From Massilia frigida (GTDB lineage: Bacteria; Pseudomonadota; Gammaproteobacteria; Burkholderiales; Burkholderiaceae_D): a stretch of DNA of 64,000 nucleotides. The notes under the pieces were generated by a model, which ran no database searches, was not told the DNA's origin, and saw only the letters and a program-made list of their open reading frames with translations. Where the stretch lies: positions 1 through 64,000 of the forward strand of contig NZ_WHJG01000035.1 of NCBI RefSeq assembly GCF_011682175.1, in the 5' to 3' direction. Position numbers and translations under genes: made by a program. Below are positions 1-64,000 of this stretch, one piece after another (the stretch's first letter is position 1; the number at the start of each line of letters is the position of its first letter).

Positions 1-37
1 ATGGTGTGGGCGTTTTGATTAAGCGTTAGAAACTAAA

Positions 38-241
38 TCATGCCAGAAATGGGCGCCCACCCCCACCTTTTCGCTTGCGCTGCCAAGCAATTTTCATCCG
101 TTCCGCTAGTTTTGCAAGAGGCTCATAGGTGACCGAGGCGTTCGACTCTTCCATGACGTACCAGGAAGATCGCACGCTGGTGATGTGGTGCGCACAAGCG
201 GCGAGCGCGCTTCCCAGGACGACGATCAGCAGCCTTCTCAT
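38..241 (-). CDS. small lipoprotein, function unknown
   Basis: A 67-residue protein with an N-terminal hydrophobic segment ending in the lipobox LAAC (Cys16), so it is probably a lipid-anchored envelope protein. Beyond the signal peptide it has a short polar body and a basic Gly-rich tail with no recognisable domain. Its ATG overlaps the stop codon of the patatin-like gene by 4 bp (ATGA), which implies translational coupling and makes the small gene credible. The coupling suggests it works with the phospholipase at the membrane; that role is inference. Confidence 0.7.
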   Translation of the reverse strand: MRRLLIVVLGSALAACAHHITSVRSSWYVMEESNASVTYEPLAKLAERMKIAWQRKRKGGGGRPFLA

Positions 242-3200
242 TGCCTGCCTCCGTCCCCGGCACTCACATTCGTTCTCGGATGGGCACGGTTCACACCCTC
301 CTCGATTCCGACCAATCTTTTACCGATTTCCGCTGACTCGAGCATTTTCTTTGTGTCATCAAGCTTATTTAAGATCAAGCCCAAGTGCGGATCGGAGACG
401 ACGACCGGATCCTTTTTCAAGGCCTCTCTGAATTTAAGCAAGACGTCCAGGGTGACGATCGGTGCGGCTGCTGAGTCCTTGCCACGCGCCAGCTTCATCA
501 ATTCGATTTCGGATCGCAGTAAAGCATGCATCTCGGCGACCGTGCGCGCGCTGTCGGCATTCACGGCGCCGACCGATCTTTCCAGTTGCGCTGTGGCGGA
601 GAGGAGTTGCGTGAATCGCTCGGTAAGCGCTGCTTGAAAGGCATCTGCGTTGAGGTCGACAGTCACGTGAACGTTGTGCTGCCCCGCTGCTCCTCCGTCA
701 GAGCCTGGGGCCGCTGGGGCCGGGGGGAACGCCTGACCTAAGGCAACAATTGCCGCGAGGCCGAGCGCCACGACTGCCGGAATAGCGACTGAACTCAAAC
801 TCATCAACCCGGTGGCGCTCAACATGTGCAAGGCGCCACTGTTGTCGCCTGCTGCGACGGGGACCTCGCTATTGATCTCCGATGCGGCCACTTCAGCTTC
901 GCTGGCGTCGACCGCGCCCCTCTCGGGCGCCGGCCAAGCGCCTCCTGCCCTAGCATCGCGACCGAGAATCTTGTCGCGCATAACACTGTGGTAGCCCAAT
1001 TCCCGATAGCTTTCAAATCGCACCTCGTCAAAAAATTGATCGGCTGTCGGATGGTGCGGAAAGGGATTGCGCTGATTCTTTTTTGCCAGAGCCGCGTAGC
1101 GGGTGATGTCGAGCGGTTCATCGCCGCTCAGCAAGGGTTTGATGTAAATCAGGACGCCATCGGTATCGTCGCCGTCGATGTCGGAATAACGAATGGTCGC
1201 CACCGAAGAGTGCTGATGCTTGTTCAAATCGCCGCGCGACCATTTTGGCGTCGGCAAGCCATGAGGAAAGACGATCGAGATGCCCAAGTCGATACGGATC
1301 TTCCGGACGGCATTCTCCAGGTCTTCAAACTGATACTTCGGATCGCAGCCAGCGTCGACCAAGACGATATGGTGACAGCGGCGTCGCACCATTTCATACA
1401 GTCCCAAATTTTCAAAATGCCCGCCGTCCGATAAATAGACATAAGCATTTTCATCGGTCGTACTTGCCAGCGATTCTTTTACCAACGAGGCCATGCCTCC
1501 CTTCGGTTCGCTGCGATCCCAACATTTTTTGCCGGCGTTGCCCGGATTGGGAAGCCACCAGCCGAGGCGAATATTAAAGAAAGTCATGGCGAAGGCGACC
1601 AGTGCCGATGTGTGATAGCCCATGTTCGGCGTTGCCGCCGCGCCAGAGATCGTCATGGCGCGCGCCAGAGAAATGCCATCTTGTCCGGTATAGGTGCCGG
1701 AGGGCTGAAACCCGGTGCAGGCAGCGCCCGCATGTAAGGGGGAAATCGTGTAACCGGCGGCCTTGCGCTGCTGCCATTCCAGGCGGCTACTCGATGGCTT
1801 GACCAGATTGAGGGCAATGTTCACCACGTGAAAGAGCTTACGGTCTGATCGATGCCTGGCATTCATCGCGTTGAATAAGTCGCGCATATTGCGGTTGTCG
1901 TTCGGGTCAAAGCCGGTGAATGGGTTCGGGTCCCGCCGGCTGTTGGATGCTCCCAAATACGCCCTGACGAGGCGGTTTCCGTACATGTTGTGCAGGGAAA
2001 AAGTGTTTGCACCAACAAAATATGATGAAGCGAACATCAGCGCCAGCAGACAAATGAAAATGGCGGCCACACTGCCGATCGGGGCTGACCTCGTAAGGTT
2101 AGCGTATTTTTCTGCGTGCGTCTGGCCGGACGAGTCCACGCCACACGCTACCGCGAGCACAAAACTGATCGCTATAACGATCGTAACGATAAAAACGGCG
2201 GCAGAGATTTCGAAAACCCGGTCGCCCAATGTTGACACCGCACTTTTCAGCTTACGCTGTACTGCGGAACCATGCTTGCTCCAATATCCATATGCGCCTG
2301 TCGCCAAGCCGAGCAGTCCTGCTGACCCGGCTGCCTCTTTCCCCCATTTGCATTCCAGAACCAGCCACGGTCCGAGGATAACCACAGAGGTAACGATAAG
2401 CCATGCAACTATCGTCCAGAAGATGTAAGCACTGGCGCGCGCCCACCATTCTCTTTCATCTTCGCGCGTATGGGTGGGATGCGACAGGCCCACATGAAGT
2501 GTCATGCAGATCCAGAGCGCGGCCAGCAGCGCCGGAACGCCAACGATCGCATACTTGCCGGAGAAATCGAATCCTGCATCGACGGCCCCGCCGCGAAAGG
2601 CCAGGCCGCCAACGAATTGTGCGATTGTGAGCAGGAGCGTACCTGACAGGGCCCCGGCGATGGTGAGCGGAATCATGCCGGCCCAGCGATTGTCCCGACT
2701 ATGCGGGTTGCTTGGCTGCAGAAGAACAGCGGTCGCTTTGCAAGCAAATAATAAGACCGCACCACAAAAGGGAAAGAAAATGGCGCGAGGAAGATATGGC
2801 ATGCCACGATGCTGGCTGAGAGCAGGAACGATCCAGCTGAGTAGCACGTTTGCGATCAAAATCGGCAGGTAGCAGTGGCCGATAAAGCTATTTTTGTTCG
2901 GGGGAGTTGTGGAATAGCCTGGGAGATTCCTGAGTATGTTCAAGAACCCAAAAATGCCGATGCTGAAGCTTAGGGTGAGCAATATCCAGAACGACCAGTT
3001 GTTCGGGTTTCTCATGAAGTGGAGGAGCATTGCCAAATGCGCGCGGGGCAGCATGATCAGCGCCGCCAGCAAAGGAAGCAGCACCATCCAGTGTAAAGCC
3101 AGGTTGCGCACGAACGTCGCCACCAAGGTCACCAAATCCATCGACAATCCATGTACCGGACTCAGGTAGTTGCTGTACGCCCGTAGCCGCTTGATCTGCG

Positions 3201-3678
3201 CTGGCTCCGGCGCAGCTGTCCTTGCAGGCGGGAGAGGATCCGCTGCAATCCTGTTAATCACAGCGGCAGTATCCCCGCCACTGCGCTCGATCCAACTTGA
3301 AAGCCAGCTAGCAATATATCCGCCGCCGGAAACCGATGACATGTAGTGAAATTGCTGCAGCCACCCCTGCTTCGCCAGCGCCTGGATGACGCCAAGCCCA
3401 AACGTTGCACTTCGTACGCCCCCACCGGACAGGCATAACGCCGAACGCTTATCATGGACTGGCAGATCGTGGATGCATCGACGCAAATAGATTTCGCGCC
3501 GCCGATCATTGCACTCCTCATCGCTGCAACTACCTCGGTCTTGCGCCGATAAGGTGCCAGCGTCGAATGCACCGTTCCGCTGTGCTGCGGCCGGTAGTGG
3601 ATGATGGAGAAACTCAAACTCGGCTTCCAGGACTTCGATTAGTCGCAATGGACGCGCGCTGGCATTTTCTTGAGTCAT
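238..3678 (-). CDS. patatin-like phospholipase with internal multi-pass membrane region
   Basis: A predicted lipid acyl hydrolase of the patatin family. Numbered from a GTG at 3741, the oxyanion motif SGGGVR is at about residues 105-110, the nucleophile motif SVSGGGY follows (Ser138), and the catalytic Asp lies much later in SDGGHFENLG. Between the two halves are about nine hydrophobic segments (roughly residues 205-580), and one more lies near the C terminus. The active site is therefore built from segments flanking a membrane domain, far longer than a 300-residue soluble patatin. I chose the ATG at 3678; the in-frame GTG at 3741 lacks a Shine-Dalgarno sequence. The downstream lipoprotein gene overlaps its stop codon. 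The substrate is unknown. Confidence 0.85.
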   Translation of the reverse strand: MTQENASARPLRLIEVLEAEFEFLHHPLPAAAQRNGAFDAGTLSAQDRGSCSDEECNDRRREIYLRRCIHDLPVHDKRSALCLSGGGVRSATFGLGVIQALAKQGWLQQFHYMSSVSGGGYIASWLSSWIERSGGDTAAVINRIAADPLPPARTAAPEPAQIKRLRAYSNYLSPVHGLSMDLVTLVATFVRNLALHWMVLLPLLAALIMLPRAHLAMLLHFMRNPNNWSFWILLTLSFSIGIFGFLNILRNLPGYSTTPPNKNSFIGHCYLPILIANVLLSWIVPALSQHRGMPYLPRAIFFPFCGAVLLFACKATAVLLQPSNPHSRDNRWAGMIPLTIAGALSGTLLLTIAQFVGGLAFRGGAVDAGFDFSGKYAIVGVPALLAALWICMTLHVGLSHPTHTREDEREWWARASAYIFWTIVAWLIVTSVVILGPWLVLECKWGKEAAGSAGLLGLATGAYGYWSKHGSAVQRKLKSAVSTLGDRVFEISAAVFIVTIVIAISFVLAVACGVDSSGQTHAEKYANLTRSAPIGSVAAIFICLLALMFASSYFVGANTFSLHNMYGNRLVRAYLGASNSRRDPNPFTGFDPNDNRNMRDLFNAMNARHRSDRKLFHVVNIALNLVKPSSSRLEWQQRKAAGYTISPLHAGAACTGFQPSGTYTGQDGISLARAMTISGAAATPNMGYHTSALVAFAMTFFNIRLGWWLPNPGNAGKKCWDRSEPKGGMASLVKESLASTTDENAYVYLSDGGHFENLGLYEMVRRRCHHIVLVDAGCDPKYQFEDLENAVRKIRIDLGISIVFPHGLPTPKWSRGDLNKHQHSSVATIRYSDIDGDDTDGVLIYIKPLLSGDEPLDITRYAALAKKNQRNPFPHHPTADQFFDEVRFESYRELGYHSVMRDKILGRDARAGGAWPAPERGAVDASEAEVAASEINSEVPVAAGDNSGALHMLSATGLMSLSSVAIPAVVALGLAAIVALGQAFPPAPAAPGSDGGAAGQHNVHVTVDLNADAFQAALTERFTQLLSATAQLERSVGAVNADSARTVAEMHALLRSEIELMKLARGKDSAAAPIVTLDVLLKFREALKKDPVVVSDPHLGLILNKLDDTKKMLESAEIGKRLVGIEEGVNRAHPRTNVSAGDGGRQ

Positions 3679-4014
3679 AAGGCCCCGCAAAAGTTGGGCA
3701 GTAATCGCAAAAAAATGCCGGCGGTGCAGTGAGCGAGCCACGCGCCGGCAATTATACTTCTAGCATGTAGACTGATTAATATACGCCAAAAATCAGCGTG
3801 CGCCGGAGGAATATGTTTTTGACACGTATTTACAACGGTCCGGTTATTTCGTTGCATAACCACTTGGCAACCGCACCTTGGTCTTGGGCGGGAACTTAGA
3901 GTCCGGGATAACGCAATAGCGTCCGGGACAGATTGCATTTTGCGGAGAAACCCATCCACGAACCACCCGTGCGCCACGGCATGCGAGATGCATGGCGCCG
4001 CCGACGTAGCCTGC
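3679..4014. other. intergenic region upstream of the patatin gene
   Basis: About 335 bp without a credible gene. AT-richer than its surroundings near 3750-3850, which would suit a promoter for the leftward patatin gene. An 8-base direct repeat (GTCCGGGA) occurs twice near 3900-3930, close to where the duplicated gdhA fragment begins. No recognisable element otherwise. Confidence 0.5.
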
Positions 4015-4506
4015 CCCCGCTCAGTTCATCACGGATACAAGCCGCGCACCTCGCGCCTGCAGCACGCGCGTGCACGCCACCACGAACGCGGCCGTCCTCA
4101 GCGACACGTCCTTGTCCTGCGCCACCTGCCAGATGGCTGCGAACGCATCGCGCATGATGCGCGTCAGGCGCGCGTTGATGTCTTCCTCGCTCCAGAAAAA
4201 GCTCGAGAAGTCCTGCACCCATTCAACGTAGCTGACCGTGACACCGCCCGCGTTGGCGATCACGTCCGGCACTACCAGTACGCCGTTCTCGCGCAGGATG
4301 TCGCCGGCCTCCGGCGTGGCCGGTCCGTTGGCGCCCTCCAGGATGATGCGCGCGCGAATCTGGCCGGCGTTATCGTTGGTGATCTGCTGCTCCAGCGCGG
4401 CCGGAATCAGGATGTCGCAATCGACGTTCCAGAAGCGCTCCGGCGCAATGCGGTCCTCGCGGCCGGCAAAGCCCACCACGCTGCCCGTCTGCGCCACGTG
4501 CGCCAG
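4015..4506 (-). pseudogene. decayed 3' fragment of glutamate dehydrogenase
   Basis: This stretch matches the last ~490 bp of the intact gdhA at 8194-8687, in the same orientation, with about twenty mismatches and a 2-bp gap by eye. It encodes only the C-terminal part of the enzyme (from [13 protein letters not shown] onward). The 2-bp loss near the end changes the terminal residues from AREVRGLYP to [11 protein letters not shown]. The 5' two-thirds of the gene is missing; the fragment starts exactly at an IS66 tnpB remnant. It cannot make a dehydrogenase. It is best read as a partial duplication, not an independent acquisition. Confidence 0.9.
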
Positions 4507-4577
4507 GCCGTTGATGACTTGCGCATGTCGTGGTGGCCCGTCGCCAGGTACACCATGCCTTGCGGCGTGCACCACAT
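4507..4577 (-). pseudogene. IS66 tnpB remnant (first ~23 codons)
   Basis: The ATG at 4577 overlaps the tnpA stop codon (TAATG), the usual coupled arrangement of IS66 accessory genes. The translation [20 protein letters not shown] matches the conserved start of IS66 TnpB, which normally continues KSINGLA. Here one base is missing after AAGTC, shifting the frame, and the sequence then runs directly into the gdhA fragment. The remainder of tnpB and the tnpC transposase are absent. Confidence 0.75.
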
Positions 4578-4858
4578 TAGCGCAGCACCGCCGGGACAGC
4601 GCCCAGCCACTCCATGTGTGCCGGGCTGCCCAGGCGTATTGGCGTCTCCACTTCCAGCATGGCGGCGCTCCGGGTGGGATCAGGCAGCGCGATGAATGGC
4701 GACGCGGGCGCGCCGGTAGTGGCAAGGCGTTCGCGCCAGTAGTGAACGCTCGCTTCCATGACGCCGATGAAGGCGCACCAGGCGCGCATCGTTTGTCCGG
4801 ATTCGGCCTGTGCCTGCAGACGCGCTGGCCAGCGTTCGTGCTTCGTTGGCTCTTGCAT
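4577..4858 (-). CDS. tnpA: IS66 family accessory protein TnpA-like
   Basis: A 93-residue protein resembling the first ORF of IS66 elements: an N-terminal helix-turn-helix-like stretch ([20 protein letters not shown]...VHYWRERLA) and a C-terminal region ending just before a coupled tnpB start. In complete IS66 elements TnpA works with TnpB and the DDE transposase TnpC. No tnpC is present in this window, so the element cannot move by itself. The protein is a little shorter than usual. The ATG at 4858 is chosen because upstream residues do not fit the family. Confidence 0.7.
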
Positions 4859-4939
4859 GTCCGTGACTCCTGAGTCGATGGAGCCCCGCTTCCGGATGCC
4901 GAAAATGAGCAATGGAAGGTGGGTAAACAGACCGTTTAC

Positions 4940-5259
4940 TTCCTGGTTCGGAAAGTTATGTACGTTATGCGCCTGCACATGGCGAAAGACGCATAGATAC
5001 AAATGGTCAAACTGGTTAGTCTACATTCACCGAAGCAATTTTCGTAACCATGGCTTCGGCATGCATCAGATATGGCGCGTTCCAGTCGGCTTAAAGCACG
5101 CAATTCGCGACGCTACTTGGCACAAGCGGACCAACGGCTTGAGATCGAAATATGCATGTTGCATAGACCTATAAGCCCGGCATGCCGTTCACCAAATACC
5201 GATGGACATAGCCGGACAAAAACACAGAAATCAACTAACCAAATGTTGGGGAGACACGC
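4940..5259. other. upstream region of the TonB-dependent receptor gene
   Basis: About 320 bp between the IS66 remnant and the receptor. It is AT-richer than average and has no convincing ORF. A weak sigma-70-like pair, TTGAGA (5139-5144) and CATAGA (5162-5167) with a 17-bp spacer, could drive the receptor. No Fur-like or other operator was recognised. Confidence 0.35.
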
Positions 5260-8109
5260 GTGAAAGAGAAATCGATTTGTGCAGCGATACGACTTCTATG
5301 TATGACAGGTCTGATCGGCGGCAGTACTGCATTTTGCCTGAGCGCTAACGCTCAGGAGGCGGGAATACAGCGAGTGGAAATCACTGGCTCGGCGATCAAA
5401 CGCATCGCCAAGGAAGGGGCGCTGCCGGTTCAATTTTTGAGCGCGGCGGATATCCAAAAAACCGGCGCCAAAAGCGTTGAAGAGCTCGTTCAGTCGCTCT
5501 CATCGATGCAAGGCTTTACCACTGCATCGGAGTCCGTGAACGGCAGCGGCGGCGGCGTTCAAAATGCCTCGATCCACAGTATCGGAGCCGCTTATACGCT
5601 GGTATTGCTGAACGGTCGCCGCATGGCGTCCTACGGATCGGGCAGCGCCGTCAACCTTGCCAGCATTCCGATGAGCGCGGTCGAGCGCGTGGAAATTCTG
5701 ACTGACGGTGCTTCAACCTTATACGGGTCCGATGCCATTGCCGGCGTCATCAATTTCATTCTCAAAAAAAACCAGCAGGATTTTCGCTTTGATGCTGGCG
5801 TGAATCGCCCAGGAAAAAAAGGTGGAGGAAACTCCAATTTCTCGCTATCCAAAGGGTTCGGGGACCTCGACAAGGATGGCTACAACTTCCTGGTGACGTA
5901 CGCGCATGACGCTCAACGCGAACTCAAGGCGAAGGATCGTGATTTCGCAAAAACCGGACTGCGGCGCTTTACCGAAAACGGAAAGAATTATTCCACTTAC
6001 CTTCTCGCGGCCAATACCGCACCGGCGTCGGCCACGTTGAGCCTCAAGGACAACACGGTGAAGATATTCTCGCCTAGCTACTATAAAACCGGCGCCTGCG
6101 CTCCTGACACCGCATTTGTTGGCACGGCAGACGACAAGTCGTGTTGGTTCGACTACGCGGGGACTGTGCAGCTGGTTCCTAAGTCTGAGCGGGACAGTAT
6201 CTTCTCGTCTTTCAACATGAAGCTCAATCCTGACCTGAATATTTTTGGTGAGCTTGTACTCTCAAAATACAAGCAGACGGCGCAATATGCGCCCGCTGCT
6301 CAGCGCCTGACTCTGCCGTTGAGCGGGGCTCTGTATGCCAATGAAGTGGCGCCGTATCTTGGTAAGATTGGCGTGTCGCCAGGCGACGTGGCATCCGCTT
6401 CGATGAATATCCGGTTCACGGACGCCGGAGGCAGGGCCAGGGACTATATTACAGAAGCAAAGCATCTCGCCTTGGGCGCTTCAGGCATGAAGAATGGGTT
6501 CGATTACTCGGCATCGTTTACGCACTCCGAGAATAGTCAGGAATCAAATTTTGTAGGCGGCTTCCTGAGCAAGAATGCCTATAACGACATTGTCGCTTCC
6601 GGTAAGTTCAATCCATTCGGTCCATCGGGTAGTTCGTCTGCTGTTCTGGCGCCGGCAATTCTGCATACCAACGAAAACAAGACCGAAGTAAAACTGGACA
6701 GGATAAGCGGGACGCTCAGCCACGCCTTGTTCGACGCACCTGGTGGCACTTCCCAGTTGGCGCTCAGTGGTGACTATTCGCAGCAACGTTACGATTTCAT
6801 GCCGAGTCCAATCTCGCAGGGGGCGAACGCGCAACAGCCCAATTTTACCGATACCCCTTTGGGTGACTCGGCCGATCACCTGCCTGTCGCGGCCAAGCGC
6901 AACAACTGGGGCGCTTCCGCCGAGTGGATGACGCCGCTGTTCAAGACCTTGGAAGTGACGGCTGCGGCCCGCTACGATGCGTATTCGGCCGTGAAAAACA
7001 GCATGGTCTTCGATCCATCGGACGGCAAGCTGCTGCCTCCAGCGGAACAGGGTAATTCCAACAAGAAGGCGACCTACAAGCTCGCTTTCCGCTTCACTCC
7101 CGTCGAGAATTTGCTGCTCAGGGGATCGTATGGGACGGGCTTCAAGGTGGCGAATATGGATTCGATCGCTTCGCCGACCGTTCAGTCCGGCAATACTTCC
7201 GGGGCGTATGCTTGCCCTGTCAAAGCCCCGGATCCTCGCGCGGCGTACTGTACGGGAACGACGCAGCAGTACTTGCTCACGGGCGGAAATAACCTCTCCG
7301 GGGAAAGTGGGTTGCGGCCTGAGACGTCCAAGCAATACGCAGTTGGTGTTCGATTCGATCCGGTCAAGAGCCTGTCGCTAGGTCTGGATTTGTGGTCGGT
7401 GAACATGAAGGACCAGCTCACTACCCTTCCGGAACAGTTTCCCTTCGCAGATCCGGCCAAATTCAACAATAATTTCTCCGTTGTCTATGATCAGGGTATC
7501 GGCGCCAACAAGCTGGTCACACTGCTTCCGACCTTTAACCTGGCCGCAGCCCGATACCGCGGGATCGACTGGGACAACTCGTATTCAATGAAAACCGGCG
7601 TGGGCAAGTTCGACTTCAAGTGGAACGGCACCTACATGTTGAAATCCGAGGTCGACGTGCCTGGATCTCCTACGGAAAGCAGCGTTGGCCGGTTTGATGC
7701 ATACAACAACGTCACCGCGCGCATTGTTTCGCGGCTGTCGGCCAGCTGGGCCAGTCATGATACCTACACCAACACCTTGGCGGTCAATTTCCGCTCCGGT
7801 TATCACGACCAGGAGTTGACGGCAGACGACAACACCTTAAAGCTGGTCAACGATGACGGCACCTTGCCGGTCGGGTTCACCGGTCTTAAACGTGACGTTA
7901 AAGCGTTTACGACCGTTGACTGGCAAACGCGAATTGTGCTGAAACAATACGCTAACCTGGGCATTTCCCTGGGCATTCGTAATGTGTTTGATGCAGAACC
8001 ACCTCTCAGTATTCGTACTGCGGGCGGCGGAAATCAAGCGGGATTCGACGCGCGCTATGCAAGTCCGTTGGGGCGTCAGTTCTACGTCACTGGCGGCGTC
8101 AGCTTCTAA
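5260..8109 (+). CDS. TonB-dependent outer-membrane receptor
   Basis: A 949-residue protein with a signal peptide (hydrophobic core, cleavage after SANA), a TonB-box/plug region (QRVEITGSAIKR, then LVLLNGRR, NLASIPMSAVERVEIL and TDGASTLYGSDAIAGVINF, residues ~30-170) and a long beta-barrel ending in aromatic Phe (YVTGGVSF). It should take up a large or scarce substrate using TonB energy. No STN signalling domain precedes the plug. The start is GTG at 5260, preceded by GGGGAGA. Substrate not deducible: the neighbours are an IS66 remnant and two gdhA copies, and no partner transporter or degradative gene is adjacent. It lies within a segment bounded by direct repeats. Confidence 0.93.
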   Translation: MKEKSICAAIRLLCMTGLIGGSTAFCLSANAQEAGIQRVEITGSAIKRIAKEGALPVQFLSAADIQKTGAKSVEELVQSLSSMQGFTTASESVNGSGGGVQNASIHSIGAAYTLVLLNGRRMASYGSGSAVNLASIPMSAVERVEILTDGASTLYGSDAIAGVINFILKKNQQDFRFDAGVNRPGKKGGGNSNFSLSKGFGDLDKDGYNFLVTYAHDAQRELKAKDRDFAKTGLRRFTENGKNYSTYLLAANTAPASATLSLKDNTVKIFSPSYYKTGACAPDTAFVGTADDKSCWFDYAGTVQLVPKSERDSIFSSFNMKLNPDLNIFGELVLSKYKQTAQYAPAAQRLTLPLSGALYANEVAPYLGKIGVSPGDVASASMNIRFTDAGGRARDYITEAKHLALGASGMKNGFDYSASFTHSENSQESNFVGGFLSKNAYNDIVASGKFNPFGPSGSSSAVLAPAILHTNENKTEVKLDRISGTLSHALFDAPGGTSQLALSGDYSQQRYDFMPSPISQGANAQQPNFTDTPLGDSADHLPVAAKRNNWGASAEWMTPLFKTLEVTAAARYDAYSAVKNSMVFDPSDGKLLPPAEQGNSNKKATYKLAFRFTPVENLLLRGSYGTGFKVANMDSIASPTVQSGNTSGAYACPVKAPDPRAAYCTGTTQQYLLTGGNNLSGESGLRPETSKQYAVGVRFDPVKSLSLGLDLWSVNMKDQLTTLPEQFPFADPAKFNNNFSVVYDQGIGANKLVTLLPTFNLAAARYRGIDWDNSYSMKTGVGKFDFKWNGTYMLKSEVDVPGSPTESSVGRFDAYNNVTARIVSRLSASWASHDTYTNTLAVNFRSGYHDQELTADDNTLKLVNDDGTLPVGFTGLKRDVKAFTTVDWQTRIVLKQYANLGISLGIRNVFDAEPPLSIRTAGGGNQAGFDARYASPLGRQFYVTGGVSF

Positions 8110-8115
8110 AACAAA

Positions 8116-8140
8116 GGGAAGTGCTCCTGGAGCACTTCCC
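8116..8140. terminator. hairpin between convergent TonB receptor and gdhA genes
   Basis: A perfect inverted repeat, arms GGGAAGTGCTCC and GGAGCACTTCCC around a single T. Read leftward it is followed by TTTGTTTT, fitting an intrinsic terminator for the gdhA transcript. Read rightward it sits 7 bp after the receptor stop codon but lacks a T tract. Confidence 0.75.
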
Positions 8141-8166
8141 GCGTTAGTGAGGTGTTGGATCGTCAC

Positions 8167-8195
8167 GGTTTTGGCAAGCTGAGCTTGCCAAAACC
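8167..8195. terminator. second hairpin downstream of gdhA
   Basis: A perfect 14-bp inverted repeat, arms GGTTTTGGCAAGCT and AGCTTGCCAAAACC with one base between. It lies 12 bp beyond the gdhA stop codon, before the 8116-8140 hairpin. The 3' arm lacks a trailing T run, so it may stabilise the mRNA end instead of terminating transcription itself. Confidence 0.6.
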
Positions 8196-8687
8196 CCGCT
8201 CAGTCCATCACGGATACAGGCCGCGCACCTCGCGCGCCTGCAGCACGCGCGTGCACGCCACGACGAACGCGGCCGTCCTCAGCGACACGTCCTTGTCCTG
8301 CGCCACTTGCCAGATGGCTGCGAACGCATCGCGCATGATGCGCGTCAGGCGGGCGTTGATGTCTTCCTCGCTCCAGAAAAAGCTCGAAAAATCCTGCACC
8401 CATTCAAAGTAGCTGACCGTGACACCGCCCGCGTTGGCGATCACGTCCGGCACCACCAGCACGCCGTTCTCGCGCAGGATATCGTCGGCCTCCGGCGTGG
8501 TCGGTCCGTTGGCGCCCTCCAGGATGATGCGCGCGCGAATCTGGGCGGCATTCTCCCTGGTGATCTGCTGCTCCAGCGCGGCCGGAATCAGGATGTCGCA
8601 ATCGACGTTCCAGAAGCGCTCCGGCGCAATGCTGTCCTCGGCGCCGGCAAAGCCCACCACGCTGCCCGTCTGCGCCACGTGCGCCAG
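8194..8687 (-). repeat. direct repeat copy 2 (3' end of intact gdhA)
   Basis: The counterpart of 4015-4506, in the same orientation. The two copies bracket about 3.7 kb containing the IS66 remnant and the TonB receptor. Homology ends exactly after GCGCCAG (8687 and 4506). Recombination between the copies would delete roughly 4.2 kb and leave a single gdhA 3' end. Confidence 0.85.
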
Positions 8688-9494
8688 CAAGGCTGCCACG
8701 TCCAGGCCGCCTTCATGCACGATCGTGCCGCCGTGGTCCTGCACCGCCACCACCAGCGCGCCGGCCTCCGAAAACAGGCGGGCGGCGATTCCGCCCACAT
8801 TGCCGAAGCCCTGTACCGCGACCCGTGCGCCCTCGATCTGCATGCCGCACTTGAGGGCAGCCTCGCAGCCGGCCACGTACACCCCGCGCCCGGTGGCGTC
8901 GCGCCGTCCCAGGCTGCCGCCCAGCGAAATCGGCTTGCCGGTCACCACGCCGGTGGCCGTGCTGCCCTGGTTCATCGAGTAGGTATCCATCATCCACGCC
9001 ATGGTCTGCTCGTTGGTGTTCACGTCCGGCGCGGGAATGTCCTTGTTCGGCCCGATGATGATCCCGATCTCGCTGGTATAGCGGCGCGTCATGCGCTGCA
9101 GCTCGCCCTGCGACAGCGTCCGCGGGTCGACCCGGATCCCGCCCTTGGCGCCGCCGTACGGCACATTGACGGCGGCGTTCTTGACCGTCATCCATGCCGA
9201 CAGCGCCATCACTTCCGACAGCGTCACATCCTGGTGGAAGCGCACCCCGCCCTTGCCGGGGCCGCGCGACATATTGTGCTGTACCCGGTAGCCCTCGAAG
9301 TGGGCGATGCTGCCGTCGTCGCGCTCGATCGGTACGTCGACCACCAGGATGCGCTTGGGCCGCTTGAGCGTCTCGACCCAGCGCGCCAGTCCGCCCAGGT
9401 GCGGCGTGACGCGGTCGATCTGTTCGAGGTAAACGCTCCAGGGGTTGTTTTCCTTGGGGACGAGGTAGGAGGGAATGTCGTGCTGGCGTGTCAT
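8208..9494 (-). CDS. gdhA: glutamate dehydrogenase (Glu/Leu/Phe/Val family)
   Basis: A 428-residue cytoplasmic enzyme interconverting glutamate and 2-oxoglutarate plus ammonia with NAD(P). The substrate domain carries [13 protein letters not shown] and [13 protein letters not shown] (lysine-rich active site); the Rossmann part has [11 protein letters not shown]. The length and the C terminus REVRGLYP are normal for the family. The gene starts 38 bp after gltL in the same direction, with a GGAG ribosome site, so it probably belongs to the transporter operon and takes imported glutamate to the TCA cycle. The last third is duplicated as a pseudogene at 4015-4506. Coenzyme preference cannot be read reliably. 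Confidence 0.95.
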
Positions 9495-9532
9495 GCGGCG
9501 GCTCCGTTGTTGTAGTTTGAAGGTGGTATCTT

Positions 9533-10258
9533 TTAGTGGATGATCTTGGCCAGGAAATCGCGCGCGCGGTCCGAGCGCTGGGTGCCGAAGAACTCGTCCT
9601 TGGTGCAGTCCTCGATGATCTTGCCCTGGTCCATGAAGACGATGCGGTTGGCCACCCGCTTGGCGAAACCCATTTCGTGGGTGACCACCATCATCGTCAT
9701 GCCCTCCTGCGCCAGGCCGACCATCACGTCAAGCACTTCGTTGATCATTTCGGGGTCGAGCGCGGAGGTGGGCTCGTCGAACAGCATCGCGATCGGATCC
9801 ATCGACAAGGCCCTGGCAATGGCCACGCGCTGCTGCTGGCCGCCCGACAGCTGGCCCGGAAATTTATCCTGCTGCGCCAGCAGGCCGACCCGGTCCAGGT
9901 ACTTCAAGCCCTTGGCGTTGGCCTCGTCGGCGCTGCGCCCGAGCACCTTGACCTGCCCGATGGTCAGGTTTTCCCGGATCGACAAATGCGGGAACAGCTC
10001 GAAATTCTGGAACACCATCCCGATCCGCGCGCGCAGCTTGGACAAATTGGTTTTCGGGTCGCCCACGGCCACGCCGTCCACGCTGATGCTCCCTTGCTGG
10101 AACGGCTCAAGGCCGTTGACAGTCTTGATCAGGGTCGACTTGCCCGAACCCGACGGGCCGCAGATGACCATCACATCGCCTTTGCCCACCTGCGTGGTGC
10201 ACTCGGTGAGCACCTGGAACTTGCCGTACCATTTGCTGATATTGTTAAGTTCTATCAT
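9533..10258 (-). CDS. gltL: glutamate/aspartate ABC transporter ATPase
   Basis: A 241-residue ATPase of the polar amino acid ABC class: Walker [10 protein letters not shown] (residues 34-42), signature LSGGQQQR, Walker [12 protein letters not shown] and H-loop VVTHEMGFA. It energises the GltJK permease in the inner membrane. The ATG at 10258 follows a GGAGAAG ribosome site. It is fourth of the transporter genes in the operon gltI-gltJ-gltK-gltL-gdhA. Polar amino acid ATPases look alike, so the Glu/Asp assignment rests on the locus. Confidence 0.93.
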
Positions 10259-10281
10259 TTTTCTTCTCCAATTGGAAAGCG

Positions 10282-10974
10282 CTAGCGGATGATCGCCACG
10301 CGCTGCTGCAGGCGGCGCACCAGGGACGACAGCCCCAGGCCCAGCACCAGATACACCAGCGCCACGAAGCTGTACATTTCGACCAGGCGGCCGTCGCGCT
10401 GGGCGACCTTGCTGGCGGCGCCGACAAAATCGGGAATCGACAGCACGTACACCAGCGACACGTCCTGGAACAGGACGATGGTCTGCGTCAGCAGCAGGGG
10501 AATCATGTTGCGAAACGCCTGCGGCAGCACCACGTGGCGCATGGTCTGCCCGTAGGTCATGCCCAGCGCCCGCCCCGCCCAGACCTGGCCGCGCGCGATC
10601 GAGCCGATCCCGCCGCGCATGATCTCGCAGTAGTAGGCCGCCTCGAACATGATGAAAGTGATCAGCGCCGACGTGAAAGCGCCCACCTGGACCGGCTCCT
10701 TGGCGCCGATGATCCAGGCGGCGATATACGGCACCAGGAAGTAGAACCAGAAGATCACCAGCACCAGGGGGATCGAGCGCACCAGGTTGACGTAGCCGGA
10801 CGCCAGCAGCGACACCGCGCGGATGCTGGACAGGCGCATCAGCGCCAGCAGCGTCCCCAGCACGATCCCGCCGGTCATGGCCAGCGCGGTCAGCTTGACC
10901 GTGAAAACCATCCCGGTCTGGAACAGATAGACCCACGAGCGTGCGATCACGTCGAAATCGAAGTCGAGCGCCAT
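10282..10974 (-). CDS. gltK: glutamate/aspartate ABC transporter permease
   Basis: A 230-residue HisM/GltK-type inner-membrane permease with about five hydrophobic segments. The EAA coupling loop, around ARGQVWAGRALGMTYGQTMR, contacts the ATPase. The start codon lies one base beyond the gltJ stop, so the permease genes are translationally linked. It should form a heterodimer with GltJ. Confidence 0.92.
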   Translation of the reverse strand: MALDFDFDVIARSWVYLFQTGMVFTVKLTALAMTGGIVLGTLLALMRLSSIRAVSLLASGYVNLVRSIPLVLVIFWFYFLVPYIAAWIIGAKEPVQVGAFTSALITFIMFEAAYYCEIMRGGIGSIARGQVWAGRALGMTYGQTMRHVVLPQAFRNMIPLLLTQTIVLFQDVSLVYVLSIPDFVGAASKVAQRDGRLVEMYSFVALVYLVLGLGLSSLVRRLQQRVAIIR

Positions 10975-10975
10975 C

Positions 10976-11725
10976 TCAGTGTCCCCCCGCCGCGCCGCCG
11001 GCGACGATCAAGCCGGGAATTGCGACTTTTTTCTCGATCCGGTGCATGATGAATACGACCACGGCGTTGACCAGCACGTAGACCAGGGTCGCGGCGCTGA
11101 AGGCCTCGAATACCTGGAACGAAAACTCCTGGATTGCGCGCGCGCTGGCAGTCAGTTCCATCAGGCCGATGGTCAAGGCCACCGAACTGTTCTTGATGAT
11201 GTTGAGGAACTCGCTGGTCAGCGGCGGCAGGATCACCCGCGCCGCCATCGGCAGCAGCACGTAGCGGTAGGTCTGCGCCAGCGTCAGGCCGAGCGCGGTG
11301 CCGGCCATTTTTTGCCCGCTCGGCAAAGCGGCGATGCCGGTCGAGACCTGGACCGCCACCCGCGCCGAGGTAAACAAGCCCAGGCACAGCACCGCCGTGA
11401 CGAACGGCGCGTTGGGCAGGGCCTTGATCCAGTCGCCGGCGGCTTGCGGCAGCACGTCGGGAGCGACGAAATACCACAGGAACATCTGCACCAGCAGCGG
11501 CACGTTGCGAAACAGTTCGACATAGCCGTTGGCCAGGCGTACCAGCCATTTGTTCGGCAGGGTGCGCACGGTGCCGACCACCAGGCCGAACGCCAGCGCC
11601 ATGATCCAGGCCGTCAGCGCGGTGGCCAGGGTCCACATCAAGCCTGAGAATAAGGTGTCGAGATAGGTGCCGGCACCATCGGGCGCAATCTCCCAGAAGA
11701 TGCGCCAGTTCCAGTGATAGTTCAT
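10976..11725 (-). CDS. gltJ: glutamate/aspartate ABC transporter permease
   Basis: A 249-residue permease of the same family as GltK, with an N-terminal aromatic extension (NYHWNWRIFWEIAPDG) characteristic of GltJ/AatQ proteins and an EAA-type loop (LPSGQKMAGTALGLTLAQTYR). It lies between gltI (30-bp gap) and gltK (one-base gap). With GltK it forms the translocation pore for acidic amino acids. Confidence 0.93.
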   Translation of the reverse strand: MNYHWNWRIFWEIAPDGAGTYLDTLFSGLMWTLATALTAWIMALAFGLVVGTVRTLPNKWLVRLANGYVELFRNVPLLVQMFLWYFVAPDVLPQAAGDWIKALPNAPFVTAVLCLGLFTSARVAVQVSTGIAALPSGQKMAGTALGLTLAQTYRYVLLPMAARVILPPLTSEFLNIIKNSSVALTIGLMELTASARAIQEFSFQVFEAFSAATLVYVLVNAVVVFIMHRIEKKVAIPGLIVAGGAAGGH

Positions 11726-11755
11726 AGTATTGTTCCAGGCTGGGCTACAGAAAAA

Positions 11756-12706
11756 TTAACGCTTTTTGGAGGCTGCTTTTTGCGCGTCCGGCACCACCGC
11801 ATACGCGGCCGGGTCGGGCGAATCGGTCGGCCTGGCGAGCACGTTGATCAGCTCGGGCGGCATCGGGAAGTGCAGGTTGATGCCCTTGGGCGGAATCGGC
11901 GACAGGAACCACTTGTGGTACAGGCGATACACGTCGTCGCCCGACTTGTAATAGGCGATGAGGGCGTCGTCGACCGCCTTCTTGAAGGCCGGGTCGTCCT
12001 TGCGCAGCATGATCCCGTACGGCTCGACCGACAGCGCGTCGGCCGTGATCTGGTAGTCGTCCGGCCGCTTGGCGTTGGCGCGTTGCGACGCCAGCAGGAT
12101 GTCGTCGTTGGCCTCGGCCGCGGCGCGCCCGGTCTCGACCATCAGGAACGATTCGGGATGGTCCTTGCCGACCACGATGTTCATGCCCAGGTTTTGCTCG
12201 CGGTTGAGGATCGTCATCTGCTTGAGGGTCGAGGTGCCGGCAGTGGCCACCAAGGTCTTGCCCTTCATGTCGGCCAGCGTCAGGATGTTCGACGTCTTTT
12301 TGGCCAGCAGGCGGTTGGCGACCACGAACATGGTGGGGGCGAAGGCGACCTGCTGCTGGCGCTCCAGGTTGTTGGTGGTCGAGCCGCATTCGAGGTCGAT
12401 CGTTCCGTTGGCCATCAGCGGGATGCGGTTGGCCGAGGTCACCGGATTCATCGCCACCTTCAGGGAGCCCAGGCCCGGCTGCTTTTGCAGGGCGGCGACC
12501 ACCTTCATGCACAGGTCGATCGAATAGCCCTGGTACTGCTGCTTGTCGTCCAGGTAGGAAAAGGGAATGGAGCCGTCGCGCACGCCCAAGGTGATGACGC
12601 CGGTTTTCTTGATCTTGGCCAGCGTGCCGGTCGGTTCCTGCGCCTGCGCGGCGCTGCCGAACAGGGTTGCACTGAGCAGTACAACGAGATATTTTGCATG
12701 ATTCAT
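11756..12706 (-). CDS. gltI: glutamate/aspartate periplasmic binding protein
   Basis: A 316-residue extracytoplasmic solute receptor with a signal peptide ending GSAAQA and family motifs GVITLGVRDGSIPFSYLD and YQGYSIDLCMKV. GltI/AatJ proteins deliver Glu and Asp to the GltJKL complex; related AatJ proteins also bind Gln and Asn. I chose the ATG at 12706 because it gives a normal signal peptide; an upstream in-frame ATG at 12739 would add a polar extension. It follows the porin gene after 80 bp. A paralogue is encoded at 19000-19881. Confidence 0.93.
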   Translation of the reverse strand: MNHAKYLVVLLSATLFGSAAQAQEPTGTLAKIKKTGVITLGVRDGSIPFSYLDDKQQYQGYSIDLCMKVVAALQKQPGLGSLKVAMNPVTSANRIPLMANGTIDLECGSTTNNLERQQQVAFAPTMFVVANRLLAKKTSNILTLADMKGKTLVATAGTSTLKQMTILNREQNLGMNIVVGKDHPESFLMVETGRAAAEANDDILLASQRANAKRPDDYQITADALSVEPYGIMLRKDDPAFKKAVDDALIAYYKSGDDVYRLYHKWFLSPIPPKGINLHFPMPPELINVLARPTDSPDPAAYAVVPDAQKAASKKR

Positions 12707-12786
12707 GTCAGATAATTCCAAAGGAGGTGAGAAAAGCACGAAGCGATAAACCGGCCGCCGGGCGGCCGGGGAGGAACTCGGCCGGA

Positions 12787-13779
12787 TCAGAAGGCGTGGC
12801 GGATGCCAAGGTTGGCACCGGTGTTGCCGGTGCCATCCGTGGTGGCGTTGCCGACCTTGAAGGTGGCGCCATTGCGGTTGCTGATGCGCGCATACGCCGC
12901 ATACACGTCAGTGCGTTTGGACAGGGCATAGGTGTAGCCGAGCCCCCATTGGGAAGCGTCGCGGTTGGCGTGCGTGGTGTCGTCATGCCGGACATACGAG
13001 GTGGTCACCTTGTGCGGGCCGAAAGGCACGTTCACGCCGACGATCGCGTCCTGGCTGCGCGCACCGAGCAGGCCCTTGTTGCGCGCGTAGCCCAGATGCC
13101 CCTCGAGCACGCCCCAGTCGTACCTGGCGCCGAGCAGGGTATTGGCGCTGCTGTCGGTGGCCAGCGCATTTTGCTGCTGATGCCAGCCCAGCCTGACGGC
13201 CAGGGCCTTGGCCGTATACGACAGCACCGTGCTGTAGGCGCGCTTGGCGGCTGAATTGTCCGGCACTTCACCCATGCCCACCGCCAGCTCCGCCGCAAAG
13301 CCAGATAATGTCGGCGACGTGTAGCCGACCATGTTGTCGAGGCGGGCGTTGGAGGCCGTGATGTTGCCCGCCTGGCCGGCCAAACCGTCGCAGAACGGAT
13401 CGACGACGTCGCGCATGGCGCGGTAGTACGGCGAATACTGGCGCCCGAAGCTGACCGAACCGGGCGTGCCGGACAGGCCCAGGTAGGCCTGGCGTCCGAA
13501 CAGCAGGCCGCCCTGGGCCGCGCTGCCGGTATCGATCTTCATGCCGTTTTCCAGGACGAAGTAGGCCTTGACGCCGCCGCCCAAGTCTTCCGTGCCTTTG
13601 AAGCCCAGCCGCGAACCGGAGGCGACACCGCTGCCCAGGGTGTTGACACTGCCCTCGGCGCCGCCCGTTTCGCGCACAAAGCCGACGTCGGCCACGCCAT
13701 ACACGGTCACCGCCGACTGCGCCATGGCGGCCGCCGGAACCAGGCTCGATGCCATGATGGCGATAATGATCTTATTCAT
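12787..13779 (-). CDS. general porin, neisserial/OmpC type
   Basis: A 330-residue outer-membrane protein: signal peptide (cleavage after AMA), first strand QSAVTVYGVADVGFV, conserved SRLGFKGTEDLGGG, GRQAYLGLSG near the constriction loop, and C-terminal beta-signal NLGIRHAF ending in Phe. Beta-proteobacterial porins of this family form trimers for small hydrophilic solutes. Its place directly upstream of gltI suggests it is the outer-membrane entry route for acidic amino acids; that specificity is inference. No canonical -24/-12 promoter was found upstream. Confidence 0.92.
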   Translation of the reverse strand: MNKIIIAIMASSLVPAAAMAQSAVTVYGVADVGFVRETGGAEGSVNTLGSGVASGSRLGFKGTEDLGGGVKAYFVLENGMKIDTGSAAQGGLLFGRQAYLGLSGTPGSVSFGRQYSPYYRAMRDVVDPFCDGLAGQAGNITASNARLDNMVGYTSPTLSGFAAELAVGMGEVPDNSAAKRAYSTVLSYTAKALAVRLGWHQQQNALATDSSANTLLGARYDWGVLEGHLGYARNKGLLGARSQDAIVGVNVPFGPHKVTTSYVRHDDTTHANRDASQWGLGYTYALSKRTDVYAAYARISNRNGATFKVGNATTDGTGNTGANLGIRHAF

Positions 13780-13878
13780 TTGTTTCCTCTATTGTTTATC
13801 GTTTTTATATTTGATCGGCAATACCCGTCCATTCCACGCCGTGCATGGAACAGCTGAATTGACGCGTTGGGGAGTAAG

Positions 13879-14154
13879 CTAAATGGCGCCGCCGGGATAA
13901 TCCGGAGCGTGCCGCAGGATATGCTTGGCCTTGTGGACCTGTTGCATAATGCCGAGTGCATGGCCGCGGAATACGTGGCCTGCCGGCGTTAGCGAGGGAG
14001 GATTGCAGCTGCGGTCCACCAGCGTGGCGCCGAGCCAGGTTTCAAGCGAGCGGATGCGCCGGCTGAACGCCGGCTGGCTGGAGTGCCGCTCGCTGGCGGA
14101 ACGCGAAAAGCTGCGCGTATCGGCCAGGCAAAGAAAGTCTTCGACCCATTTCAT
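13879..14154 (-). pseudogene. truncated LysR-type regulator (DNA-binding domain only)
   Basis: A 91-residue ORF matching the N-terminal winged HTH of LysR-type regulators (MKWVEDFLCLADTRSFSRSA, then SQPAFSRRIRSLETWLGATLVDR). Full members are about 300 residues; here a stop codon follows 20 or so residues after the HTH, and no effector-binding domain is found downstream in any frame before the porin. It is probably a relic, although a free DNA-binding domain could in principle still act. It lies just upstream of the porin in the same direction. Confidence 0.75.
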
Positions 14155-14535
14155 GTCCACTGTTGTCTCCCGCTTATATTTATTTTTAATGGGCCGGCGC
14201 GATTGACCGTCACCCATTGCACTGCCGATTAGTCGGCATGTGTTTCCATCCCTGCCTCCTATCCATAGCAGTTTGCATGCCAGCAATGTAAATATTGCGA
14301 GAAGCGCCGCACCGCCTTGATTGGAATGGATATTTTCAATTATCAAGAAACGCCGATCAGCAGCGCGCGTGCGGTATTCCACACAAACCCGTTTTGCGGC
14401 GTGTGGATTTGGAAACCTGAGCTGTGGGATATTGCCGAAACTAATATCCGGCAGAATTTTCTGGGGTAAGATAGACCGCAGTCGCCTCCTCTTGCCGGAC
14501 CGCGCCAACCCTAACCACACGCGCCGAGGTGAGCA
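14155..14535. promoter_or_regulatory. divergent region upstream of sensor kinase
   Basis: About 380 bp, AT-rich relative to the genes around it, between the leftward LysR remnant and the rightward sensor gene. It holds an inverted repeat GCAAT-GTAAAT-ATTGC at 14283-14298. No clear sigma-54 element (GG-N10-GC) was found in either direction. Confidence 0.4.
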
Positions 14536-16329
14536 TTGCAGGCGTTCCGACAATTTGCCGTTCCCCGCTCCGCCGGCACGTTCGCGGCATGGGCCGCGAT
14601 CATCGGCCTGTGCGCCGCCGTCGTCTTCGTGTATGCGTGGAGCGAACGGCGCGGCTATGCGCAGCTGGGCGAAGTCCAGGCGCAGCAGCTCGACCTGTAC
14701 GCGGCGGCCCTCGAAAGCGAACTGGGCCGGCATGAATACCTGCCCGGCATCGTCGCCCTCGATCATGACGTGCATGCCCTGCTGCGCAACCCGGGCGGCG
14801 CCGGCCTGGGCGAGCGCGCCAACAAGCGCCTGACCAGCCTGAACGCGCGCGCCGGCTCGCTCGCCATCTTCGTGCTCGACACGGCGGGCCTGGTGCGGGC
14901 GGCCAGCAACTGGTACCAGCCGGAGACCAGTGTCGGCATGGATGTGGCAGCCCTGCCGTATTTTTCCGGCGCCATGCAGGGCGGGACTGCGCGCTATTTT
15001 TCGCGCGCGGCGGCGCGCAACTCGCCCGAGTATTATTTCGCCCAGCAAGTGCTGCAAGGCGGCCTGGTGCTCGGCGTGGTGGTGGTCAAGATCAGCCTCG
15101 ACCCGATCGAATCGACCTGGGTCGCGTCGGCCGCGCAGTCGCACAACGATTTTTTCATGGTGCTCGACGCCGACGGCGTGATCGTGCTCTCGTCCGCGCC
15201 CCAGTGGCGCAACCGCAAGGCCGACCTGCAGGCCATCGACCAGGGCAAGCCGGTCGTCGCCTGGCGCGCGCTGAACCCGGGCGCGCCATCGACCCGCTAC
15301 GCAAGCCAGAGCCGGCCGATGGCGCGCCAGGGCTGGCGCCTGCTCACGCTCACCAATGCCGCGCCGGTCAAGCTGCAGGCCGGGCAAAACGCCGTGGTCG
15401 CTGGCCTGCTGGCCGGCTTCCTCGGTTTGCTCGCGCTGTTCGTGGCGATGCGCCGGCGCGCGATCGCGAGCCGCCTGCACGCGCGCGAAGCGCTGCAGCG
15501 CGCGCACGACGAACTGGAACGGCGGGTGGCCGACCGCACCGCCGAATTGCATGCGATGAACGGCGCACTGCTGCACGAAATCGGCGAACGCGAACACGCC
15601 GAACAGGTGCTGCGCGCTTCCCAGGACGACCTGCTACACGCCAGCAAACTCGCTCTGCTCGGCCAGATGTCGGCCGGTATCACGCACGAAATCAGCCAGC
15701 CGCTCACCGCGCTGCGCTCGCTTTCCTTCAATGCCCAGCTGCTGCTCAAGCGCGGCGACCTGGCGCGCGTGGAAAAAAACCTGCGCTCGGTCAGCGACCT
15801 GACTGAACGCATGGGCCGCCTGACCGAGCAGCTCAAATCCTTCTCGCGCAAGACGCCCCTGGCCATGGCCCCGCTCACCCTGTCCAAGGCGGTCGACAAT
15901 ACCTTGCAGCTGCTGGAGAACCGGATCCGCACCGAACACGCCTGCGTGCAGCTGGACCTGGCGCCCTCGGTGCGCGCCCTGTGCGACGCCAACCGGCTCG
16001 AACAAGTGCTGATCAACCTGTGCGCCAATGCGCTCGACGCCATGCTGGACGCGCCGCTCAAGCACCTGGCCATCCGCCTGTGGAGCGATGACGGACGCGC
16101 CCACATCCAGGTCAGCGACAGCGGCGCCGGCATTCCGGAAGCGGTGATGGCGCGCCTGTTCGAGCCGTTTTTCAGCACCAAGCTGCCGGGCCAGGGTCTG
16201 GGACTCGGCCTGGCCATTTCGGCCGACATCGTGCGCGAGTTCGGCGGCACCTTGCGCGCGTCGAATTGTCAAGGCGGTGCCGTCTTCGAACTGGACCTGC
16301 CACTAGTAGAGGAAACAAGTCATGTATGA
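14536..16329 (+). CDS. DctB/AauS-like membrane sensor histidine kinase
   Basis: A 597-residue kinase: TM1 at about residues 15-37, a periplasmic double-Cache-like sensor, TM2 at about 285-305, a coiled linker (ALQRAHDELERRVADRTAEL), H-box ITHEISQPLTALRSL with phospho-acceptor His384, N-box NLCANALDAM, and G-boxes DSGAGIPEAV and GQGLGLGLAIS. The start is TTG at 14536, 5-6 bases after GAGGTG; no in-frame ATG fits. It overlaps the downstream regulator by 8 bp. DctB-family kinases sense dicarboxylates, and AauS/GltS relatives sense acidic amino acids. The neighbours point to glutamate/aspartate as the signal. Confidence 0.88.
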   Translation: MQAFRQFAVPRSAGTFAAWAAIIGLCAAVVFVYAWSERRGYAQLGEVQAQQLDLYAAALESELGRHEYLPGIVALDHDVHALLRNPGGAGLGERANKRLTSLNARAGSLAIFVLDTAGLVRAASNWYQPETSVGMDVAALPYFSGAMQGGTARYFSRAAARNSPEYYFAQQVLQGGLVLGVVVVKISLDPIESTWVASAAQSHNDFFMVLDADGVIVLSSAPQWRNRKADLQAIDQGKPVVAWRALNPGAPSTRYASQSRPMARQGWRLLTLTNAAPVKLQAGQNAVVAGLLAGFLGLLALFVAMRRRAIASRLHAREALQRAHDELERRVADRTAELHAMNGALLHEIGEREHAEQVLRASQDDLLHASKLALLGQMSAGITHEISQPLTALRSLSFNAQLLLKRGDLARVEKNLRSVSDLTERMGRLTEQLKSFSRKTPLAMAPLTLSKAVDNTLQLLENRIRTEHACVQLDLAPSVRALCDANRLEQVLINLCANALDAMLDAPLKHLAIRLWSDDGRAHIQVSDSGAGIPEAVMARLFEPFFSTKLPGQGLGLGLAISADIVREFGGTLRASNCQGGAVFELDLPLVEETSHV

Positions 16330-17683
16330 AGGTTTCACCATCGTGTTCGTCGAAGACGACCTGGCCGTGCGCAGCAGCGTCACCGAAACGCTGGAGCTGG
16401 CCGGGTTCGACGTGGCGCCGTTCGAGTCGGCCGAGGACGCGCTCGGGCAACTGCGCAGCAGCTTTGCCGGCATCGTCATCAGCGACGTGCGCCTGCCTGG
16501 CATCGACGGCTTCGAACTGCTGCGCCGGGTGTGCGCCTTCGACGCCAGCATCCCGGTCATCATGGTGACCGGCCATGGCGACGTCTCGATGGCGGTCGAG
16601 GCAATGCGCTGCGGCGCCTACGATTTCATCGAGAAGCCGTTCGCGATGGAGCGCCTGGTCGAGGTGGTGTCGCGCGCCATGGAAAAACGCGCGCTGCGCC
16701 TTGAAGTGGACTCGCTGCAGCGCCAGCTGCAGGACCGGCGCGGGATCGAGGCGACCTTGCTCGGCAACTCGCCGGCGATCCGCGAACTGCGGCGCCAGAT
16801 ACTGAACCTGGCCGATACGCCGGCCGACGTGCTGGTGTTCGGCGAAACCGGCACCGGCAAGGAAGTGGTGGCGCGTTGCCTGCACGAGCACAGCAAACGC
16901 AGCAAGGCCAACTTCGTCGCGATCAATTGCGGCGGCCTGCCCGAAAGCCTGTTCGAGAGCGAGATCTTCGGGCATGAAGCGGGCGCGTTCACCAGCGCCA
17001 GCAAGCGCCGCGTGGGCAAGATCGAGCATGCCGACGGCGGCACCCTGCTGCTCGATGAAATTGAAAGCATGCCGATGGCGCTCCAGGTCAAGCTGCTGCG
17101 CGCGCTCCAGGAACGCAAGATCGAGCGGCTCGGCTCGAACCAGGGCGTGCCGGTCGACTTCAGGATCGTGGCCGCCACCAAGAGCGACCTGAAGGAACTG
17201 AGCGCGCAGCAAAAGTTTCGCAGCGACCTGTATTACCGGCTCAACGTCGCCGTGCTCGAACTGCCGCCGCTGCGCGAACGGCGCGAAGACATTCCTATCC
17301 TGTTCGAACATTTTTCGCTGCAGGCGGCGCTGCGCTACGGGCGCGATGCCCCGGCCCTGGCCGCACACGACATGCTCAGGCTGATGGCTGGCGACTGGCC
17401 CGGCAACGTGCGCGAACTGCGCAACGCGGCCGACCGTTTCGTGCTGGGACTGCCGGGGATGCACCTGGACGCCGCCGCTGCGGCTGCGGCCCCGACGACG
17501 CTGGCGCAGCAGATGGACATGGTCGAAAAGACGCTGGTGGAGCAGGCGCTCAAACAGCACGGTGGACGTCCGCAAGCGATCTGCGAGGCGCTCGGGATCG
17601 GCAAGAAGACCTTGTACGACAAGCTGCACCGGCACGGCATCGTCATCGACGACTTCCGGCCGGCGCCGGGCGGCGCGCTCTAG
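16322..17683 (+). CDS. NtrC-family sigma-54 response regulator (DctD/AauR-like)
   Basis: A 453-residue activator with three domains: receiver (VFVEDDLAVR; phospho-Asp in VISDVRLPGIDG; KPF lysine), AAA+ domain (Walker A GETGTGKE, Walker B GGTLLLDEIESMP) and C-terminal Fis-type HTH (ICEALGIGKKTLYDKLHRHG). It should activate sigma-54 promoters of the uptake and asparaginase genes. The sigma-54 contact loop, normally GAFTGA, reads GAFTSA here (residues 221-226). It overlaps the sensor gene by 8 bp and converges on ansB. AauR is the closest functional analogue by context; DctD is the closest by architecture. Confidence 0.9.
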   Translation: MYEGFTIVFVEDDLAVRSSVTETLELAGFDVAPFESAEDALGQLRSSFAGIVISDVRLPGIDGFELLRRVCAFDASIPVIMVTGHGDVSMAVEAMRCGAYDFIEKPFAMERLVEVVSRAMEKRALRLEVDSLQRQLQDRRGIEATLLGNSPAIRELRRQILNLADTPADVLVFGETGTGKEVVARCLHEHSKRSKANFVAINCGGLPESLFESEIFGHEAGAFTSASKRRVGKIEHADGGTLLLDEIESMPMALQVKLLRALQERKIERLGSNQGVPVDFRIVAATKSDLKELSAQQKFRSDLYYRLNVAVLELPPLRERREDIPILFEHFSLQAALRYGRDAPALAAHDMLRLMAGDWPGNVRELRNAADRFVLGLPGMHLDAAAAAAAPTTLAQQMDMVEKTLVEQALKQHGGRPQAICEALGIGKKTLYDKLHRHGIVIDDFRPAPGGAL

Positions 17684-17698
17684 CCGCCCGGGCAGGGG

Positions 17699-17718
17699 GC
17701 CTGCCCTGCAGGGCAGGC
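17699..17718. terminator. bidirectional hairpin between regulator and asparaginase genes
   Basis: A perfect 20-bp palindrome, half-site GCCTGCCCTG followed by its complement, between two convergent genes (stops at 17683 and 17732). It probably terminates or insulates both transcripts. It is nearly identical to the palindrome at 18938-18959. Confidence 0.65.
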
Positions 17719-17731
17719 TCCGAGGTGGAAC

Positions 17732-18817
17732 TTAGTAGGTATAGAACATCCGCTGAATTTCCTTGGTGCTGGTGGTCTTGGTCAGCGCCAGCATCAGCAG
17801 GATGCGCGCCTTCTGCGCATTGAGGGTGTCGGCCACCACGAAATCGAGCTCGTCGTCATTGGCTTCGCCGTTGCGCGCCAAGATGCCCTGGCCCACGCGG
17901 CTGGCCCGCACCACGACCGCGCCCTTGGCATGCGCGGCAACCAGCGCCGGCTTGACCTTGTTGGCCAGGCTGCCGTCGCCCACGCCGGCGTGGATGATGC
18001 CCTTGGCGCCCGCGGCCATGAACGCATCGACTGCTACCGGTCCGACGTTCGCATAGCCATACACGATGTCCACTTGCGGCAGCACCTGCAGCGCGCCGAT
18101 GTCGAATTCGGTCTCGCTGGTGTGCTTGCGCATTTGCTGGCGATAGAAGAATGGCTTGCTGCCCTGGATATAACCGAGCAGGCCCAGTTCCGGCGTGCGG
18201 AACGAGTCCAGGGTCGAGGTATTGACCTTGGTCACGTCGCGCGCCGACTGGATCTGGTCGTTCATCGCCACCAGCACGCCCTTGCCGACCGCCTCGGGAC
18301 TGGCCGCCAGCATCACCGAATTGTACAAATTGATCGGGCCGTCGGCCGAGATCGCGGTCGATGGCCGCATCGCGCCCACCAGCACCACCGGCTTGCGGCT
18401 CTTGACCACCAGGTTCAGGAAGTACGCGGTTTCTTCCAGCGTGTCGGTGCCGTGGGTGATGACGATGCCGTCCACGTTCGATTGGGCCAGCAGCACGTTG
18501 ACGCGCTTGGCCAGGGTGAGCCAGTGCTCGTTGGTCATGTTCTCGCTGGCGATCTGGAACACCTGTTCGCCGCTGACGTTGGCCACCTTGGCCAGTTCGG
18601 GCACCGCCGCGATCAGGCGCTGCACGCCGACTGTGGCGGCGGTGTAGCCGACCGTGGTAGTGCTGCTGGCGCCGGAGCCGGCGATGGTGCCGCCGGTGGC
18701 CAGGATGGTCACGTTGGCCAGCTTGGGCGTGGCAGTTTCCGCCTGCGTGGCCGAGGCCATGCAGAACCAGAGGGCAAACAGCGCGATCATCGATTGCGCG
18801 GGATTTTTGTGAAGCAT
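17732..18817 (-). CDS. ansB: type II (periplasmic) L-asparaginase
   Basis: A 361-residue enzyme hydrolysing asparagine (and often glutamine) to aspartate/glutamate and ammonia. It has a signal peptide (cleavage after ATQA), the first catalytic Thr in ILATGGTIAG, and the second active-site motif in VDGIVITHGTDTLEETAYFL. The Lys/Asp region GAMRPSTAISADGP and C-terminal YGYANV are also conserved. Export places it in the periplasm, where its products are substrates of the Glt transporter. The start at 18817 follows AGGAGA. Upstream in the same direction is a GltI-like gene. Co-control with aat/glt genes by AauRS is known in pseudomonads. Confidence 0.95.
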   Translation of the reverse strand: MLHKNPAQSMIALFALWFCMASATQAETATPKLANVTILATGGTIAGSGASSTTTVGYTAATVGVQRLIAAVPELAKVANVSGEQVFQIASENMTNEHWLTLAKRVNVLLAQSNVDGIVITHGTDTLEETAYFLNLVVKSRKPVVLVGAMRPSTAISADGPINLYNSVMLAASPEAVGKGVLVAMNDQIQSARDVTKVNTSTLDSFRTPELGLLGYIQGSKPFFYRQQMRKHTSETEFDIGALQVLPQVDIVYGYANVGPVAVDAFMAAGAKGIIHAGVGDGSLANKVKPALVAAHAKGAVVVRASRVGQGILARNGEANDDELDFVVADTLNAQKARILLMLALTKTTSTKEIQRMFYTY

Positions 18818-18937
18818 GCGATCTCCTAAAGGAACGGTGGTTTTGTGTAGGCGACGCCATGGTTCATGACGCGCTTTACTGCTGCGGGACGGCGAAAAGT
18901 CTGTTCGGCGATTAGCCCTATGATAACGGGCGAAGGA

Positions 18938-18959
18938 AGCCTGCCTTGCAAGGCAGGCT
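18938..18959. terminator. palindromic hairpin between the GltI-like gene and ansB
   Basis: A perfect 22-bp palindrome, half-site AGCCTGCCTTG with its complement, 40 bp after the GltI-like stop codon. It could attenuate read-through into ansB or stabilise the upstream mRNA. Compared with 17699-17718 the inner C:G pair is changed to T:A on both arms, keeping the pairing. Confidence 0.6.
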
Positions 18960-18999
18960 CGTTGCGCAGGGGCGCGGTGGAGCGCGCCAATTGCCTGCT

Positions 19000-19881
19000 T
19001 CACCGGTAGGCGGCCGGGTCGCCCGAATCGGTGGGGGCGGCAATCGCCTTTTTCAGCGCCGGGCTCATCGGCAGCTGGAGTGGCGCGAACCACTTGCGGT
19101 AGATCTGCTGCACTTCGCCGGACTTGAACAGCGCGACGATGGCTTCGTCCACCAGTTTCTTGAATTCGGGGTCGTTCTTGCGCACCACGATCCCGTACGG
19201 CTGCACCGGCAAATCGGTGGCGACGATGGCGTAGATGCCCGGGTCCTTGGCGGCGGCGACCAGCCCGTGCAGCAGCACATCGTCCATCACGAAGGCGACC
19301 GCGCGGTCGGCCTCGACCAGCGAAAACGCTTCGGCGTGATCCCTGCCCAGAATGATGTGCAGGTCGAGCCCCTGTGCCTGGGCGGTGTCGCCCAGCGCGT
19401 TGATGGCCGTGGTGCCGGCCGTCGAGACGACGGTCGAGCCCTTGAGCGCTTGCAGCGAATCGATGCGGGCCGTCTTTTTCGCCACCAGGCTGGTGGCCGC
19501 GACGAAGGTCGTCACCGAAAACGCCACCTCCTTTTGCCGCTCGAGCGTGTTGGTGGTCGAGCCGCATTCGAGGTCGACGATGCCATTGAGCATGAACGCG
19601 CTGCGGTTGGCGGAGGTGACCGGGCGCAGCATCACTTCCAGGCCGGGCGCCTTGAGCCGGGTGCGGATGGCGTCGACGATGCGATAGCACAGTTCGATCG
19701 AATAGCCGGTCGGCCGCTGCTGCTTGTCGAGATAGGAAAACGGGATCGATTTGTCGCGAAAGCCAATGCTGATGACGCCCGTTTCCGCGATTTTCCGCAA
19801 GGTCGGCGACTCCTGCGCCGCGCCATGGGGGGCGAGCGAGAGCAGTGCGGCAAAAGCGAAGAGCAGGTGTCTGTTATTCAC
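19000..19881 (-). CDS. second GltI-like amino acid binding protein
   Basis: A 293-residue periplasmic receptor paralogous to GltI: signal peptide ending HGAA, GVISIGFRDKSIPFSYLD, GYSIELCYRIVDAI, SANRSAFMLNGIVDLECGST. It has no permease or ATPase of its own nearby, so it may feed the same GltJKL complex with a different specificity, for example Asn/Gln or Asp. It lies upstream of ansB in the same direction, 180 bp apart with a hairpin between. It could also have a purely sensory role with the two-component system; that is speculation. Confidence 0.88.
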   Translation of the reverse strand: MNNRHLLFAFAALLSLAPHGAAQESPTLRKIAETGVISIGFRDKSIPFSYLDKQQRPTGYSIELCYRIVDAIRTRLKAPGLEVMLRPVTSANRSAFMLNGIVDLECGSTTNTLERQKEVAFSVTTFVAATSLVAKKTARIDSLQALKGSTVVSTAGTTAINALGDTAQAQGLDLHIILGRDHAEAFSLVEADRAVAFVMDDVLLHGLVAAAKDPGIYAIVATDLPVQPYGIVVRKNDPEFKKLVDEAIVALFKSGEVQQIYRKWFAPLQLPMSPALKKAIAAPTDSGDPAAYR

Positions 19882-20112
19882 GTCGTTTTTTCCTTACGGC
19901 CCGGGAATCCCAGCCGTCGCATGTTGTAATATTCCCATGAACAGGTGGCAACGACAATGCTTATGCAAAATTCACATGGGAGGCGATGGTGCTCCGGGCG
20001 GCAAGAGTAACGGGAGAGTGGGGCTCGATCAGCTTGTGCAGCTTTCCCCACGGCGTAACGCTGTCGCTGTCGGCGAGGAAGCGGTGGTTGCCCACCAGGC
20101 GTGGCCGTCACT

Positions 20113-21405
20113 TTAATTTTTTAGCTGTTGAGTCATCGTTGCAATGGGTAGAAATCGAATGCTTCGCAGCATGTGTGCTTGAGAAGCGCGAATAGCGGCG
20201 GGAACGTCCGTGCGCGCCACGAATTGCGCTTCCAGTTCTGCCGCCGCCGCTTCAATTCCTCCGACCATTCTCGTGAATTCGCGATTGAAGCTGCCGGCCC
20301 GGATGCCAAGCTGGTTGGCAAACGACGCCACATGTTCTTTGCGCAAGTCCCGGTAGTGCATCACTTCCGCGACAGGAAACGACATCGGAATGTCGGGCCA
20401 TTGCGCTTCCCCCTGGCCGAGCAACTCGGGACGCACCCATGTACTGGTGCTCAGAAGGTCATAGTGCGGCGCGAGTTCATACCCCCCGGGGCCAGCGATC
20501 AGTGAGATGTTTTTCAGGTGTGCATCACTGTTCCCTATCAGGATGTTGTAGAGAGTCCATCGAAACAGCGTCAGCCGCGCCGTCGCGGGCGTACGGCATT
20601 TGCTCAATATATCCGTCAAGGCGGTGATGCCCGACTCGGCATATTTCGCCTGGGCGGACAGGGTCAGCAGCTGCAGCGCGTCGAGCGTGTGCAATCTGTC
20701 GACCTGGTCGCCGGTTCTCGTGCGGTCGAAACGTTCGATGATGTAAATCGGCGACGGCACATACCGCAATTCCACCTGTGGAACGGAAAGACCCATTCGC
20801 TGTGCAAGCCGCGCCGAAAACCATTCATTCACAGCGCTGCAAGGATAGTGCTCGCTCAAGACATCCGGTTTCAGGATATGGGTGGAAGCGCGCGCCCCGG
20901 TCGGTTCGAAAAGCTGCCCGTCAATCATGACGATGGCAAGTTTTTGCTGGGCTCCCGCCAGCGACATCTTTTTCGGTGCCTTGGCCGAGAGCGGTTGTCG
21001 CGGCATCGCCTTGATGCGTGCTTCAAGGTCGTCGTCGGACAGCGGCAGCAGGCCTGCTTCCGGCAACGCGTTGCCTGGTGGGAGCAAGGTCAGGGCGCCT
21101 GCCGACTCCGCGCCAAAGTGCGACAGCATGGTCCAGGCATCCACCCCGACCGTGACGTCGTTCTTCATGTACGTCATCAGCTGCTGCCTGGCTTGCGCCT
21201 CCGGTAGCAGATTATCGAAGAACCACTGGACTGGACGAATGGTTCCGCCGTCTTCATGTGGAACCGTCCTCAGAGGAAGGCCAGGAGAGAGTTCATATCC
21301 ATGTTTGACCCAGGCCTGATCGTATTGAAACGACCAAACCCCGGTGTTTTCCGACAGCGTTCCGACGAAGGACTTGTCGAGGTAGGCGCACAGTTCGCGC
21401 TTCAT
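20113..21405 (-). CDS. hipA: HipA-family serine/threonine kinase toxin
   Basis: A 430-residue type II toxin kinase. The N-terminal subdomain is followed by the mobile loop SLAGAQQKLA, the STHILKPD strand, the catalytic loop IGNSDAHLKNIS and metal-binding APHYDLLS. E. coli HipA phosphorylates GltX and causes growth arrest; family targets vary. The ATG overlaps the hipB stop codon by 4 bp (ATGA), a normal hipBA arrangement. Full length with all catalytic motifs, so probably functional. Confidence 0.93.
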   Translation of the reverse strand: MKRELCAYLDKSFVGTLSENTGVWSFQYDQAWVKHGYELSPGLPLRTVPHEDGGTIRPVQWFFDNLLPEAQARQQLMTYMKNDVTVGVDAWTMLSHFGAESAGALTLLPPGNALPEAGLLPLSDDDLEARIKAMPRQPLSAKAPKKMSLAGAQQKLAIVMIDGQLFEPTGARASTHILKPDVLSEHYPCSAVNEWFSARLAQRMGLSVPQVELRYVPSPIYIIERFDRTRTGDQVDRLHTLDALQLLTLSAQAKYAESGITALTDILSKCRTPATARLTLFRWTLYNILIGNSDAHLKNISLIAGPGGYELAPHYDLLSTSTWVRPELLGQGEAQWPDIPMSFPVAEVMHYRDLRKEHVASFANQLGIRAGSFNREFTRMVGGIEAAAAELEAQFVARTDVPAAIRASQAHMLRSIRFLPIATMTQQLKN

Positions 21406-21677
21406 GGTCGAGCTCGCTTTCTTGTCGTCGTCTTGCCATCCAGGTCAATGGAATTCTCATCAATTGTCGACGGCATGGACAAATGCATTTCGATTCCGAG
21501 CTCTTTCATTGTCGCAAAAAGTTTCTTGAGCGCTACCGTAGAGTGGCCTTGTTCCTGCCGCCGCAACAGGGTTTGGGAAGTCTCCAATGTCTCGGCCAGG
21601 TCGGCCAGCGGGACATTCAGTGCGAGCCGGGTAGCGCGGAGAACGGCACCCATTTGCTCAAACGATTTGATTTTCAT
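21402..21677 (-). CDS. hipB: HipB-like antitoxin, XRE-type repressor
   Basis: A 91-residue protein with an XRE HTH (MGAVLRATRLALNVPLADLA, then ETSQTLLRRQEQGHSTV) and a short C-terminal tail with KTTTRKRARP. HipB neutralises HipA and represses the operon. I chose the ATG at 21677; the longer reading upstream crosses the putative operators. The four repeated sites immediately upstream support autoregulation. Confidence 0.88.
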   Translation of the reverse strand: MKIKSFEQMGAVLRATRLALNVPLADLAETLETSQTLLRRQEQGHSTVALKKLFATMKELGIEMHLSMPSTIDENSIDLDGKTTTRKRARP

Positions 21678-21693
21678 GCTGCGTCCGTAACAG

Positions 21694-21857
21694 TGCAATT
21701 TTGCTCTATTGTAGCACTTCGCGTTTCGGGTTTTTACTAAGAGAGTGAAATTGCAGTATTGTCCTGAAATTGACGTTTGAAGCGAGCTAAAAGAGTAAAA
21801 ACGCACTTTTAAGTTAATTTTGCCATGAACATTGCCTTAACAATGCAAAAATACTCT
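21694..21857. promoter_or_regulatory. array of four operator-like sites upstream of hipB
   Basis: A 14-bp motif, consensus AGAGTRAAAWTGCA, occurs four times: 21694-21707 (reverse), 21742-21755 (forward), 21792-21805 (forward) and 21844-21857 (reverse). Spacings between site centres are 48, 50 and 52 bp, about five helical turns. Two copies extend to TAAAAGAGTA. The surroundings are strikingly AT-rich. Cooperative binding by HipB or the HipBA complex is the likely role. Confidence 0.7.
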
Positions 21858-22020
21858 TTTACTTTCTGAGTCAGCCTCTGCAGGAAATAGCGTGGAGCCG
21901 AAACAGACCGCACTCGCGCGTTGATCACTTTCCTGGACAAATCTGACGAACGTGTTTTCTATGCAATAGAATTCCCGTTAACCGTGCTAGTCTCGCTGCA
22001 GTTTCCAGCAAGGAGGCACT

Positions 22021-22140
22021 ATGCAAGGATGGATCACTCCCCTTAAATTGTTTGCGTACCTGCTCATCCTGCTGATGCTCGCATCCATCGGCTATGCGGC
22101 CATCATCTCGGTGCGTTACTGGCCCGCCATCTCGGTCTAG
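22021..22140 (+). CDS. 39-residue membrane protein at the head of the nor operon
   Basis: ATG at 22021 preceded by AGGAGG with 5-base spacing, the best ribosome site in this part of the window. The protein has one hydrophobic helix (LFAYLLILLMLASIGYAAII) with a short N terminus and a C-terminal RYWPAISV. It ends 8 bp before norC, so it is surely cotranscribed. I do not recognise the family. Small single-helix subunits are common in haem-copper oxidases, so an accessory subunit of the NO reductase is a reasonable guess. Confidence 0.75.
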   Translation: MQGWITPLKLFAYLLILLMLASIGYAAIISVRYWPAISV

Positions 22141-22148
22141 GAGGCGCC

Positions 22149-23003
22149 ATGAACAAACGCCAAGCCCGCCTGTTTGCCATTGGCTCCTCCGTGCTCGCCG
22201 CGCTCGCCTTCCTCGCCCTGACGCTCGACAGCCACCGCCAGTTCGGCCGCCTTACCAACGCCGACAAGATCACTGCCCAGGTCACCCGGGGCAAGGATGT
22301 GTGGCACGAAAATAACTGCATCAACTGCCACACGATCTTTGGTGAAGGGGCTTACTACGCTCCCGACCTGACCAAGATCACCAAGCTGCGCGGCAACGCT
22401 TACCTCACCGCGTACATGAAGGACCCGTCCAAGTTCTACGACGAAACGCGGCACCGGCGCCTCATGCCCAAGCAGGACATCAGCGACACCGACATTGCGG
22501 CCTTGATCGCTTTCCTCGATTGGGTCTCGAATGTCGACAACCAGGGCTGGCCGCCGCGCCCCATCCTGGTCACCGGCGCCACCTTTCCCGGCACCGACGT
22601 CGGCGCGGCGGCCCCACCCGGCGCGCCCGCCGCCACGCCACCGGCGGCGCGGCCCACCACCAGCGACGACAATCCGGCCGCGCTGGGCGAACGCCTGTTC
22701 CGCACCACCGTGCCGGCATGCACCGCCTGCCATTCCACCGCTCCCGGCGTCAATCTGGCCGGGCCGTCGCTGGCCGGCCTGGTGGGCCGCACCACGGCCC
22801 TGCTCGCCGGCGGCGGCTACCAGGGCAAGGCCAGCGATGTGGACGGGTATATCCGGGAGGCGGTGACCTCGCCCAGCGCGCACGTCGTGCCCGGTGACAT
22901 GTACTCGGCCAATGGCCAGTCCTTCATGCCCGACACCTATGGCAAGAGCCTGACGCCGGAGCAGATTGCCCAACTGGTCGCCTACCTGTCCTCGCTGAAA
23001 TAA
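22149..23003 (+). CDS. norC: nitric oxide reductase cytochrome c subunit, diheme form
   Basis: A 284-residue membrane-anchored cytochrome. N-terminal TM helix (residues ~8-26), first haem motif CINCH (57-61) in a normal NorC domain ending near residue 145, a Pro/Ala-rich linker (~150-172), and a second cytochrome c domain with CTACH (191-195) and distal SGQSFMP-like SANGQSFMPDTYG. Ordinary NorC is about 150 residues with one haem. The extra domain resembles the cytochrome c tail of oxidase subunit II. It passes electrons to NorB and may let the complex accept from another donor. Confidence 0.92.
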   Translation: MNKRQARLFAIGSSVLAALAFLALTLDSHRQFGRLTNADKITAQVTRGKDVWHENNCINCHTIFGEGAYYAPDLTKITKLRGNAYLTAYMKDPSKFYDETRHRRLMPKQDISDTDIAALIAFLDWVSNVDNQGWPPRPILVTGATFPGTDVGAAAPPGAPAATPPAARPTTSDDNPAALGERLFRTTVPACTACHSTAPGVNLAGPSLAGLVGRTTALLAGGGYQGKASDVDGYIREAVTSPSAHVVPGDMYSANGQSFMPDTYGKSLTPEQIAQLVAYLSSLK

Positions 23004-23054
23004 GCGTCATTGCCCAGCAACGCTGGAGCCGAATCGTTTTGCGGAGCTATTGCC

Positions 23055-24422
23055 ATGAGATATAAGTCGCAGTCTGTCGCCTATTGGTACTTCGCCGTCG
23101 CGCTGTCCCTGTTCGGACTGCAGCTGGTGTTCGGCCTGCTCTCCGCCACCAAGTACCTGGGACCCGATCCCTTGCTGTACATCCTCCCTTTCGATGTTAC
23201 CAAGGTCATCCATACCAACCTGCTGATCGTCTGGGTCCTGTGCGGCTTCATGGGCGCCACCTACTGGATGGTGCCGGACGAATCGCGCACCGAGCTGCAC
23301 AGCACCAAGCTGGCCTACATCCAGCTGGTGCTGTGGGTCCTGATGGGCGTCACCGCCATCGTCGGCTACCTGTTCCGCTGGGGCACCGGCAACAAGCTGC
23401 TGGAGCAGCCATTGCCGCACAAGATCGTGATCGTGATCGTCATGCTGATGTTTCTCTACAACGTCGGCATGACGATCAAGAAATCGGGACGCCTGACCAC
23501 CACCGAGGGCGTGCTGCTGGGCGGGCTCGGCCTGGCCGCCGTGCTCTACCTGCCGGCCTTGCTGCACTATGAAAACTACACCGTCTCGATCTACTACCGC
23601 TGGTGGACCATCCACCTGTGGGTGGAAGGGGTATGGGAAATGATCCAGGGCGGCTTCCTGGCCTATCTCCTGATCCGCCTGTCCGGCGCCGACCGCGAGG
23701 TCATGGAGAAATGGCTGTACGTGATCGTGGGGCTGGTCTTCATTGCCGGCATCCTGGGCACGGCGCACCACTACTACTGGATCGGCGTGCCGGCCTACTG
23801 GCTGCCCATCGGCGGCGTCTTCAGCGCCCTGGAACCGGTGGCCCTGGTCGGCATGGCCATGTACGCCTACTCGACCATCAAGCGCTCCGGCGTGGCGCAT
23901 CCCAACAAGCTGGCCTTGCACTGGACCGTGGGCAGCGCCGTGTTCACCCTGTTCGGCGCTGGCCTGCTGGGCCTGGCGCACACCTTCCCCTCCGTGAACA
24001 AATGGACCCACGGCACCCTGATCACGGCCATGCACGGCCACGCCGCCTTCTATGGCGCGTATGTCATGATCGTGCTGGCCATGATCAGCTATGCCATGCC
24101 GGGGCTGTCGCGGCGCCCGGAACAAGGCACCGCGATGGGCTACTGGTCGTTCTGGCTGCAGCTTGGCGGCATGTTCGGCATGACGCTCTCGTTTGCGACG
24201 GCCGGCATCGCCCAGGTTTATCTGGAACGTATCATGGGCCTGGGCTTCCTGGATGCCCAGCTCAAAATCCAGATTCACTTCGTCATGCTGCTCGCTACCG
24301 GATCCATGTTCGCGATCGGGGTGGCGCTGTTCATCATCGACTTCTTCCGCTTCGCACCGCGCCTGGGGGCGCTTGAGGAAGGCGACCCGGCGGCGCCGCT
24401 GCCAAGGGCGCAGCCGGCGTGA
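23055..24422 (+). CDS. norB: nitric oxide reductase catalytic subunit
   Basis: A 455-residue inner-membrane haem-copper family subunit with about twelve hydrophobic segments. Conserved features: haem-ligand regions KVIHTNLLIVW, WWTIHLWVEGVWEMIQGG (His and Glu near the non-haem iron), GTAHHYYWIG (His pair) and MHGHAAFYGAY. It reduces two NO to N2O, taking electrons from NorC. The N terminus is short (starts MRYKSQSVAYWYF), as in cNOR, not the fused qNOR. The ATG at 23055 is chosen over an upstream in-frame start. NorQ overlaps its stop. Confidence 0.95.
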   Translation: MRYKSQSVAYWYFAVALSLFGLQLVFGLLSATKYLGPDPLLYILPFDVTKVIHTNLLIVWVLCGFMGATYWMVPDESRTELHSTKLAYIQLVLWVLMGVTAIVGYLFRWGTGNKLLEQPLPHKIVIVIVMLMFLYNVGMTIKKSGRLTTTEGVLLGGLGLAAVLYLPALLHYENYTVSIYYRWWTIHLWVEGVWEMIQGGFLAYLLIRLSGADREVMEKWLYVIVGLVFIAGILGTAHHYYWIGVPAYWLPIGGVFSALEPVALVGMAMYAYSTIKRSGVAHPNKLALHWTVGSAVFTLFGAGLLGLAHTFPSVNKWTHGTLITAMHGHAAFYGAYVMIVLAMISYAMPGLSRRPEQGTAMGYWSFWLQLGGMFGMTLSFATAGIAQVYLERIMGLGFLDAQLKIQIHFVMLLATGSMFAIGVALFIIDFFRFAPRLGALEEGDPAAPLPRAQPA

Positions 24423-25216
24423 GCAAGGACGATCCCGCGCCAGCGGCGCCCTATTACCTGGAAAACGCGGGCGAGGTGGCCTTGTTCGAGCAGTGCCACC
24501 GGCGCCAGCTGGCGGTCATGCTCAAGGGGCCGACCGGCTGCGGCAAGACGCGCTTTGTCGAATACATGGCCTGGCGCCTGCAGCGCCCGCTAATCACCAT
24601 TTCCTGTCACGACGACCTCAGCACATCCGACCTGGTGGGACGCTTCCTGATCGGCGCCAGCGGCACCGCATGGCACGATGGCCCGCTGACCCGCGCCGTA
24701 CGCGACGGCGCCATCTGCTACCTGGACGAAGTGGTCGAGGCGCGCCAGGACACGGTGGTGGTGCTGCATCCCCTGAGCGACCACCGGCGCATGCTGCCGA
24801 TCGACAAGACCGGCGAAAGCGTGATGGCGGCGCCCGGCTTCCAGCTGGTGGTGTCCTACAACCCCGGCTACCAGCGCATGCTCAAGGACATGAAGCCGTC
24901 CACGCGGCAGCGCTTCGTCGCCTTCGATTTCGACTTCCCGCCGCCCGCGCGCGAGGCCGCCATCGTGGCGCACGAGGGGCAGGTCGACGCCAGCCTTGCC
25001 ATCGCCCTCGTCACGCTCGGCACCCGCTTGCGCCAGCTGCGCGACCGCGGCCTGGCCGAAGTGCCCAGCACGCGCCTCTTGATCGCCGCCGCGCGCCTGA
25101 TCGGCGGCGGCATCCCGGTGGCCGAGGCCTGCTGCGCGGCCATCGTCGCCCCCCTGTCCGACGAGCCGGCCCTGGTGGGCGCCATGCGCGACCTAGTCGG
25201 CGCCAGTTTCGTCTAG
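24419..25216 (+). CDS. norQ: NorQ/CbbQ-type MoxR AAA+ ATPase
   Basis: A 265-residue AAA+ ATPase: Walker A GPTGCGKTR, Walker B AICYLDEVVEA, sensor-1 VVSYNPGYQ. NorQ acts with the VWA protein NorD to insert the non-haem iron or otherwise activate NorB. The GTG start at 24419 overlaps the norB stop codon (GTGA), which signals tight coupling. The standard norCBQD order supports the assignment. Confidence 0.93.
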   Translation: MSKDDPAPAAPYYLENAGEVALFEQCHRRQLAVMLKGPTGCGKTRFVEYMAWRLQRPLITISCHDDLSTSDLVGRFLIGASGTAWHDGPLTRAVRDGAICYLDEVVEARQDTVVVLHPLSDHRRMLPIDKTGESVMAAPGFQLVVSYNPGYQRMLKDMKPSTRQRFVAFDFDFPPPAREAAIVAHEGQVDASLAIALVTLGTRLRQLRDRGLAEVPSTRLLIAAARLIGGGIPVAEACCAAIVAPLSDEPALVGAMRDLVGASFV

Positions 25217-25218
25217 CC

Positions 25219-27225
25219 ATGGCGGAGGCGGAAGACCTCATCACCGATGCCGCCCGGCACGCCACCATCTTCGTGCAAGCTTACTGGCGGCGCCATCGCC
25301 CGCGTCCCGGCCCGGCGCAGCTGGAATTGTGCGACGTGGCCGCGCGCCTCGATCTGCTGGCCCACGCCGTCTTCGGCCGCAGCTTCCGCCTGCGTCCCTC
25401 CCAGCCGCCGGCCCCGCGCACCTTCCTCGACAAGCTCCTGCGCCGCCACGAAGCGCCGCCGCCGGCCAGCGCGCTGCCGGGCACCGACGGCCACAGCATC
25501 TGGCTGCCGCGCGCCATCGCCAGCGGCATCGACGGCGTGCAACAGCGCGCGCTGGCGCGCTATCGCCTGCTGCTGCTGCAACAAGCCATGCGCGCCACGC
25601 GCGGCAGCGCGCTGCACTACCCGCAGCGCGAGAGCGCCTGGGTGCAAGCCTGCTACCACCTGCTCGAAGCGCGCGCCGCCGACGCCGCGCTGGAGCGGCT
25701 GCTGCCCGGCATCGCGGGCGCCCTGCAGGATTGGCGCCGAACGGCGCTGGCCGCGCGCCCCCCGCTGCGCACGCTCGCGCCCTCCCTGCACCCGCTGGAA
25801 CAGGCGCTGCAAGCCGTCCTGGCGGGCACCCCCGCCGATGATGCAGGCACGCCGCTCCAGGTGCTGGAGCAGGCGCGCCGCATGGCGCCCAGCCTGGCCG
25901 CGCCGGGCGGGCAGGCGCAGCGCCGGGTCCTGGCAGGCGACGACTGGCTGGGCGAATTCATGCCGGCGCCCGCCTGCGCTGCGGCAGCTTCCCGCGCCGG
26001 CGAGCGTGAGGAGGAGTCCGGAGCGCGGCGCAGCGCCCGGCTGGCGCGCCGCCCGCGCGCGCGCCGGCAGGACGAGGATGACGAGCAGCCGCCGGGACCG
26101 ATGATGGTGCAGACGGCCCAGCCGCACGAGCAGGCCGAAGACGCCCTGGGCGTGCAGCGGCCCACCGACCGTGATACCGGCACCGCCGCCGAGGACTTTG
26201 CCGACGCGCTGTCCGAACTGCCCGAAGCGCGCATGGTGTCCACGCCCGGCGCAGCGCGCGAAGTGCTGCTCTCGGACGACCCGCCCGACGCCCAGGCCAG
26301 GCGCCAGGGCATGGCGCCGCAGGCCGCCGACGGCGAAGCGTGCCCTTATCCGGAATGGGACTGGAAAACCCGTCGCTACCGCGACCCCGGCGCCATCGTC
26401 ACGGTGCGCACCGCGCTGCCCGGCGCGCAGGCCACGGTGGACGCCATCTTGCGGCGCCAGGCGCCGCTGCTGCGCGCAGTGCGGCGCCAGTTCGAACTGC
26501 TGCGCACTGAGCGCACCCGGCTGCGCCAGCAGCTCGACGGCGATGCCATCGACCTGCAAGGCTGGATCGACAACCAGGCGCAGCTGCTCGCCGGCGGCAA
26601 GCTCGACCAGCGCCTGTACGAGGCCGAACGGCGCGGCCGGCGCGACCTGGCCGTGATGCTGCTGGTCGACATCAGCGGCTCGACCGACAGCTGGGTGTCC
26701 GGCCAGTGCCGCGTGATCGACGTCGAACGCGAAGCCCTGCTCATGGTCTGCGCGGCGTTGCAGGGCCTGGGCGAGCCGTTCAGCGTGCTCGGCTTTTCCG
26801 GCGAGGGGCCGGGTGGGGTGGTGGTGCATGCCATCAAGCGCTTCCCTGAACCGTATGGCAATGAGGTGGCGCTGCGCATCGCCGGACTGGAGCCGGAAAA
26901 CTTTACCCGCGCCGGCGCCGCCCTGCGCCATGCCAGCGCCGCCCTGATGACGCAGGCGGCCCGGCACAAGCTGCTGATCGTGATTTCAGATGGCAAGCCC
27001 AACGACGTGGACCAGTACGACGGGCGCTATGGCGTGGAAGACTTGCGCCAGGCTGTCATCGAGGCGCGCCTGCAGGGCATCGCGCCGTTCTGCCTGACCA
27101 TTGACCGCCAAGCTGCGAGCTACCTGCCGGCCGTGTTCGGCGAGCATGCCTACGCCCTGTTGCAGCGCGCCGAGCTGCTGCCCACGGTGCTGCTGGGTTG
27201 GTTGCGCAAGCTGGTTGCGTCGTGA
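25219..27225 (+). CDS. norD: NorD, VWA-domain activator of nitric oxide reductase
   Basis: A 668-residue cytoplasmic protein with a helical N-terminal half, an acidic/Arg-rich low-complexity linker (~260-300) and a C-terminal VWA domain (from RRDLAVMLLVDISGSTDSW; MIDAS DISGST, then LIVISDGKPND). It partners with NorQ in activating cNOR. The ATG at 25219 lies 2 bp after the norQ stop. Very GC-rich codon use gives large antisense ORFs that are not genes. Confidence 0.92.
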   Translation: MAEAEDLITDAARHATIFVQAYWRRHRPRPGPAQLELCDVAARLDLLAHAVFGRSFRLRPSQPPAPRTFLDKLLRRHEAPPPASALPGTDGHSIWLPRAIASGIDGVQQRALARYRLLLLQQAMRATRGSALHYPQRESAWVQACYHLLEARAADAALERLLPGIAGALQDWRRTALAARPPLRTLAPSLHPLEQALQAVLAGTPADDAGTPLQVLEQARRMAPSLAAPGGQAQRRVLAGDDWLGEFMPAPACAAAASRAGEREEESGARRSARLARRPRARRQDEDDEQPPGPMMVQTAQPHEQAEDALGVQRPTDRDTGTAAEDFADALSELPEARMVSTPGAAREVLLSDDPPDAQARRQGMAPQAADGEACPYPEWDWKTRRYRDPGAIVTVRTALPGAQATVDAILRRQAPLLRAVRRQFELLRTERTRLRQQLDGDAIDLQGWIDNQAQLLAGGKLDQRLYEAERRGRRDLAVMLLVDISGSTDSWVSGQCRVIDVEREALLMVCAALQGLGEPFSVLGFSGEGPGGVVVHAIKRFPEPYGNEVALRIAGLEPENFTRAGAALRHASAALMTQAARHKLLIVISDGKPNDVDQYDGRYGVEDLRQAVIEARLQGIAPFCLTIDRQAASYLPAVFGEHAYALLQRAELLPTVLLGWLRKLVAS

Positions 27226-27360
27226 CGCGCCCGGCATCGGTGGGCGTGGCCCGGCCGCTGCTAAAATAGCATCGCTAAACTCCTGTTTCATAACCCAGCC
27301 ACATGCGGGAAAAGATGCAGGATCGCCCGCCTCGAATATCTCCACGCGCCAACGCCCACC

Positions 27361-27882
27361 ATGCACTATTATCAATATGCCAGTATACGGATCCATTATT
27401 TCGTCTTCGGCGCCTTCCTGACGCTTGGCATGATTGCCGGGATCTTGAACACGTCGTGGACCACCGTTCCTCAGAACGCGTTTCTCGGTACGGCTTCCTT
27501 GATTATTCCGTTCCTGTGCGGTGGCGTATGGCTGGTGACGACCTCGCTGCGCTTTCGGCTGACATTGACACCACATGCCCTCACCCTGCGCCGCGCTTAT
27601 ACGACCCGGACAATTGAACGCAGCGACATCGAGAGCTTCAAGGAGGTATACGATCGCAACTACGGCTCAGTCTTGTGGGTGCAGTCTCGTCGAAGAAAAC
27701 GGTCCAGCATCGTTATCCCGTGCGTCTTCAAGGAGAAAGACGCCGTGATGGCATGGTTCCAGGGCATCCCGGCTTTAGCCGCTGGAATGACATGGCTGCA
27801 GCGACACGCGGCGGCCAGCCCGATCACTTGCCACGGCAGCGGTGACGACGAGGTCTTGCCGGCGTCCTGCTTGGCCAACTGA
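27361..27882 (+). CDS. hypothetical membrane protein with PH-like domain
   Basis: A 173-residue protein. Two hydrophobic segments (residues ~12-28 and ~42-60) precede a beta-rich stretch (LRFRLTLTPHALTLRRAYTT, then IESFKEVYDRNYGS), reminiscent of bacterial PH-like membrane proteins in which a hairpin anchor carries a small soluble domain. No catalytic motif. A TGCTA-AAA-TAGCA inverted repeat at 27259-27271 may be part of its promoter. Function unknown. Confidence 0.6.
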   Translation: MHYYQYASIRIHYFVFGAFLTLGMIAGILNTSWTTVPQNAFLGTASLIIPFLCGGVWLVTTSLRFRLTLTPHALTLRRAYTTRTIERSDIESFKEVYDRNYGSVLWVQSRRRKRSSIVIPCVFKEKDAVMAWFQGIPALAAGMTWLQRHAAASPITCHGSGDDEVLPASCLAN

Positions 27883-27933
27883 CACACTGCGTTTGCTTCC
27901 AATTCATTCAAGGACCCAAGGATACATCCGACC

Positions 27934-29125
27934 ATGGCAACCGAACCCGTCACGCTCTTCGCCGAGAAAAAAGAATCCCGCACTTGTCATTGCCGTGTTG
28001 CGGAAAATGAAGGCCTTGTACACGGTGGTCGGAACGGAAGACGCGTGGAGCGAAATCGTCGTCAACACGGGTGGACGGCTGGCGAATCATCGGCTGAGGA
28101 TCACCCACGATCCCGATTACTACAGCGGGCCGGGGTGGCAGCTTCAGATGAACGGCATGCGCGGCTATTTCTCGCGCTTTCCGGAGGCGCCGGAACAGGC
28201 AAAGGTGCTCGCCCTGACTGAAAAATTCGGTTTCGTACTGGGCACGATCTGCGATCCCGATGCTGAACCCGGTGACGAACGATACGCCGTTTTGTCGGCG
28301 ATCGCCGAAGCGCTGGACGCGGTATGGTTCACCCCATCGGCCATGCGCGATGCCCATGGCAGGGTGCTGTACGGCCTCACGGAATGCGACCCGGGGGCCA
28401 CGTGGCCGGCATATGCCCCCATCCTGCCAGCGCCGGACGCGCTCAAGAACCAGCAACTGGCATTGAAACAAGGGGTATTCAGCGAACTGGCCTCACTCGG
28501 CTTTCAGCCTGCCGATTCCTTGCCCCTGCCCGACCTCGACGTCCGTGTGCGTGATGCGCACGAGGTCTGCACGCGGCTGATGGCATTGCAGGCCGTGTTC
28601 GCCTGGGCCGCAATACCCGAATATGTCGCCGCGACTGCGCTCCTGCAAGGCTACATCGAGCGCAACGAGCTGCGCGCATCGATGACGGAAAGCGAACTTG
28701 CACTGATTAATCTGCCGCGCCAGCGGTCGCAATCGCTGCATGCCAATACGGTCGGGTGGCGGCTGGAAAACATGTGGGCACTGGCATGGATCGCAGGCTT
28801 TGAGCGGGTGCCGGGACTCGATGCCAGCCAGATTTCCGATGACGTCGTCAAGGCGATGCTGTTCGACTTTCTGCCTGGCTGGAATGGCAATGCCGCCGCT
28901 TTCTCAGCGGGCGTCTCAGTGCGCCCGGCCAGCGAGGTGATCTACATGGAGTACAAATTCTACTGTGCCCATAACGCAGTCAGAAGTGCCCAACTGGGTG
29001 GCGCCACCGTGCCTGCGGGTTTCGACCCCGTCATGCATGGCGGCACCGTTCACGAACGCCGCCACTCCCTCACGTGGGCGCTGGCAGCAGGGGATGACTG
29101 GGACGATACCGATCTGAGCACCTGA
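27934..29125 (+). CDS. DUF4272 protein, apparent frameshift near the N terminus
   Basis: The main body reads from ATG 28007 to 29125 (372 residues). It carries the DUF4272 signature in its second half (EVCTRLMALQAVFAWAA, SLHANTVGWRLENMWALAWI, ERRHSLTWALAAGDDWDD). The most natural start is ATG 27934 (MATEPVTLFAEKK), but that frame leaves the ORF at a run of six A (27967-27972). Removing one A joins it to NPALVIAVLRKMKALY. Either a frameshift mutation or sequencing error, or translation starts at 28007. Function unknown. Confidence 0.65.
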
Positions 29126-29179
29126 CGCACGCGCGCCCAGCCTCGATGGCGCCGGGTGATCGACGCATTCGTCCGCTGT

Positions 29180-29587
29180 TTATTTGTCGAGAATCACGAT
29201 CGGCTGATTTTTTTCCACCACGTAGGTGGCCAGCTCGGACGTGATGCCGGTGCCGGTATTTTTTGCCGAGTGCACCGCGCCGGCCGGAATGTAAATCGAT
29301 TCGCCGGCCTGCAAACGCACCGTCTTGCCGTTCAATTCATACTCGATCGAACCGCTCAGCACATACGCAATTTCCACACCCGGGTGCGAGTGCTTCGGAA
29401 ACGAGGCGCCTGGCGCGAAGTCGACCCGGACCTGGATCGCCTCGCGTTGACTGTCGAACTGGCTGCGCACGGTTTCGGTGCGCGCAATCCCTTTGGCATC
29501 GAACTTCGGTGCCGGCTGTGCCATGACCTGCGTGGACACCAACACCAGCGATACCGCGCTGACCGCAATCTTCATAATGAAACTCAT
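29180..29587 (-). CDS. secreted cupin-domain protein
   Basis: A 135-residue single-domain cupin behind a signal peptide (cleavage after QVMA). The metal-binding motifs are recognisable: FPKHSHPGVEIAYVLSG (two His, Glu) and later PAGAVHSAKN (His). The ATG at 29587 follows AGGAGA. Small periplasmic cupins are often annotated by family only; whether it is an enzyme or a binding protein cannot be told. It stands alone and divergent from the response-regulator gene. Confidence 0.8.
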   Translation of the reverse strand: MSFIMKIAVSAVSLVLVSTQVMAQPAPKFDAKGIARTETVRSQFDSQREAIQVRVDFAPGASFPKHSHPGVEIAYVLSGSIEYELNGKTVRLQAGESIYIPAGAVHSAKNTGTGITSELATYVVEKNQPIVILDK

Positions 29588-29730
29588 GATTTCTCCTGTG
29601 GGGCGGCTGGCCTCATGCCAACCGTATTTCTCGTTAATCCGAACGGACAAGCGGCGCTCGCCGATTGCCCTGCCGGTTTGTGTATTAAACTGCACGCCTT
29701 TCCGCCGCCCACCATCACGGAGTGCAAGTC

Positions 29731-30375
29731 TTGAGCAGTACTGAACCATCCAGCAGCAAGCCGATCCGCATCCTTCTGGTCGACGACCATCCCATGATCC
29801 TGGCGGGACTGGCCGACACCATTGCCAGCCAGGCCGGCATGTGCGTGGTGGGCGAACTCGAGGACGGCGTCGGCGTTCTCGATGCGTTCGAGGCGCTGCG
29901 CCCGGACCTCACCATCATGGACATCGCCATGCCCCGCATGGACGGCTTGCAGGCGCTCGAAGCGATACGCCGGCTGCACGGCGATGCCCGCGTGATCATG
30001 CTCACCACCCTGGCGGGCGATCACCAGATGCGCCGCGCGGTCGAACTCGGTGCCGCCGGTTTCCTGATGAAGCACAGCCTGCGCAAGGACTTGATCGATG
30101 CGATTGTCGCGGTGCACGCCGGCAGGCGCTGGATCCCGTCCGACGTCGCGCGCACGCTGGTCGAGCAACTGGGCCAACCCAAGCTGAGCGAGCGTGAGGC
30201 CGAGGTGCTGCGCAGCGCCGCCGCCGGCAACGGCAACAAGCAGATCGGGGCGCTGCTGGGGATCGCCGAAGACACCGTCAAGGCGCATATCCGCACCATC
30301 CTCGCCAAGCTGCACGCGCATGACCGCACCCACGCGGTCGCGCTTGCGGTCAAGCGCGGCATCATTTCCCTCTAG
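29731..30375 (+). CDS. NarL/LuxR-family response regulator
   Basis: A receiver domain ([10 protein letters not shown]; phospho-Asp in [17 protein letters not shown] and K in FLMKHSL) is joined to a LuxR HTH ([20 protein letters not shown] and [20 protein letters not shown]). I prefer the TTG at 29731, 8 bases after GGAG; a GTG at 29722 overlaps that ribosome site. There is no adjacent kinase in the same operon. The HisKA_3-type kinase at 31453-34524, one gene away and opposite, is the natural partner. The stop overlaps the convergent hydrolase gene by 4 bp. Confidence 0.88.
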
Positions 30376-31331
30376 CCTGCGCCCTTGAGAAACGCCAGCA
30401 GGTCGCTGTTCACCCGGTCTTTATGGGTGTCGGTCAGGCCGTGCGGCGCGCCCGGATAGACCAGCAGTGTGGCGTGCTTGACGATGGCCGCGGCGGCGCG
30501 CCCGGAGGCGTCGATCGGAACGATCTGGTCGTCGTCGCCATGGATGATCAGGGTCGGCTTGTCGAATTTACGCAGGTCGTCGCGGAAATCGGTTTCGGAG
30601 AACGCCTTGATCGAGTCGTAGGTGTTCTTGTGGCCGGCCATCATGCCCTGCATCCACCAGCCGTCGATGAGGCCCTGCGACACTTTCGCGCCCGGGCGGT
30701 TGAAGCCGAAGAACGGACCGGCGGCGATATCCTTGTACAGCTGCGAGCGGTTTGCCAGCGATCCGGCGCGGATGCCGTCGAACACGTCGCGCGGCAGTCC
30801 GCCGGGATGGTCCGCGGTCTTGAGCATCAGCGGCGGCACGGCCGACACCAGCGCCAGCCCGGCCACGCGCTTGGTGCCGTGACGCCCGACGTAGCGCGCC
30901 ACTTCGCCGCCCCCGGTGGAAAAGCCGACCAGGACCGCACCCTTCAGGTCCAGCGTCTCGATCAGCTGGGCCAGGTCGTCGGCATAGTGGTCCATGTCGT
31001 TGCCCTCCCACGGCTGGCTCGAACGGCCGTGGCCACGGCGGTCGTGCGCGATGCAGCGGTAGCCATGATCGGCCAGGAAGATCATCTGCGCTTCCCAGCT
31101 GTCCGAGTTCAGCGGCCAGCCATGGCTGAAGACCACCGGCTGGCCGTTCTTCGGCCCCCAGTCCTTGTAGTACAGCGTGACGCCGTCGCGCGTGGTCAGG
31201 GTGGCGGGCGGGCGCGTCCGATTCGATGGAGTGGCGGCGGCGGCGCTGGCGAGCGAGACGCCGGCGGCAGCGGTGGCCGCGCTCAGCAGCACGTTGCGGC
31301 GCCGCTGGTCCGGATTGGTATGGTTGGTCAT
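30372..31331 (-). CDS. Tat-exported alpha/beta hydrolase (chloroperoxidase-like)
   Basis: A 319-residue alpha/beta hydrolase with a twin-arginine-type leader ([20 protein letters not shown]). Oxyanion region [12 protein letters not shown], nucleophile elbow [10 protein letters not shown], catalytic Asp in [12 protein letters not shown] and His in [11 protein letters not shown]. Closest to non-haem chloroperoxidase/arylesterase proteins. The halogenation activity of such enzymes is a side reaction, so esterase or perhydrolase is as likely. The start at 31331 follows GAGGAAA. Confidence 0.85.
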
Positions 31332-31452
31332 GCTTTCCTCTGTAGTAGTCAATAGCGGGCATGGTGAACATGCCGGCCATAGCGTACCGTGCAGGGCCGC
31401 CGGCGCCATCGTCACGCGGAGTGCAAGCGCTCTAGCTCATTCGGGCTAGGCG

Positions 31453-34400
31453 CTACGCCGCCTCGGCATGCACACGCCGCCGCTGGCGCAGCCTTTGGAA
31501 CAGGGCCGCCGTGCGGCGCCCGGGGTAGGCCTGCTCGGCCGGGATGTCGAGTTGCATGGAGGTGCCCTGGCCGGGCGCCGAGAGCAAGGTGCAGACCGCG
31601 CCCAGCGCCCGGGCGCGCTCGCACATGCCGACGATGCCGAAGTGCTTGCGCGGCGGCGCCGTCCCCGCAACCGGCGCCGCCATGCCGCAGCCGTTGTCGC
31701 GCACCAGCACGGCAAGTGCCTCTGGGCGGTAGTCGATGAGCAGTTCCACCTTGCTCGCGCCGGCGTGGCGCGAGGCGTTGAACAGCGCTTCGCGCGCGAT
31801 CGCCTGCACCTCGTCGCGCACCCGCGCGCACAGGGTGCGCGGCTTGCCCTGGATGCTGGCCGTGAAACGCTGCTGCAGCAGCACGCGGCCGTACTGCGCC
31901 AGCGCCTGGCCCAACTCTTCCGGCTCACCGGCGCTGCGCAGGTCCGAAATGCAGTCGCGCCCTTCGCTCATCAGCTCGTCGGCAAGATCGAGCGTTTGCT
32001 CGATCTTGCCGCGCTCCTCGGTGCCGATCGGCAGGCTGCGCGCTTGCTGGCCGAACAGCATGATCAAGCCCTGCACGCTTTGCAGCAGCGTGTCGTGCAG
32101 GCCGCGCGCGATGCGTTCGCGCTCGGCCAGGCGCTCCTGCATCCGGTCGCGCAGGCGTTCGGTCAGGCGCCGCACGCGCAGCCAGTACAGCGCGCCCAAC
32201 AGCGCCGCACCAAGCAGCACCATCAGGGCGATAAACCATCCGGTTTCGACGAAGCGCGGCGGCAGCACCAGTTCCAGCGTGGCGCCGGTATCGTTCCATA
32301 CCCCATCCTCGTTGGCGGCCGCCACGCGGAAGCGGTAGGCGCCGGGACGCAAGTTGGTGTACACCGCTTCGCGGCGCGTGCCGGCATCCTGCCAGCGCTC
32401 ATCGAACCCGTCGAGCTTGTAGCGGAAGCGCACCCGTTCCGGAATCGCCAGGCTCAGTGCGGTGTAAGCGATGCGCAGGTCGCGCGCGCCGATGGGCAGG
32501 CGCAGGCGTCCCTGCGCCGGGTAGGCGACATCGCCCGAACGCAGCGAGAGTACTTGCACCGGCGGCGCCAGCCGGTTGCGCGAGACGGTGGCCGGATCGA
32601 TACTGGCCACTTCGCTGGCGGTGGCGAACCAGAGCCGGCCGTCGCTGCTCTGCGTCATCGATGGCAAGGGACGCAATTGCTCGGCGCTGCCGACCAGGCC
32701 GTCGAGCCCGTCGAAACGCTCGAACGGCAAGGGCCAGGCCGGCTCGCGCAAGAGACGCCCGACGTCGGCGGCGCCAATGCGGCTGATGCCATCGGAGCCG
32801 TACAGCCACAGCTCGCCCGTGGCGGTACGCACCATGCCCGAGATGCCGCGCAAGCGCTGCCCGCCGGCGACGCTGGCGCCGTGCCAGCGCAGGCCGTCAT
32901 ACCAGGCCAGCCCGTCGCGCCCGCCGGCCCAGATGCGCGCGCCGTCCACCAGCAGCGATTGCACGTCTCCCAGCTGCAAGCCGTCGGCCTCGCCGAACAC
33001 CCGCACCCGCGTGTCGTCGATCAGGGCAATCCGGTTGCGCAGGAAGCCGGCCCACACCCGCCCGGCGGGGTCGGTCGCCAGCGCCAGGGCCAGGCCGTCC
33101 GGCATGCCGGGCAAGCCGCCGTCCTTGCGCCAGGTGTCGTCCTCGATCCTGAACACACCCTGGCGCGAGAGCGAACCCCACATGCGGCCCTGGCCGTCGA
33201 TCGTCATGGCCTGCATGTCGTAACCGGCCAGGTGCGCCGGGTGCGGCAGGCGCGTGAGCGCACCCGAGGCGGCGCGCCGCCAGCGCTCGTTGAAGCTGGC
33301 CAGCCACAGGGCGCCGTCGGCGGCGCGGTAGGCGGCGGTGAGCGTCAGGTTCCCCACGCTCTCGTGCGCGCCCTGGGCGTCGTAGCGGCGCAGCGGTTGG
33401 CGCCGGTCGCCGATGATCACGCCGCCGCGCTCGTCGGCGATCACGCCCGGGCGGTCGAACGCGGTGGCGGCCGGCACCGGCCGCAGACGCGTGCGGCGCA
33501 GGCGGTCAAGGCCGGCCGAGGTGCCGATCCACAGATTGCCTTCGCGGTCCTCGAACGCCGATTGCGGCAACGGACCGCTCATGCCATGCGCGCGCGTCAG
33601 CTGTTGCGCGCTGGCGGCCTTGCCGACATACGGGGCCTGGCGCCGTTCGAGCGCGTTCACTTTCAGGATCCACATCGTGCCATCGCGGTCGAACAAGGCG
33701 CCGTTGCCGCCCAGTTCGGCGCGGGGCTGCGGCTTGCCGCGCGGCGTGGCGGGCAAGACCCGGTAATGCTTGTCGACGCCGTCGGAGCCCCACAAGGTGC
33801 CGTCGGGCGCTTCGGCCATGGCCATCAGGTCGATATGCGGCCACGCGCGCCGGTAGGATGCCTGGCCCGGATCGCGGAAGTAGATGCCGCCTTCGACCGA
33901 TACCCACTGGCGGCCGTCGCGGCCATACAAGATCTGGCGGGCCGGCTTTTCCGGCAAGCCTTCTTGCAGGCCGACGCGGCGAAAGCGCGCCGCGCCCGGC
34001 GCCAGGTGGCCGAGACCGGTGCTGGTGGCGGCCCACACGCTGCCATCCGGTCCCTCGGTCATGGTCATGACGGCGCCCCGGGGCAGGCCGTCCGCTTCGG
34101 TAAACAGGCGCATGCGGCCATCCGCGAACATGCTGATGCCGCCGAAGCGCCCGCCTACCCACAAGCGCCCGTCGCGCGTGGTCAGCAGTCCCAGCGTATT
34201 GGTCGAGTGCAGGCGATGGCCCTGCACGCTGTCCATGCGCTCGAAGTCGACGCCGTCGAAGCGAAACAGGCCGTTGGGTGAACTGATCCACAGCCATCCA
34301 TCCAGGGTCTGGGTGAACTGCACGACGTCGGCGGGTGCGCCGCGCTGGCCGTTCCAGGCGGTGTGGGCGTAACTGGACAGTGGGGGCGTGCCGGCCTGGG

Positions 34401-34524
34401 CGGCGCAGGACAGCACCAGCGCCGCCCACGCCAGGCTGCGGCGCAGCACAGCGGCAGTCATGCTCGCGGCCATGCTGGGGCGCTCGCTGGGCGCCGCGTT
34501 TTTTTCCTCGAGAGTGTTTTTCAT
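31453..34524 (-). CDS. beta-propeller hybrid sensor kinase, HisKA_3 type
   Basis: A 1023-residue membrane kinase. A signal peptide is followed by a long run of propeller repeats (GLLTTRDGRLWVGGRFGGIS, DREGNLWIGTSAGLDRL and others, residues ~45-650). A Y_Y_Y-type Ig domain follows (FRYKLDGFDERWQDAG...TNLRPGAYRFRV), then one TM helix, the H-box ERERIARGLHDTLLQSVQGL and a degenerate-looking HATPase ending near the C terminus. It has no receiver. The periplasmic propellers resemble HTCS sensors of polysaccharide breakdown, but the kinase core pairs with NarL/LuxR regulators, such as the one at 29731-30375. Divergent from the metallopeptidase gene. Confidence 0.85.
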   Translation of the reverse strand: MKNTLEEKNAAPSERPSMAASMTAAVLRRSLAWAALVLSCAAQAGTPPLSSYAHTAWNGQRGAPADVVQFTQTLDGWLWISSPNGLFRFDGVDFERMDSVQGHRLHSTNTLGLLTTRDGRLWVGGRFGGISMFADGRMRLFTEADGLPRGAVMTMTEGPDGSVWAATSTGLGHLAPGAARFRRVGLQEGLPEKPARQILYGRDGRQWVSVEGGIYFRDPGQASYRRAWPHIDLMAMAEAPDGTLWGSDGVDKHYRVLPATPRGKPQPRAELGGNGALFDRDGTMWILKVNALERRQAPYVGKAASAQQLTRAHGMSGPLPQSAFEDREGNLWIGTSAGLDRLRRTRLRPVPAATAFDRPGVIADERGGVIIGDRRQPLRRYDAQGAHESVGNLTLTAAYRAADGALWLASFNERWRRAASGALTRLPHPAHLAGYDMQAMTIDGQGRMWGSLSRQGVFRIEDDTWRKDGGLPGMPDGLALALATDPAGRVWAGFLRNRIALIDDTRVRVFGEADGLQLGDVQSLLVDGARIWAGGRDGLAWYDGLRWHGASVAGGQRLRGISGMVRTATGELWLYGSDGISRIGAADVGRLLREPAWPLPFERFDGLDGLVGSAEQLRPLPSMTQSSDGRLWFATASEVASIDPATVSRNRLAPPVQVLSLRSGDVAYPAQGRLRLPIGARDLRIAYTALSLAIPERVRFRYKLDGFDERWQDAGTRREAVYTNLRPGAYRFRVAAANEDGVWNDTGATLELVLPPRFVETGWFIALMVLLGAALLGALYWLRVRRLTERLRDRMQERLAERERIARGLHDTLLQSVQGLIMLFGQQARSLPIGTEERGKIEQTLDLADELMSEGRDCISDLRSAGEPEELGQALAQYGRVLLQQRFTASIQGKPRTLCARVRDEVQAIAREALFNASRHAGASKVELLIDYRPEALAVLVRDNGCGMAAPVAGTAPPRKHFGIVGMCERARALGAVCTLLSAPGQGTSMQLDIPAEQAYPGRRTAALFQRLRQRRRVHAEAA

Positions 34525-34623
34525 AATTTCGCGCACATCATACTTGAACGCCAATCACAGCCGCTGCAAGCATGCCGCGCCAGCCACCCCGGGCAAGCTG
34601 CTTTTTACCATTTTCACCACTGT

Positions 34624-34653
34624 GACAATCGGTGAGATTGTCTGTAAATACAG
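34624..34653. promoter_or_regulatory. adjacent inverted repeats in the kinase/peptidase divergent promoter region
   Basis: GACAATC-GGTGA-GATTGTC (34624-34642) abuts CTGTA-AA-TACAG (34642-34653), about 50 bp upstream of the peptidase ATG and 100 bp from the kinase start. The region is AT-rich. These look like protein-binding sites, possibly for the LuxR-type regulator; the assignment is inference. Confidence 0.5.
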
Positions 34654-34705
34654 TACCTATACTGATTTTGGTCAATCGTTCTCTGGTTTCCTGGAAGGAT
34701 GCAAC

Positions 34706-37456
34706 ATGGACTCTCTACGCTCGCTCCCGCGCCGCTTTCGGCTGCGCCCATTGCTCGCTGCAATCTCACTCCTGGCGGGCAGCTGCACCGCCCTGGCAGC
34801 CGGGCCGGCAGCCAACCTGCAAGTGAGCACGGGCCCCGGCCCGTCGGAAGTCGTGTTTCCATCGATCGATACCCCGACCATCAAGCCGGGCCGCGCGCCG
34901 ACGGTGGATTTGCGCGTCTTGCCCAAGGGCGCGCAGGTGTCCTTGCCCAACCAGGACATGGGCCACGTTTTCATGCGCATCCCGCCAACCGAAGCGGTCA
35001 CGCTGTCGGGCGCCGATGTCGCCAACAAGGTGATCGTCCCGCTGCTGAGCGCGCTGCATTTCGAAGGCGGCATGCGGCGTCTGCGGCGCGCCCCCGAGGC
35101 CGGCCTGCCGCAGACGCGGCCGCAGCTCGACGGTGTCGCCCAGTTGCTGGCCCTTGAATACCAGGGCAATGAAAAAGCCACCCGCCCGCGCACCCTGGAC
35201 ATGGTCGACGCCTTCCTCGGCAAGCGCGCGCCCACCGACGATGTCGAGCGCAACCTGCTGATCGCGCGCGGCCTGACCTTCGCCCAGTACAAGGCCGACA
35301 TCGAACGCCAGGAAATCATCTACCCCTTCATGCAGGTCGAAGGCGACGTGCCGATCGAGCACACCCTGCTGCTGGCCTCGCGCTGGGAAGGGCAGAGCGT
35401 CACCAGCGTGCGCGGCTCGCTGCTCCACCGCTATTCGATCGCCAACGCGCGCCCGCAAAGCGCCGAGGGTGCCGACCTGCGCGCGTACGCGGCCTTGAGC
35501 AGGGTCAAGGGCATCGACAGCGTCGACGGCAAGCGCGTGCTCGACGGTCCATCGCTGGTGCTGCTGCCTTTCGGTAACGACAGCGCTGGCGGTGTTTCCC
35601 TGCGCTACGCATGGCGCATGGTCGTCGAAGGCATCAGCTTTGGCCAGGCGGTGCCGTTCAGGGTCTGGTCCGATGCCGCCACCGGCACCATTCTGAAAAT
35701 GCGCCCGCTCGTCTCCGATGTCAGCGCGACCGGCAATGTGTGGCGGCGCGATCCCGGCACCGGGGCGACCCAGGTGCGCAGCTTCGCGGTCGACCCCGCG
35801 GTCGGCGGACAATACACCCTCAAGCTGGCCGGCGTGGTCTCGCGCGTGGACCACCAGGCCGACGGTTTCGATGCCGAGGATGTGTCGGTATCGAGCACCC
35901 TGGGCGGGAGCAGTGCAACCTTGGCGAACTTCAACCAGGCACCCATCAACAACGGCGCGACCGCGACTTGCTTCAGCGGCGCCAATCCACGGTTCCAGCA
36001 GGTGAACTACTTCGGCGTGTTTCACCTGAACTGGAAGCAATCGCTTGCGCACGGGATCTACACGCCCTTCCCGACCAGCCCGTGGAATCCGCGCATAGAG
36101 TCGGCCTCGGCCGGCTGCAATGCCTGGTCCAGCATGAATTTCGGGGCCTGCCAGGGCTACTTCGACGCGACCTGCCCCAACTATTCGGATGGCACTGCCA
36201 GCGCCACCAACTTCATGAACTTTGCCCACGACAACACGGTGGTCAGCCACGAACTGGCGCACAACGCGGTGCAACGTTTCACCGACGGCCGCCCCGCCAA
36301 CTGGTGCGGCATGGCGCCCTGTGCCATTCCGTTCGGCATGGGCTCGATGCACGACCTGGCCGACGCCTGGGCCGATCATTTCGATAACACCAACTGCACT
36401 TCCGGCTGGGCCGCCAAGAACCTGGGCGGCGTCAATGCCAGCAATAACTGCCAGGGCAGCCGTGGCCACAGCGAGGCCGGCAGCCTGCCGCGCCTGCATG
36501 AAGTCACGACCCCGTTCAATCCCGCCATCCCGGGCGACCATTTCCCGGAACACCGCGACCTGTCGAGCATCGACTACGCCGACATGCAGATCGGCTCGGC
36601 GATCCTGTGGCAAGTGCGCGAGGGCATGCGCAGCAAGTGCCGGCCATCCGGGCATCCGCAGTATTTTGTCCGCTTCACGCGCGCGCTCAAGAACGCCGGC
36701 TTTTCCGGCAGCGTGGGCGGCGGCGACCGTGGCATCTATAACGTGCTGCGCGACCTGGAACTCGAAATGGTCGAGCAATGGGCCACCTCCGGCTTGCCGG
36801 GCGGGCCGCCGGCATTCGCGCACAACGGCAACCACACGACCAACAAAGTGCTGGCCGGCTTCGCCAAGGGCGGCGTGTTTGCCATTCCATCGGCCTGCAT
36901 CGACGGCGACCCCGGCACCTCCGACGCGGCCATCTGCCCCACCGGCGAGAACGGTGCCGATGCCGTGATCGACATGAACGACAACGACCTGGGCGACGAT
37001 CCGGTGGTGGACGGCATTACGCACCGGGAAACGGATTTCCTCAAGCTGGGCGGCCCCGCACCGACCTTCCAGGTCTGGACCGGCCCGCGCTTCCGCTTTA
37101 CCGGCACCAGCGCCCGGCCGGTCAGCGGCACGGCGATCTGCAATGCCAAGTACATCGTCGAAGCATCGACCGATCAGGCCTTTTCGCCGGCATCGACCAT
37201 CAACAGCGGCTGGCGCGTGGTCGACCTGAACACCGCCACGCCGGCGTCGCCGGAATGCTCCGACACCTGGACCCCGAATGCGGCCCAGTGGACCACGCTG
37301 CAAAGCGGCGGCCACCTCACGCGCGTGTACTACCGGACCCGCACGCGTGACGCCCTGGATGGCAACGAACGCATCTCCACCTCCCCCGGCGCGGGCCTGT
37401 GGACGGTTCCGCCGCCCTATGCGGTCATTACCACCACGGGAGGATCGGACTATTGA
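34706..37456 (+). CDS. secreted M36-like (fungalysin) zinc metallopeptidase
   Basis: A 916-residue exported protease. Signal peptide (LLAAISLLAGSCTALAA), long propeptide-like region (~35-440), and zinc motif HELAH (His515, Glu516, His519) in a TVVSHELAHNAVQRFTDG context. The position of the third zinc ligand, GEGWGD in typical M36 enzymes, reads ADAWAD, with Asp553. Many Cys in the catalytic part suggest disulfides. The ATG at 34706 follows GGAAGGA. It overlaps the next gene by one base, so they form an operon. It probably degrades extracellular protein; the activity needs the non-standard ligand to work. Confidence 0.82.
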   Translation: MDSLRSLPRRFRLRPLLAAISLLAGSCTALAAGPAANLQVSTGPGPSEVVFPSIDTPTIKPGRAPTVDLRVLPKGAQVSLPNQDMGHVFMRIPPTEAVTLSGADVANKVIVPLLSALHFEGGMRRLRRAPEAGLPQTRPQLDGVAQLLALEYQGNEKATRPRTLDMVDAFLGKRAPTDDVERNLLIARGLTFAQYKADIERQEIIYPFMQVEGDVPIEHTLLLASRWEGQSVTSVRGSLLHRYSIANARPQSAEGADLRAYAALSRVKGIDSVDGKRVLDGPSLVLLPFGNDSAGGVSLRYAWRMVVEGISFGQAVPFRVWSDAATGTILKMRPLVSDVSATGNVWRRDPGTGATQVRSFAVDPAVGGQYTLKLAGVVSRVDHQADGFDAEDVSVSSTLGGSSATLANFNQAPINNGATATCFSGANPRFQQVNYFGVFHLNWKQSLAHGIYTPFPTSPWNPRIESASAGCNAWSSMNFGACQGYFDATCPNYSDGTASATNFMNFAHDNTVVSHELAHNAVQRFTDGRPANWCGMAPCAIPFGMGSMHDLADAWADHFDNTNCTSGWAAKNLGGVNASNNCQGSRGHSEAGSLPRLHEVTTPFNPAIPGDHFPEHRDLSSIDYADMQIGSAILWQVREGMRSKCRPSGHPQYFVRFTRALKNAGFSGSVGGGDRGIYNVLRDLELEMVEQWATSGLPGGPPAFAHNGNHTTNKVLAGFAKGGVFAIPSACIDGDPGTSDAAICPTGENGADAVIDMNDNDLGDDPVVDGITHRETDFLKLGGPAPTFQVWTGPRFRFTGTSARPVSGTAICNAKYIVEASTDQAFSPASTINSGWRVVDLNTATPASPECSDTWTPNAAQWTTLQSGGHLTRVYYRTRTRDALDGNERISTSPGAGLWTVPPPYAVITTTGGSDY

Positions 37457-39426
37457 TGCGCGCCCCACATGAGAGCAAGCACGCCCGGCGCGTGCTCGCC
37501 GCCCTGGCCGCCGCCGCCGCGCTCGGGCATGCGTTTGGCGCCGGCTTGCCGTCGGCGCAGCGCGTGCTCGATCCCCCCCTGGCCGGGGCCGCCATGGCCG
37601 TGGTCGACGGCCGCCTGTGGGTGGCCAGCCGTGGCGGCGGCCTGGTCGGGTTCGAGCGTGGCGCGCGCAGCATGCGCTTCGATCTCGGCCAAGGCTTGCC
37701 CTCGGCCGTTGCGCAGGAACTGGCCGCCTTGCCCGATGGCCGCCTGCTGGTTGGTACCCGCGCCGGGCTGGTGCTGGTCGACCCGCGCGATGGCAGCGCC
37801 AAGGCGCTCGCGCCAGCGGGCACGGGCCGCGACAACCTGGCCGCCGACCTGGTGCTGGCGGCCACCCGGGACAATGCGGCGATCTTCCAGCTCAGCCAGC
37901 CCGACCCCGACGGCGCCGGGGGCCAGGCTGACGCATCGCTGTGGCAGTGGGATGGCACGCGCGTGCAAGCCTGGGATCCGGGGCTGGGCGGCGGGGTGGT
38001 GGCCACCGCCGGCCTGGTCGACCGCAACGATGGCTGTTTCCACCTGGCCGGCATCCAGGTCGATGGCGCCGGACAGCGGCCCTGGTACGCGCGCCAGTGC
38101 GGCGCGCAACTGCGTACCTGGCGCCTGGCCGACGGCGCGCCCGCCGGCACGGTCGGCGTTGCCGCCATTGCCAGGGCAGCCGATGGCCGCTCCACCATCC
38201 TGGTGATGGTGAGCCAGTCCGCGGCCAATCCCGCCTCGCGCCGCCATGTCGTGATGAGCCTGGACCAGGATGGCCGGCTCAGCCCGCACTGCTCGCGGGC
38301 CAGCTTCAGCGAGCCGGTGACCGGCCTGGTGCAAGCCGGCCCGGACCTGATCGTCGCGCGCGCCGGTGCCGGCCTCCATGCGCTGGGCTGCGGTCCGCTC
38401 AAGCCGCTTTCCGCCGACCCGCGTGTGAGCAACGCCACCGCCTTGCTCCATGACGCCCGTCTCGGCCTGCTGGTGGCCTCCGATGGCGCCGTCTGGCAAC
38501 TGGGGAAGGACGGCACGCCGCTGGCCCTGACGCCTGCGTCCGGGGGCGCGATTCCGATCGACGCCTTGCCGATGGAATACAAAGCGAACGGCGCCCTTGC
38601 GCTTCTCAGTTCGCCGGCCAGCGGCCCGCTGGAGCTGGCACGCACGGCGGACGGCTGGCGCGTGGTACGCCAGTGGCGCGCCGGTATCGACCTGCCGGTG
38701 GGCGTCTACGGCGCGGCCGCGTACGCGGAGCCGGACCAGGTCATTGCGGTGCAACTGTCGCAGGGCTTGCTGCGCCTGCGGCAAGGAGCAACGCAAGCGC
38801 TGGCGCTTGAGCCAGGCGCGATGCCGCTCGATGTGGCGATCACGTCCGGCGGCATGTGGATGGCGGCCGGCGCCGCGCCCTTCGGCGGCGCCGGCGCCGG
38901 CCTGCACTTCCTGCCCAACGATGGCAGCGCCCGCTTCGTGCCGCTGCCCGGCCGCCAGGCCGAGCCCAGCGGCCGGCTGCTGGCCTGGCCTGACGGCCGG
39001 GTATGGGCCGCTACCCGCCTTGGCATCATTGAAGCCGATGCCAGGGGCGCCGCGCGGCGCATATCGGCAGGCCGTGTTGAGGTGCTGTACCGCAATGCCT
39101 CACGCAATATCATCGGTGCGGTGGGTGCCAGCGTGCAATACTGGGACGGCGCGCGCATGGTGCCCGTGCTGTTTGCGATCGAGCCCGCGCCGGCGCGCCC
39201 GCTCGGGCATCCGGTCGATCTGGTCATCGACGATGCGGGCCGCTGGTGGATTCTGTTCTCGGGAGGGCAAGTGGTGCTGCTCGATGCGGAGCGGCGCCAT
39301 GTGGCGACGCTCGATGAGCGCTCCGGGGTCGCGCCGTCGAGCCGGCGGCTGCTCTATTTGCCCGGCTCGCGCGAGGTGCTGATCGGCTCGGCCCGGGAAG
39401 GCTTGTTTTCGCTGGCCTGGCCCTGA
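37456..39426 (+). CDS. secreted beta-propeller protein coupled to the metallopeptidase
   Basis: A 656-residue protein with a signal peptide (AALAAAAALGHAFG) and repeated propeller blades (AVVDGRLWVASRGGGLVGFE; LAALPDGRLLVGTRAGLVLV; LLAWPDGRVWAATRLGIIEA). They resemble the Reg_prop blades of the nearby sensor kinase but lack TM or kinase parts. TGATG overlap with the peptidase stop indicates coupled translation. It might bind the peptidase, its propeptide or peptide products. No function can be assigned from sequence. Confidence 0.75.
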   Translation: MRAPHESKHARRVLAALAAAAALGHAFGAGLPSAQRVLDPPLAGAAMAVVDGRLWVASRGGGLVGFERGARSMRFDLGQGLPSAVAQELAALPDGRLLVGTRAGLVLVDPRDGSAKALAPAGTGRDNLAADLVLAATRDNAAIFQLSQPDPDGAGGQADASLWQWDGTRVQAWDPGLGGGVVATAGLVDRNDGCFHLAGIQVDGAGQRPWYARQCGAQLRTWRLADGAPAGTVGVAAIARAADGRSTILVMVSQSAANPASRRHVVMSLDQDGRLSPHCSRASFSEPVTGLVQAGPDLIVARAGAGLHALGCGPLKPLSADPRVSNATALLHDARLGLLVASDGAVWQLGKDGTPLALTPASGGAIPIDALPMEYKANGALALLSSPASGPLELARTADGWRVVRQWRAGIDLPVGVYGAAAYAEPDQVIAVQLSQGLLRLRQGATQALALEPGAMPLDVAITSGGMWMAAGAAPFGGAGAGLHFLPNDGSARFVPLPGRQAEPSGRLLAWPDGRVWAATRLGIIEADARGAARRISAGRVEVLYRNASRNIIGAVGASVQYWDGARMVPVLFAIEPAPARPLGHPVDLVIDDAGRWWILFSGGQVVLLDAERRHVATLDERSGVAPSSRRLLYLPGSREVLIGSAREGLFSLAWP

Positions 39427-39567
39427 CACGGCGCGTGATCGGCGGCGCACATGCGACGGTGACGAGCGGGACCAGGAGGTACGGTTGTTAAGCAGTCTCT
39501 AATTATCCAGCCCTACACTCGGCGCCAGTCGATTCCTCTGGAGAACAGCATCCTTCCCGCCACCCTG

Positions 39568-40788
39568 TTGCGCTTTCGCCTGCGCTGGTATGCCGTCAGC
39601 ACGGCGCGCGTCTTGCTGCGGCGCTGGCAGGCGCTGGTGCTGTTGTGCGGCATCCTGGGATCGGCCAACATGTCGCTGTTCTCGAATGTCGATTCGCTGG
39701 CCACGCCGCTGCTGGCGCTGCTGTCGCCTGCGCATGGCGCCGCGTGGCGCTTCGCCTATCTCATCGCCTTGCAGGCCATCGCCGTCATGTGGGCCCTGAT
39801 GCAGCGCGAGCAGATCGGCGGCGGGGCATTCATGGCGTATGCCCGCTCGCTTCCGTTCACCGAGCGCTACCGGCGCCGGGTCGACACCATCGTGCTGGTG
39901 CTGGCCGACAGCCCCCTGCTGGTGCCGCTGGTGTGCGCGCTGCTCGTCGTTGGCCCTGGCCGCGGGCAGGCAGCGAACTTCTTGCTGATGCTCGTGGTCG
40001 GCCTGCTGGCGCTGGCAGCCCAACTGGGCGCGCTGGACCGGCGCCGGCTGGCCTGGATCGCGGTCGCGGCGGGCGACCTGCTGCTGGCGGTTGCCGTCAA
40101 CACCGGCTTCCAGGCTGGCGCGTGCCTGCTGGTGGGGTGCGCTGCCTGCGCGTTGCTGGCGCTCCGGCTTGCGCGCGCGGGCAGGCGCTGGCAAGCCGCG
40201 TTTGCGCGCGCTGGCGCGCCGTTCGCCGCGCTGCTGCTGGCGACGGGCCGCCGTCTTCATCCCGCCATCCTGGTTTCGGCCGGGGTCCTGTTGCGCCAGC
40301 GCCGTTCCGAGGTAACCGGCAAGGCCATGGGTGCCGCCTGCATCGCAGCGGCCGCACTCGCCTTGATGCAAGTGTTCGGCCATGACCGGCGCGCGTTGGG
40401 GGTTGCGGTGATCGCACAGGTGCTCATGGCGCTGTCGATCAGCGGCCTGTATCGCGGCCTGCAGATGGCGCATGCCGACGCTGCCCGCTACTTCGCGGCG
40501 CTGCCCCTGCGGCCGGGGTGGTGGCGCAGCTTCGACATCGCGGTGGTGGTAACGCTGGCCCTGCCTTTTCTTGCGATTCCCGCCGTCGCCCTGCTGGTCC
40601 ATCGCGTGGGCTCGCCGGTGAACATGATTGCCGGCGCCGCGTCGAGCGTCGCGCTGTTGTGCGTGCTGCGCGTGCCGCAGCTATTCAATGAGCGCCATTC
40701 GGTGGTGCTCAGTTCAATCGTGGCCGGCACGTGGGGCGCCTTGACGATTGCGTTGATCTACCAGGAGGATTACCTTGCTGCGCTTTGA
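39568..40788 (+). CDS. ABC-2-like membrane permease subunit
   Basis: A roughly 406-residue protein with about ten hydrophobic segments and basic loops; no recognised motif. The downstream ATPase gene overlaps its 3' end by 14 bp, which identifies it as the membrane partner of an ABC exporter. The start is unclear. A TTG at 39568 is used, but the best ribosome site (AGGAGGT, 39474-39480) sits upstream, where the only well-spaced start codon (TTG 39485) leads to a stop after five codons. The frame is open from 39463 but has no usual start codon there. Confidence 0.65.
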   Translation: MRFRLRWYAVSTARVLLRRWQALVLLCGILGSANMSLFSNVDSLATPLLALLSPAHGAAWRFAYLIALQAIAVMWALMQREQIGGGAFMAYARSLPFTERYRRRVDTIVLVLADSPLLVPLVCALLVVGPGRGQAANFLLMLVVGLLALAAQLGALDRRRLAWIAVAAGDLLLAVAVNTGFQAGACLLVGCAACALLALRLARAGRRWQAAFARAGAPFAALLLATGRRLHPAILVSAGVLLRQRRSEVTGKAMGAACIAAAALALMQVFGHDRRALGVAVIAQVLMALSISGLYRGLQMAHADAARYFAALPLRPGWWRSFDIAVVVTLALPFLAIPAVALLVHRVGSPVNMIAGAASSVALLCVLRVPQLFNERHSVVLSSIVAGTWGALTIALIYQEDYLAAL

Positions 40789-41392
40789 ACAGGTTTGTAA
40801 GTCATATGGCAGCAAGAGCGTGCTGCGCAATGTCAGTCACCATTTCGCGTCCGGCGCATTTGTGCTGCGCGGCCCGAACGGCATCGGAAAGTCGACCTTG
40901 CTGGGTGTGTTGGCCGGTGCGGTGGAAGCCGACAGCGGCATGGTCTGGATAGACCGCCAGCCGCTGCGGGACGCATCCATGCAGGCCAGGGCGCGCCTGG
41001 CCTACGCGCCCGATGAGTGCCCGGTCTATCCCTTCATGACCGGGCGCGAGCTGCTGGCGTTCGTGGCGTTCGCCAAGCGCTGCGCGCTCAGCGCGGAGGT
41101 GATGGATGTCTGCGCGCGTTTCGGTCTGGGCAGTCATCTGGACACGCGCTGTGGCGATATGTCGCTCGGTACGCAAAAGAAGTTGATGCTGGCCGCGGCG
41201 TGGATCGGCGATCCGTGCGTGATGCTGTTCGATGAACCCTCGAACGGGCTCGATGCCGCCGCGCGCCTGGTCCTGATCGAGCTGCTGCGGGCGCGCAGCG
41301 GCGCCAACGTCATCCTCGTTTCCACGCACGACCACGAGTTCGCGCACGCGATCGGCGCCACTGTCATTGAGTTCGATACATTGAACGGCTGA
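40775..41392 (+). CDS. ABC transporter ATP-binding protein
   Basis: A 205-residue ATPase: Walker A GPNGIGKST, a variant signature DMSLGTQKKL in place of LSGGQ, Walker B CVMLFDEPSNGLD and H-loop VSTHDHEFA. Starts with TTG at 40775, seven bases after AGGAGG, overlapping the permease gene. Such short ATPase/permease pairs usually export peptides or lipids, or act as immunity factors. The upstream peptidase operon raises the possibility of a linked peptide system, without proof. Confidence 0.85.
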   Translation: MLRFEQVCKSYGSKSVLRNVSHHFASGAFVLRGPNGIGKSTLLGVLAGAVEADSGMVWIDRQPLRDASMQARARLAYAPDECPVYPFMTGRELLAFVAFAKRCALSAEVMDVCARFGLGSHLDTRCGDMSLGTQKKLMLAAAWIGDPCVMLFDEPSNGLDAAARLVLIELLRARSGANVILVSTHDHEFAHAIGATVIEFDTLNG

Positions 41393-41404
41393 CTTGGAAA
41401 AACC

Positions 41405-41872
41405 ATGAAGATACTTACCGGCGACCTCCTCCAGCTTGCACTCGATGGCACTGTCGATGTCATCGTTCACGGCTGTAATTGCCAGTGCCAGATGGGCAAA
41501 GGCATTGCGCTCTCGATCAAACGCCTGTTTCCCGAAGCGTTCGCAGCTGATCAAGCCACAGCAAAAGGAGACATGTCGAAGCTGGGAACGATTTCTGTTG
41601 CAGAGATCGACCGCAACGGACGAAAATTCTTCATAGTCAACGGTTACACGCAGTATCACTGGCGCGGCGACGGCAACAAAGCCGACTACGCGGCAATCCG
41701 GCTGGTGATGAAAGCGGTCAAATCCCGCTTCACGGGAAAACGGATCGGCTATCCCAAGATCGGCGCGGGTCTGGCCGGAGGGGATTGGGCGCGCATTGTG
41801 CCGATCATTGAAGAGGAACTCGATGGCGAGGATCATCGCTTCGTGGAGTTCGTTCCAGAAGCCAGGGCCTGA
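41405..41872 (+). CDS. macro domain protein (ADP-ribose binding/hydrolase)
   Basis: A 155-residue stand-alone macro domain. It shows the features expected of this fold: MKILTGDLLQL at the N terminus, IVHGCNCQCQMGKGIALSIK (adenosine/ribose loop), and YPKIGAGLAGGDW (phosphate loop). Members remove or bind ADP-ribose on proteins or nucleic acids. Short spacing after the ABC ATPase (12 bp) suggests cotranscription, though a ribosome site (GGAAAA) is its own. No DarT-like ADP-ribosyltransferase is adjacent, so an antitoxin role is unsupported here. Confidence 0.85.
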   Translation: MKILTGDLLQLALDGTVDVIVHGCNCQCQMGKGIALSIKRLFPEAFAADQATAKGDMSKLGTISVAEIDRNGRKFFIVNGYTQYHWRGDGNKADYAAIRLVMKAVKSRFTGKRIGYPKIGAGLAGGDWARIVPIIEEELDGEDHRFVEFVPEARA

Positions 41873-42070
41873 AGGTCCGCGCGGACGCATCCTGACGGAA
41901 CCATGGTTCCATCGAGTACGCTGAAGGCCGGAAACGGTAGTGATCGCGCCGCGCGGATTCATCCCGCCTGGCGCGAGTCCGGCACACGTCAAAGCAAGAA
42001 ACGGATAGATCGGCGCTACCGCCTTCCTTATGCTCGAAGCCCGACAGACAACCAGCATAAGGATCGGCAA

Positions 42071-42835
42071 ATGAATCAGTTATCAGGCAAGGTGGCGATT
42101 GTGACGGGGGCAAGTACAGGCATTGGCTACGAGACAGCCAGGCTGTTTGCGCGCGAGGGAGCCAAAGTGGTGGTCACGGCGCGCCGCCAGGCCGAATTGG
42201 ACGTGCTCGTCGCCGAAATCGAACGCAGCGGCGGCGAAGCGATTGCCGTCGCCGGCGATATCAGGACAGAGGACACGGCGCGCGCCCTGGTCGACGTGGC
42301 CGTCCGCAGATTCGGCGGCCTCGATATCGCCTTCAATAACGCCGGCACCACAGGCGACAGCATGGCGCTCGCGGATATGTCGGCCGAGGCCTGGACTGCG
42401 ATTCTTGACACCAACCTGACCAGCGCCTTTCTCGGCGCAAAATATCAGATTCCCGCCATGCTCGGACGCGGCGGCGGCTCGCTCATTTTCACATCGAGCT
42501 TCGTCGGCCATACCGTCGGCTTGCCGGGCATGGGTGCCTATGCGGCCAGCAAGGCCGGCCTGATCGGCCTGATGCAAGTGATCGCGGTCGAATATGGTGC
42601 GCAGGGCATCCGCGCCAATGCGCTGCTGCCCGGCGGGACCGATACCCCGATGGGACGCGCCTGCGCCAACACGCCCGAAGCGCGCGCCTTCGTCGAAGGG
42701 CTGCATGCATTGAAGCGCCTGGCGCGGCCGCAGGAAATGGCACAATCGGCGCTGTACCTCGCTTCCGACGCATCGAGCTTCACGACCGGATCGAGCCTGA
42801 TGAGCGACGGCGGCGTGTCCATCAACCGGACGTGA
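42071..42835 (+). CDS. short-chain dehydrogenase/reductase (SDR)
   Basis: A 254-residue classical SDR: cofactor motif TGASTGIG, NNAG, catalytic Ser in FTSSFVG, YAASK (Tyr, Lys), and C-terminal ASSFTTGSSLMSDGG. An Arg following the second strand (TARRQ) suggests NADP preference. The ATG at 42071 gives the normal start LSGKVAIVTG. Substrate unknown. It converges on the kfrA-like gene. Confidence 0.9.
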   Translation: MNQLSGKVAIVTGASTGIGYETARLFAREGAKVVVTARRQAELDVLVAEIERSGGEAIAVAGDIRTEDTARALVDVAVRRFGGLDIAFNNAGTTGDSMALADMSAEAWTAILDTNLTSAFLGAKYQIPAMLGRGGGSLIFTSSFVGHTVGLPGMGAYAASKAGLIGLMQVIAVEYGAQGIRANALLPGGTDTPMGRACANTPEARAFVEGLHALKRLARPQEMAQSALYLASDASSFTTGSSLMSDGGVSINRT

Positions 42836-42865
42836 AGCGCCATGCGGGCGGCGCGTCCGCCCCGG

Positions 42866-43603
42866 CTATTGCTGGGCGCGCAGCGCTTCCGCCTCGGCCC
42901 GCAAGGCGCTGCGGTCGGCATTCGACGCATCGAGGCGCGCGCGCAGGTCCTTGATCTCGGCCTCGAAATTGTCGCGCGCGGTCACGGCCCCGATCAGCTC
43001 CATCTCGGCGGTAAGACGCGCATCCGATACCGCCGCCTGCGACGCCACATTGCGCTCGATCTGCAGGCGCAAGTCCACCAGCTGCTCGTTCTTGCCTTCG
43101 ATGGCCAGCTGGTCTTTTGCCTTGCCCACCAGCGCCTCGGTGGCCACCAGGCGCGCGTTGCGCAGTTCCACCGTCAGGCGCTGGATGTCCTGGTCCCGCT
43201 CGGTGACCGTCGCCAAGGCTTGGTCGCGCGCGATCGTCATGCCGGTCAACTGCGCGCGCAAGTCGTTGCGCTCGGCTTCGAGCTGCTGGCTTGCCGCGAG
43301 CAGGTCCGCCATGTCGCTGTCGGACTGCGCCAGCGCGTCGCGCACGCCGGCGCCGGCGTCGTGCGCGAACTGCTGGGCCCAGTTACCCAGCACGGTCGCA
43401 ACCGACTCAGGAATATCCGCCCTGGGCGGCTCCGGCGGTGTGGCCTCGCTGGCGCGCCAGGCAAGCAGATGCTGGTGAATCGTGTTGGGGGAACCGGCGC
43501 CGAGCGCCTGGCGCACCGCGTCGATGCTGATCCGCGTGCCGTCGTCGCGCAGGCTGATGGCCGCCGCAGCAACCTCGTCGTAGGTGACTTCCTGACGTGC
43601 CAT
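42866..43603 (-). CDS. KfrA-like coiled-coil DNA-binding protein
   Basis: A 245-residue protein. Its N terminus matches the KfrA N-domain (ARQEVTYDEVAAAAISL, then ISIDAVRQALGAGSPNTIHQ), a winged HTH. The rest (from residue ~75) is a long alpha-helical coiled coil rich in Ala, Glu, Leu and Arg. On plasmids KfrA represses its own gene and supports partition; chromosomal copies are common and uncharacterised. The start at 43603 follows GGAG. No other plasmid gene is nearby. Confidence 0.85.
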   Translation of the reverse strand: MARQEVTYDEVAAAAISLRDDGTRISIDAVRQALGAGSPNTIHQHLLAWRASEATPPEPPRADIPESVATVLGNWAQQFAHDAGAGVRDALAQSDSDMADLLAASQQLEAERNDLRAQLTGMTIARDQALATVTERDQDIQRLTVELRNARLVATEALVGKAKDQLAIEGKNEQLVDLRLQIERNVASQAAVSDARLTAEMELIGAVTARDNFEAEIKDLRARLDASNADRSALRAEAEALRAQQ

Positions 43604-43770
43604 AACATCTCCGGTAGGGGTAGCGTTGTAGATAGCTAATATCATACGCCGCGACGACAATCCGCCGCGCCCTTCTGCTCGCCTGGCATTCACGCCTGCG
43701 CAACGCCGGCCGGCGCGTGGCCGGCATGCAACGTTGTGCACAATTTCCCGCTCCCTGCGCCACATGAGCA

Positions 43771-43810
43771 ATGTAAAGAGTTCTTTACATTTGCATTGTA
43801 AAGTTCTACA
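43771..43810. promoter_or_regulatory. palindromic operator overlapping a sigma-70-like promoter
   Basis: ATGTAAAG-AGTT-CTTTACAT (43771-43790) is a perfect palindrome, and TGTAAAGTTCTACA (43797-43810) a degenerate second copy. They overlap a promoter-like pair TTTACA (43784-43789) and TACAGT (43807-43812), 17-bp spacer. The next gene starts at 43857. The XRE regulator encoded two genes downstream is the best candidate to bind here. Confidence 0.65.
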
Positions 43811-43856
43811 GTCTGCGTCGTGGCACACCGATATCCCGACCAATCCGAGGAGCAGC

Positions 43857-44248
43857 ATGCAGACCTGCACTTTCAGTGACCCGATGTACCTGACCAGGAT
43901 CCTGGCCGCTGCCGGCCTGGGGGCCGCGCTCATGGCCGGCGCCGTCGTCAGTGGCGACAGCGATCTCGGCGCCCCCTGCGCAGCACGCTCGCCGCCCTGC
44001 TGATCCTGCCCTTCGTGCTGATCTATCCGCTGCTGTGGCGCTGGCACCGCCGGGTCGATGAAATGCTGCAAATGGTGCATTTCCGCGCCTGCCTGTTCAG
44101 CGTCTGCACCAGCGCCGGCCTGTTCGGGGCGGCCGGGGTACTGCAGGCTTGCGGCCTGATCGGCCCACTGCACGCTTTCCTTGGCTTCATCTGCGTCGTC
44201 GCCACCTGGTCGCTGGGCCTGATGCTCGCCGACCGCGGCCAGCACTGA
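43857..44248 (+). pseudogene. small multi-pass membrane protein, frameshifted
   Basis: The ATG at 43857 follows GAGG and begins a protein with a hydrophobic helix (LTRILAAAGLGAALMAGAVV) that stops at 44003. The continuation, three more hydrophobic segments (TLAALLILPFVLIYPLLWRW and two later ones), is in the -1 frame up to 44248. Adding one C to the C5 run at 43972-43976 restores a single four-helix protein of about 130 residues. So this is a frameshift or a base-call error. Its stop overlaps the next ATG. Confidence 0.65.
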
Positions 44249-45221
44249 TGGCCACCATTACCGTCACCGGCGCCGCCGGCTACCTGGGATCGTGGGTCGT
44301 GGCCGAAGCGCTGGCGCTCGGCCACACGGTGCACGCTACCGTGCGCGACCTTGCCGACGAGGCCAAGACCGCGCATCTGCTCCAGCTCGGCGCGCGCCAT
44401 CCCGGGCAGCTGCATCTGTTCGCGGCCGACCTGCTGCGCGATGGCTCTTTCGACGCCGCCCTGGACCAGGCCGAGTACCTGATCCACACCGCCTCGCCCT
44501 ACACCCGCGCTGCCCTGCGCGACGTGCAGCGCGACATGCTCGGCCCCGCCGTGGACGGCACGCGCAACGTGCTGGCCAGCGCCAACCGCTGCCCCACCTT
44601 GCGCCGGGTCGCCCTCACCAGCAGCATGGTGGCCATGATGAGCAGCCTGCGCGACGCCTGCGCCCATCCCGGCCACACGCTGGACGAGTCGCACTGGAAT
44701 ACCGGCAGCACCGCCGACGACGAGCCCTACAGCTACGCCAAGACCTGCGCCGAACGGGCGGCATGGGACATCTGCGGCGCGCAAGCGCAATGGCAGCTGG
44801 CCGTGCTCAATCCGGGCGCCATCTTCGGCCCCTCGCTGTCGCGCCGCAGCGACGCCGAAAGCGTCAAGATGATGCAGCAGTTCCTGAAGGGCGCCTTTGC
44901 GGCTGGCGTGCCGGCCCTGCATCTGGGCGCTATTTGCTGGTTGCCGAAAGCTGCCCGCTGCTGCGCATCGGCGCCACCATCAGCGGCTGCTGTCCCGCCT
45001 ACCGGGCCAGGATGCCACGCCGCGAATTGCCGCGCTGGCTGATCTGGCTGGCGGCACCGGCGATCGGCATGCGGCGCGACTATGTGCGCGATAACGTCGG
45101 GTTTGCGGCGCTGTACAATACCGCGCGCAGCCGCAGCGGGCTGGGGCTGAGCTATCGCAGCATCGCCAGCACGCTGGGCGATCATGTGGAACAACTGGAG
45201 CGCGATGGCTTGCTGGCCTGA
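44248..45221 (+). pseudogene. NAD-dependent epimerase/dihydroflavonol reductase-like, internal deletion
   Basis: The N-terminal ~227 residues are a good extended SDR (TVTGAAGYLGSWVVAEAL; SSMVAMMS; catalytic YSYAK), reading to about 44927. The C-terminal part (YLLVAESCPLLRIGATI to LERDGLLA) continues in another frame to 45221. What is missing at the junction (CTGGGCGCTATTTG) is the family's usual VDVRDVA segment and the residues up to GRYLL, roughly 20-25 codons, and the deletion is out of frame. The enzyme is probably inactive. TGATG overlap with the upstream gene shows the operon was once coupled. Confidence 0.75.
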
Positions 45222-45243
45222 GCGCGGGGAGCCGGGAGCGGCG

Positions 45244-45438
45244 ATGAAAAACCGGATAAGCGAATTGCGCAAGGCCCGTTCGATGAACCAGTCCGACTTG
45301 GCGCAGGCGCTCGACGTCAGCCGCCAGACCGTGCACTGCATCGAGACCGACAAGTACGACCCCAGCCTGCCGCTGGCCTACAAGATCGCGCGCCTGTTTG
45401 GCACCACTATCGAAGAAGTGTTCGACCTGGAAGCGTGA
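45244..45438 (+). CDS. small XRE-family regulator
   Basis: A 64-residue HTH protein that is almost only the DNA-binding domain (ISELRKARSMNQSDLAQALD, then VSRQTVHCIETDKYDPSL and IARLFGTTIEEVFDLE). This YozG-like type commonly accompanies a small membrane protein gene, as it does here, and probably represses the operon from the palindrome at 43771. It seems intact although both upstream genes are damaged. Confidence 0.85.
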   Translation: MKNRISELRKARSMNQSDLAQALDVSRQTVHCIETDKYDPSLPLAYKIARLFGTTIEEVFDLEA

Positions 45439-45459
45439 TCCCATCCGGGCTTGCAGCCG

Positions 45460-46098
45460 TCATTGGCCGGCGCTGGCCTGGCGGAGACGCGCTCCGGATG
45501 GCGCGCGCCACGCCGACCAGCCCCACACCAGGCTGCCCAGCGTGGCCATCAGCATGTCCTTGTGCGCATCCCACATATCGCCCTGTTGCCCGTTGTACGA
45601 CTCGGCATCCTCCGACGACAAGATCATCGCCACCGCGAACTCGAACCATTCGTACCAGAGACTGGTGACCATCACCGCGGACACGGCAATATAGAATCCC
45701 AGCCGCACCGACAGGCCGCGCCGGGACGTCAGGTAGGAGATGGCGCCGGGCGTGAAACACAGGCCGAACAGGAAATGCACGAGCCGGTCGAAGTTATTGC
45801 GCGTCCATCCGAACGACTGGTCGATGGAAAAGTGAAACAGCGCCTGTCCCCACGCATCGTAAGGCACGTTGGAATACATCCAGCGCGCGGCAATCGAATG
45901 CACGGACAGGAACACGGCAATGAGCAGGAAGTCCAGGTCGGTAAGACCACTGCGTTTGGAATACTTCCACAGGAGCGCAAAGCCGACCAGCGTGAGCGAA
46001 CTATGCAGCGCCTGTTCCACCGGCCACAGCGGATTGATCCACGTGACGGCGAAGATGAGCAGCATGATGACGGTGGAGGTGCGCTTGGAAGGATACAT
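45460..46098 (-). CDS. DUF2238 (YjdF-like) membrane protein
   Basis: A 212-residue protein with about six hydrophobic segments and the signature YNGQQGDMWDAHKDMLMATLG near the C terminus, typical of DUF2238/YjdF. Other conserved points are the NNFDRLVHFLFG stretch and WYEWFEF. The function of this family is unknown. ATG 46098 preferred; a TTG at 46122 would add eight residues. Confidence 0.85.
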   Translation of the reverse strand: MYPSKRTSTVIMLLIFAVTWINPLWPVEQALHSSLTLVGFALLWKYSKRSGLTDLDFLLIAVFLSVHSIAARWMYSNVPYDAWGQALFHFSIDQSFGWTRNNFDRLVHFLFGLCFTPGAISYLTSRRGLSVRLGFYIAVSAVMVTSLWYEWFEFAVAMILSSEDAESYNGQQGDMWDAHKDMLMATLGSLVWGWSAWRAPSGARLRQASAGQ

Positions 46099-46446
46099 GG
46101 CTGTGAAGGAAAAATGAAACAAGAACTGGTCCGTTCCCGGCAGTTCGCTTGGGACGCTATGGTATGCGATGAATCAGCTTTGTTTGGCGAAAATATATCC
46201 TGTTCTCCATCGCCGCAGCATCGCCAACGCGGCGGAAAACGGCAATGTCGTGCTCACGGTCGGGAAAATGGTATCGTTTCGCCATGCTGCGTCTCCGGGA
46301 CGATACCGCCGGCACCGGCTGACATGCTGTTCCCGGCAGCATGCATGCCGGCGGTCCGGCCGGACAAATCGAAAGCGCCATGTTCAGACAGGCTACAATC
46401 CTGTCTCCCTCGTCTGAACCCAGATCCCACGCACCGGAACTCCAGC
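46099..46446. promoter_or_regulatory. divergent intergenic region with an inverted repeat around a -10-like box
   Basis: About 350 bp between DUF2238 and a secreted hypothetical protein. AGACAGG-CTACAAT-CCTGTCT (46386-46406) places a TACAAT hexamer inside the loop, about 40 bp before the rightward ATG, suggesting a repressor site on the promoter. No matching -35 is obvious. Further GC-rich dyads lie near 46325-46365. Confidence 0.4.
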
Positions 46447-47016
46447 ATGCGCCATCGTCTAGCCGCCCTCGTACTTTGCTGCATCACCACCACGAGCATG
46501 GCGCAAGCCGGCACGTATGAACCGTCCATCGGTGTGTCGTTTCCTTCCGACATCGCCGGCCTGACCTTGGATGGACGCACGGAATTTCCGCAAAAGGCAC
46601 TCGGCGTGGTGATCGAATATTCCGGCGGCGACAGGACGCGCGGGGCGCTGTATATCTACAATGGCGGGCTGGCCTCGGTGCCGGCCGATATCGATGCGCC
46701 GGTCGTGCGCAAGCATTTTGAACGCGTCATCGCCGACCTGAAAGCATGGGATGGCAAGGGCAAGGTGCGCATGACTCAAGCCGTCGGAAACACCGAAAGG
46801 ACCACCACCTTCGCCGGTTGCGGCCCCCAGTTCATCGTGCGCGAGTTCGAGATCGACCTGCCGGAAGGCACACTGGCGTCGGCGTCTTATCTGACCACGA
46901 TGAAAAACAACTTCGTCAAACTGCGCGTGAGCTATATGAAAAGCTCGGCGCAGGGACCGCAGGCGGCGCAGAAATTCGTGCAGCAGGTTCGTCATCTGCT
47001 TGGTGGCTGCCGATAA
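46447..47016 (+). CDS. secreted hypothetical protein
   Basis: A 189-residue protein with a signal peptide (ALVLCCITTTSMAQA) and a soluble alpha/beta body (GVSFPSDIAGLTLDGRTEFP; VVIEYSGGDRTRGALYIYNG). Two Cys in the mature part could pair. Family not recognised. It stands alone with its own upstream region. Confidence 0.7.
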   Translation: MRHRLAALVLCCITTTSMAQAGTYEPSIGVSFPSDIAGLTLDGRTEFPQKALGVVIEYSGGDRTRGALYIYNGGLASVPADIDAPVVRKHFERVIADLKAWDGKGKVRMTQAVGNTERTTTFAGCGPQFIVREFEIDLPEGTLASASYLTTMKNNFVKLRVSYMKSSAQGPQAAQKFVQQVRHLLGGCR

Positions 47017-47067
47017 GCCCGGCTGGCCGCCCCGTTGTCGTTTAGCGCCCATCAACGCCCTACGTTG

Positions 47068-47469
47068 ATGAATCGCGACCATCTCGAGTCAATCGTCACG
47101 GTCCTGGCCATGTTCGCGGCCGGGCTCAGCAAGCCAGTCAACTATCACGCCATTGAGATGACCGAGGACGGTTTTCATTTTTACCAATACGAGGGACGCT
47201 GCGACAGTACGCGCTGGGACGAGATACGCGACGTCCGCTTCATGCGTTCCTACGACGACCTTAGCAACAACATTGAAACCGAGTGGCTGATCGACACCGC
47301 TGACGGCCGCCACATTGCCGTGCTGGTGGAGTTCATGCACCGCCGGCGCTTCGGCCGGGCGCTGGCGCGCCATGTGCCCGGGTTCCTGGCCGCCCCGGCG
47401 CGGGCCGGGGTCGCATCATGGAAAACCGGTGTGTGGCAGTGCTACGCGCCCGCCGGCGGCCAGCAATAG
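47068..47469 (+). CDS. hypothetical protein
   Basis: A 133-residue soluble protein with no signal peptide. The middle (FYQYEGRCDSTRWDEIRDVR and EWLIDTADGRHIAVLVEF) looks like a compact PH-like or DUF domain with a Trp-Asp-Glu-Ile strand. I chose the ATG at 47068. No recognised family or operon partner; it precedes the GNAT gene by 65 bp. Confidence 0.6.
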   Translation: MNRDHLESIVTVLAMFAAGLSKPVNYHAIEMTEDGFHFYQYEGRCDSTRWDEIRDVRFMRSYDDLSNNIETEWLIDTADGRHIAVLVEFMHRRRFGRALARHVPGFLAAPARAGVASWKTGVWQCYAPAGGQQ

Positions 47470-47534
47470 CCCTTGCCACGGCCGTTTGGCGCCTGGGTTA
47501 TCATCGTCATCCGCCCCTTTTTCCTGGCCTTCCC

Positions 47535-48044
47535 ATGCACATACGCCGTCTTGTTCCCTCCGATGCCTCCGCGTTCCAGTCGCTGCGGCTGGCGTCCCTG
47601 CGCGAATGCCCGTCCGCCTTCAGCTCCAGCTACGAGGAAGAGTGCGATACGCCGCTGTCGGCCATCGAAGCGCACATGGCCCCGGACTCGGGCCGCAACC
47701 GCTTCGGCGCCTTCGATGGCGCGGAACTCGTTGGCATCGTCGGCGTGGGCCGCGAGAGTGCGCCCAAGCTGCGCCACAAGGGCTTCGTGCGCGGCATGGC
47801 GGTGGCGCCGGCCTGGCGCAACCAGGGCGTCGGCCGCCAGCTCCTCGCGCACGCGCTGGCCTTCGCCGATGCCATGCCCGGGCTGCGCCAGGTGACGCTG
47901 ACCCTCACCGCCGGCAACGTGGCAGCGCTGGCGCTATATGAATCGATGGGATTTCGCATCTTCGGCCACGAGCCGCGCGCCCTGTGTGTCGACGGTGTGT
48001 TTTACGACGACGTCCACATGCTGCGCGACGCCGGCGCAGGCTGA
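47535..48044 (+). CDS. GNAT family N-acetyltransferase
   Basis: A 169-residue acetyltransferase: N-terminal MHIRRLVPSDASAFQSLRL, beta4 region GIVGVGRES, acetyl-CoA pyrophosphate loop VAPAWRNQGVGRQLLAHAL (Q/RxxGxG/A) and ALALYESMGFRIFG. Such proteins acetylate small amines, antibiotics or proteins; no substrate can be inferred. ATG 47535 gives the usual short N terminus. Confidence 0.88.
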   Translation: MHIRRLVPSDASAFQSLRLASLRECPSAFSSSYEEECDTPLSAIEAHMAPDSGRNRFGAFDGAELVGIVGVGRESAPKLRHKGFVRGMAVAPAWRNQGVGRQLLAHALAFADAMPGLRQVTLTLTAGNVAALALYESMGFRIFGHEPRALCVDGVFYDDVHMLRDAGAG

Positions 48045-48057
48045 TTCTCCAACTGCG

Positions 48058-48555
48058 TCACCACAGGTGACGCTGATGATCGATGCGCGCGACCGGCGGC
48101 TTGCTTGCCATCAGTTCGTTGGCCCGCAGCGCCGGGCCGTGGAAGATGTTGAACACGACCTTGCGATACGCCCAACCGCTTTCTTGCGCCACGCGATAAT
48201 TCCCGATGATCCGCACCCAGCAGTTCGGTTCCAGCAGCACGTTGGAAACGGCTTTTGCCGGTCTGCGCCGGGCGTGATAGCCAAGGAAAGCGACATGTAC
48301 GCCTGCCGCCGTGTGCTCAATAGTGAGCGGAAAGGCCTCGCTGTGCTGTTGGGCGAAACGAACCACTTCCGTACCATGATCGATGGCGAACCAGCGGCTT
48401 TCATCATATCGCACAAGATGCAACAGAACCGGGTCGGACAGCGTGCAATCGGGAATCGAAACGCGCTCCGGAACGGCGTTTCGCAAAAACGATCCCGGCG
48501 CGCCGCGCGATGCGCCGGTCCACCACGTTTCGATGATCTGAATCAGTGTCTGCAT
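48058..48555 (-). CDS. hypothetical protein
   Basis: A 165-residue protein without signal peptide or TM segments. It is rich in aromatic and charged residues (FAIDHGTEVVRFAQQHSEAF; NVLLEPNCWVRIIGNYRVAQ). The start is at 48555 or, with a six-residue extension, 48576. Family not recognised. It converges on the GNAT gene. Confidence 0.6.
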   Translation of the reverse strand: MQTLIQIIETWWTGASRGAPGSFLRNAVPERVSIPDCTLSDPVLLHLVRYDESRWFAIDHGTEVVRFAQQHSEAFPLTIEHTAAGVHVAFLGYHARRRPAKAVSNVLLEPNCWVRIIGNYRVAQESGWAYRKVVFNIFHGPALRANELMASKPPVARIDHQRHLW

Positions 48556-48787
48556 GCGGATACCTGAAATGAGCATCGGCTGGCGCAAAGTGCGGGCCGA
48601 CCGTTCCGATTCTACCGCACGACCCATGTAAAATGGCCGGGTCAGGGATGCCCAGGCGCTGTCCAGCGGGCCCCCGACAGGAACAATGAAGGCGCCGATA
48701 TGAATGCAAACGTCCCTCCCCTCATCGGCTGCGTCACCGCCATCGCCGCAATCTCACGCAACCAATTCATGAAGCCGCTCTGAGTTT

Positions 48788-49018
48788 CTACACCCGCAGC
48801 GCGTCCGCCGGCAGCATGCGCATCGCCAGCCACGCATGGCGCGCCACCGCCGCCAGCGCCGCCGCCACGGTCGACGCCAGCGCAATCAGCAAGGTCCAGT
48901 AGCCGATCGGCGCATGCTCGACATAGGTCGCCAGATAACTGTTGATCGCCACCGCCGCCAGCGGCAATGCGATCAGCGCCGCGATCGCGGTCAGCGCGCC
49001 GATTTCACGCACCACCAA
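48788..49018 (-). pseudogene. C-terminal remnant of an FtsX/MacB-type ABC permease
   Basis: A 76-residue stretch with the two last TM helices of MacB/FtsX permeases (IGALTAIAALIALPLAAVAI and GYWTLLIALASTVAAALAAV) and the conserved tail HAWLAMRMLPADALRV. Full-length proteins exceed 400 residues. The rest, including the large periplasmic domain, and any ATPase are missing. It is a relic, flanked by about 230 bp of featureless sequence (48556-48787). Confidence 0.7.
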
Positions 49019-49114
49019 GAGGCCAATGGCGGACCGGCGCGCGCTTCATCATTGCATTTTGACGGCGCGCGCCGTGTAGAATCCGGCACATCGTCAACCT
49101 ACAGAAGGACATCC

Positions 49115-49675
49115 GTGAAGGCAATCCACCTCAAGCTCGGTATCGCCACGCTGTGCGTCGCCGCCGGCGCGGCGTACTGGTACTACTCCCCCCTGATCGC
49201 CCTGAACCAGATGCGCGCGGCGGCCCGCGAGAACAACGCCGAGAGTTTCAACGAGCGCGTCGATTACCCGCGCCTGCGCGAAAGCGTCAAGCTGCAGCTC
49301 GGCGCCGCCATGAACGAGGAAGTCAAACGCAGCGACACCAGCGCGTTCGGTGAAGCCGGTACGGCAATCGGCAAGATGCTGGGAATGGCCATGGCCGACA
49401 AGATGGTCGACGCCATGGTGCGGCCGGAATTCGTCATGCGCGCGATGGAACAGGGAACGCTGCATCCGCGCCCGCATGGCGCGCAAGAGAATGGGCCCAG
49501 GAAGCCGGACCGCAAGTACACTTCCGAGCGCGTCGGCCTCGGCCAGTTCATCATGCACCTGGAACCGGACAATCCGGGCGAGCGCCGCATGTCGCTCGTG
49601 ATGGAGCGTCACGGCCTGGCATCGTGGAAGCTGGCGGAGGTGCGCATGGGCGCCCCCGCCGCCGCTTCCAGGTAG
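49115..49675 (+). CDS. DUF2939 protein, membrane anchored
   Basis: A 186-residue protein with an N-terminal hydrophobic anchor (LKLGIATLCVAAGAAYWYYS) and the DUF2939 pattern (ALNQMRAAARENNAESFNER, then VDYPRLRESVKLQL; later SLVMERHGLASWKLAEVRM). GTG start at 49115 after AAGGA. Family of unknown function, probably periplasmic facing. Its stop is 15 bp from the convergent LPMO stop. Confidence 0.8.
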   Translation: MKAIHLKLGIATLCVAAGAAYWYYSPLIALNQMRAAARENNAESFNERVDYPRLRESVKLQLGAAMNEEVKRSDTSAFGEAGTAIGKMLGMAMADKMVDAMVRPEFVMRAMEQGTLHPRPHGAQENGPRKPDRKYTSERVGLGQFIMHLEPDNPGERRMSLVMERHGLASWKLAEVRMGAPAAASR

Positions 49676-49690
49676 GCCAGGGCTGCCTGG

Positions 49691-51103
49691 TTACGGTGCG
49701 ATCCAGGCGTCCTGCCAGTTGGCGCCCACGCCCGGCTCGTAATGCGTCGACGCCGCGGTCCACTGCGTGCACCAGCCGCTGTACGGGAACGGCTTGCAGG
49801 TGTAGACCTTGCCGTTCTTGGATTGCAGCACGCGGGTGCCGGCCTTGTAGCTGGCCAGCGAGGCCGGGAACACATGATCGTAGGCCGCGCTGCCTTCTTC
49901 CGTCAGCGTCAGCGGGAAGGTCTTCTGCAGCACCGCGCCGCCGTCCTTGACCACCGCCTTGAGCACCAGCTGGTGCGCGCCCGCCTTGGGTGCGTTCAGG
50001 TTCACCGCCAGTGCCGCGCTGTTGTTGTTCAGCGGCGCCGTGGCAAAGCCCTTCGATACGCCCGCCTGGTCGTACACATACGCGCTGACCTCCATGTCGG
50101 CATTGGCGCTGACGCTGAAGTTGATCGCCAGTTGCCCGCCCTTGATCACATATGCCGTGCGCAAATCGCTGACGCTGAAGTCGGCCGGCGGCGGCGTCTG
50201 GTCCTTGTTGATCTGGACTTCGACCCGGGTCAGCGCACTGGACGTTTTTGCGTACACCGTGTTCTGTCCGTACACCGGGGTGATCTTGCCATCCTGGCCC
50301 AGCTGGCCCGCGTGCAGCTGCGGTTGTTCGGCGTTGATGCGGGTGGCCAGCAGATAGGCCCAGTTATTGCGCAAGCCTTCGCTGGCGCTGCCGATGGTGA
50401 CCTTGGTTTGCAGTTCCGGATGCTCGCCCGCCGCGTCGAACACGCGCGTGGCCACGCTGTCGCCGGCGGCCAGGTCGACCGATGGATAGATCGCGCCGCG
50501 CTGGGTCCATTCCGGCACCGGCACCGTGCCGCCATCCTTGAACAGCACATCGACCATGTTATAAAAACTGTTCGGCGTATCGGCGATTTCCCATACGCCC
50601 AGGATCACCTGGTAGCCAGTGCGCTGCGGTACCGTGCAGTTGTGGCTGACCTGTGCGGGCGGCTGGCGGTTGCCGCCGTCGATCACGCAGAAGGGGGTCA
50701 GGTCGAACGAGGCGCGGGTGAGCTTCTGGTTCGGATTCCAGTTCGATTTGGTGATGTAGTAGCGCCAGTTGCGCGTGGCGTGGTTGGCCGTGAACTGCCA
50801 CTTGAACACATTCGCGCCGGCCTGCATGGGGCGCTTGGTCCAGCGGCTGCTGGTCTGTTCATTGAGTTCGCCGAATTGCGCCAGAGCGGCCGAGGCGATG
50901 ACGCCGTCCGCCGGTCCCTGGGCCGGAAAGCCGGATGGCGCTTCCAGGCTTTGCGGTTCCCACTGGATGGCGCCGCAGGCGCTGTTGCCGCCTTGCTTGC
51001 ACAGCAGGTTGCGCGATTCAGGCTGGGTGATGTAGCCGTGTGCCATGGCACTGGCGCTGCATAACAGCGCGCAGGCGCCGGCGATGGTGGTGAGTGTTTT
51101 CAT
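49691..51103 (-). CDS. AA10 lytic polysaccharide monooxygenase, GbpA-like, chitin-binding
   Basis: A 470-residue secreted enzyme. The signal peptide ends AMA so that the mature protein begins with His (HGYITQPESR), the N-terminal copper ligand of LPMOs. The catalytic domain runs to ~residue 200 and includes the second His in FTANHATRNWRYY. Middle GbpA-type modules follow (~210-400), and a C-terminal CBM5/12-like chitin-binding module (YKAGTRVLQSKNGKVYTCKP, GWCTQW, NWQDAWIAP). It oxidatively cleaves chitin, and possibly binds surfaces as GbpA does. Divergent from the xylanase across a region holding LacI-like half-sites. Confidence 0.92.
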   Translation of the reverse strand: MKTLTTIAGACALLCSASAMAHGYITQPESRNLLCKQGGNSACGAIQWEPQSLEAPSGFPAQGPADGVIASAALAQFGELNEQTSSRWTKRPMQAGANVFKWQFTANHATRNWRYYITKSNWNPNQKLTRASFDLTPFCVIDGGNRQPPAQVSHNCTVPQRTGYQVILGVWEIADTPNSFYNMVDVLFKDGGTVPVPEWTQRGAIYPSVDLAAGDSVATRVFDAAGEHPELQTKVTIGSASEGLRNNWAYLLATRINAEQPQLHAGQLGQDGKITPVYGQNTVYAKTSSALTRVEVQINKDQTPPPADFSVSDLRTAYVIKGGQLAINFSVSANADMEVSAYVYDQAGVSKGFATAPLNNNSAALAVNLNAPKAGAHQLVLKAVVKDGGAVLQKTFPLTLTEEGSAAYDHVFPASLASYKAGTRVLQSKNGKVYTCKPFPYSGWCTQWTAASTHYEPGVGANWQDAWIAP

Positions 51104-51401
51104 GTTGATTTACCTTTCGGACGGGACGACATCGGTAAGCACGCATACAGCCGGGCCGGCCGACATCGCGCGCTCGCATGCAGTTCAAAATCAATGAGGA
51201 TGCGGGCCGGGAAAGTGGTAGTCAACTGGTTTTCAAAATTACCCTATGGAGCAATACCAGTGCGTAAAGGAAGGTTCTGTTGCAGGCATGCGCGGGCGCT
51301 TTCCGGCACCCGCAAAATAGCCGGCGGGCCGGGCCCGGCCGATTGACTTGCGGGTATGTTTGCCGCACAATCCAACAATCAAAACGTTATTTATTTGCCA
51401 A

Positions 51402-51415
51402 TGAAAACGTTTTCA
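51402..51415. promoter_or_regulatory. LacI-type palindromic operator upstream of the xylanase
   Basis: TGAAAACGTTTTCA is a perfect 14-bp palindrome with the central CG typical of LacI-family sites. It abuts a -10-like CATAAT (51414-51419). A weaker copy (TCAAAACGTTATT) lies about 20 bp upstream, and a TGAAAAC half-site occurs in inverse orientation near 51231-51237 on the LPMO side. No LacI regulator is in the window. The whole 51104-51466 gap (363 bp) is otherwise free of genes. Confidence 0.7.
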
Positions 51416-51466
51416 TAATCCCTTGCATTTAATGTTGCAACCTATAAAAACCATTCTGGAGACCCG

Positions 51467-52732
51467 ATGCGAATTTCTTCCGCCACGTTCAGTTTATGCC
51501 TGCTCCTGTCCGCCTGCGGCGGTGACGCCGATCCCGGCAGCCGCACGGCCGCGCCAGCGCCACCGGCGGCCGATGTCGCAGCCGATACGATCCCGGCGCA
51601 CGACGATGCGCCCCCGCCGGCCCTGGCCAGCGAGGCGGACGACGGCATGACCGGCGTTGACTCCGGCTCGTCCGGGAAGACCAGCGCGACCGGCGTGAGC
51701 AAATTAAGCAAGCTGGCCACGTTCCCGGTCGGCGTCTCGCTCTCCTATGGCAATGAAGCCTTCAGCTACACCAACAGCCCGCCGCAACAGGCTGTCATCA
51801 AGACCCATTTCAGCCAGCTCACGGCCGGCAATATCATGAAGATGAGTTATCTGCATCCGGACCGGGATACCTATAACTTCACCCAGGCCGACGATTTCCT
51901 GAAATTCGCCAAGGACAATGGCAAGACCCTGCACGCGCATACCCTGATCTGGCACGCCGATTACCAGGTTCCGGCCTTCATGAAAAACTACCAGGGCGAC
52001 AAGGCGGCTTGGCTGGCGATGCTCAAGACCCACGTGCAAACGATTGCCACGCACTTTTCCGGCAAAGTCGCGAGCTGGGATGTGGTGAACGAAGCCATTA
52101 ACGATGGCGGCGGCTACCGCAATTCGATTTTTTACCAGAAGACGGGTACCGACTATATCGAACAGGCGTTCATCAATGCGCGCGCGGTCGACAAGAAGGC
52201 CGACCTGTACTACAACGATTACAACATCGAGGCCGACAGCGCCAAGCTGCAAACCCTGACCAATATGCTCGATGGTTTCAAGGCGCGCTCGGTGCCGATC
52301 AGCGGGGTCGGCTTCCAGATGCATATCTTTATGGATTATCCATCGGTGAGCACCATTTCGGCGGCCTTCAAGCGCGCCGTGGACCGCAATCTGAAGGTGA
52401 AGATCACCGAGCTCGATATCCCCATCAATAATCCCTTCAGCGCGCCGTACAAAGCCGGCGACATCAAGCGCGAACTGACGCCGGCACTGGCGCTGGCGCA
52501 GAAAAAGCGCTATTGCGAAGTGGTGAAAGCGTATATGGACACGGTACCGGCCAAACTGCGCGGCGGCGTGACGGTATGGGGCGTGAGCGACCCAAGCAGC
52601 TGGCTCATTTCCGACCTGTTTAAAAACGCGCACGCCGACTGGCCGCTGCTGTTCGACGGCGCCTACCAGCAAAAGCCGGCCTTGCGCGGCGTGGCCGATG
52701 GCTTGTCCGGCAAGGCTTGCACCAATACCTGA
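51467..52732 (+). CDS. GH10 endo-1,4-beta-xylanase, lipoprotein
   Basis: A 421-residue glycoside hydrolase 10 enzyme. Lipoprotein signal LCLLLSACGG (Cys18), a Pro/Ala/Ser-rich linker (~20-80), then the TIM-barrel: HAHTLIWHADYQVP, acid/base Glu in SWDVVNEAINDG, nucleophile Glu in KITELDIPI and VTVWGVSDPSSW. It hydrolyses xylan backbones, tethered to a membrane. The ATG at 51467 follows TGGAG. The operator upstream suggests induction by xylan-derived or other sugars. Confidence 0.95.
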   Translation: MRISSATFSLCLLLSACGGDADPGSRTAAPAPPAADVAADTIPAHDDAPPPALASEADDGMTGVDSGSSGKTSATGVSKLSKLATFPVGVSLSYGNEAFSYTNSPPQQAVIKTHFSQLTAGNIMKMSYLHPDRDTYNFTQADDFLKFAKDNGKTLHAHTLIWHADYQVPAFMKNYQGDKAAWLAMLKTHVQTIATHFSGKVASWDVVNEAINDGGGYRNSIFYQKTGTDYIEQAFINARAVDKKADLYYNDYNIEADSAKLQTLTNMLDGFKARSVPISGVGFQMHIFMDYPSVSTISAAFKRAVDRNLKVKITELDIPINNPFSAPYKAGDIKRELTPALALAQKKRYCEVVKAYMDTVPAKLRGGVTVWGVSDPSSWLISDLFKNAHADWPLLFDGAYQQKPALRGVADGLSGKACTNT

Positions 52733-52854
52733 GTGGCGGGGCGGCGCGCGGGAGGGGCGCCAGGCGCCCGGTTTTATGCATACCAATTTGGCAAGCGTAA
52801 AAAATGTGGTATTAACGCCCACGCTACCGTTATTCGGCATATCGTCAACTTATG

Positions 52855-52883
52855 TTGACAGAATCTCCCGCCTGGCTTATTGT
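52855..52883 (+). promoter_or_regulatory. sigma-70-like promoter with overlapping palindrome
   Basis: TTGACA (52855-52860), a 17-bp spacer and TATTGT (52878-52883). The -35 box is inside an inverted repeat GTCAAC-TTAT-GTTGAC (52844-52859), probably an operator. The predicted transcript start coincides with the ATG at 52891, so the message would be leaderless. Confidence 0.6.
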
Positions 52884-52890
52884 CCCACCC

Positions 52891-53109
52891 ATGATCGATC
52901 CCCGCCACATGCCCTCGCCCGACGACCCTGCCGATGCCCTGGCGGCGGTGGTGGCGCTGCGCCGTTACGCCGATGCGCTGGAACGCAAGGCGGTCAACGC
53001 GGCGCTCGGGCAGGGCTGGTCGTGGAGCGACATTGCACAGGCGCTGGGCGTGTCGAAGCAGGCCGCCCACAAGCGCCTGGCGGGTTCAGTGACGGATGAA
53101 GACAGTTAA
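52891..53109 (+). CDS. small HTH protein preceding a Clp-N gene
   Basis: A 72-residue helical protein with a C-terminal HTH (GWSWSDIAQALGVSKQAAHK) resembling sigma-factor region 4-like or MarR-type HTH domains; N-terminal half is Asp/Ala-rich (PDDPADALAAVVALRRYADA). The ATG at 52891 is preferred because the promoter positions it at +1; an ATG at 52852 lies inside the palindrome. It is probably an autoregulator of the two-gene unit with the Clp-N protein, starting 14 bp downstream. Confidence 0.75.
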   Translation: MIDPRHMPSPDDPADALAAVVALRRYADALERKAVNAALGQGWSWSDIAQALGVSKQAAHKRLAGSVTDEDS

Positions 53110-53123
53110 TCGGGAGGCAGTCG

Positions 53124-53636
53124 ATGTTTCAACGTATACGCCAGCGTCTGGGCGACATGAAGACGATTCAGTATCTGTGCCAGGGGGCGGAAAAATACGC
53201 CCTGGCCGACCAGCAGCATGCACCGGCGGCGGAGCATTTCCTGCTCTCCGCGCTCGACCTGGAAGACGGCACGGCGCGCCGCGCCTTCGAACAGGTCCAT
53301 GCCGATCCGGCGCAGCTGCCGCAGGCGATCGCGCAGCAGTATCGCGACGCGCTGCGTTTTGCGGGACTCACGCCCGACCCGGCCCTCGACGCGCCCGAAC
53401 CGCTCAAACCAAGCCGGCGCCTGTACGATGCGGCGCCCTCGGGCGCTGAACTGATGCAAACCCTGGCGCAGCAGCGTTCGGGCGAGCGCGGCCCCTTGCT
53501 GGGCGCGCACGTGGTGGCGCTGGTGGCGGCGATGCGCCAGGGCGTGGCCCCGCGCTCGCTGGTGGCGCTGGGCGTCGATGCGGAAGCGCTGCGCGCGGCG
53601 GCCCAGGCTGAAATCGGCGCTTACCGGGGTGCTTAG
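53124..53636 (+). CDS. Clp N-terminal domain protein
   Basis: A 170-residue protein made of a Clp repeat domain (AEKYALADQQHAPAAEHFLL, SALDLEDGTARRAF and later GAELMQTLAQQ, LLGAHVVALVAAMRQG) with no AAA+ module. In ClpA/ClpC this domain recognises substrates or adaptors. Free-standing copies beside a small HTH gene may be stress sensors or adaptor-like regulators. Start after GGGAGG. Its stop overlaps the convergent map gene by 4 bp. Confidence 0.8.
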   Translation: MFQRIRQRLGDMKTIQYLCQGAEKYALADQQHAPAAEHFLLSALDLEDGTARRAFEQVHADPAQLPQAIAQQYRDALRFAGLTPDPALDAPEPLKPSRRLYDAAPSGAELMQTLAQQRSGERGPLLGAHVVALVAAMRQGVAPRSLVALGVDAEALRAAAQAEIGAYRGA

Positions 53637-54427
53637 CGCCCGGCGCCCGACAGCGTGAAAATCTCGACGCCGCTCTCCGTCACCGCCACCGAGTGCTCGA
53701 ACTGGGCCGACCACTTGCGGTCCTTGGTCACGGTGGTCCATTTGTCGGGCAACACCGTCACCTCGCGCGTGCCGACGTTGACCATCGGCTCGATCGTGAA
53801 GATCATGCCCGGTTCGAGAACGATGCCGGTGCCGGCGCGTCCGTAGTGCGTCACCTGCGGCGCATCGTGGAACACCTGGCCGATGCCATGGCCGCAAAAA
53901 TCGCGCACCGATGAAAAGCCCTGCGCCTTGATGCAGGCCTCGATCGCCGCGCCGACGTCGCCCAGGGTGGCGCCCGGACGCACCGTGCGCACGCCCGTCA
54001 TCATCGACTCGTACGCGGTATCGACCAGGCGCCTGGCCAGGATCGATACCGTGCCCACTTCGAAGGTGCGGCTGGTGTCGCCGAACCAGCCATTGAGTTT
54101 GGGCGTGACATCGATGTTGACGATGTCGCCCTCGCGCAGGATCTTCTTGTCCGACGGAATACCGTGCGTGACCACGTGGTTCACCGAAATGCAGCTGGCG
54201 TGCTTGTAGCCGTGGTAATCGATGGTGGCCGGAATGCTGCCGGCGGCGCGCATGAATTCTTCGCACATGGCGTCCAGGGTGGCGGTCGACACGCCCGGCC
54301 GCACGTGCGGCGCGATGAAATCGAGCGTCTCGGCGGCCACGCGGCCGGCTGCGCGCATGCCTTCGAAGCCCGCTTCGTCGTACAGGGGAATCGGTTTGCC
54401 GTGTTCTGTTTGTGAGGAGTAGCGCAT
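53633..54427 (-). CDS. map: methionine aminopeptidase type I
   Basis: A 264-residue metalloprotease removing N-terminal Met. Metal ligands are in place: IDVTPKLNGWFGDTSRTF (two Asp), GHGIGQVFHDAP (His), FTIEPMV (Glu) and QFEHSVAVTESG (Glu). It lies 8 bp behind a TetR gene and is probably cotranscribed with it, which is unusual for the housekeeping map (normally near rpsB). So this is likely a second, conditionally expressed copy. Confidence 0.93.
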   Translation of the reverse strand: MRYSSQTEHGKPIPLYDEAGFEGMRAAGRVAAETLDFIAPHVRPGVSTATLDAMCEEFMRAAGSIPATIDYHGYKHASCISVNHVVTHGIPSDKKILREGDIVNIDVTPKLNGWFGDTSRTFEVGTVSILARRLVDTAYESMMTGVRTVRPGATLGDVGAAIEACIKAQGFSSVRDFCGHGIGQVFHDAPQVTHYGRAGTGIVLEPGMIFTIEPMVNVGTREVTVLPDKWTTVTKDRKWSAQFEHSVAVTESGVEIFTLSGAGR

Positions 54428-54435
54428 AGGGTTTC

Positions 54436-55023
54436 TCAGTGAGGTGAGGCGGCCAGCGCGCCGACCGCGTCGTGCGAGGCGCGCAGGATCGCGTCGAGCG
54501 TGGCGGGGATCGCCTTGTTGTGGGCCAGGTAGGGTTTGACGATGGCAATCGGCGCGTCGATCAGCATGAAACGCAGCGTATGGGCCGCATCGTCGCCATC
54601 GGCGCCACGGCGCCGCAGGCAGCGCTCGAAGCAGGCGTCGAGGCGCGCCTGCTCCGCTTCGAGCAGCTCGTTCAGTTCCGCCGAGGGCGGCGCGCCCAGG
54701 TCCGGGCAGTCTTCGTATTGCAGCAGAAAACGCGCATACACCGGTTTGCCGCGGCACCAGTCGAGCAGCGCCGCCACCGGTATCCACGTGTCCTCTTCAT
54801 CCCAGTGGCGCGCCACCTGTTCGCGAAAATCGGCTTTCACCGTCAGCCAGGCGTGCGCCAGCAGCGTGCTGCGCGAATCGAAGCGGTGATACACCGATCC
54901 GATCGGCGCGCCGGCCCGGATGGCGATCGCCGCCATCGACACCGAGCCGATGCCGCAGGTGGCGGCGATCTCGATGGCGCCGTCGATAAAGGTATGTGCG
55001 TTGTATTTTGCGAGTCTGACCAT
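54436..55023 (-). CDS. TetR-family repressor
   Basis: A 195-residue regulator: N-terminal HTH (FIDGAIEIAATCGIGSVSMA, AIAIRAGAPIGSVYHRFDSR), and a helical ligand domain with two Cys pairs. It should bind the palindrome immediately in front of its ATG (55025-55048) and control itself and map. The ATG at 55023 is about at the predicted transcription start, so no ribosome site is expected. Ligand unknown. Confidence 0.88.
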   Translation of the reverse strand: MVRLAKYNAHTFIDGAIEIAATCGIGSVSMAAIAIRAGAPIGSVYHRFDSRSTLLAHAWLTVKADFREQVARHWDEEDTWIPVAALLDWCRGKPVYARFLLQYEDCPDLGAPPSAELNELLEAEQARLDACFERCLRRRGADGDDAAHTLRFMLIDAPIAIVKPYLAHNKAIPATLDAILRASHDAVGALAASPH

Positions 55024-55024
55024 T

Positions 55025-55059
55025 CAAATAGAATATAGATTCTATTTGAGTTCGTCAAG
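55025..55059 (-). promoter_or_regulatory. TetR operator and promoter overlapping the neighbour's stop codon
   Basis: CAAATAGAAT-ATAG-ATTCTATTTG (55025-55048) is a perfect 10-bp inverted repeat. On the minus strand TTGACG (55059-55054), a 16-bp spacer and TATATT (55037-55032) form a promoter whose -10 lies inside the repeat. The transcript start falls near 55025, two bases from the TetR ATG. The repeat also spans the stop codon of the VIT/VWA gene, which ends at 55042. Confidence 0.8.
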
Positions 55060-57276
55060 CGCACTGTCCTTCAGCACTTGCTCAAGGCGCCGCAACTCCT
55101 GCTCTTCTTCTGGCGTGCGGGCGCTTTTCGCGCGCAGCGGCGCGGCGCGCTCGCCCGCCCACAAGTAGGTCAGGCCGGGCGAGGCTTGTTCCTGCGCCGG
55201 TTGCCGGGCCGTGGCGCGGCGGCGCTCGGCCACGACCTGCGGCGCCGCCGGTTTCCAGCCGCTGAGCAGGCGTACCAGGTCGTCGTGCAGCGATCCGATG
55301 CGCGGCACGCGTGACAGCGCGGCCACGCCATCCATCTTTTCCCACAGGACGTTGGGACCGGCGAGCGCTTCCAGGGCGATCAGGCGCACCTGGTCGGGGC
55401 GCTGCTGGTAATGCTGGAGCAGCGCGTCCGCCATGCCGGGCATGATCGGCTGCGGCCCGTGGATCCATACCACCGCGCCGTCGCTGCTGGCCGCCGCCCA
55501 TTCCCAGGCCATCAGCAGTGCCGCGCTGTTGTCGTGCCCTCCTTCGTACGCGATGTCCTGCAAGTGCCGCACGCTGGCCAGCGGATCGGAAGGATCGTGC
55601 AGGAACACGTGCGGCGCCCGGCCGCCGGCCACGATCACGCCCAGTTCCAGGTTGCCCGGGAAGGAGGTCGCGGCGCGCGCCAGCTGCTCGCGCTGCGCGG
55701 CCAGCGCGATCGAAGCGTCGATCACCAGCGCCACGCGGCGCGGAATGCGCGCACTTTTCTGGCTGATGGTTTGCACGATCGCGCCGCCCTGCGTGGTCGG
55801 ATCGTGGCTCCACGCATGCGTGTCGGCCGGCGCGCGCACGGCGCTGATGATGGCCGCGCCGACGCCAGGGAGCGGCTCGGCGACGTCGCCGTGCACCGCG
55901 AACGGCAGCGTGGCGCCGGCCCGCTCGCGCACGCCGGGCGCGCCCCGCAGCGCGCTGGCCGATTGCACCGACACCGCATGGCGCAAGGCCGGCGCGATCT
56001 CGAAATTGCGTTCGCTGAACGAGGGCAGCTGAGGATAGCCCAGGCCCGGTTCATTGAGCACCAGCGGCGCGGTCAGCGCAATGCGCACGGTCAGCTCGCG
56101 TCCAGCCTGCACAGCCCCCAGCTGGAGCATGAGGTGGTCCTTGCCCGCCGTGGTCACCAGGACCGGGGCGCGCTCGGAGAAATGGGTCCTGGAGCGCGCC
56201 TCGCGGGCCCGGATGCCGCCGACGGCATCCGCGTAGCGCTCTCCGCCCTCGTCCTTCAAGGTGACGCGCGCGACCACCGCGCCAGCCGGCAGGGTGATGC
56301 GCGCGCGTGCTTCTTCGGCATTGCGTCCGTCGTTGCGGATCACCATGGTCCACTCCAGGTAGCCGAGCGCCGCCCTGGCATCGACCGTGCCATCGATGCG
56401 CGAACCGGCCAGCAGCAGGCCCTCCACGCGCGCGCCCACGATCGGGCCGCCGGCATCCTGGTCGTAGGAGCGCCATGGGGCGGCCGCCTCGCTGGCGGAC
56501 ACCGGCACGGCGCTGAACGGGGTGCCGGTAAGGCGGTAGTAGACCGCGCGCGCCTCCTCGGCGGTGCTTGAGACGCGCTTCATCAAAATGAGGCTGGTCA
56601 CGTCGAGCGGGATGTTGCCCTCTCCGTAGCACAGGGCCTGCATGATTTTTTCGTTGCCGAGGTAGCGCAGCAGGCGTATCCCGTTTGCGCTGGTGGTCTG
56701 TGCTTCATCGGCCGCCATGCGGATGCCGATCCGCGTGATGGCGGATGGCAGTTCCATCGAGCCGCTAATGGCCAGCGCCAGCAGCACGCCGGGCCAGGCG
56801 GCGCTTGGCGGCGCGCCGCCGTCCGCCAGCATCCGGCGCCGCAGCAAGCGACGCGCGGCCAGTGCCGCCAGCAGCGACAACAGCGGCGCCAGTATCAGCA
56901 AGCCGATGCCGAAGAAGATGATGGTGGCGATGCCGCCCGGCGTGAGCGGCAGGAACAGCACGGTGAAGAAGGCGCTGATCCCGGTCGCGAAGCCGTGCAG
57001 CAGCGCCAGCGGCCGTGACAGCGCCGGCCGCTCGCTCTTCAGGGTGATCATCAGCAGGGCGTTGGCCAGCGGGACGCTGGCAATCAGGAGCAGGTGCACG
57101 GCGATGGCGTCGGACAGTCCCGTCTGCGCGATGTACGCGGCGGCGAGCAGGATCGCAACCGCGATCACCGGCAGGATCACGCCGGCGAACCAGATCGCTG
57201 CGCGGATGGAAAAACGCAGCGCGGGGAGCGGCGCTGACGTAACGGTGGGGTTCAGGCAGGCGTGTTGATCGATCAT
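55042..57276 (-). CDS. VIT/VWA domain membrane protein
   Basis: A 744-residue protein. Four to five N-terminal TM helices (residues ~25-150 and ~165-185) are followed by a VIT-like domain (GYLEWTMVIRNDGRNAEEAR, GAVVARVTLKDEGGERYADA) and a VWA-like domain (RRVALVIDASIALAAQREQL) with an imperfect MIDAS (DASIA, not DxSxS). A low-complexity tail ends LKDSALDELK. It resembles VIT proteins found with exosortase systems, but no exosortase or sorting signal is nearby. Function unknown. Confidence 0.78.
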   Translation of the reverse strand: MIDQHACLNPTVTSAPLPALRFSIRAAIWFAGVILPVIAVAILLAAAYIAQTGLSDAIAVHLLLIASVPLANALLMITLKSERPALSRPLALLHGFATGISAFFTVLFLPLTPGGIATIIFFGIGLLILAPLLSLLAALAARRLLRRRMLADGGAPPSAAWPGVLLALAISGSMELPSAITRIGIRMAADEAQTTSANGIRLLRYLGNEKIMQALCYGEGNIPLDVTSLILMKRVSSTAEEARAVYYRLTGTPFSAVPVSASEAAAPWRSYDQDAGGPIVGARVEGLLLAGSRIDGTVDARAALGYLEWTMVIRNDGRNAEEARARITLPAGAVVARVTLKDEGGERYADAVGGIRAREARSRTHFSERAPVLVTTAGKDHLMLQLGAVQAGRELTVRIALTAPLVLNEPGLGYPQLPSFSERNFEIAPALRHAVSVQSASALRGAPGVRERAGATLPFAVHGDVAEPLPGVGAAIISAVRAPADTHAWSHDPTTQGGAIVQTISQKSARIPRRVALVIDASIALAAQREQLARAATSFPGNLELGVIVAGGRAPHVFLHDPSDPLASVRHLQDIAYEGGHDNSAALLMAWEWAAASSDGAVVWIHGPQPIMPGMADALLQHYQQRPDQVRLIALEALAGPNVLWEKMDGVAALSRVPRIGSLHDDLVRLLSGWKPAAPQVVAERRRATARQPAQEQASPGLTYLWAGERAAPLRAKSARTPEEEQELRRLEQVLKDSALDELK

Positions 57277-57396
57277 GGCGTTCCAGGGGAAACTTGACAG
57301 GCCATGAGCGTAGCAAGCGCGTGTGCGCTGGGAATGTGCTGAATGTGAAGTGGGCCGGTGCTACACTGCGTCGGATTCATTTCTGGATGTCCGACC

Positions 57397-57771
57397 ATGC
57401 AAGCTTACGAGTGGCAATGCCACGTCTGCAAACGCAGCAATAGCGCCGTGCGCGATACCTGTACCGCCTGCGGCTTTCCCGCAGCTGCACGCGGCGAGGA
57501 TATCCTGCTGAAACGCGCGCTGCGGGCCGACGCCACCGAAACACCGCCGGTGCTGGCCGGCGCGACCTTGCCCGAGCCGCTTGTCGACCTGCCGCTCTGG
57601 CGCAAGGTGCTTGGCGGCAGCGGCATGTTGGTAGGCGCGGCCGGTGGGCTATGGGCCAAATTTTCCTGGACCATGCAATTCATGGAAATCGCATTCCTGA
57701 TGATGGCCGGCGGCGCGTTGCTGGCCTACCTGTGCATCCCTCGGAAAACCGCGCCGTCCCCGCCCCCCTAA
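57397..57771 (+). CDS. zinc-ribbon membrane protein
   Basis: A 124-residue protein. The N-terminal CxxC-x(n)-CxxC zinc finger of RanBP2-like type (WQCHVCKRSNSAVRDTCTAC) is followed by a linker and two hydrophobic helices (GGSGMLVGAAGGLWAKF, IAFLMMAGGALLAYLCI). Its stop overlaps the convergent gene by 4 bp. Role unknown. Confidence 0.75.
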   Translation: MQAYEWQCHVCKRSNSAVRDTCTACGFPAAARGEDILLKRALRADATETPPVLAGATLPEPLVDLPLWRKVLGGSGMLVGAAGGLWAKFSWTMQFMEIAFLMMAGGALLAYLCIPRKTAPSPPP

Positions 57772-58337
57772 ACCGCCCCCAGCCCCAGCGCGCGTCCCGC
57801 TTCCAGCCGGAAATCGGCAGCCTGCTTCTTGTCGGGAATATCGGCCGCCAGCGCCATCACCAGCGCGCGCAGGTCGCCCGCCTCGCTGGCGTGTTCGGCG
57901 CAGACGATGGTCGCCATCGGCCCGATGTGCCCGGCCAGCATGCGTTCGAGCTTGAGCAGGTCTTCGCGCGCAAACGCGGCCGGCGCCGGCCGCGGACGCG
58001 TCGGCTGCGGCCCCGCCCGCGCCGGCGCGCGCAGCGGCGCCGGATCGTTGAGCAAGTCCATCAGGTTGACCCCGGCCGCGGTGCCGCCCGTCTGCTTGGC
58101 CACGTAACTGTCGTCGAAGCGCACGCTGGCGCGCAGCATGGTGCGCATCGCCGCCACCGCCTCTTCGCCGCGCTGTCCACGGCACAGCAGCATGACGATA
58201 TTGCCGCCGTCCATGTGCACCTGGGCCATGCGGTTGTCGTCGCTGACGATGAACGCGGTGCCGGTGCGGCGCTGGTCGCGGAACTGCCGCAACTGGTCCA
58301 CGATGCCGCCGAACGGCATCAGCTCCTGGTGTGTCAT
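57768..58337 (-). CDS. DUF4388-like hypothetical protein in dCache operon
   Basis: A 189-residue cytoplasmic protein. The first ~80 residues (GGIVDQLRQFRDQRRTGTAF, VHMDGGNIVMLLCRGQRGEE) look like DUF4388/PatA-type modules. A second region (REDLLKLERMLAGHIGPMAT) resembles a domain seen in signalling proteins, with a Pro/Arg-rich linker between. It starts 19 bp after the dCache-HAMP gene in the same direction, so the two probably work together in a signalling pathway. Confidence 0.7.
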   Translation of the reverse strand: MTHQELMPFGGIVDQLRQFRDQRRTGTAFIVSDDNRMAQVHMDGGNIVMLLCRGQRGEEAVAAMRTMLRASVRFDDSYVAKQTGGTAAGVNLMDLLNDPAPLRAPARAGPQPTRPRPAPAAFAREDLLKLERMLAGHIGPMATIVCAEHASEAGDLRALVMALAADIPDKKQAADFRLEAGRALGLGAV

Positions 58338-58356
58338 GGCGTCTCCCCCGTGTGCG

Positions 58357-59436
58357 TCATGCTCTGCGGCTCAGGCGGCTGATGGCCATCTGGATGCTGA
58401 TGCCCAGCCGGTCGATGGCGCGCGCCAGGGAGCCGATTTCATCGCCGCGCAGGGTGCCCGGAATGCTGTCCGTAAACTCGCCCTTGCTCAGCTGTTCCGC
58501 CACCACGATCAACTGGTTGATCGGCAGCGTCAACTGTTTGGCCAGGAAGGCGGCCACGCCCACCACCAGCACGGCGGTCAGCACGATCAGTGCGCGCGCG
58601 CCGCTTTCGATGCGTTCGAGCGCGGCGTAGGCTTCGGCGTAATCCTGCTCCACCAGCAGGGTCCAGCCCTGCGGCAACTTGCGCGAGTAGCCGACCACCC
58701 GCTTGTCGCCCGAGACATACACGGTCGGCTGTTCGCTGATGCCATCGACCTTGAGCGCCGGATAGTTGCTCATGTCTTGCACCGCGTCGGTGGCCTGGTC
58801 GGACCGGCCCGAGGCGATCACCTTGTTGTCGGCGTCGAGCAGGATCGCGTAGCCGGTGTCGCCGATGCGGGTGTCCTTGATGACCCGCGAAATATCATCG
58901 AGCTTCATGGCCATGGCCAGTACGCCCACCGTGCCGCCCATGGCGTTGCGGATCGGCACGGCCAGGGTCAGGGCGGGACGGCCGGTCGACTTGCTGATCA
59001 GCACCTGGCGGCTCGATATCTCGCCCTTCATGGCCGCCTGGAAATAGCTGCGTTCGCCGTAGCGGGTCAGCGGCTTGTCGTCGCTGCGCGCGACGTTCTC
59101 GCCGGTCGGCTCGATGGTGTACACCACGAAAGCCCATTCATAGCTTTCGCCCATGGTGCGCAGCACGGGCGTCTGGCGCGCCGCATCCATGCTGCGGATG
59201 TCGTCGAGCTTGGCGGTCTGGCGCAGCGCGCGCACGTTGGCCTCGTCCCAGCCGGTGATGCCGGTGGCGATGCCGCTGGCGGTCATCATCAATTGCTGCG
59301 AACTGGTCGCTGCCGCGTCCGAGCGCGCCTGGCTGCTGCCCGCGTACCACACGCCCAGCAGCGGAATGAGCGATACCGCCAGCAAGGTGATCACCAGCTT
59401 GTGAAAAATAGTCAGACGGAATGATTCGGATTTCAT
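58357..59436 (-). CDS. dCache-HAMP transmembrane sensor without output domain
   Basis: A 359-residue protein with TM1 (LVITLLAVSLIPLLGVWYAG), a double-Cache periplasmic domain (residues ~40-270; YGERSYFQAAMKGEISSRQV, TGRPALTLAVPIRNAMGGTV), TM2 (ALIVLTAVLVVGVAAFLAKQ) and a HAMP domain (LPINQLIVVAEQLSKGEFTD to RLGISIQMAI). It ends 10 residues later. Chemoreceptors, kinases and cyclases carry an effector after HAMP; none follows here in any frame. The next gene supplies the only candidate partner. Confidence 0.85.
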   Translation of the reverse strand: MKSESFRLTIFHKLVITLLAVSLIPLLGVWYAGSSQARSDAAATSSQQLMMTASGIATGITGWDEANVRALRQTAKLDDIRSMDAARQTPVLRTMGESYEWAFVVYTIEPTGENVARSDDKPLTRYGERSYFQAAMKGEISSRQVLISKSTGRPALTLAVPIRNAMGGTVGVLAMAMKLDDISRVIKDTRIGDTGYAILLDADNKVIASGRSDQATDAVQDMSNYPALKVDGISEQPTVYVSGDKRVVGYSRKLPQGWTLLVEQDYAEAYAALERIESGARALIVLTAVLVVGVAAFLAKQLTLPINQLIVVAEQLSKGEFTDSIPGTLRGDEIGSLARAIDRLGISIQMAISRLSRRA

Positions 59437-59612
59437 CGGGAGTTTCCTTTTCTGTGGACAGCCCGGCGTCCCTGCGCACGGTGCGCAAGCGGAGAGGGGA
59501 TATCGACAGAAGACCATATTTCCACAAGACAATGGTTGAGATGGGACAAGGCATCGTGGAGAATGGCGGCTCTACAACACTGTGCCGTCCCACCCCACTA
59601 TTGAAAGCCCCC

Positions 59613-60518
59613 ATGACTTCTTCGCACTCTTTTTCGCCGCGCCGGCGCACCTTGCTGGCGGCGGGCGCCTGCGCTCCCCTGTTCGCGGGCTGCGCGTTTG
59701 GACCGTCTGGCCATCTCGTCATGACGGATGCGCACGCCAGCCTTGCCGCCCTGGAAAAAGCCGCCGGCGGACGCCTGGGCGTGGCGGCGCTCGATACCGG
59801 CACCGGCCGCCAGCTGGGGCATCGCGCCAGCGAGCGCTTCCCGATGTGCAGCACCTTCAAGGCCATCGCGGCCGCCGCCATCCTCGCGCACGCCAGCAAG
59901 GTGCCGGGCTTGCTGGCGCAGCGCGTACGCTACACCAGGGCCGACCTGGTGACCTATTCCCCGATTACCGAGCAAGAGCTGGACAAGGGCATGACGGTGG
60001 CTGAACTGTGCGAGGCGACCATCCAGTACAGCGACAACGCGGCCGCCAACCTGCTCATGAAGCTCATCGGCGGCCCGGCGGGCGTGACCGCGTTCGCGCG
60101 CAGCGTGGGCGATGCCACGTTCCGGCTGGACCGCTGGGAAACCGAGCTCAACACGGCGATCCCGGGTGATCCGCGCGACACCACCACCCCGCAGGCGATG
60201 ACGACCCTGCTGCGCCGCGTGGCGCTCGATGACGGCTTGCCGCCGGCGCAGCGCGATCAGTTGCAAGAATGGATGCGCGGTAACACAACCGGCGCGGCAC
60301 GGATACGCGCGGGCGTGCCGGCCGGCTGGGCGGTGGCCGACAAGACGGGCACTGGGGCTTACGGTTCGAGCAACGATATCGGCATCGTGTTTCCACCCAA
60401 GGGCGCGCCGGTCGTGCTGGCGCTGTATTACACGCAGGCGGCGCCGGACGCCAAGGCCAACAGCGAGATCCTGGCGGCGGCCACGCGGATCGTGATGGAG
60501 CACTTCAAGCGCCTGTAA
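59613..60518 (+). CDS. bla: class A beta-lactamase
   Basis: A 301-residue serine beta-lactamase: catalytic STFK (Ser70, Lys73 by Ambler numbering), SDN loop in QYSDNAAAN, Glu166 in RWETELNTAIPGD and KTG in VADKTGTGAYGSSN. The leader has an RRR motif with a lipobox-like FAGC, so it may be a Tat substrate and/or lipoprotein. All catalytic residues are present. A chromosomal enzyme of an environmental species; spectrum cannot be predicted. No AmpR/LysR gene is adjacent. Confidence 0.93.
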   Translation: MTSSHSFSPRRRTLLAAGACAPLFAGCAFGPSGHLVMTDAHASLAALEKAAGGRLGVAALDTGTGRQLGHRASERFPMCSTFKAIAAAAILAHASKVPGLLAQRVRYTRADLVTYSPITEQELDKGMTVAELCEATIQYSDNAAANLLMKLIGGPAGVTAFARSVGDATFRLDRWETELNTAIPGDPRDTTTPQAMTTLLRRVALDDGLPPAQRDQLQEWMRGNTTGAARIRAGVPAGWAVADKTGTGAYGSSNDIGIVFPPKGAPVVLALYYTQAAPDAKANSEILAAATRIVMEHFKRL

Positions 60519-60537
60519 CAGTGCCGGCCACGGCCCC

Positions 60538-60762
60538 TCAGGCGGTGGAGGTGGTCTTGCCGCGCGGGCGCTGCGCGAACAGGCCGGTGCGGCGCAACCG
60601 CATGCCGCGCGAATGAATCCCGCTGATCGCGCCCCACGCCGACGCCCAGCGCGCCGCGCGCGCCTTTTCCTCCTCGCTCAAGGCGTCGATGGCGCGGTCG
60701 ATCGCCTTGACCATGCGTGCCATGCCATAGGCCTTGCGTTGTTCCTTGCCCCGGTATTTCAT
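60538..60762 (-). CDS. small hypothetical basic protein
   Basis: A 74-residue Arg/Lys-rich protein (YRGKEQRKAYGMARMVKAID, then RAIDALSEEEKARAARWASA) predicted helical, with no signal peptide. Not recognised. Its stop lies about 20 bp from the convergent beta-lactamase stop. Plausible but not certain as a gene. Confidence 0.5.
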   Translation of the reverse strand: MKYRGKEQRKAYGMARMVKAIDRAIDALSEEEKARAARWASAWGAISGIHSRGMRLRRTGLFAQRPRGKTTSTA

Positions 60763-60901
60763 GTGCTGCCCGCATTAACTTACTTGCCTTCATGGTATGC
60801 CCACTGATTAGGCAGCACTGTTCGCCATCGCACGCCCACCTTTTTTAACTGAATGGCAAAATGTAACAAGTTGTTACTACGGTAGAGCTGCCGATTGCCG
60901 G

Positions 60902-61390
60902 CTATTGGTGCAGCGTAGCGATCCGGTCAAGTTCGCGTTTCAAGGCGTGTGCGGGGCCGTCCAGGGTAGCTGCGGGCAGTGCGAACAGCGCCTCGATGCG
61001 CGCGCGCAAGGTGGCATATGCCTGCATGAAGCTGGCGTCGATCCGGGCCTCGCCGCCGCTGGCGTGGGCCGGATCGTCCACGCCCCAGTGCGCGCGCAAC
61101 ACCGGTCCCAGGTAGGCGGGACAGGTTTCCCCGGCCGCGCTGCCGCACACCGTGATGACGATATCGGGCGTGAGCGCCAGGCTGTCCCACGACTTGCTGT
61201 GATAGCCCGCGCAGGCGATGCCCTCGCGCGCCAGCAGGGCCAGCGAGCGTGGATGCACCTCGCCGGTCGGCTTGCTGCCGGCGCTGATGGCCTGCCAGCC
61301 GCTTGGGGCCAGATGATTGAAGGTCGCTTCGGCCAGGATCGAGCGGCACGAATTGCCGGTGCAGAGGAACAAGACGGTTTTCATGGGCAT
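60902..61390 (-). CDS. arsC: thioredoxin-type arsenate reductase, LMW phosphatase fold
   Basis: A 162-residue enzyme: P-loop FLCTGNSCRSILAEA (Cys-x5-Arg), then FNHLAPSGWQAISAGSKPTG, and an acid/base Asp region VDDPAHASG. Additional Cys in ITVCGSAAGETCPAY fit the redox relay. It reduces arsenate to arsenite in the cytoplasm. It follows the aquaporin gene by 22 bp in an arsR-aquaporin-arsC operon. ATG 61390 chosen; 61384 is an alternative two codons on. Confidence 0.9.
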   Translation of the reverse strand: MPMKTVLFLCTGNSCRSILAEATFNHLAPSGWQAISAGSKPTGEVHPRSLALLAREGIACAGYHSKSWDSLALTPDIVITVCGSAAGETCPAYLGPVLRAHWGVDDPAHASGGEARIDASFMQAYATLRARIEALFALPAATLDGPAHALKRELDRIATLHQ

Positions 61391-61412
61391 TTTTCTCAAC
61401 AGTGGATGACAA

Positions 61413-62087
61413 TCAAGGCGAACCGGTTTCCGGCGCGGGCCGGTACAGCCAGCCAAACAGCAGGGTTGCCGTAGCCGCGCCCGCCAGTTGGGCCAGGATG
61501 AAGCCGGGCGCGTCCGCCGGCCGGATGCCGGCAAAGGTGTCGCTGGCCGCGCGCGCCAGGGTCACCGCCGGATTGGCGAACGAAGTCGACGCGGTGAACC
61601 AGTACGCGGCCGTGATATACGCGGCCACGGCAAACGGGGTAGCGCCCGGGCGCGTGCGCGAACAGCCGATAATGACCCCGAGCAAGCCAAAACTGGCCAC
61701 GAACTCGCTCCACCACTGGGACGGACCGGTGCGCACATGCAGCGCTGCGGACAGCAGCGGCAGCTCGAACATCGCATGCGCGGCCATCACGCCCGCCAGT
61801 GCGCCGGCCAGCTGGGCCGCGATGTAGGGCGCGAGCTGGGCCGCCGGCAGCTGCCCCTGCCAGGCCGCCGACACGCTCACCAGCGGATTGAAATGCGCGC
61901 CCGAGACGGCGCCGAAGGTGAGGATCAGCGCCACCAGCCCGGCCCCGGTCGCGATGGCATTGGCCAGCAGCGCCAGCGCCACGCTGGCGCCCGCCAGGCG
62001 CTCGGCCATGATGCCGGAACCGACCACGATCGCCAGCAGGAAGGCGCTGCCCAAGCCTTCCGCCACCAGGCGGCGCGCCAGCGTCAT
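61413..62087 (-). CDS. MIP-family aquaglyceroporin of the ars operon
   Basis: A 224-residue channel with six hydrophobic helices and two half-helix motifs: HFNPLVS (NPL, not NPA) and FANPAVT. Located between arsR and arsC, as AqpS in Sinorhizobium, where arsenite made by ArsC leaves by downhill flow. ArsR overlaps it by 4 bp. No ArsB or Acr3 pump is present in the window, so this may be the sole exit. Confidence 0.87.
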   Translation of the reverse strand: MTLARRLVAEGLGSAFLLAIVVGSGIMAERLAGASVALALLANAIATGAGLVALILTFGAVSGAHFNPLVSVSAAWQGQLPAAQLAPYIAAQLAGALAGVMAAHAMFELPLLSAALHVRTGPSQWWSEFVASFGLLGVIIGCSRTRPGATPFAVAAYITAAYWFTASTSFANPAVTLARAASDTFAGIRPADAPGFILAQLAGAATATLLFGWLYRPAPETGSP

Positions 62088-62404
62088 GGCGGCACCGGAC
62101 TGCTGTCCGGCCCGCAAGGAATGCCGCCGCAGCAGTTGTCGGTCAGGAAACCGATCAGCGCACGCATGGTCGGCATGTGGGCCGCGTAAATCAGGTAGCG
62201 CCCGCTCGGGGTCGGGGCGACCAGCCCGGCATGGCTCAGTTCCTTGAGGTGGAACGATAGCGACGATGGCACAATGCCGAGCCGCTCGCCGATCAGCCCC
62301 GGCGACATCCCGTCCGGTCCCGCCTCGATCAGCAGCCGGAACACCGCCAGCCGCGATTCCTGGGCCAGCGCGGCCAGCGCCGCCAGTGCATCCTTGTTTT
62401 CCAT
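62084..62404 (-). CDS. arsR: ArsR-type metalloregulatory repressor
   Basis: A 106-residue winged-HTH repressor (LAALAQESRLAVFRLLIEAG, GLIGERLGIVPSSLSFHLKE, and beta-wing APTPSGRYLIY). The C-terminal Cys set in NCCGGIPCG is a likely arsenite site, distinct from the helix-3 type of E. coli. The ATG at 62404 follows GGGAG. It should repress from the palindrome at 62418-62449. Confidence 0.92.
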   Translation of the reverse strand: MENKDALAALAALAQESRLAVFRLLIEAGPDGMSPGLIGERLGIVPSSLSFHLKELSHAGLVAPTPSGRYLIYAAHMPTMRALIGFLTDNCCGGIPCGPDSSPVPP

Positions 62405-62417
62405 TGCCCGCTCCCTG

Positions 62418-62449
62418 TTCGACGTTTCCATAATATTGGAAACGTCGAA
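62418..62449. promoter_or_regulatory. ArsR operator overlapping the ars promoter
   Basis: Perfect inverted repeat, arms TTCGACGTTTCCA and TGGAAACGTCGAA around TAATAT. On the minus strand a -10-like TATTAT (62435-62430) sits at its centre, with TTGTGC 17 bp upstream as a weak -35. Bound repressor would block the promoter. Divergent expression of the Spy-like gene at 62567 could also be affected. Confidence 0.85.
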
Positions 62450-62566
62450 GATGCACAAGTGCCTGCTTTACAAAACTTTACCGGCCGCACACGAAGCAGA
62501 CAGGGGCGCGCCCTACAGTGGAACCATGCGAGCCCACCCTGGTCCCGCACTCACGAAAGGCAGCCC

Positions 62567-63112
62567 ATGAATCCGCATAAGCACTCACACCCGCACCCGC
62601 ACCACGACCACACCCACGCACACGGCGAGCACGGCCCGGCACGGCGCGGCCGCCGCTGGCTGGTCGGTGCCGCCCTCGGCCTGGCCGCCGGCGCCATGAC
62701 CCTGGCCGGCGCCAGCTTCGCCAGCGAAGGGCGCGGCATGCACGGCCATCGCAGCCATTTCGCCGCGCTGGACCCGGCCGATGCCGCCAAACATATCGAC
62801 AAGATGGTCGATCACCTCCTGCGCGACGGCACGGCCGAGCAGAAGGCGCGCCTGTCCACGATCGCCCAATCCGCCTTTGCCGACCTGCAACCGATGCACC
62901 GCGAGCACAAGGCCAGCCGCGACAAGGCGCACGGACTGCTGTCGGCGCCCGCCATCGACCGGGTCGCCCTGGAACAGTTGCGGGTGGAGGAAGTGCAGCG
63001 GCTCGACACCGTCAGCCAACGCATCCTCGATGCGGTGGCGGATGCGGCCGAGGTGCTCACCCCCGAGCAGCGCGTGCGCTTTGCCGCGCACATGAAAAAC
63101 CGCATGCAATGA
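62567..63112 (+). CDS. His-rich Spy/CpxP-like protein
   Basis: A 181-residue protein: His-rich N terminus (HKHSHPHPHHDHTHAHGEHG), one hydrophobic segment (WLVGAALGLAAGAMTLAGAS) and a helical domain ending with LTPEQRVRFAAHM, the LTxxQ pattern of Spy/CpxP/CnrX-type periplasmic proteins. The His stretch would be cytoplasmic if the segment stays as an anchor, or removed if it is a signal peptide. Likely envelope-stress or metal-linked. It precedes an OmpR-family regulator in the same direction. Confidence 0.8.
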   Translation: MNPHKHSHPHPHHDHTHAHGEHGPARRGRRWLVGAALGLAAGAMTLAGASFASEGRGMHGHRSHFAALDPADAAKHIDKMVDHLLRDGTAEQKARLSTIAQSAFADLQPMHREHKASRDKAHGLLSAPAIDRVALEQLRVEEVQRLDTVSQRILDAVADAAEVLTPEQRVRFAAHMKNRMQ

Positions 63113-63185
63113 GCGCCTGCCCCGAATCCGCCGCGCCATGTATCCTTGGGCCTTCCGACACTTTGGACGACAAGTCAGCTCCAGC

Positions 63186-63890
63186 ATGCTTCCGCGCATT
63201 TTGATGATTGAAGACGACGAGCGCCTGGCCGGCATGGTCGTCACCTACCTCGGCCAGAACGGTTACACGGTGGCGCACGCCACCACCGCCGCCGCCGGGC
63301 TGGCCGAGCTGCAGGCGAGCGCCCCGGCGCTGGTCCTGCTCGACCTGATGCTGCCCGACGCCGATGGCCTGGAGGTGTGCCGCCGCATCCGCGCCCTGGG
63401 CGCGCCGCTGGCGTCGGTGCCGATCGTCATGCTCACCGCCAAGGGCGATCCGTTCGACCGCGTGGTGGGGCTGGAACTGGGTGCCGACGACTACCTGCCC
63501 AAGCCATTCGAGCCGCGCGAACTGCTGGCGCGCCTGCGCGCCGTGCTGCGCCGTCCCCAGCTGGCCGAGGCCGAGACCAGCGTGCGCCAGTTCGGCCGCC
63601 TGGCGATCGACAGCGGCGCGCGCAAGGTCACGGTTGACGGCCAGCCGCGCAGCCTGACCGCCTACCAGTTCGACCTGTTGCAGGCGCTGGCCGAGCGCGC
63701 CGGGCGCGTGCTCTCGCGCGAGCACCTGATCGACGCCGTCAAGGGCGAGTCGCTGGAACCGTTCGACCGCTCGATCGACGTGCATATCGGACGCCTGCGC
63801 CAGGCCATCGAGGACGATCCCAAGCAGCCCAAGCGCATCATCACCGTGCGCGGCGCCGGCTACGTGTTCGCCAAGGTGCAGGATGCGTAG
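63186..63890 (+). CDS. OmpR-family response regulator (CpxR-like)
   Basis: A 234-residue regulator: receiver (ILMIEDDERLAG; phospho-Asp in LVLLDLMLPDADG; K in YLPKPFEP) and winged HTH (SLTAYQFDLLQALAERAGRV, RSIDVHIGRLRQAIEDD, IITVRGAGYVF). ATG 63186. It overlaps the next ORF by 8 bp, probably its sensor kinase. Context with the Spy/CpxP-like gene suggests an envelope-stress or metal-response pair. Confidence 0.9.
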   Translation: MLPRILMIEDDERLAGMVVTYLGQNGYTVAHATTAAAGLAELQASAPALVLLDLMLPDADGLEVCRRIRALGAPLASVPIVMLTAKGDPFDRVVGLELGADDYLPKPFEPRELLARLRAVLRRPQLAEAETSVRQFGRLAIDSGARKVTVDGQPRSLTAYQFDLLQALAERAGRVLSREHLIDAVKGESLEPFDRSIDVHIGRLRQAIEDDPKQPKRIITVRGAGYVFAKVQDA

Positions 63891-64000
63891 GCGCGAACGC
63901 GAAGCCGAGGCCGGAACCGGGGATGGCAAGGGCCATCGTGGCCGCGAACGTGGCTGGAAGCGCGCAGCGGAGCGCGACGGCACCCCGCCCCGCGAGCGCG
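63883..64000 (+). CDS. probable sensor kinase, 5' end only
   Basis: ATG at 63883 overlaps the regulator gene by 8 bp and the frame stays open to the window edge (39 codons, Arg/Gly/Glu-rich: MRRREREAEAGTGDGKGHRG). No TM segment has yet appeared. The identity rests only on gene order; kinases normally follow OmpR-type regulators this way. Confidence 0.4.
   Translation, partial: MRRREREAEAGTGDGKGHRGRERGWKRAAERDGTPPRER

Follow-up and report, generated by a model that had tools for sequence, protein, structure and literature searches.

How did the 3' end of gdhA come to lie twice, in the same direction, around a gene for a TonB-dependent receptor, and could the receptor still be removed through this repeat? 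We analyzed the locus in the first 64,000 nucleotides (hereafter, the window) of a contig of Massilia frigida, comparing it with 17 genomes of the genus, its own (G000) included, and with 392 genomes of the family for the receptor DNA.

Anatomy of the gdhA repeat and the IS66 joint

A preliminary description of this DNA had noticed two same-direction copies of about 490 bp, differing by some twenty mismatches and a 2-bp gap, and had placed an IS66 remnant and a TonB-dependent receptor between them. The alignment bore this out: copies A and B (Table 1), both corresponding to the gdhA 3' end, aligned over 492 columns with 21 mismatches and a single 2-bp gap (2 gap columns, 95.73% identity), the longest stretch without a difference being 75 bp, and the receptor open reading frame (ORF) and the IS66 end lie in the enclosed segment. 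Searching the genome itself with copy A returned three matches, consisting of both copies and a 59-bp stretch, which, together with 492 columns at 95.7% identity, ruled out a chance repeat. The gap is a deletion in copy A, located about 20 bp before the gdhA stop. Read in the direction of gdhA, the order is gdhA, a hairpin, the oppositely oriented receptor, some 320 bp, the IS66 terminus, tnpA, the first codons of tnpB, the gdhA fragment, and the flank that adjoins copy A.

Table 1. Features of the gdhA locus in window coordinates
Feature	Position	Strand	Evidence or remark
Variable segment, presumed glmS side, presumed hotspot cargo	1-3897		contig starts at base 1
Large patatin-like membrane protein, 1167 aa	238-3741	-	
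Flank adjoining copy A	3898-4014		directly 3' of gdhA in G007; ~44 bp also 3' of gdhA in G009
Copy A: gdhA 3' fragment (last third), pseudogene	4015-4506	-	2-bp deletion at 4051/4052
7-bp microhomology CTGGCGC (- strand reading) at the IS66 tnpB/gdhA joint	4500-4506	-	G097 IS66 as proxy; gdhA side by reading
IS66 remnant: one terminus (at 4939), tnpA, first codons of tnpB	4507-4939	-	74% over 467 columns to G097 IS66
TonB-dependent receptor, 949 aa	5260-8109	+	barrel PF00593 1.1e-25; Plug PF07715 2.7e-20
Terminator-like hairpin between convergent receptor and gdhA	8169-8193		sequence reading
Copy B: intact gdhA 3' end plus 14 bp past the stop	8194-8687	-	alignment
Intact gdhA, Glu/Leu/Phe/Val dehydrogenase family, 428 aa	8208-9494	-	PF00208 5.5e-84; PF02812 3.1e-57
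Remainder of conserved block: polar amino acid ABC transporter (family-3 binding protein), porin, sensor kinase and sigma-54 regulator, asparaginase-glutaminase, second solute-binding protein	9533-20016		transporter ATPase/permeases by ORF reading

The class of the receptor is clear; its NCBIfam matches all remained below their cut-offs, and the listed solved structures related to it aligned in the plug region only. Matches to the receptor DNA occurred in 14 of the 392 family genomes at E<=1e-100, and identities of 94% or more (94 to 95% in the relatives) were confined to the own genome, G002, G009 (95.3%), and G016, where the gene always lies beside gdhA. The nearest distinct relatives, in G007 and G004, share 76% DNA identity with it and lie in a common locus (L036 5286-13959 and L038), where they adjoin an oligopeptide-symporter-like (POT-like) protein, accompanied in G007 by two Xaa-Pro-peptidase-like genes, the scores of all these neighbors being below curated cut-offs; the POT-like transporter was matched in only these 2 of the 17 genus genomes at E<=1e-100. 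Because of this company, we guess that the receptor takes up peptides. With a DNA identity of only 76%, a direct move of the receptor from the peptide-use locus of G007 or G004 was ruled out. In the sister genus, gdhA of genome G120 also has a convergent TonB receptor downstream, though not the same one (28% identity), together with genes of the sugar/pectin type (L121 2584-5289).

As a proxy for the IS66 parent, we used the longer IS66 of G097, which contains TnpB-like and TnpC-like ORFs by reading. Compared with this element and the intact gdhA, the fusion point falls inside tnpB, at a 7-bp stretch common to both parents, although, with a proxy at 74% identity, the actual length of the microhomology may deviate from this in either direction. 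The IS66 terminus is common to several copies, since ten matches in G007 stop at one query point (two sequences inspected). A single IS66 end is left at the locus, with neither a second end nor a target duplication, and we therefore label it a remnant. It is highly improbable that transposition of IS66 was what carried the gdhA fragment or the receptor: an IS66 terminus does lie between the two, but the fragment joins inside tnpB rather than at the end of the element, only one end is present, and the fusion (query 4500-5262) had no listed match in the 17 genus genomes besides the same locus of G016.

We also considered whether copy A is a functional protein. The joint of G016 forms an open, in-frame TnpB-GdhA chimera of 194 amino acids (L033 10347-10931), in which the TnpB profile PF05717 scored an E value of 0.044, below the curated cut-off; in the window, the tnpB and gdhA frames no longer agree at the joint, while in G002 the joint is gone and stops interrupt the remaining piece of copy A. 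The ratio pN/pS between copies A and B was 1.01 in G016, 0.61 in G002 (244 bp), and 0.32 in G000, compared with 0 to 0.37 when the group's intact gdhA ends were set against each other (10 pairs). Copy A is thus under relaxed constraint, as seen from the pairs of G016 and G002; the window's own value of 0.32 lies inside the range of intact pairs and alone shows no decay, and decay there is seen from the 2-bp deletion and from the loss of a common frame at the joint. A role of copy A as a protein was rejected: the frame of G016 is open, but constraint is lost, and the disagreeing frames in the window and the stops in G002 speak against it as well.

States and age of the locus among relatives

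Among the 17 genus genomes, gdhA is present in five (G000, G002, G007, G009, and G016), in which the locus is found in different states. Copy A is complete in G016 (93%), reduced to 244 bp in G002, and was not found in G009 or G007. G009 has the receptor and an IS66 stub: by reading, a 12-base IS66-like terminus lies where the window's IS66 remnant ends, identical at 11 of 12 bases to the IS66 ends of G007 and at 9 of 12 to the window's own. In G007, only one gdhA end is present, the receptor is absent from this place, and the flank left of copy A directly follows gdhA.

The preliminary description had proposed looking for a relative with a single gdhA 3' end and no receptor at gdhA, and G007 is such a genome. 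It had also held that a receptor beside gdhA with no second gdhA fragment would speak against it, an arrangement that does occur in G009; because an IS66-like terminus is located at the same point, however, the sequence points to a secondary loss of copy A in that genome. We did not accept G007 as a proven empty site, since an unrooted tree of a 9-kb block joined G007 with G009 (ultrafast bootstrap 97), favoring loss. In an approximately 2-kb comparison with G120 as the outgroup, the AU test did not reject four of the seven trees in which G007 branches first (best p-AU 0.49 and 0.43) and rejected the other three. G007 may be an ancestral empty site or an excision product. The receptor tree of the four genomes joined G016 with G002 (support 69) and differed from the block tree.

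Past the gdhA stop, homology with the copy-A side exceeds the window's repeat by about 44 bp in G009, by about 20 bp in G002, and, weakly, by a similar length in G016, with almost none in the window. Since it reaches further in these relatives, the original repeat was probably longer than it is now, and the differing lengths of the B-side flank among genomes show that this edge eroded independently.

The claim that the duplication is not recent stands, as G016 has both copies and G002 has part of copy A. Copies A and B diverge by 4.3%, a value to be set beside 2.4 to 4.5% between intact gdhA ends of species in the group (10 pairs) and 10.6 to 11.6% between these ends and the sister genus G120 (5 pairs); a divergence predating the genus, named beforehand as contrary evidence, was thus not found. 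Comparing G000 with G016, we counted five sites at which A agrees with A and B with B, three at which A agrees with B within each genome, and none with a crossed pattern. Such a mixture implies that the copies were partly exchanged or that the sites are homoplasic, and the duplication is probably older than the split of G000 and G016, with later copy exchange or homoplasy.

Recombination at gdhA as the proposed origin

The idea that the receptor entered or was carried by a duplication at gdhA holds insofar as the receptor is tied to the duplication; the direction of the event, the donor, and the recombination route are our reconstruction. With belief and doubt about evenly balanced, we propose that the two gdhA ends are a merodiploid recombination scar, left when homologous recombination at gdhA and an illegitimate IS66-gdhA joint added the receptor. 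DNA of a close relative, consisting of a gdhA 3' end, the receptor, and IS66, would have recombined with the resident gdhA 3' end; before or during this step, the other end of the incoming DNA, inside IS66 tnpB, would have been joined illegitimately to gdhA through the 7-bp microhomology. The route may have been a single crossover of a recircularized molecule or the entry of a linear molecule with one homologous end, and the product would be intact gdhA, receptor, truncated IS66, truncated gdhA, and the old downstream flank. The event would be at least as old as the last ancestor shared by the G000, G002, G009, and G016 gdhA loci; thereafter, copy A would have decayed, and a block of about 15 kb would also have been exchanged between species.

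Several features expected of such a scar are present, namely, gene-end repeats around nonhomologous DNA with one copy intact, the 7-bp joint, and in G007 a single-end relative with the same flank. The 4.3% divergence between A and B, similar to that between intact ends of different species, is what would be expected if the copies had begun as alleles of two related strains. The proposal further draws on the states of the locus in G016, G002, and G009, on the relaxed constraint of copy A, and on a block identity to G009 above that of its flanks. A donor arrangement of gdhA, receptor, and IS66 with no repeat was not found among the 392 family genomes searched for receptor DNA, a set to which the donor need not belong.

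Products of this kind have been obtained in the laboratory. According to PMC3240628, a duplication product was present in 56 of 60 Escherichia coli clones, the duplications measured 109 to 950 bp in the 14 that were sequenced, and they were explained by a single crossover of a degraded, recircularized molecule; the same study cites microhomologies of 3 to 10 bp as usual at the joints of homology-facilitated illegitimate recombination (HFIR). The gdhA case fits both figures. Like the products described there, it combines a direct repeat of a few hundred base pairs of a resident gene end with foreign DNA in between and a new illegitimate joint; unlike them, which arose in the laboratory from a plasmid with a lacZ end and a lacZ that had been disrupted, it is natural, old, and decayed, with gdhA intact and with a 7-bp microhomology and a piece of IS66 at the joint. 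The study also states that three of the four HFIR joints it obtained in E. coli lacked homology, that HFIR is rare, and that resident DNA is usually deleted, all of which count against reading the locus as a scar of this kind. The mixed site patterns of G000 and G016, the deviating receptor tree, and the pN/pS of 0.32 of the window's own pair weigh against it as well. In PMC5361080, HFIR was proposed for orphan modules of the Vibrio type VI secretion system, which resemble our case in having one homologous anchor, one illegitimate joint, and old gene material left downstream; the gdhA locus differs from them in lacking effector/immunity genes and in that its leftover is the inactivated end of a housekeeping gene.

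A serious rival, although we consider it somewhat unlikely, is a tandem duplication of the whole gdhA in situ, with the receptor and IS66 coming to lie between the copies and a deletion at microhomology then removing the rest of IS66 and the 5' two-thirds of the second gdhA. It would produce this anatomy as well, including the microhomology joint between tnpB and gdhA, hence a nearly identical scar, and the flank of copy A is indeed the one found 3' of the single gdhA of G007. It requires more steps, however (duplication, receptor insertion, IS66 insertion, and deletion), and no intermediate was seen in the five gdhA-bearing genomes among the 17 of the genus.

We regard it as very unlikely that the receptor is the cargo of a mobile element that attached at the gdhA 3' end and, in the manner of integrative elements targeting gene ends, supplied a substitute for the 3' end it displaced. 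Such an element would suit a repeat consisting of the 3' end of a gene, the insertion-rich region, and the different receptor convergent with gdhA in G120, but ORF inspection revealed nothing integrase-like between the copies, the repeat ends in the IS66 fusion rather than at a defined core site, and no other insert separates gdhA ends in the five gdhA-bearing genomes of the genus. An attachment site of the tRNA type was discarded, there being no tRNA in the window or in the stretches L033, L034, L035, L138, and L128.

Neighborhood, exchange, and removal of the receptor

The flank of copy A presumably faces glmS, a gene convergent with gdhA that lies about 5.5 kb from it in G016 and about 27 kb in G002, where some 23 kb of the distance is beyond the copy-A piece. 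The site attTn7, at which Tn7 inserts, is located downstream of glmS. The own genome has glmS on contig C186 and the window on C184, both of which begin inside the gap between the two genes (C184 at window base 1). On C186, next to glmS (L160 441-4754), one ORF matched TnsD (PF15978, 3.3e-29) and TniQ (4e-15), and further ORFs matched a second TniQ (6.9e-12) and an AAA_22 ATPase (8e-07). In G003, G007, and G016, repeats resembling Tn7 ends follow the glmS stop at a distance of about 30 bp. Similar motifs occur within the gap in G002 and, in G016 and G007, at 30 to 40 bp from the flank at 3898-4014. The exact end motif marked both sides in G016, occurred on two contigs of G007, and was present at glmS in G003 and within the gap in G002; its exact pattern was not found in C186 of G000, window positions 1 to 4100, G004, or G009. 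Left of position 3897 the genomes differ, with the patatin-like protein in the window, a SIR2-like protein in G007 (on its glmS contig), a TIR-domain protein and a weaker second one in G009, and a P450-like protein (by reading) and others in G002. Neither window bases 1 to 3000 nor the patatin-like protein had a match in the compared stretches of G016, G002, G009, and G007. We infer that the gdhA/glmS gap is an insertion-rich site of the Tn7-like type. The TnsD/TniQ proteins, the AAA ATPase, and the end-like repeats of G003, G007, and G016 resemble Tn7-like insertion sites downstream of glmS; the receptor and both gdhA ends are outside the end-bounded stretch, on the gdhA side of the flank, as neighbors of the hotspot. 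They are located across this flank from the variable segment and represent a separate event. The SIR2-like protein beside glmS in G007 (L159 506-3145) and the TIR-domain proteins near the receptor in G009 (L035 12864-14805), of which one matched strongly and the other weakly, resemble defense cargo.

On the other side, gdhA continues into a block shared at high identity (Table 2), in which the values for G009, G016, and G002 are means of 11 to 12 block and 23 to 27 flank pieces of 1 kb, pieces unmatched or with fewer than 300 aligned bases being dropped.

Table 2. DNA identity (%) of the window's genome to its relatives
Relative	Block (8.7-20 kb)	Right flank (from 34.6 kb)	glmS side (aligned length)
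G009	95.8	83.4	86.9 (4122 bp)
G016	94.9	89.4	93.7 (4138 bp)
G002	95.6	90.2	94.4 (4105 bp)
G007	95.7	85 (3 kb)	90.4 (2751 bp)

G007 behaved like G009. The glmS side ranks G016 and G002 far nearer to G000 than G009, while the block does not. This jump in identity, limited to the block, indicates that about 15 kb with the receptor, gdhA, the ABC transporter, regulators, and asparaginase was exchanged between species. From its gene content, the block appears to serve the use of acidic amino acids and amides. Just past the end of the conserved block in G016, G002, and G009, the window encodes a HipA-like protein (20113-21405, PF07804 2.9e-45), and a nitric oxide reductase-like cluster (22149-27225, cytochrome and COX1-type genes by reading) was matched in the G002 stretch and not in those of G016 and G009.

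The preliminary description had further assumed that recombination could remove about 4.2 kb cleanly. A deletion by recombination would take its 5' side from copy B and its 3' side from copy A, and because of the frameshifting 2-bp deletion about 20 bp before the gdhA stop, clean removal is unlikely in this genome: crossovers over about 450 of the 492 bp would give gdhA the altered C terminus of copy A. It is conceivable, if doubtful, that decay of the repeat fixed a once reversible insertion; crossovers deleting the receptor would nearly always damage gdhA, so that purifying selection on gdhA would protect the receptor, now part of a mobile block for acidic-amino-acid use (glutamate dehydrogenase, ABC transporter, asparaginase, and regulators) spreading among species related to Massilia rubra.

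The event is of a known kind and reveals no new system. The locus provides a well-preserved natural record of how a gene would be added beside a conserved one by recombination at partial homology, with relatives in differing states, namely, both copies, a partial copy, an IS stub only, and a single end, and it suggests that a decayed repeat may make such an insertion hard to undo.
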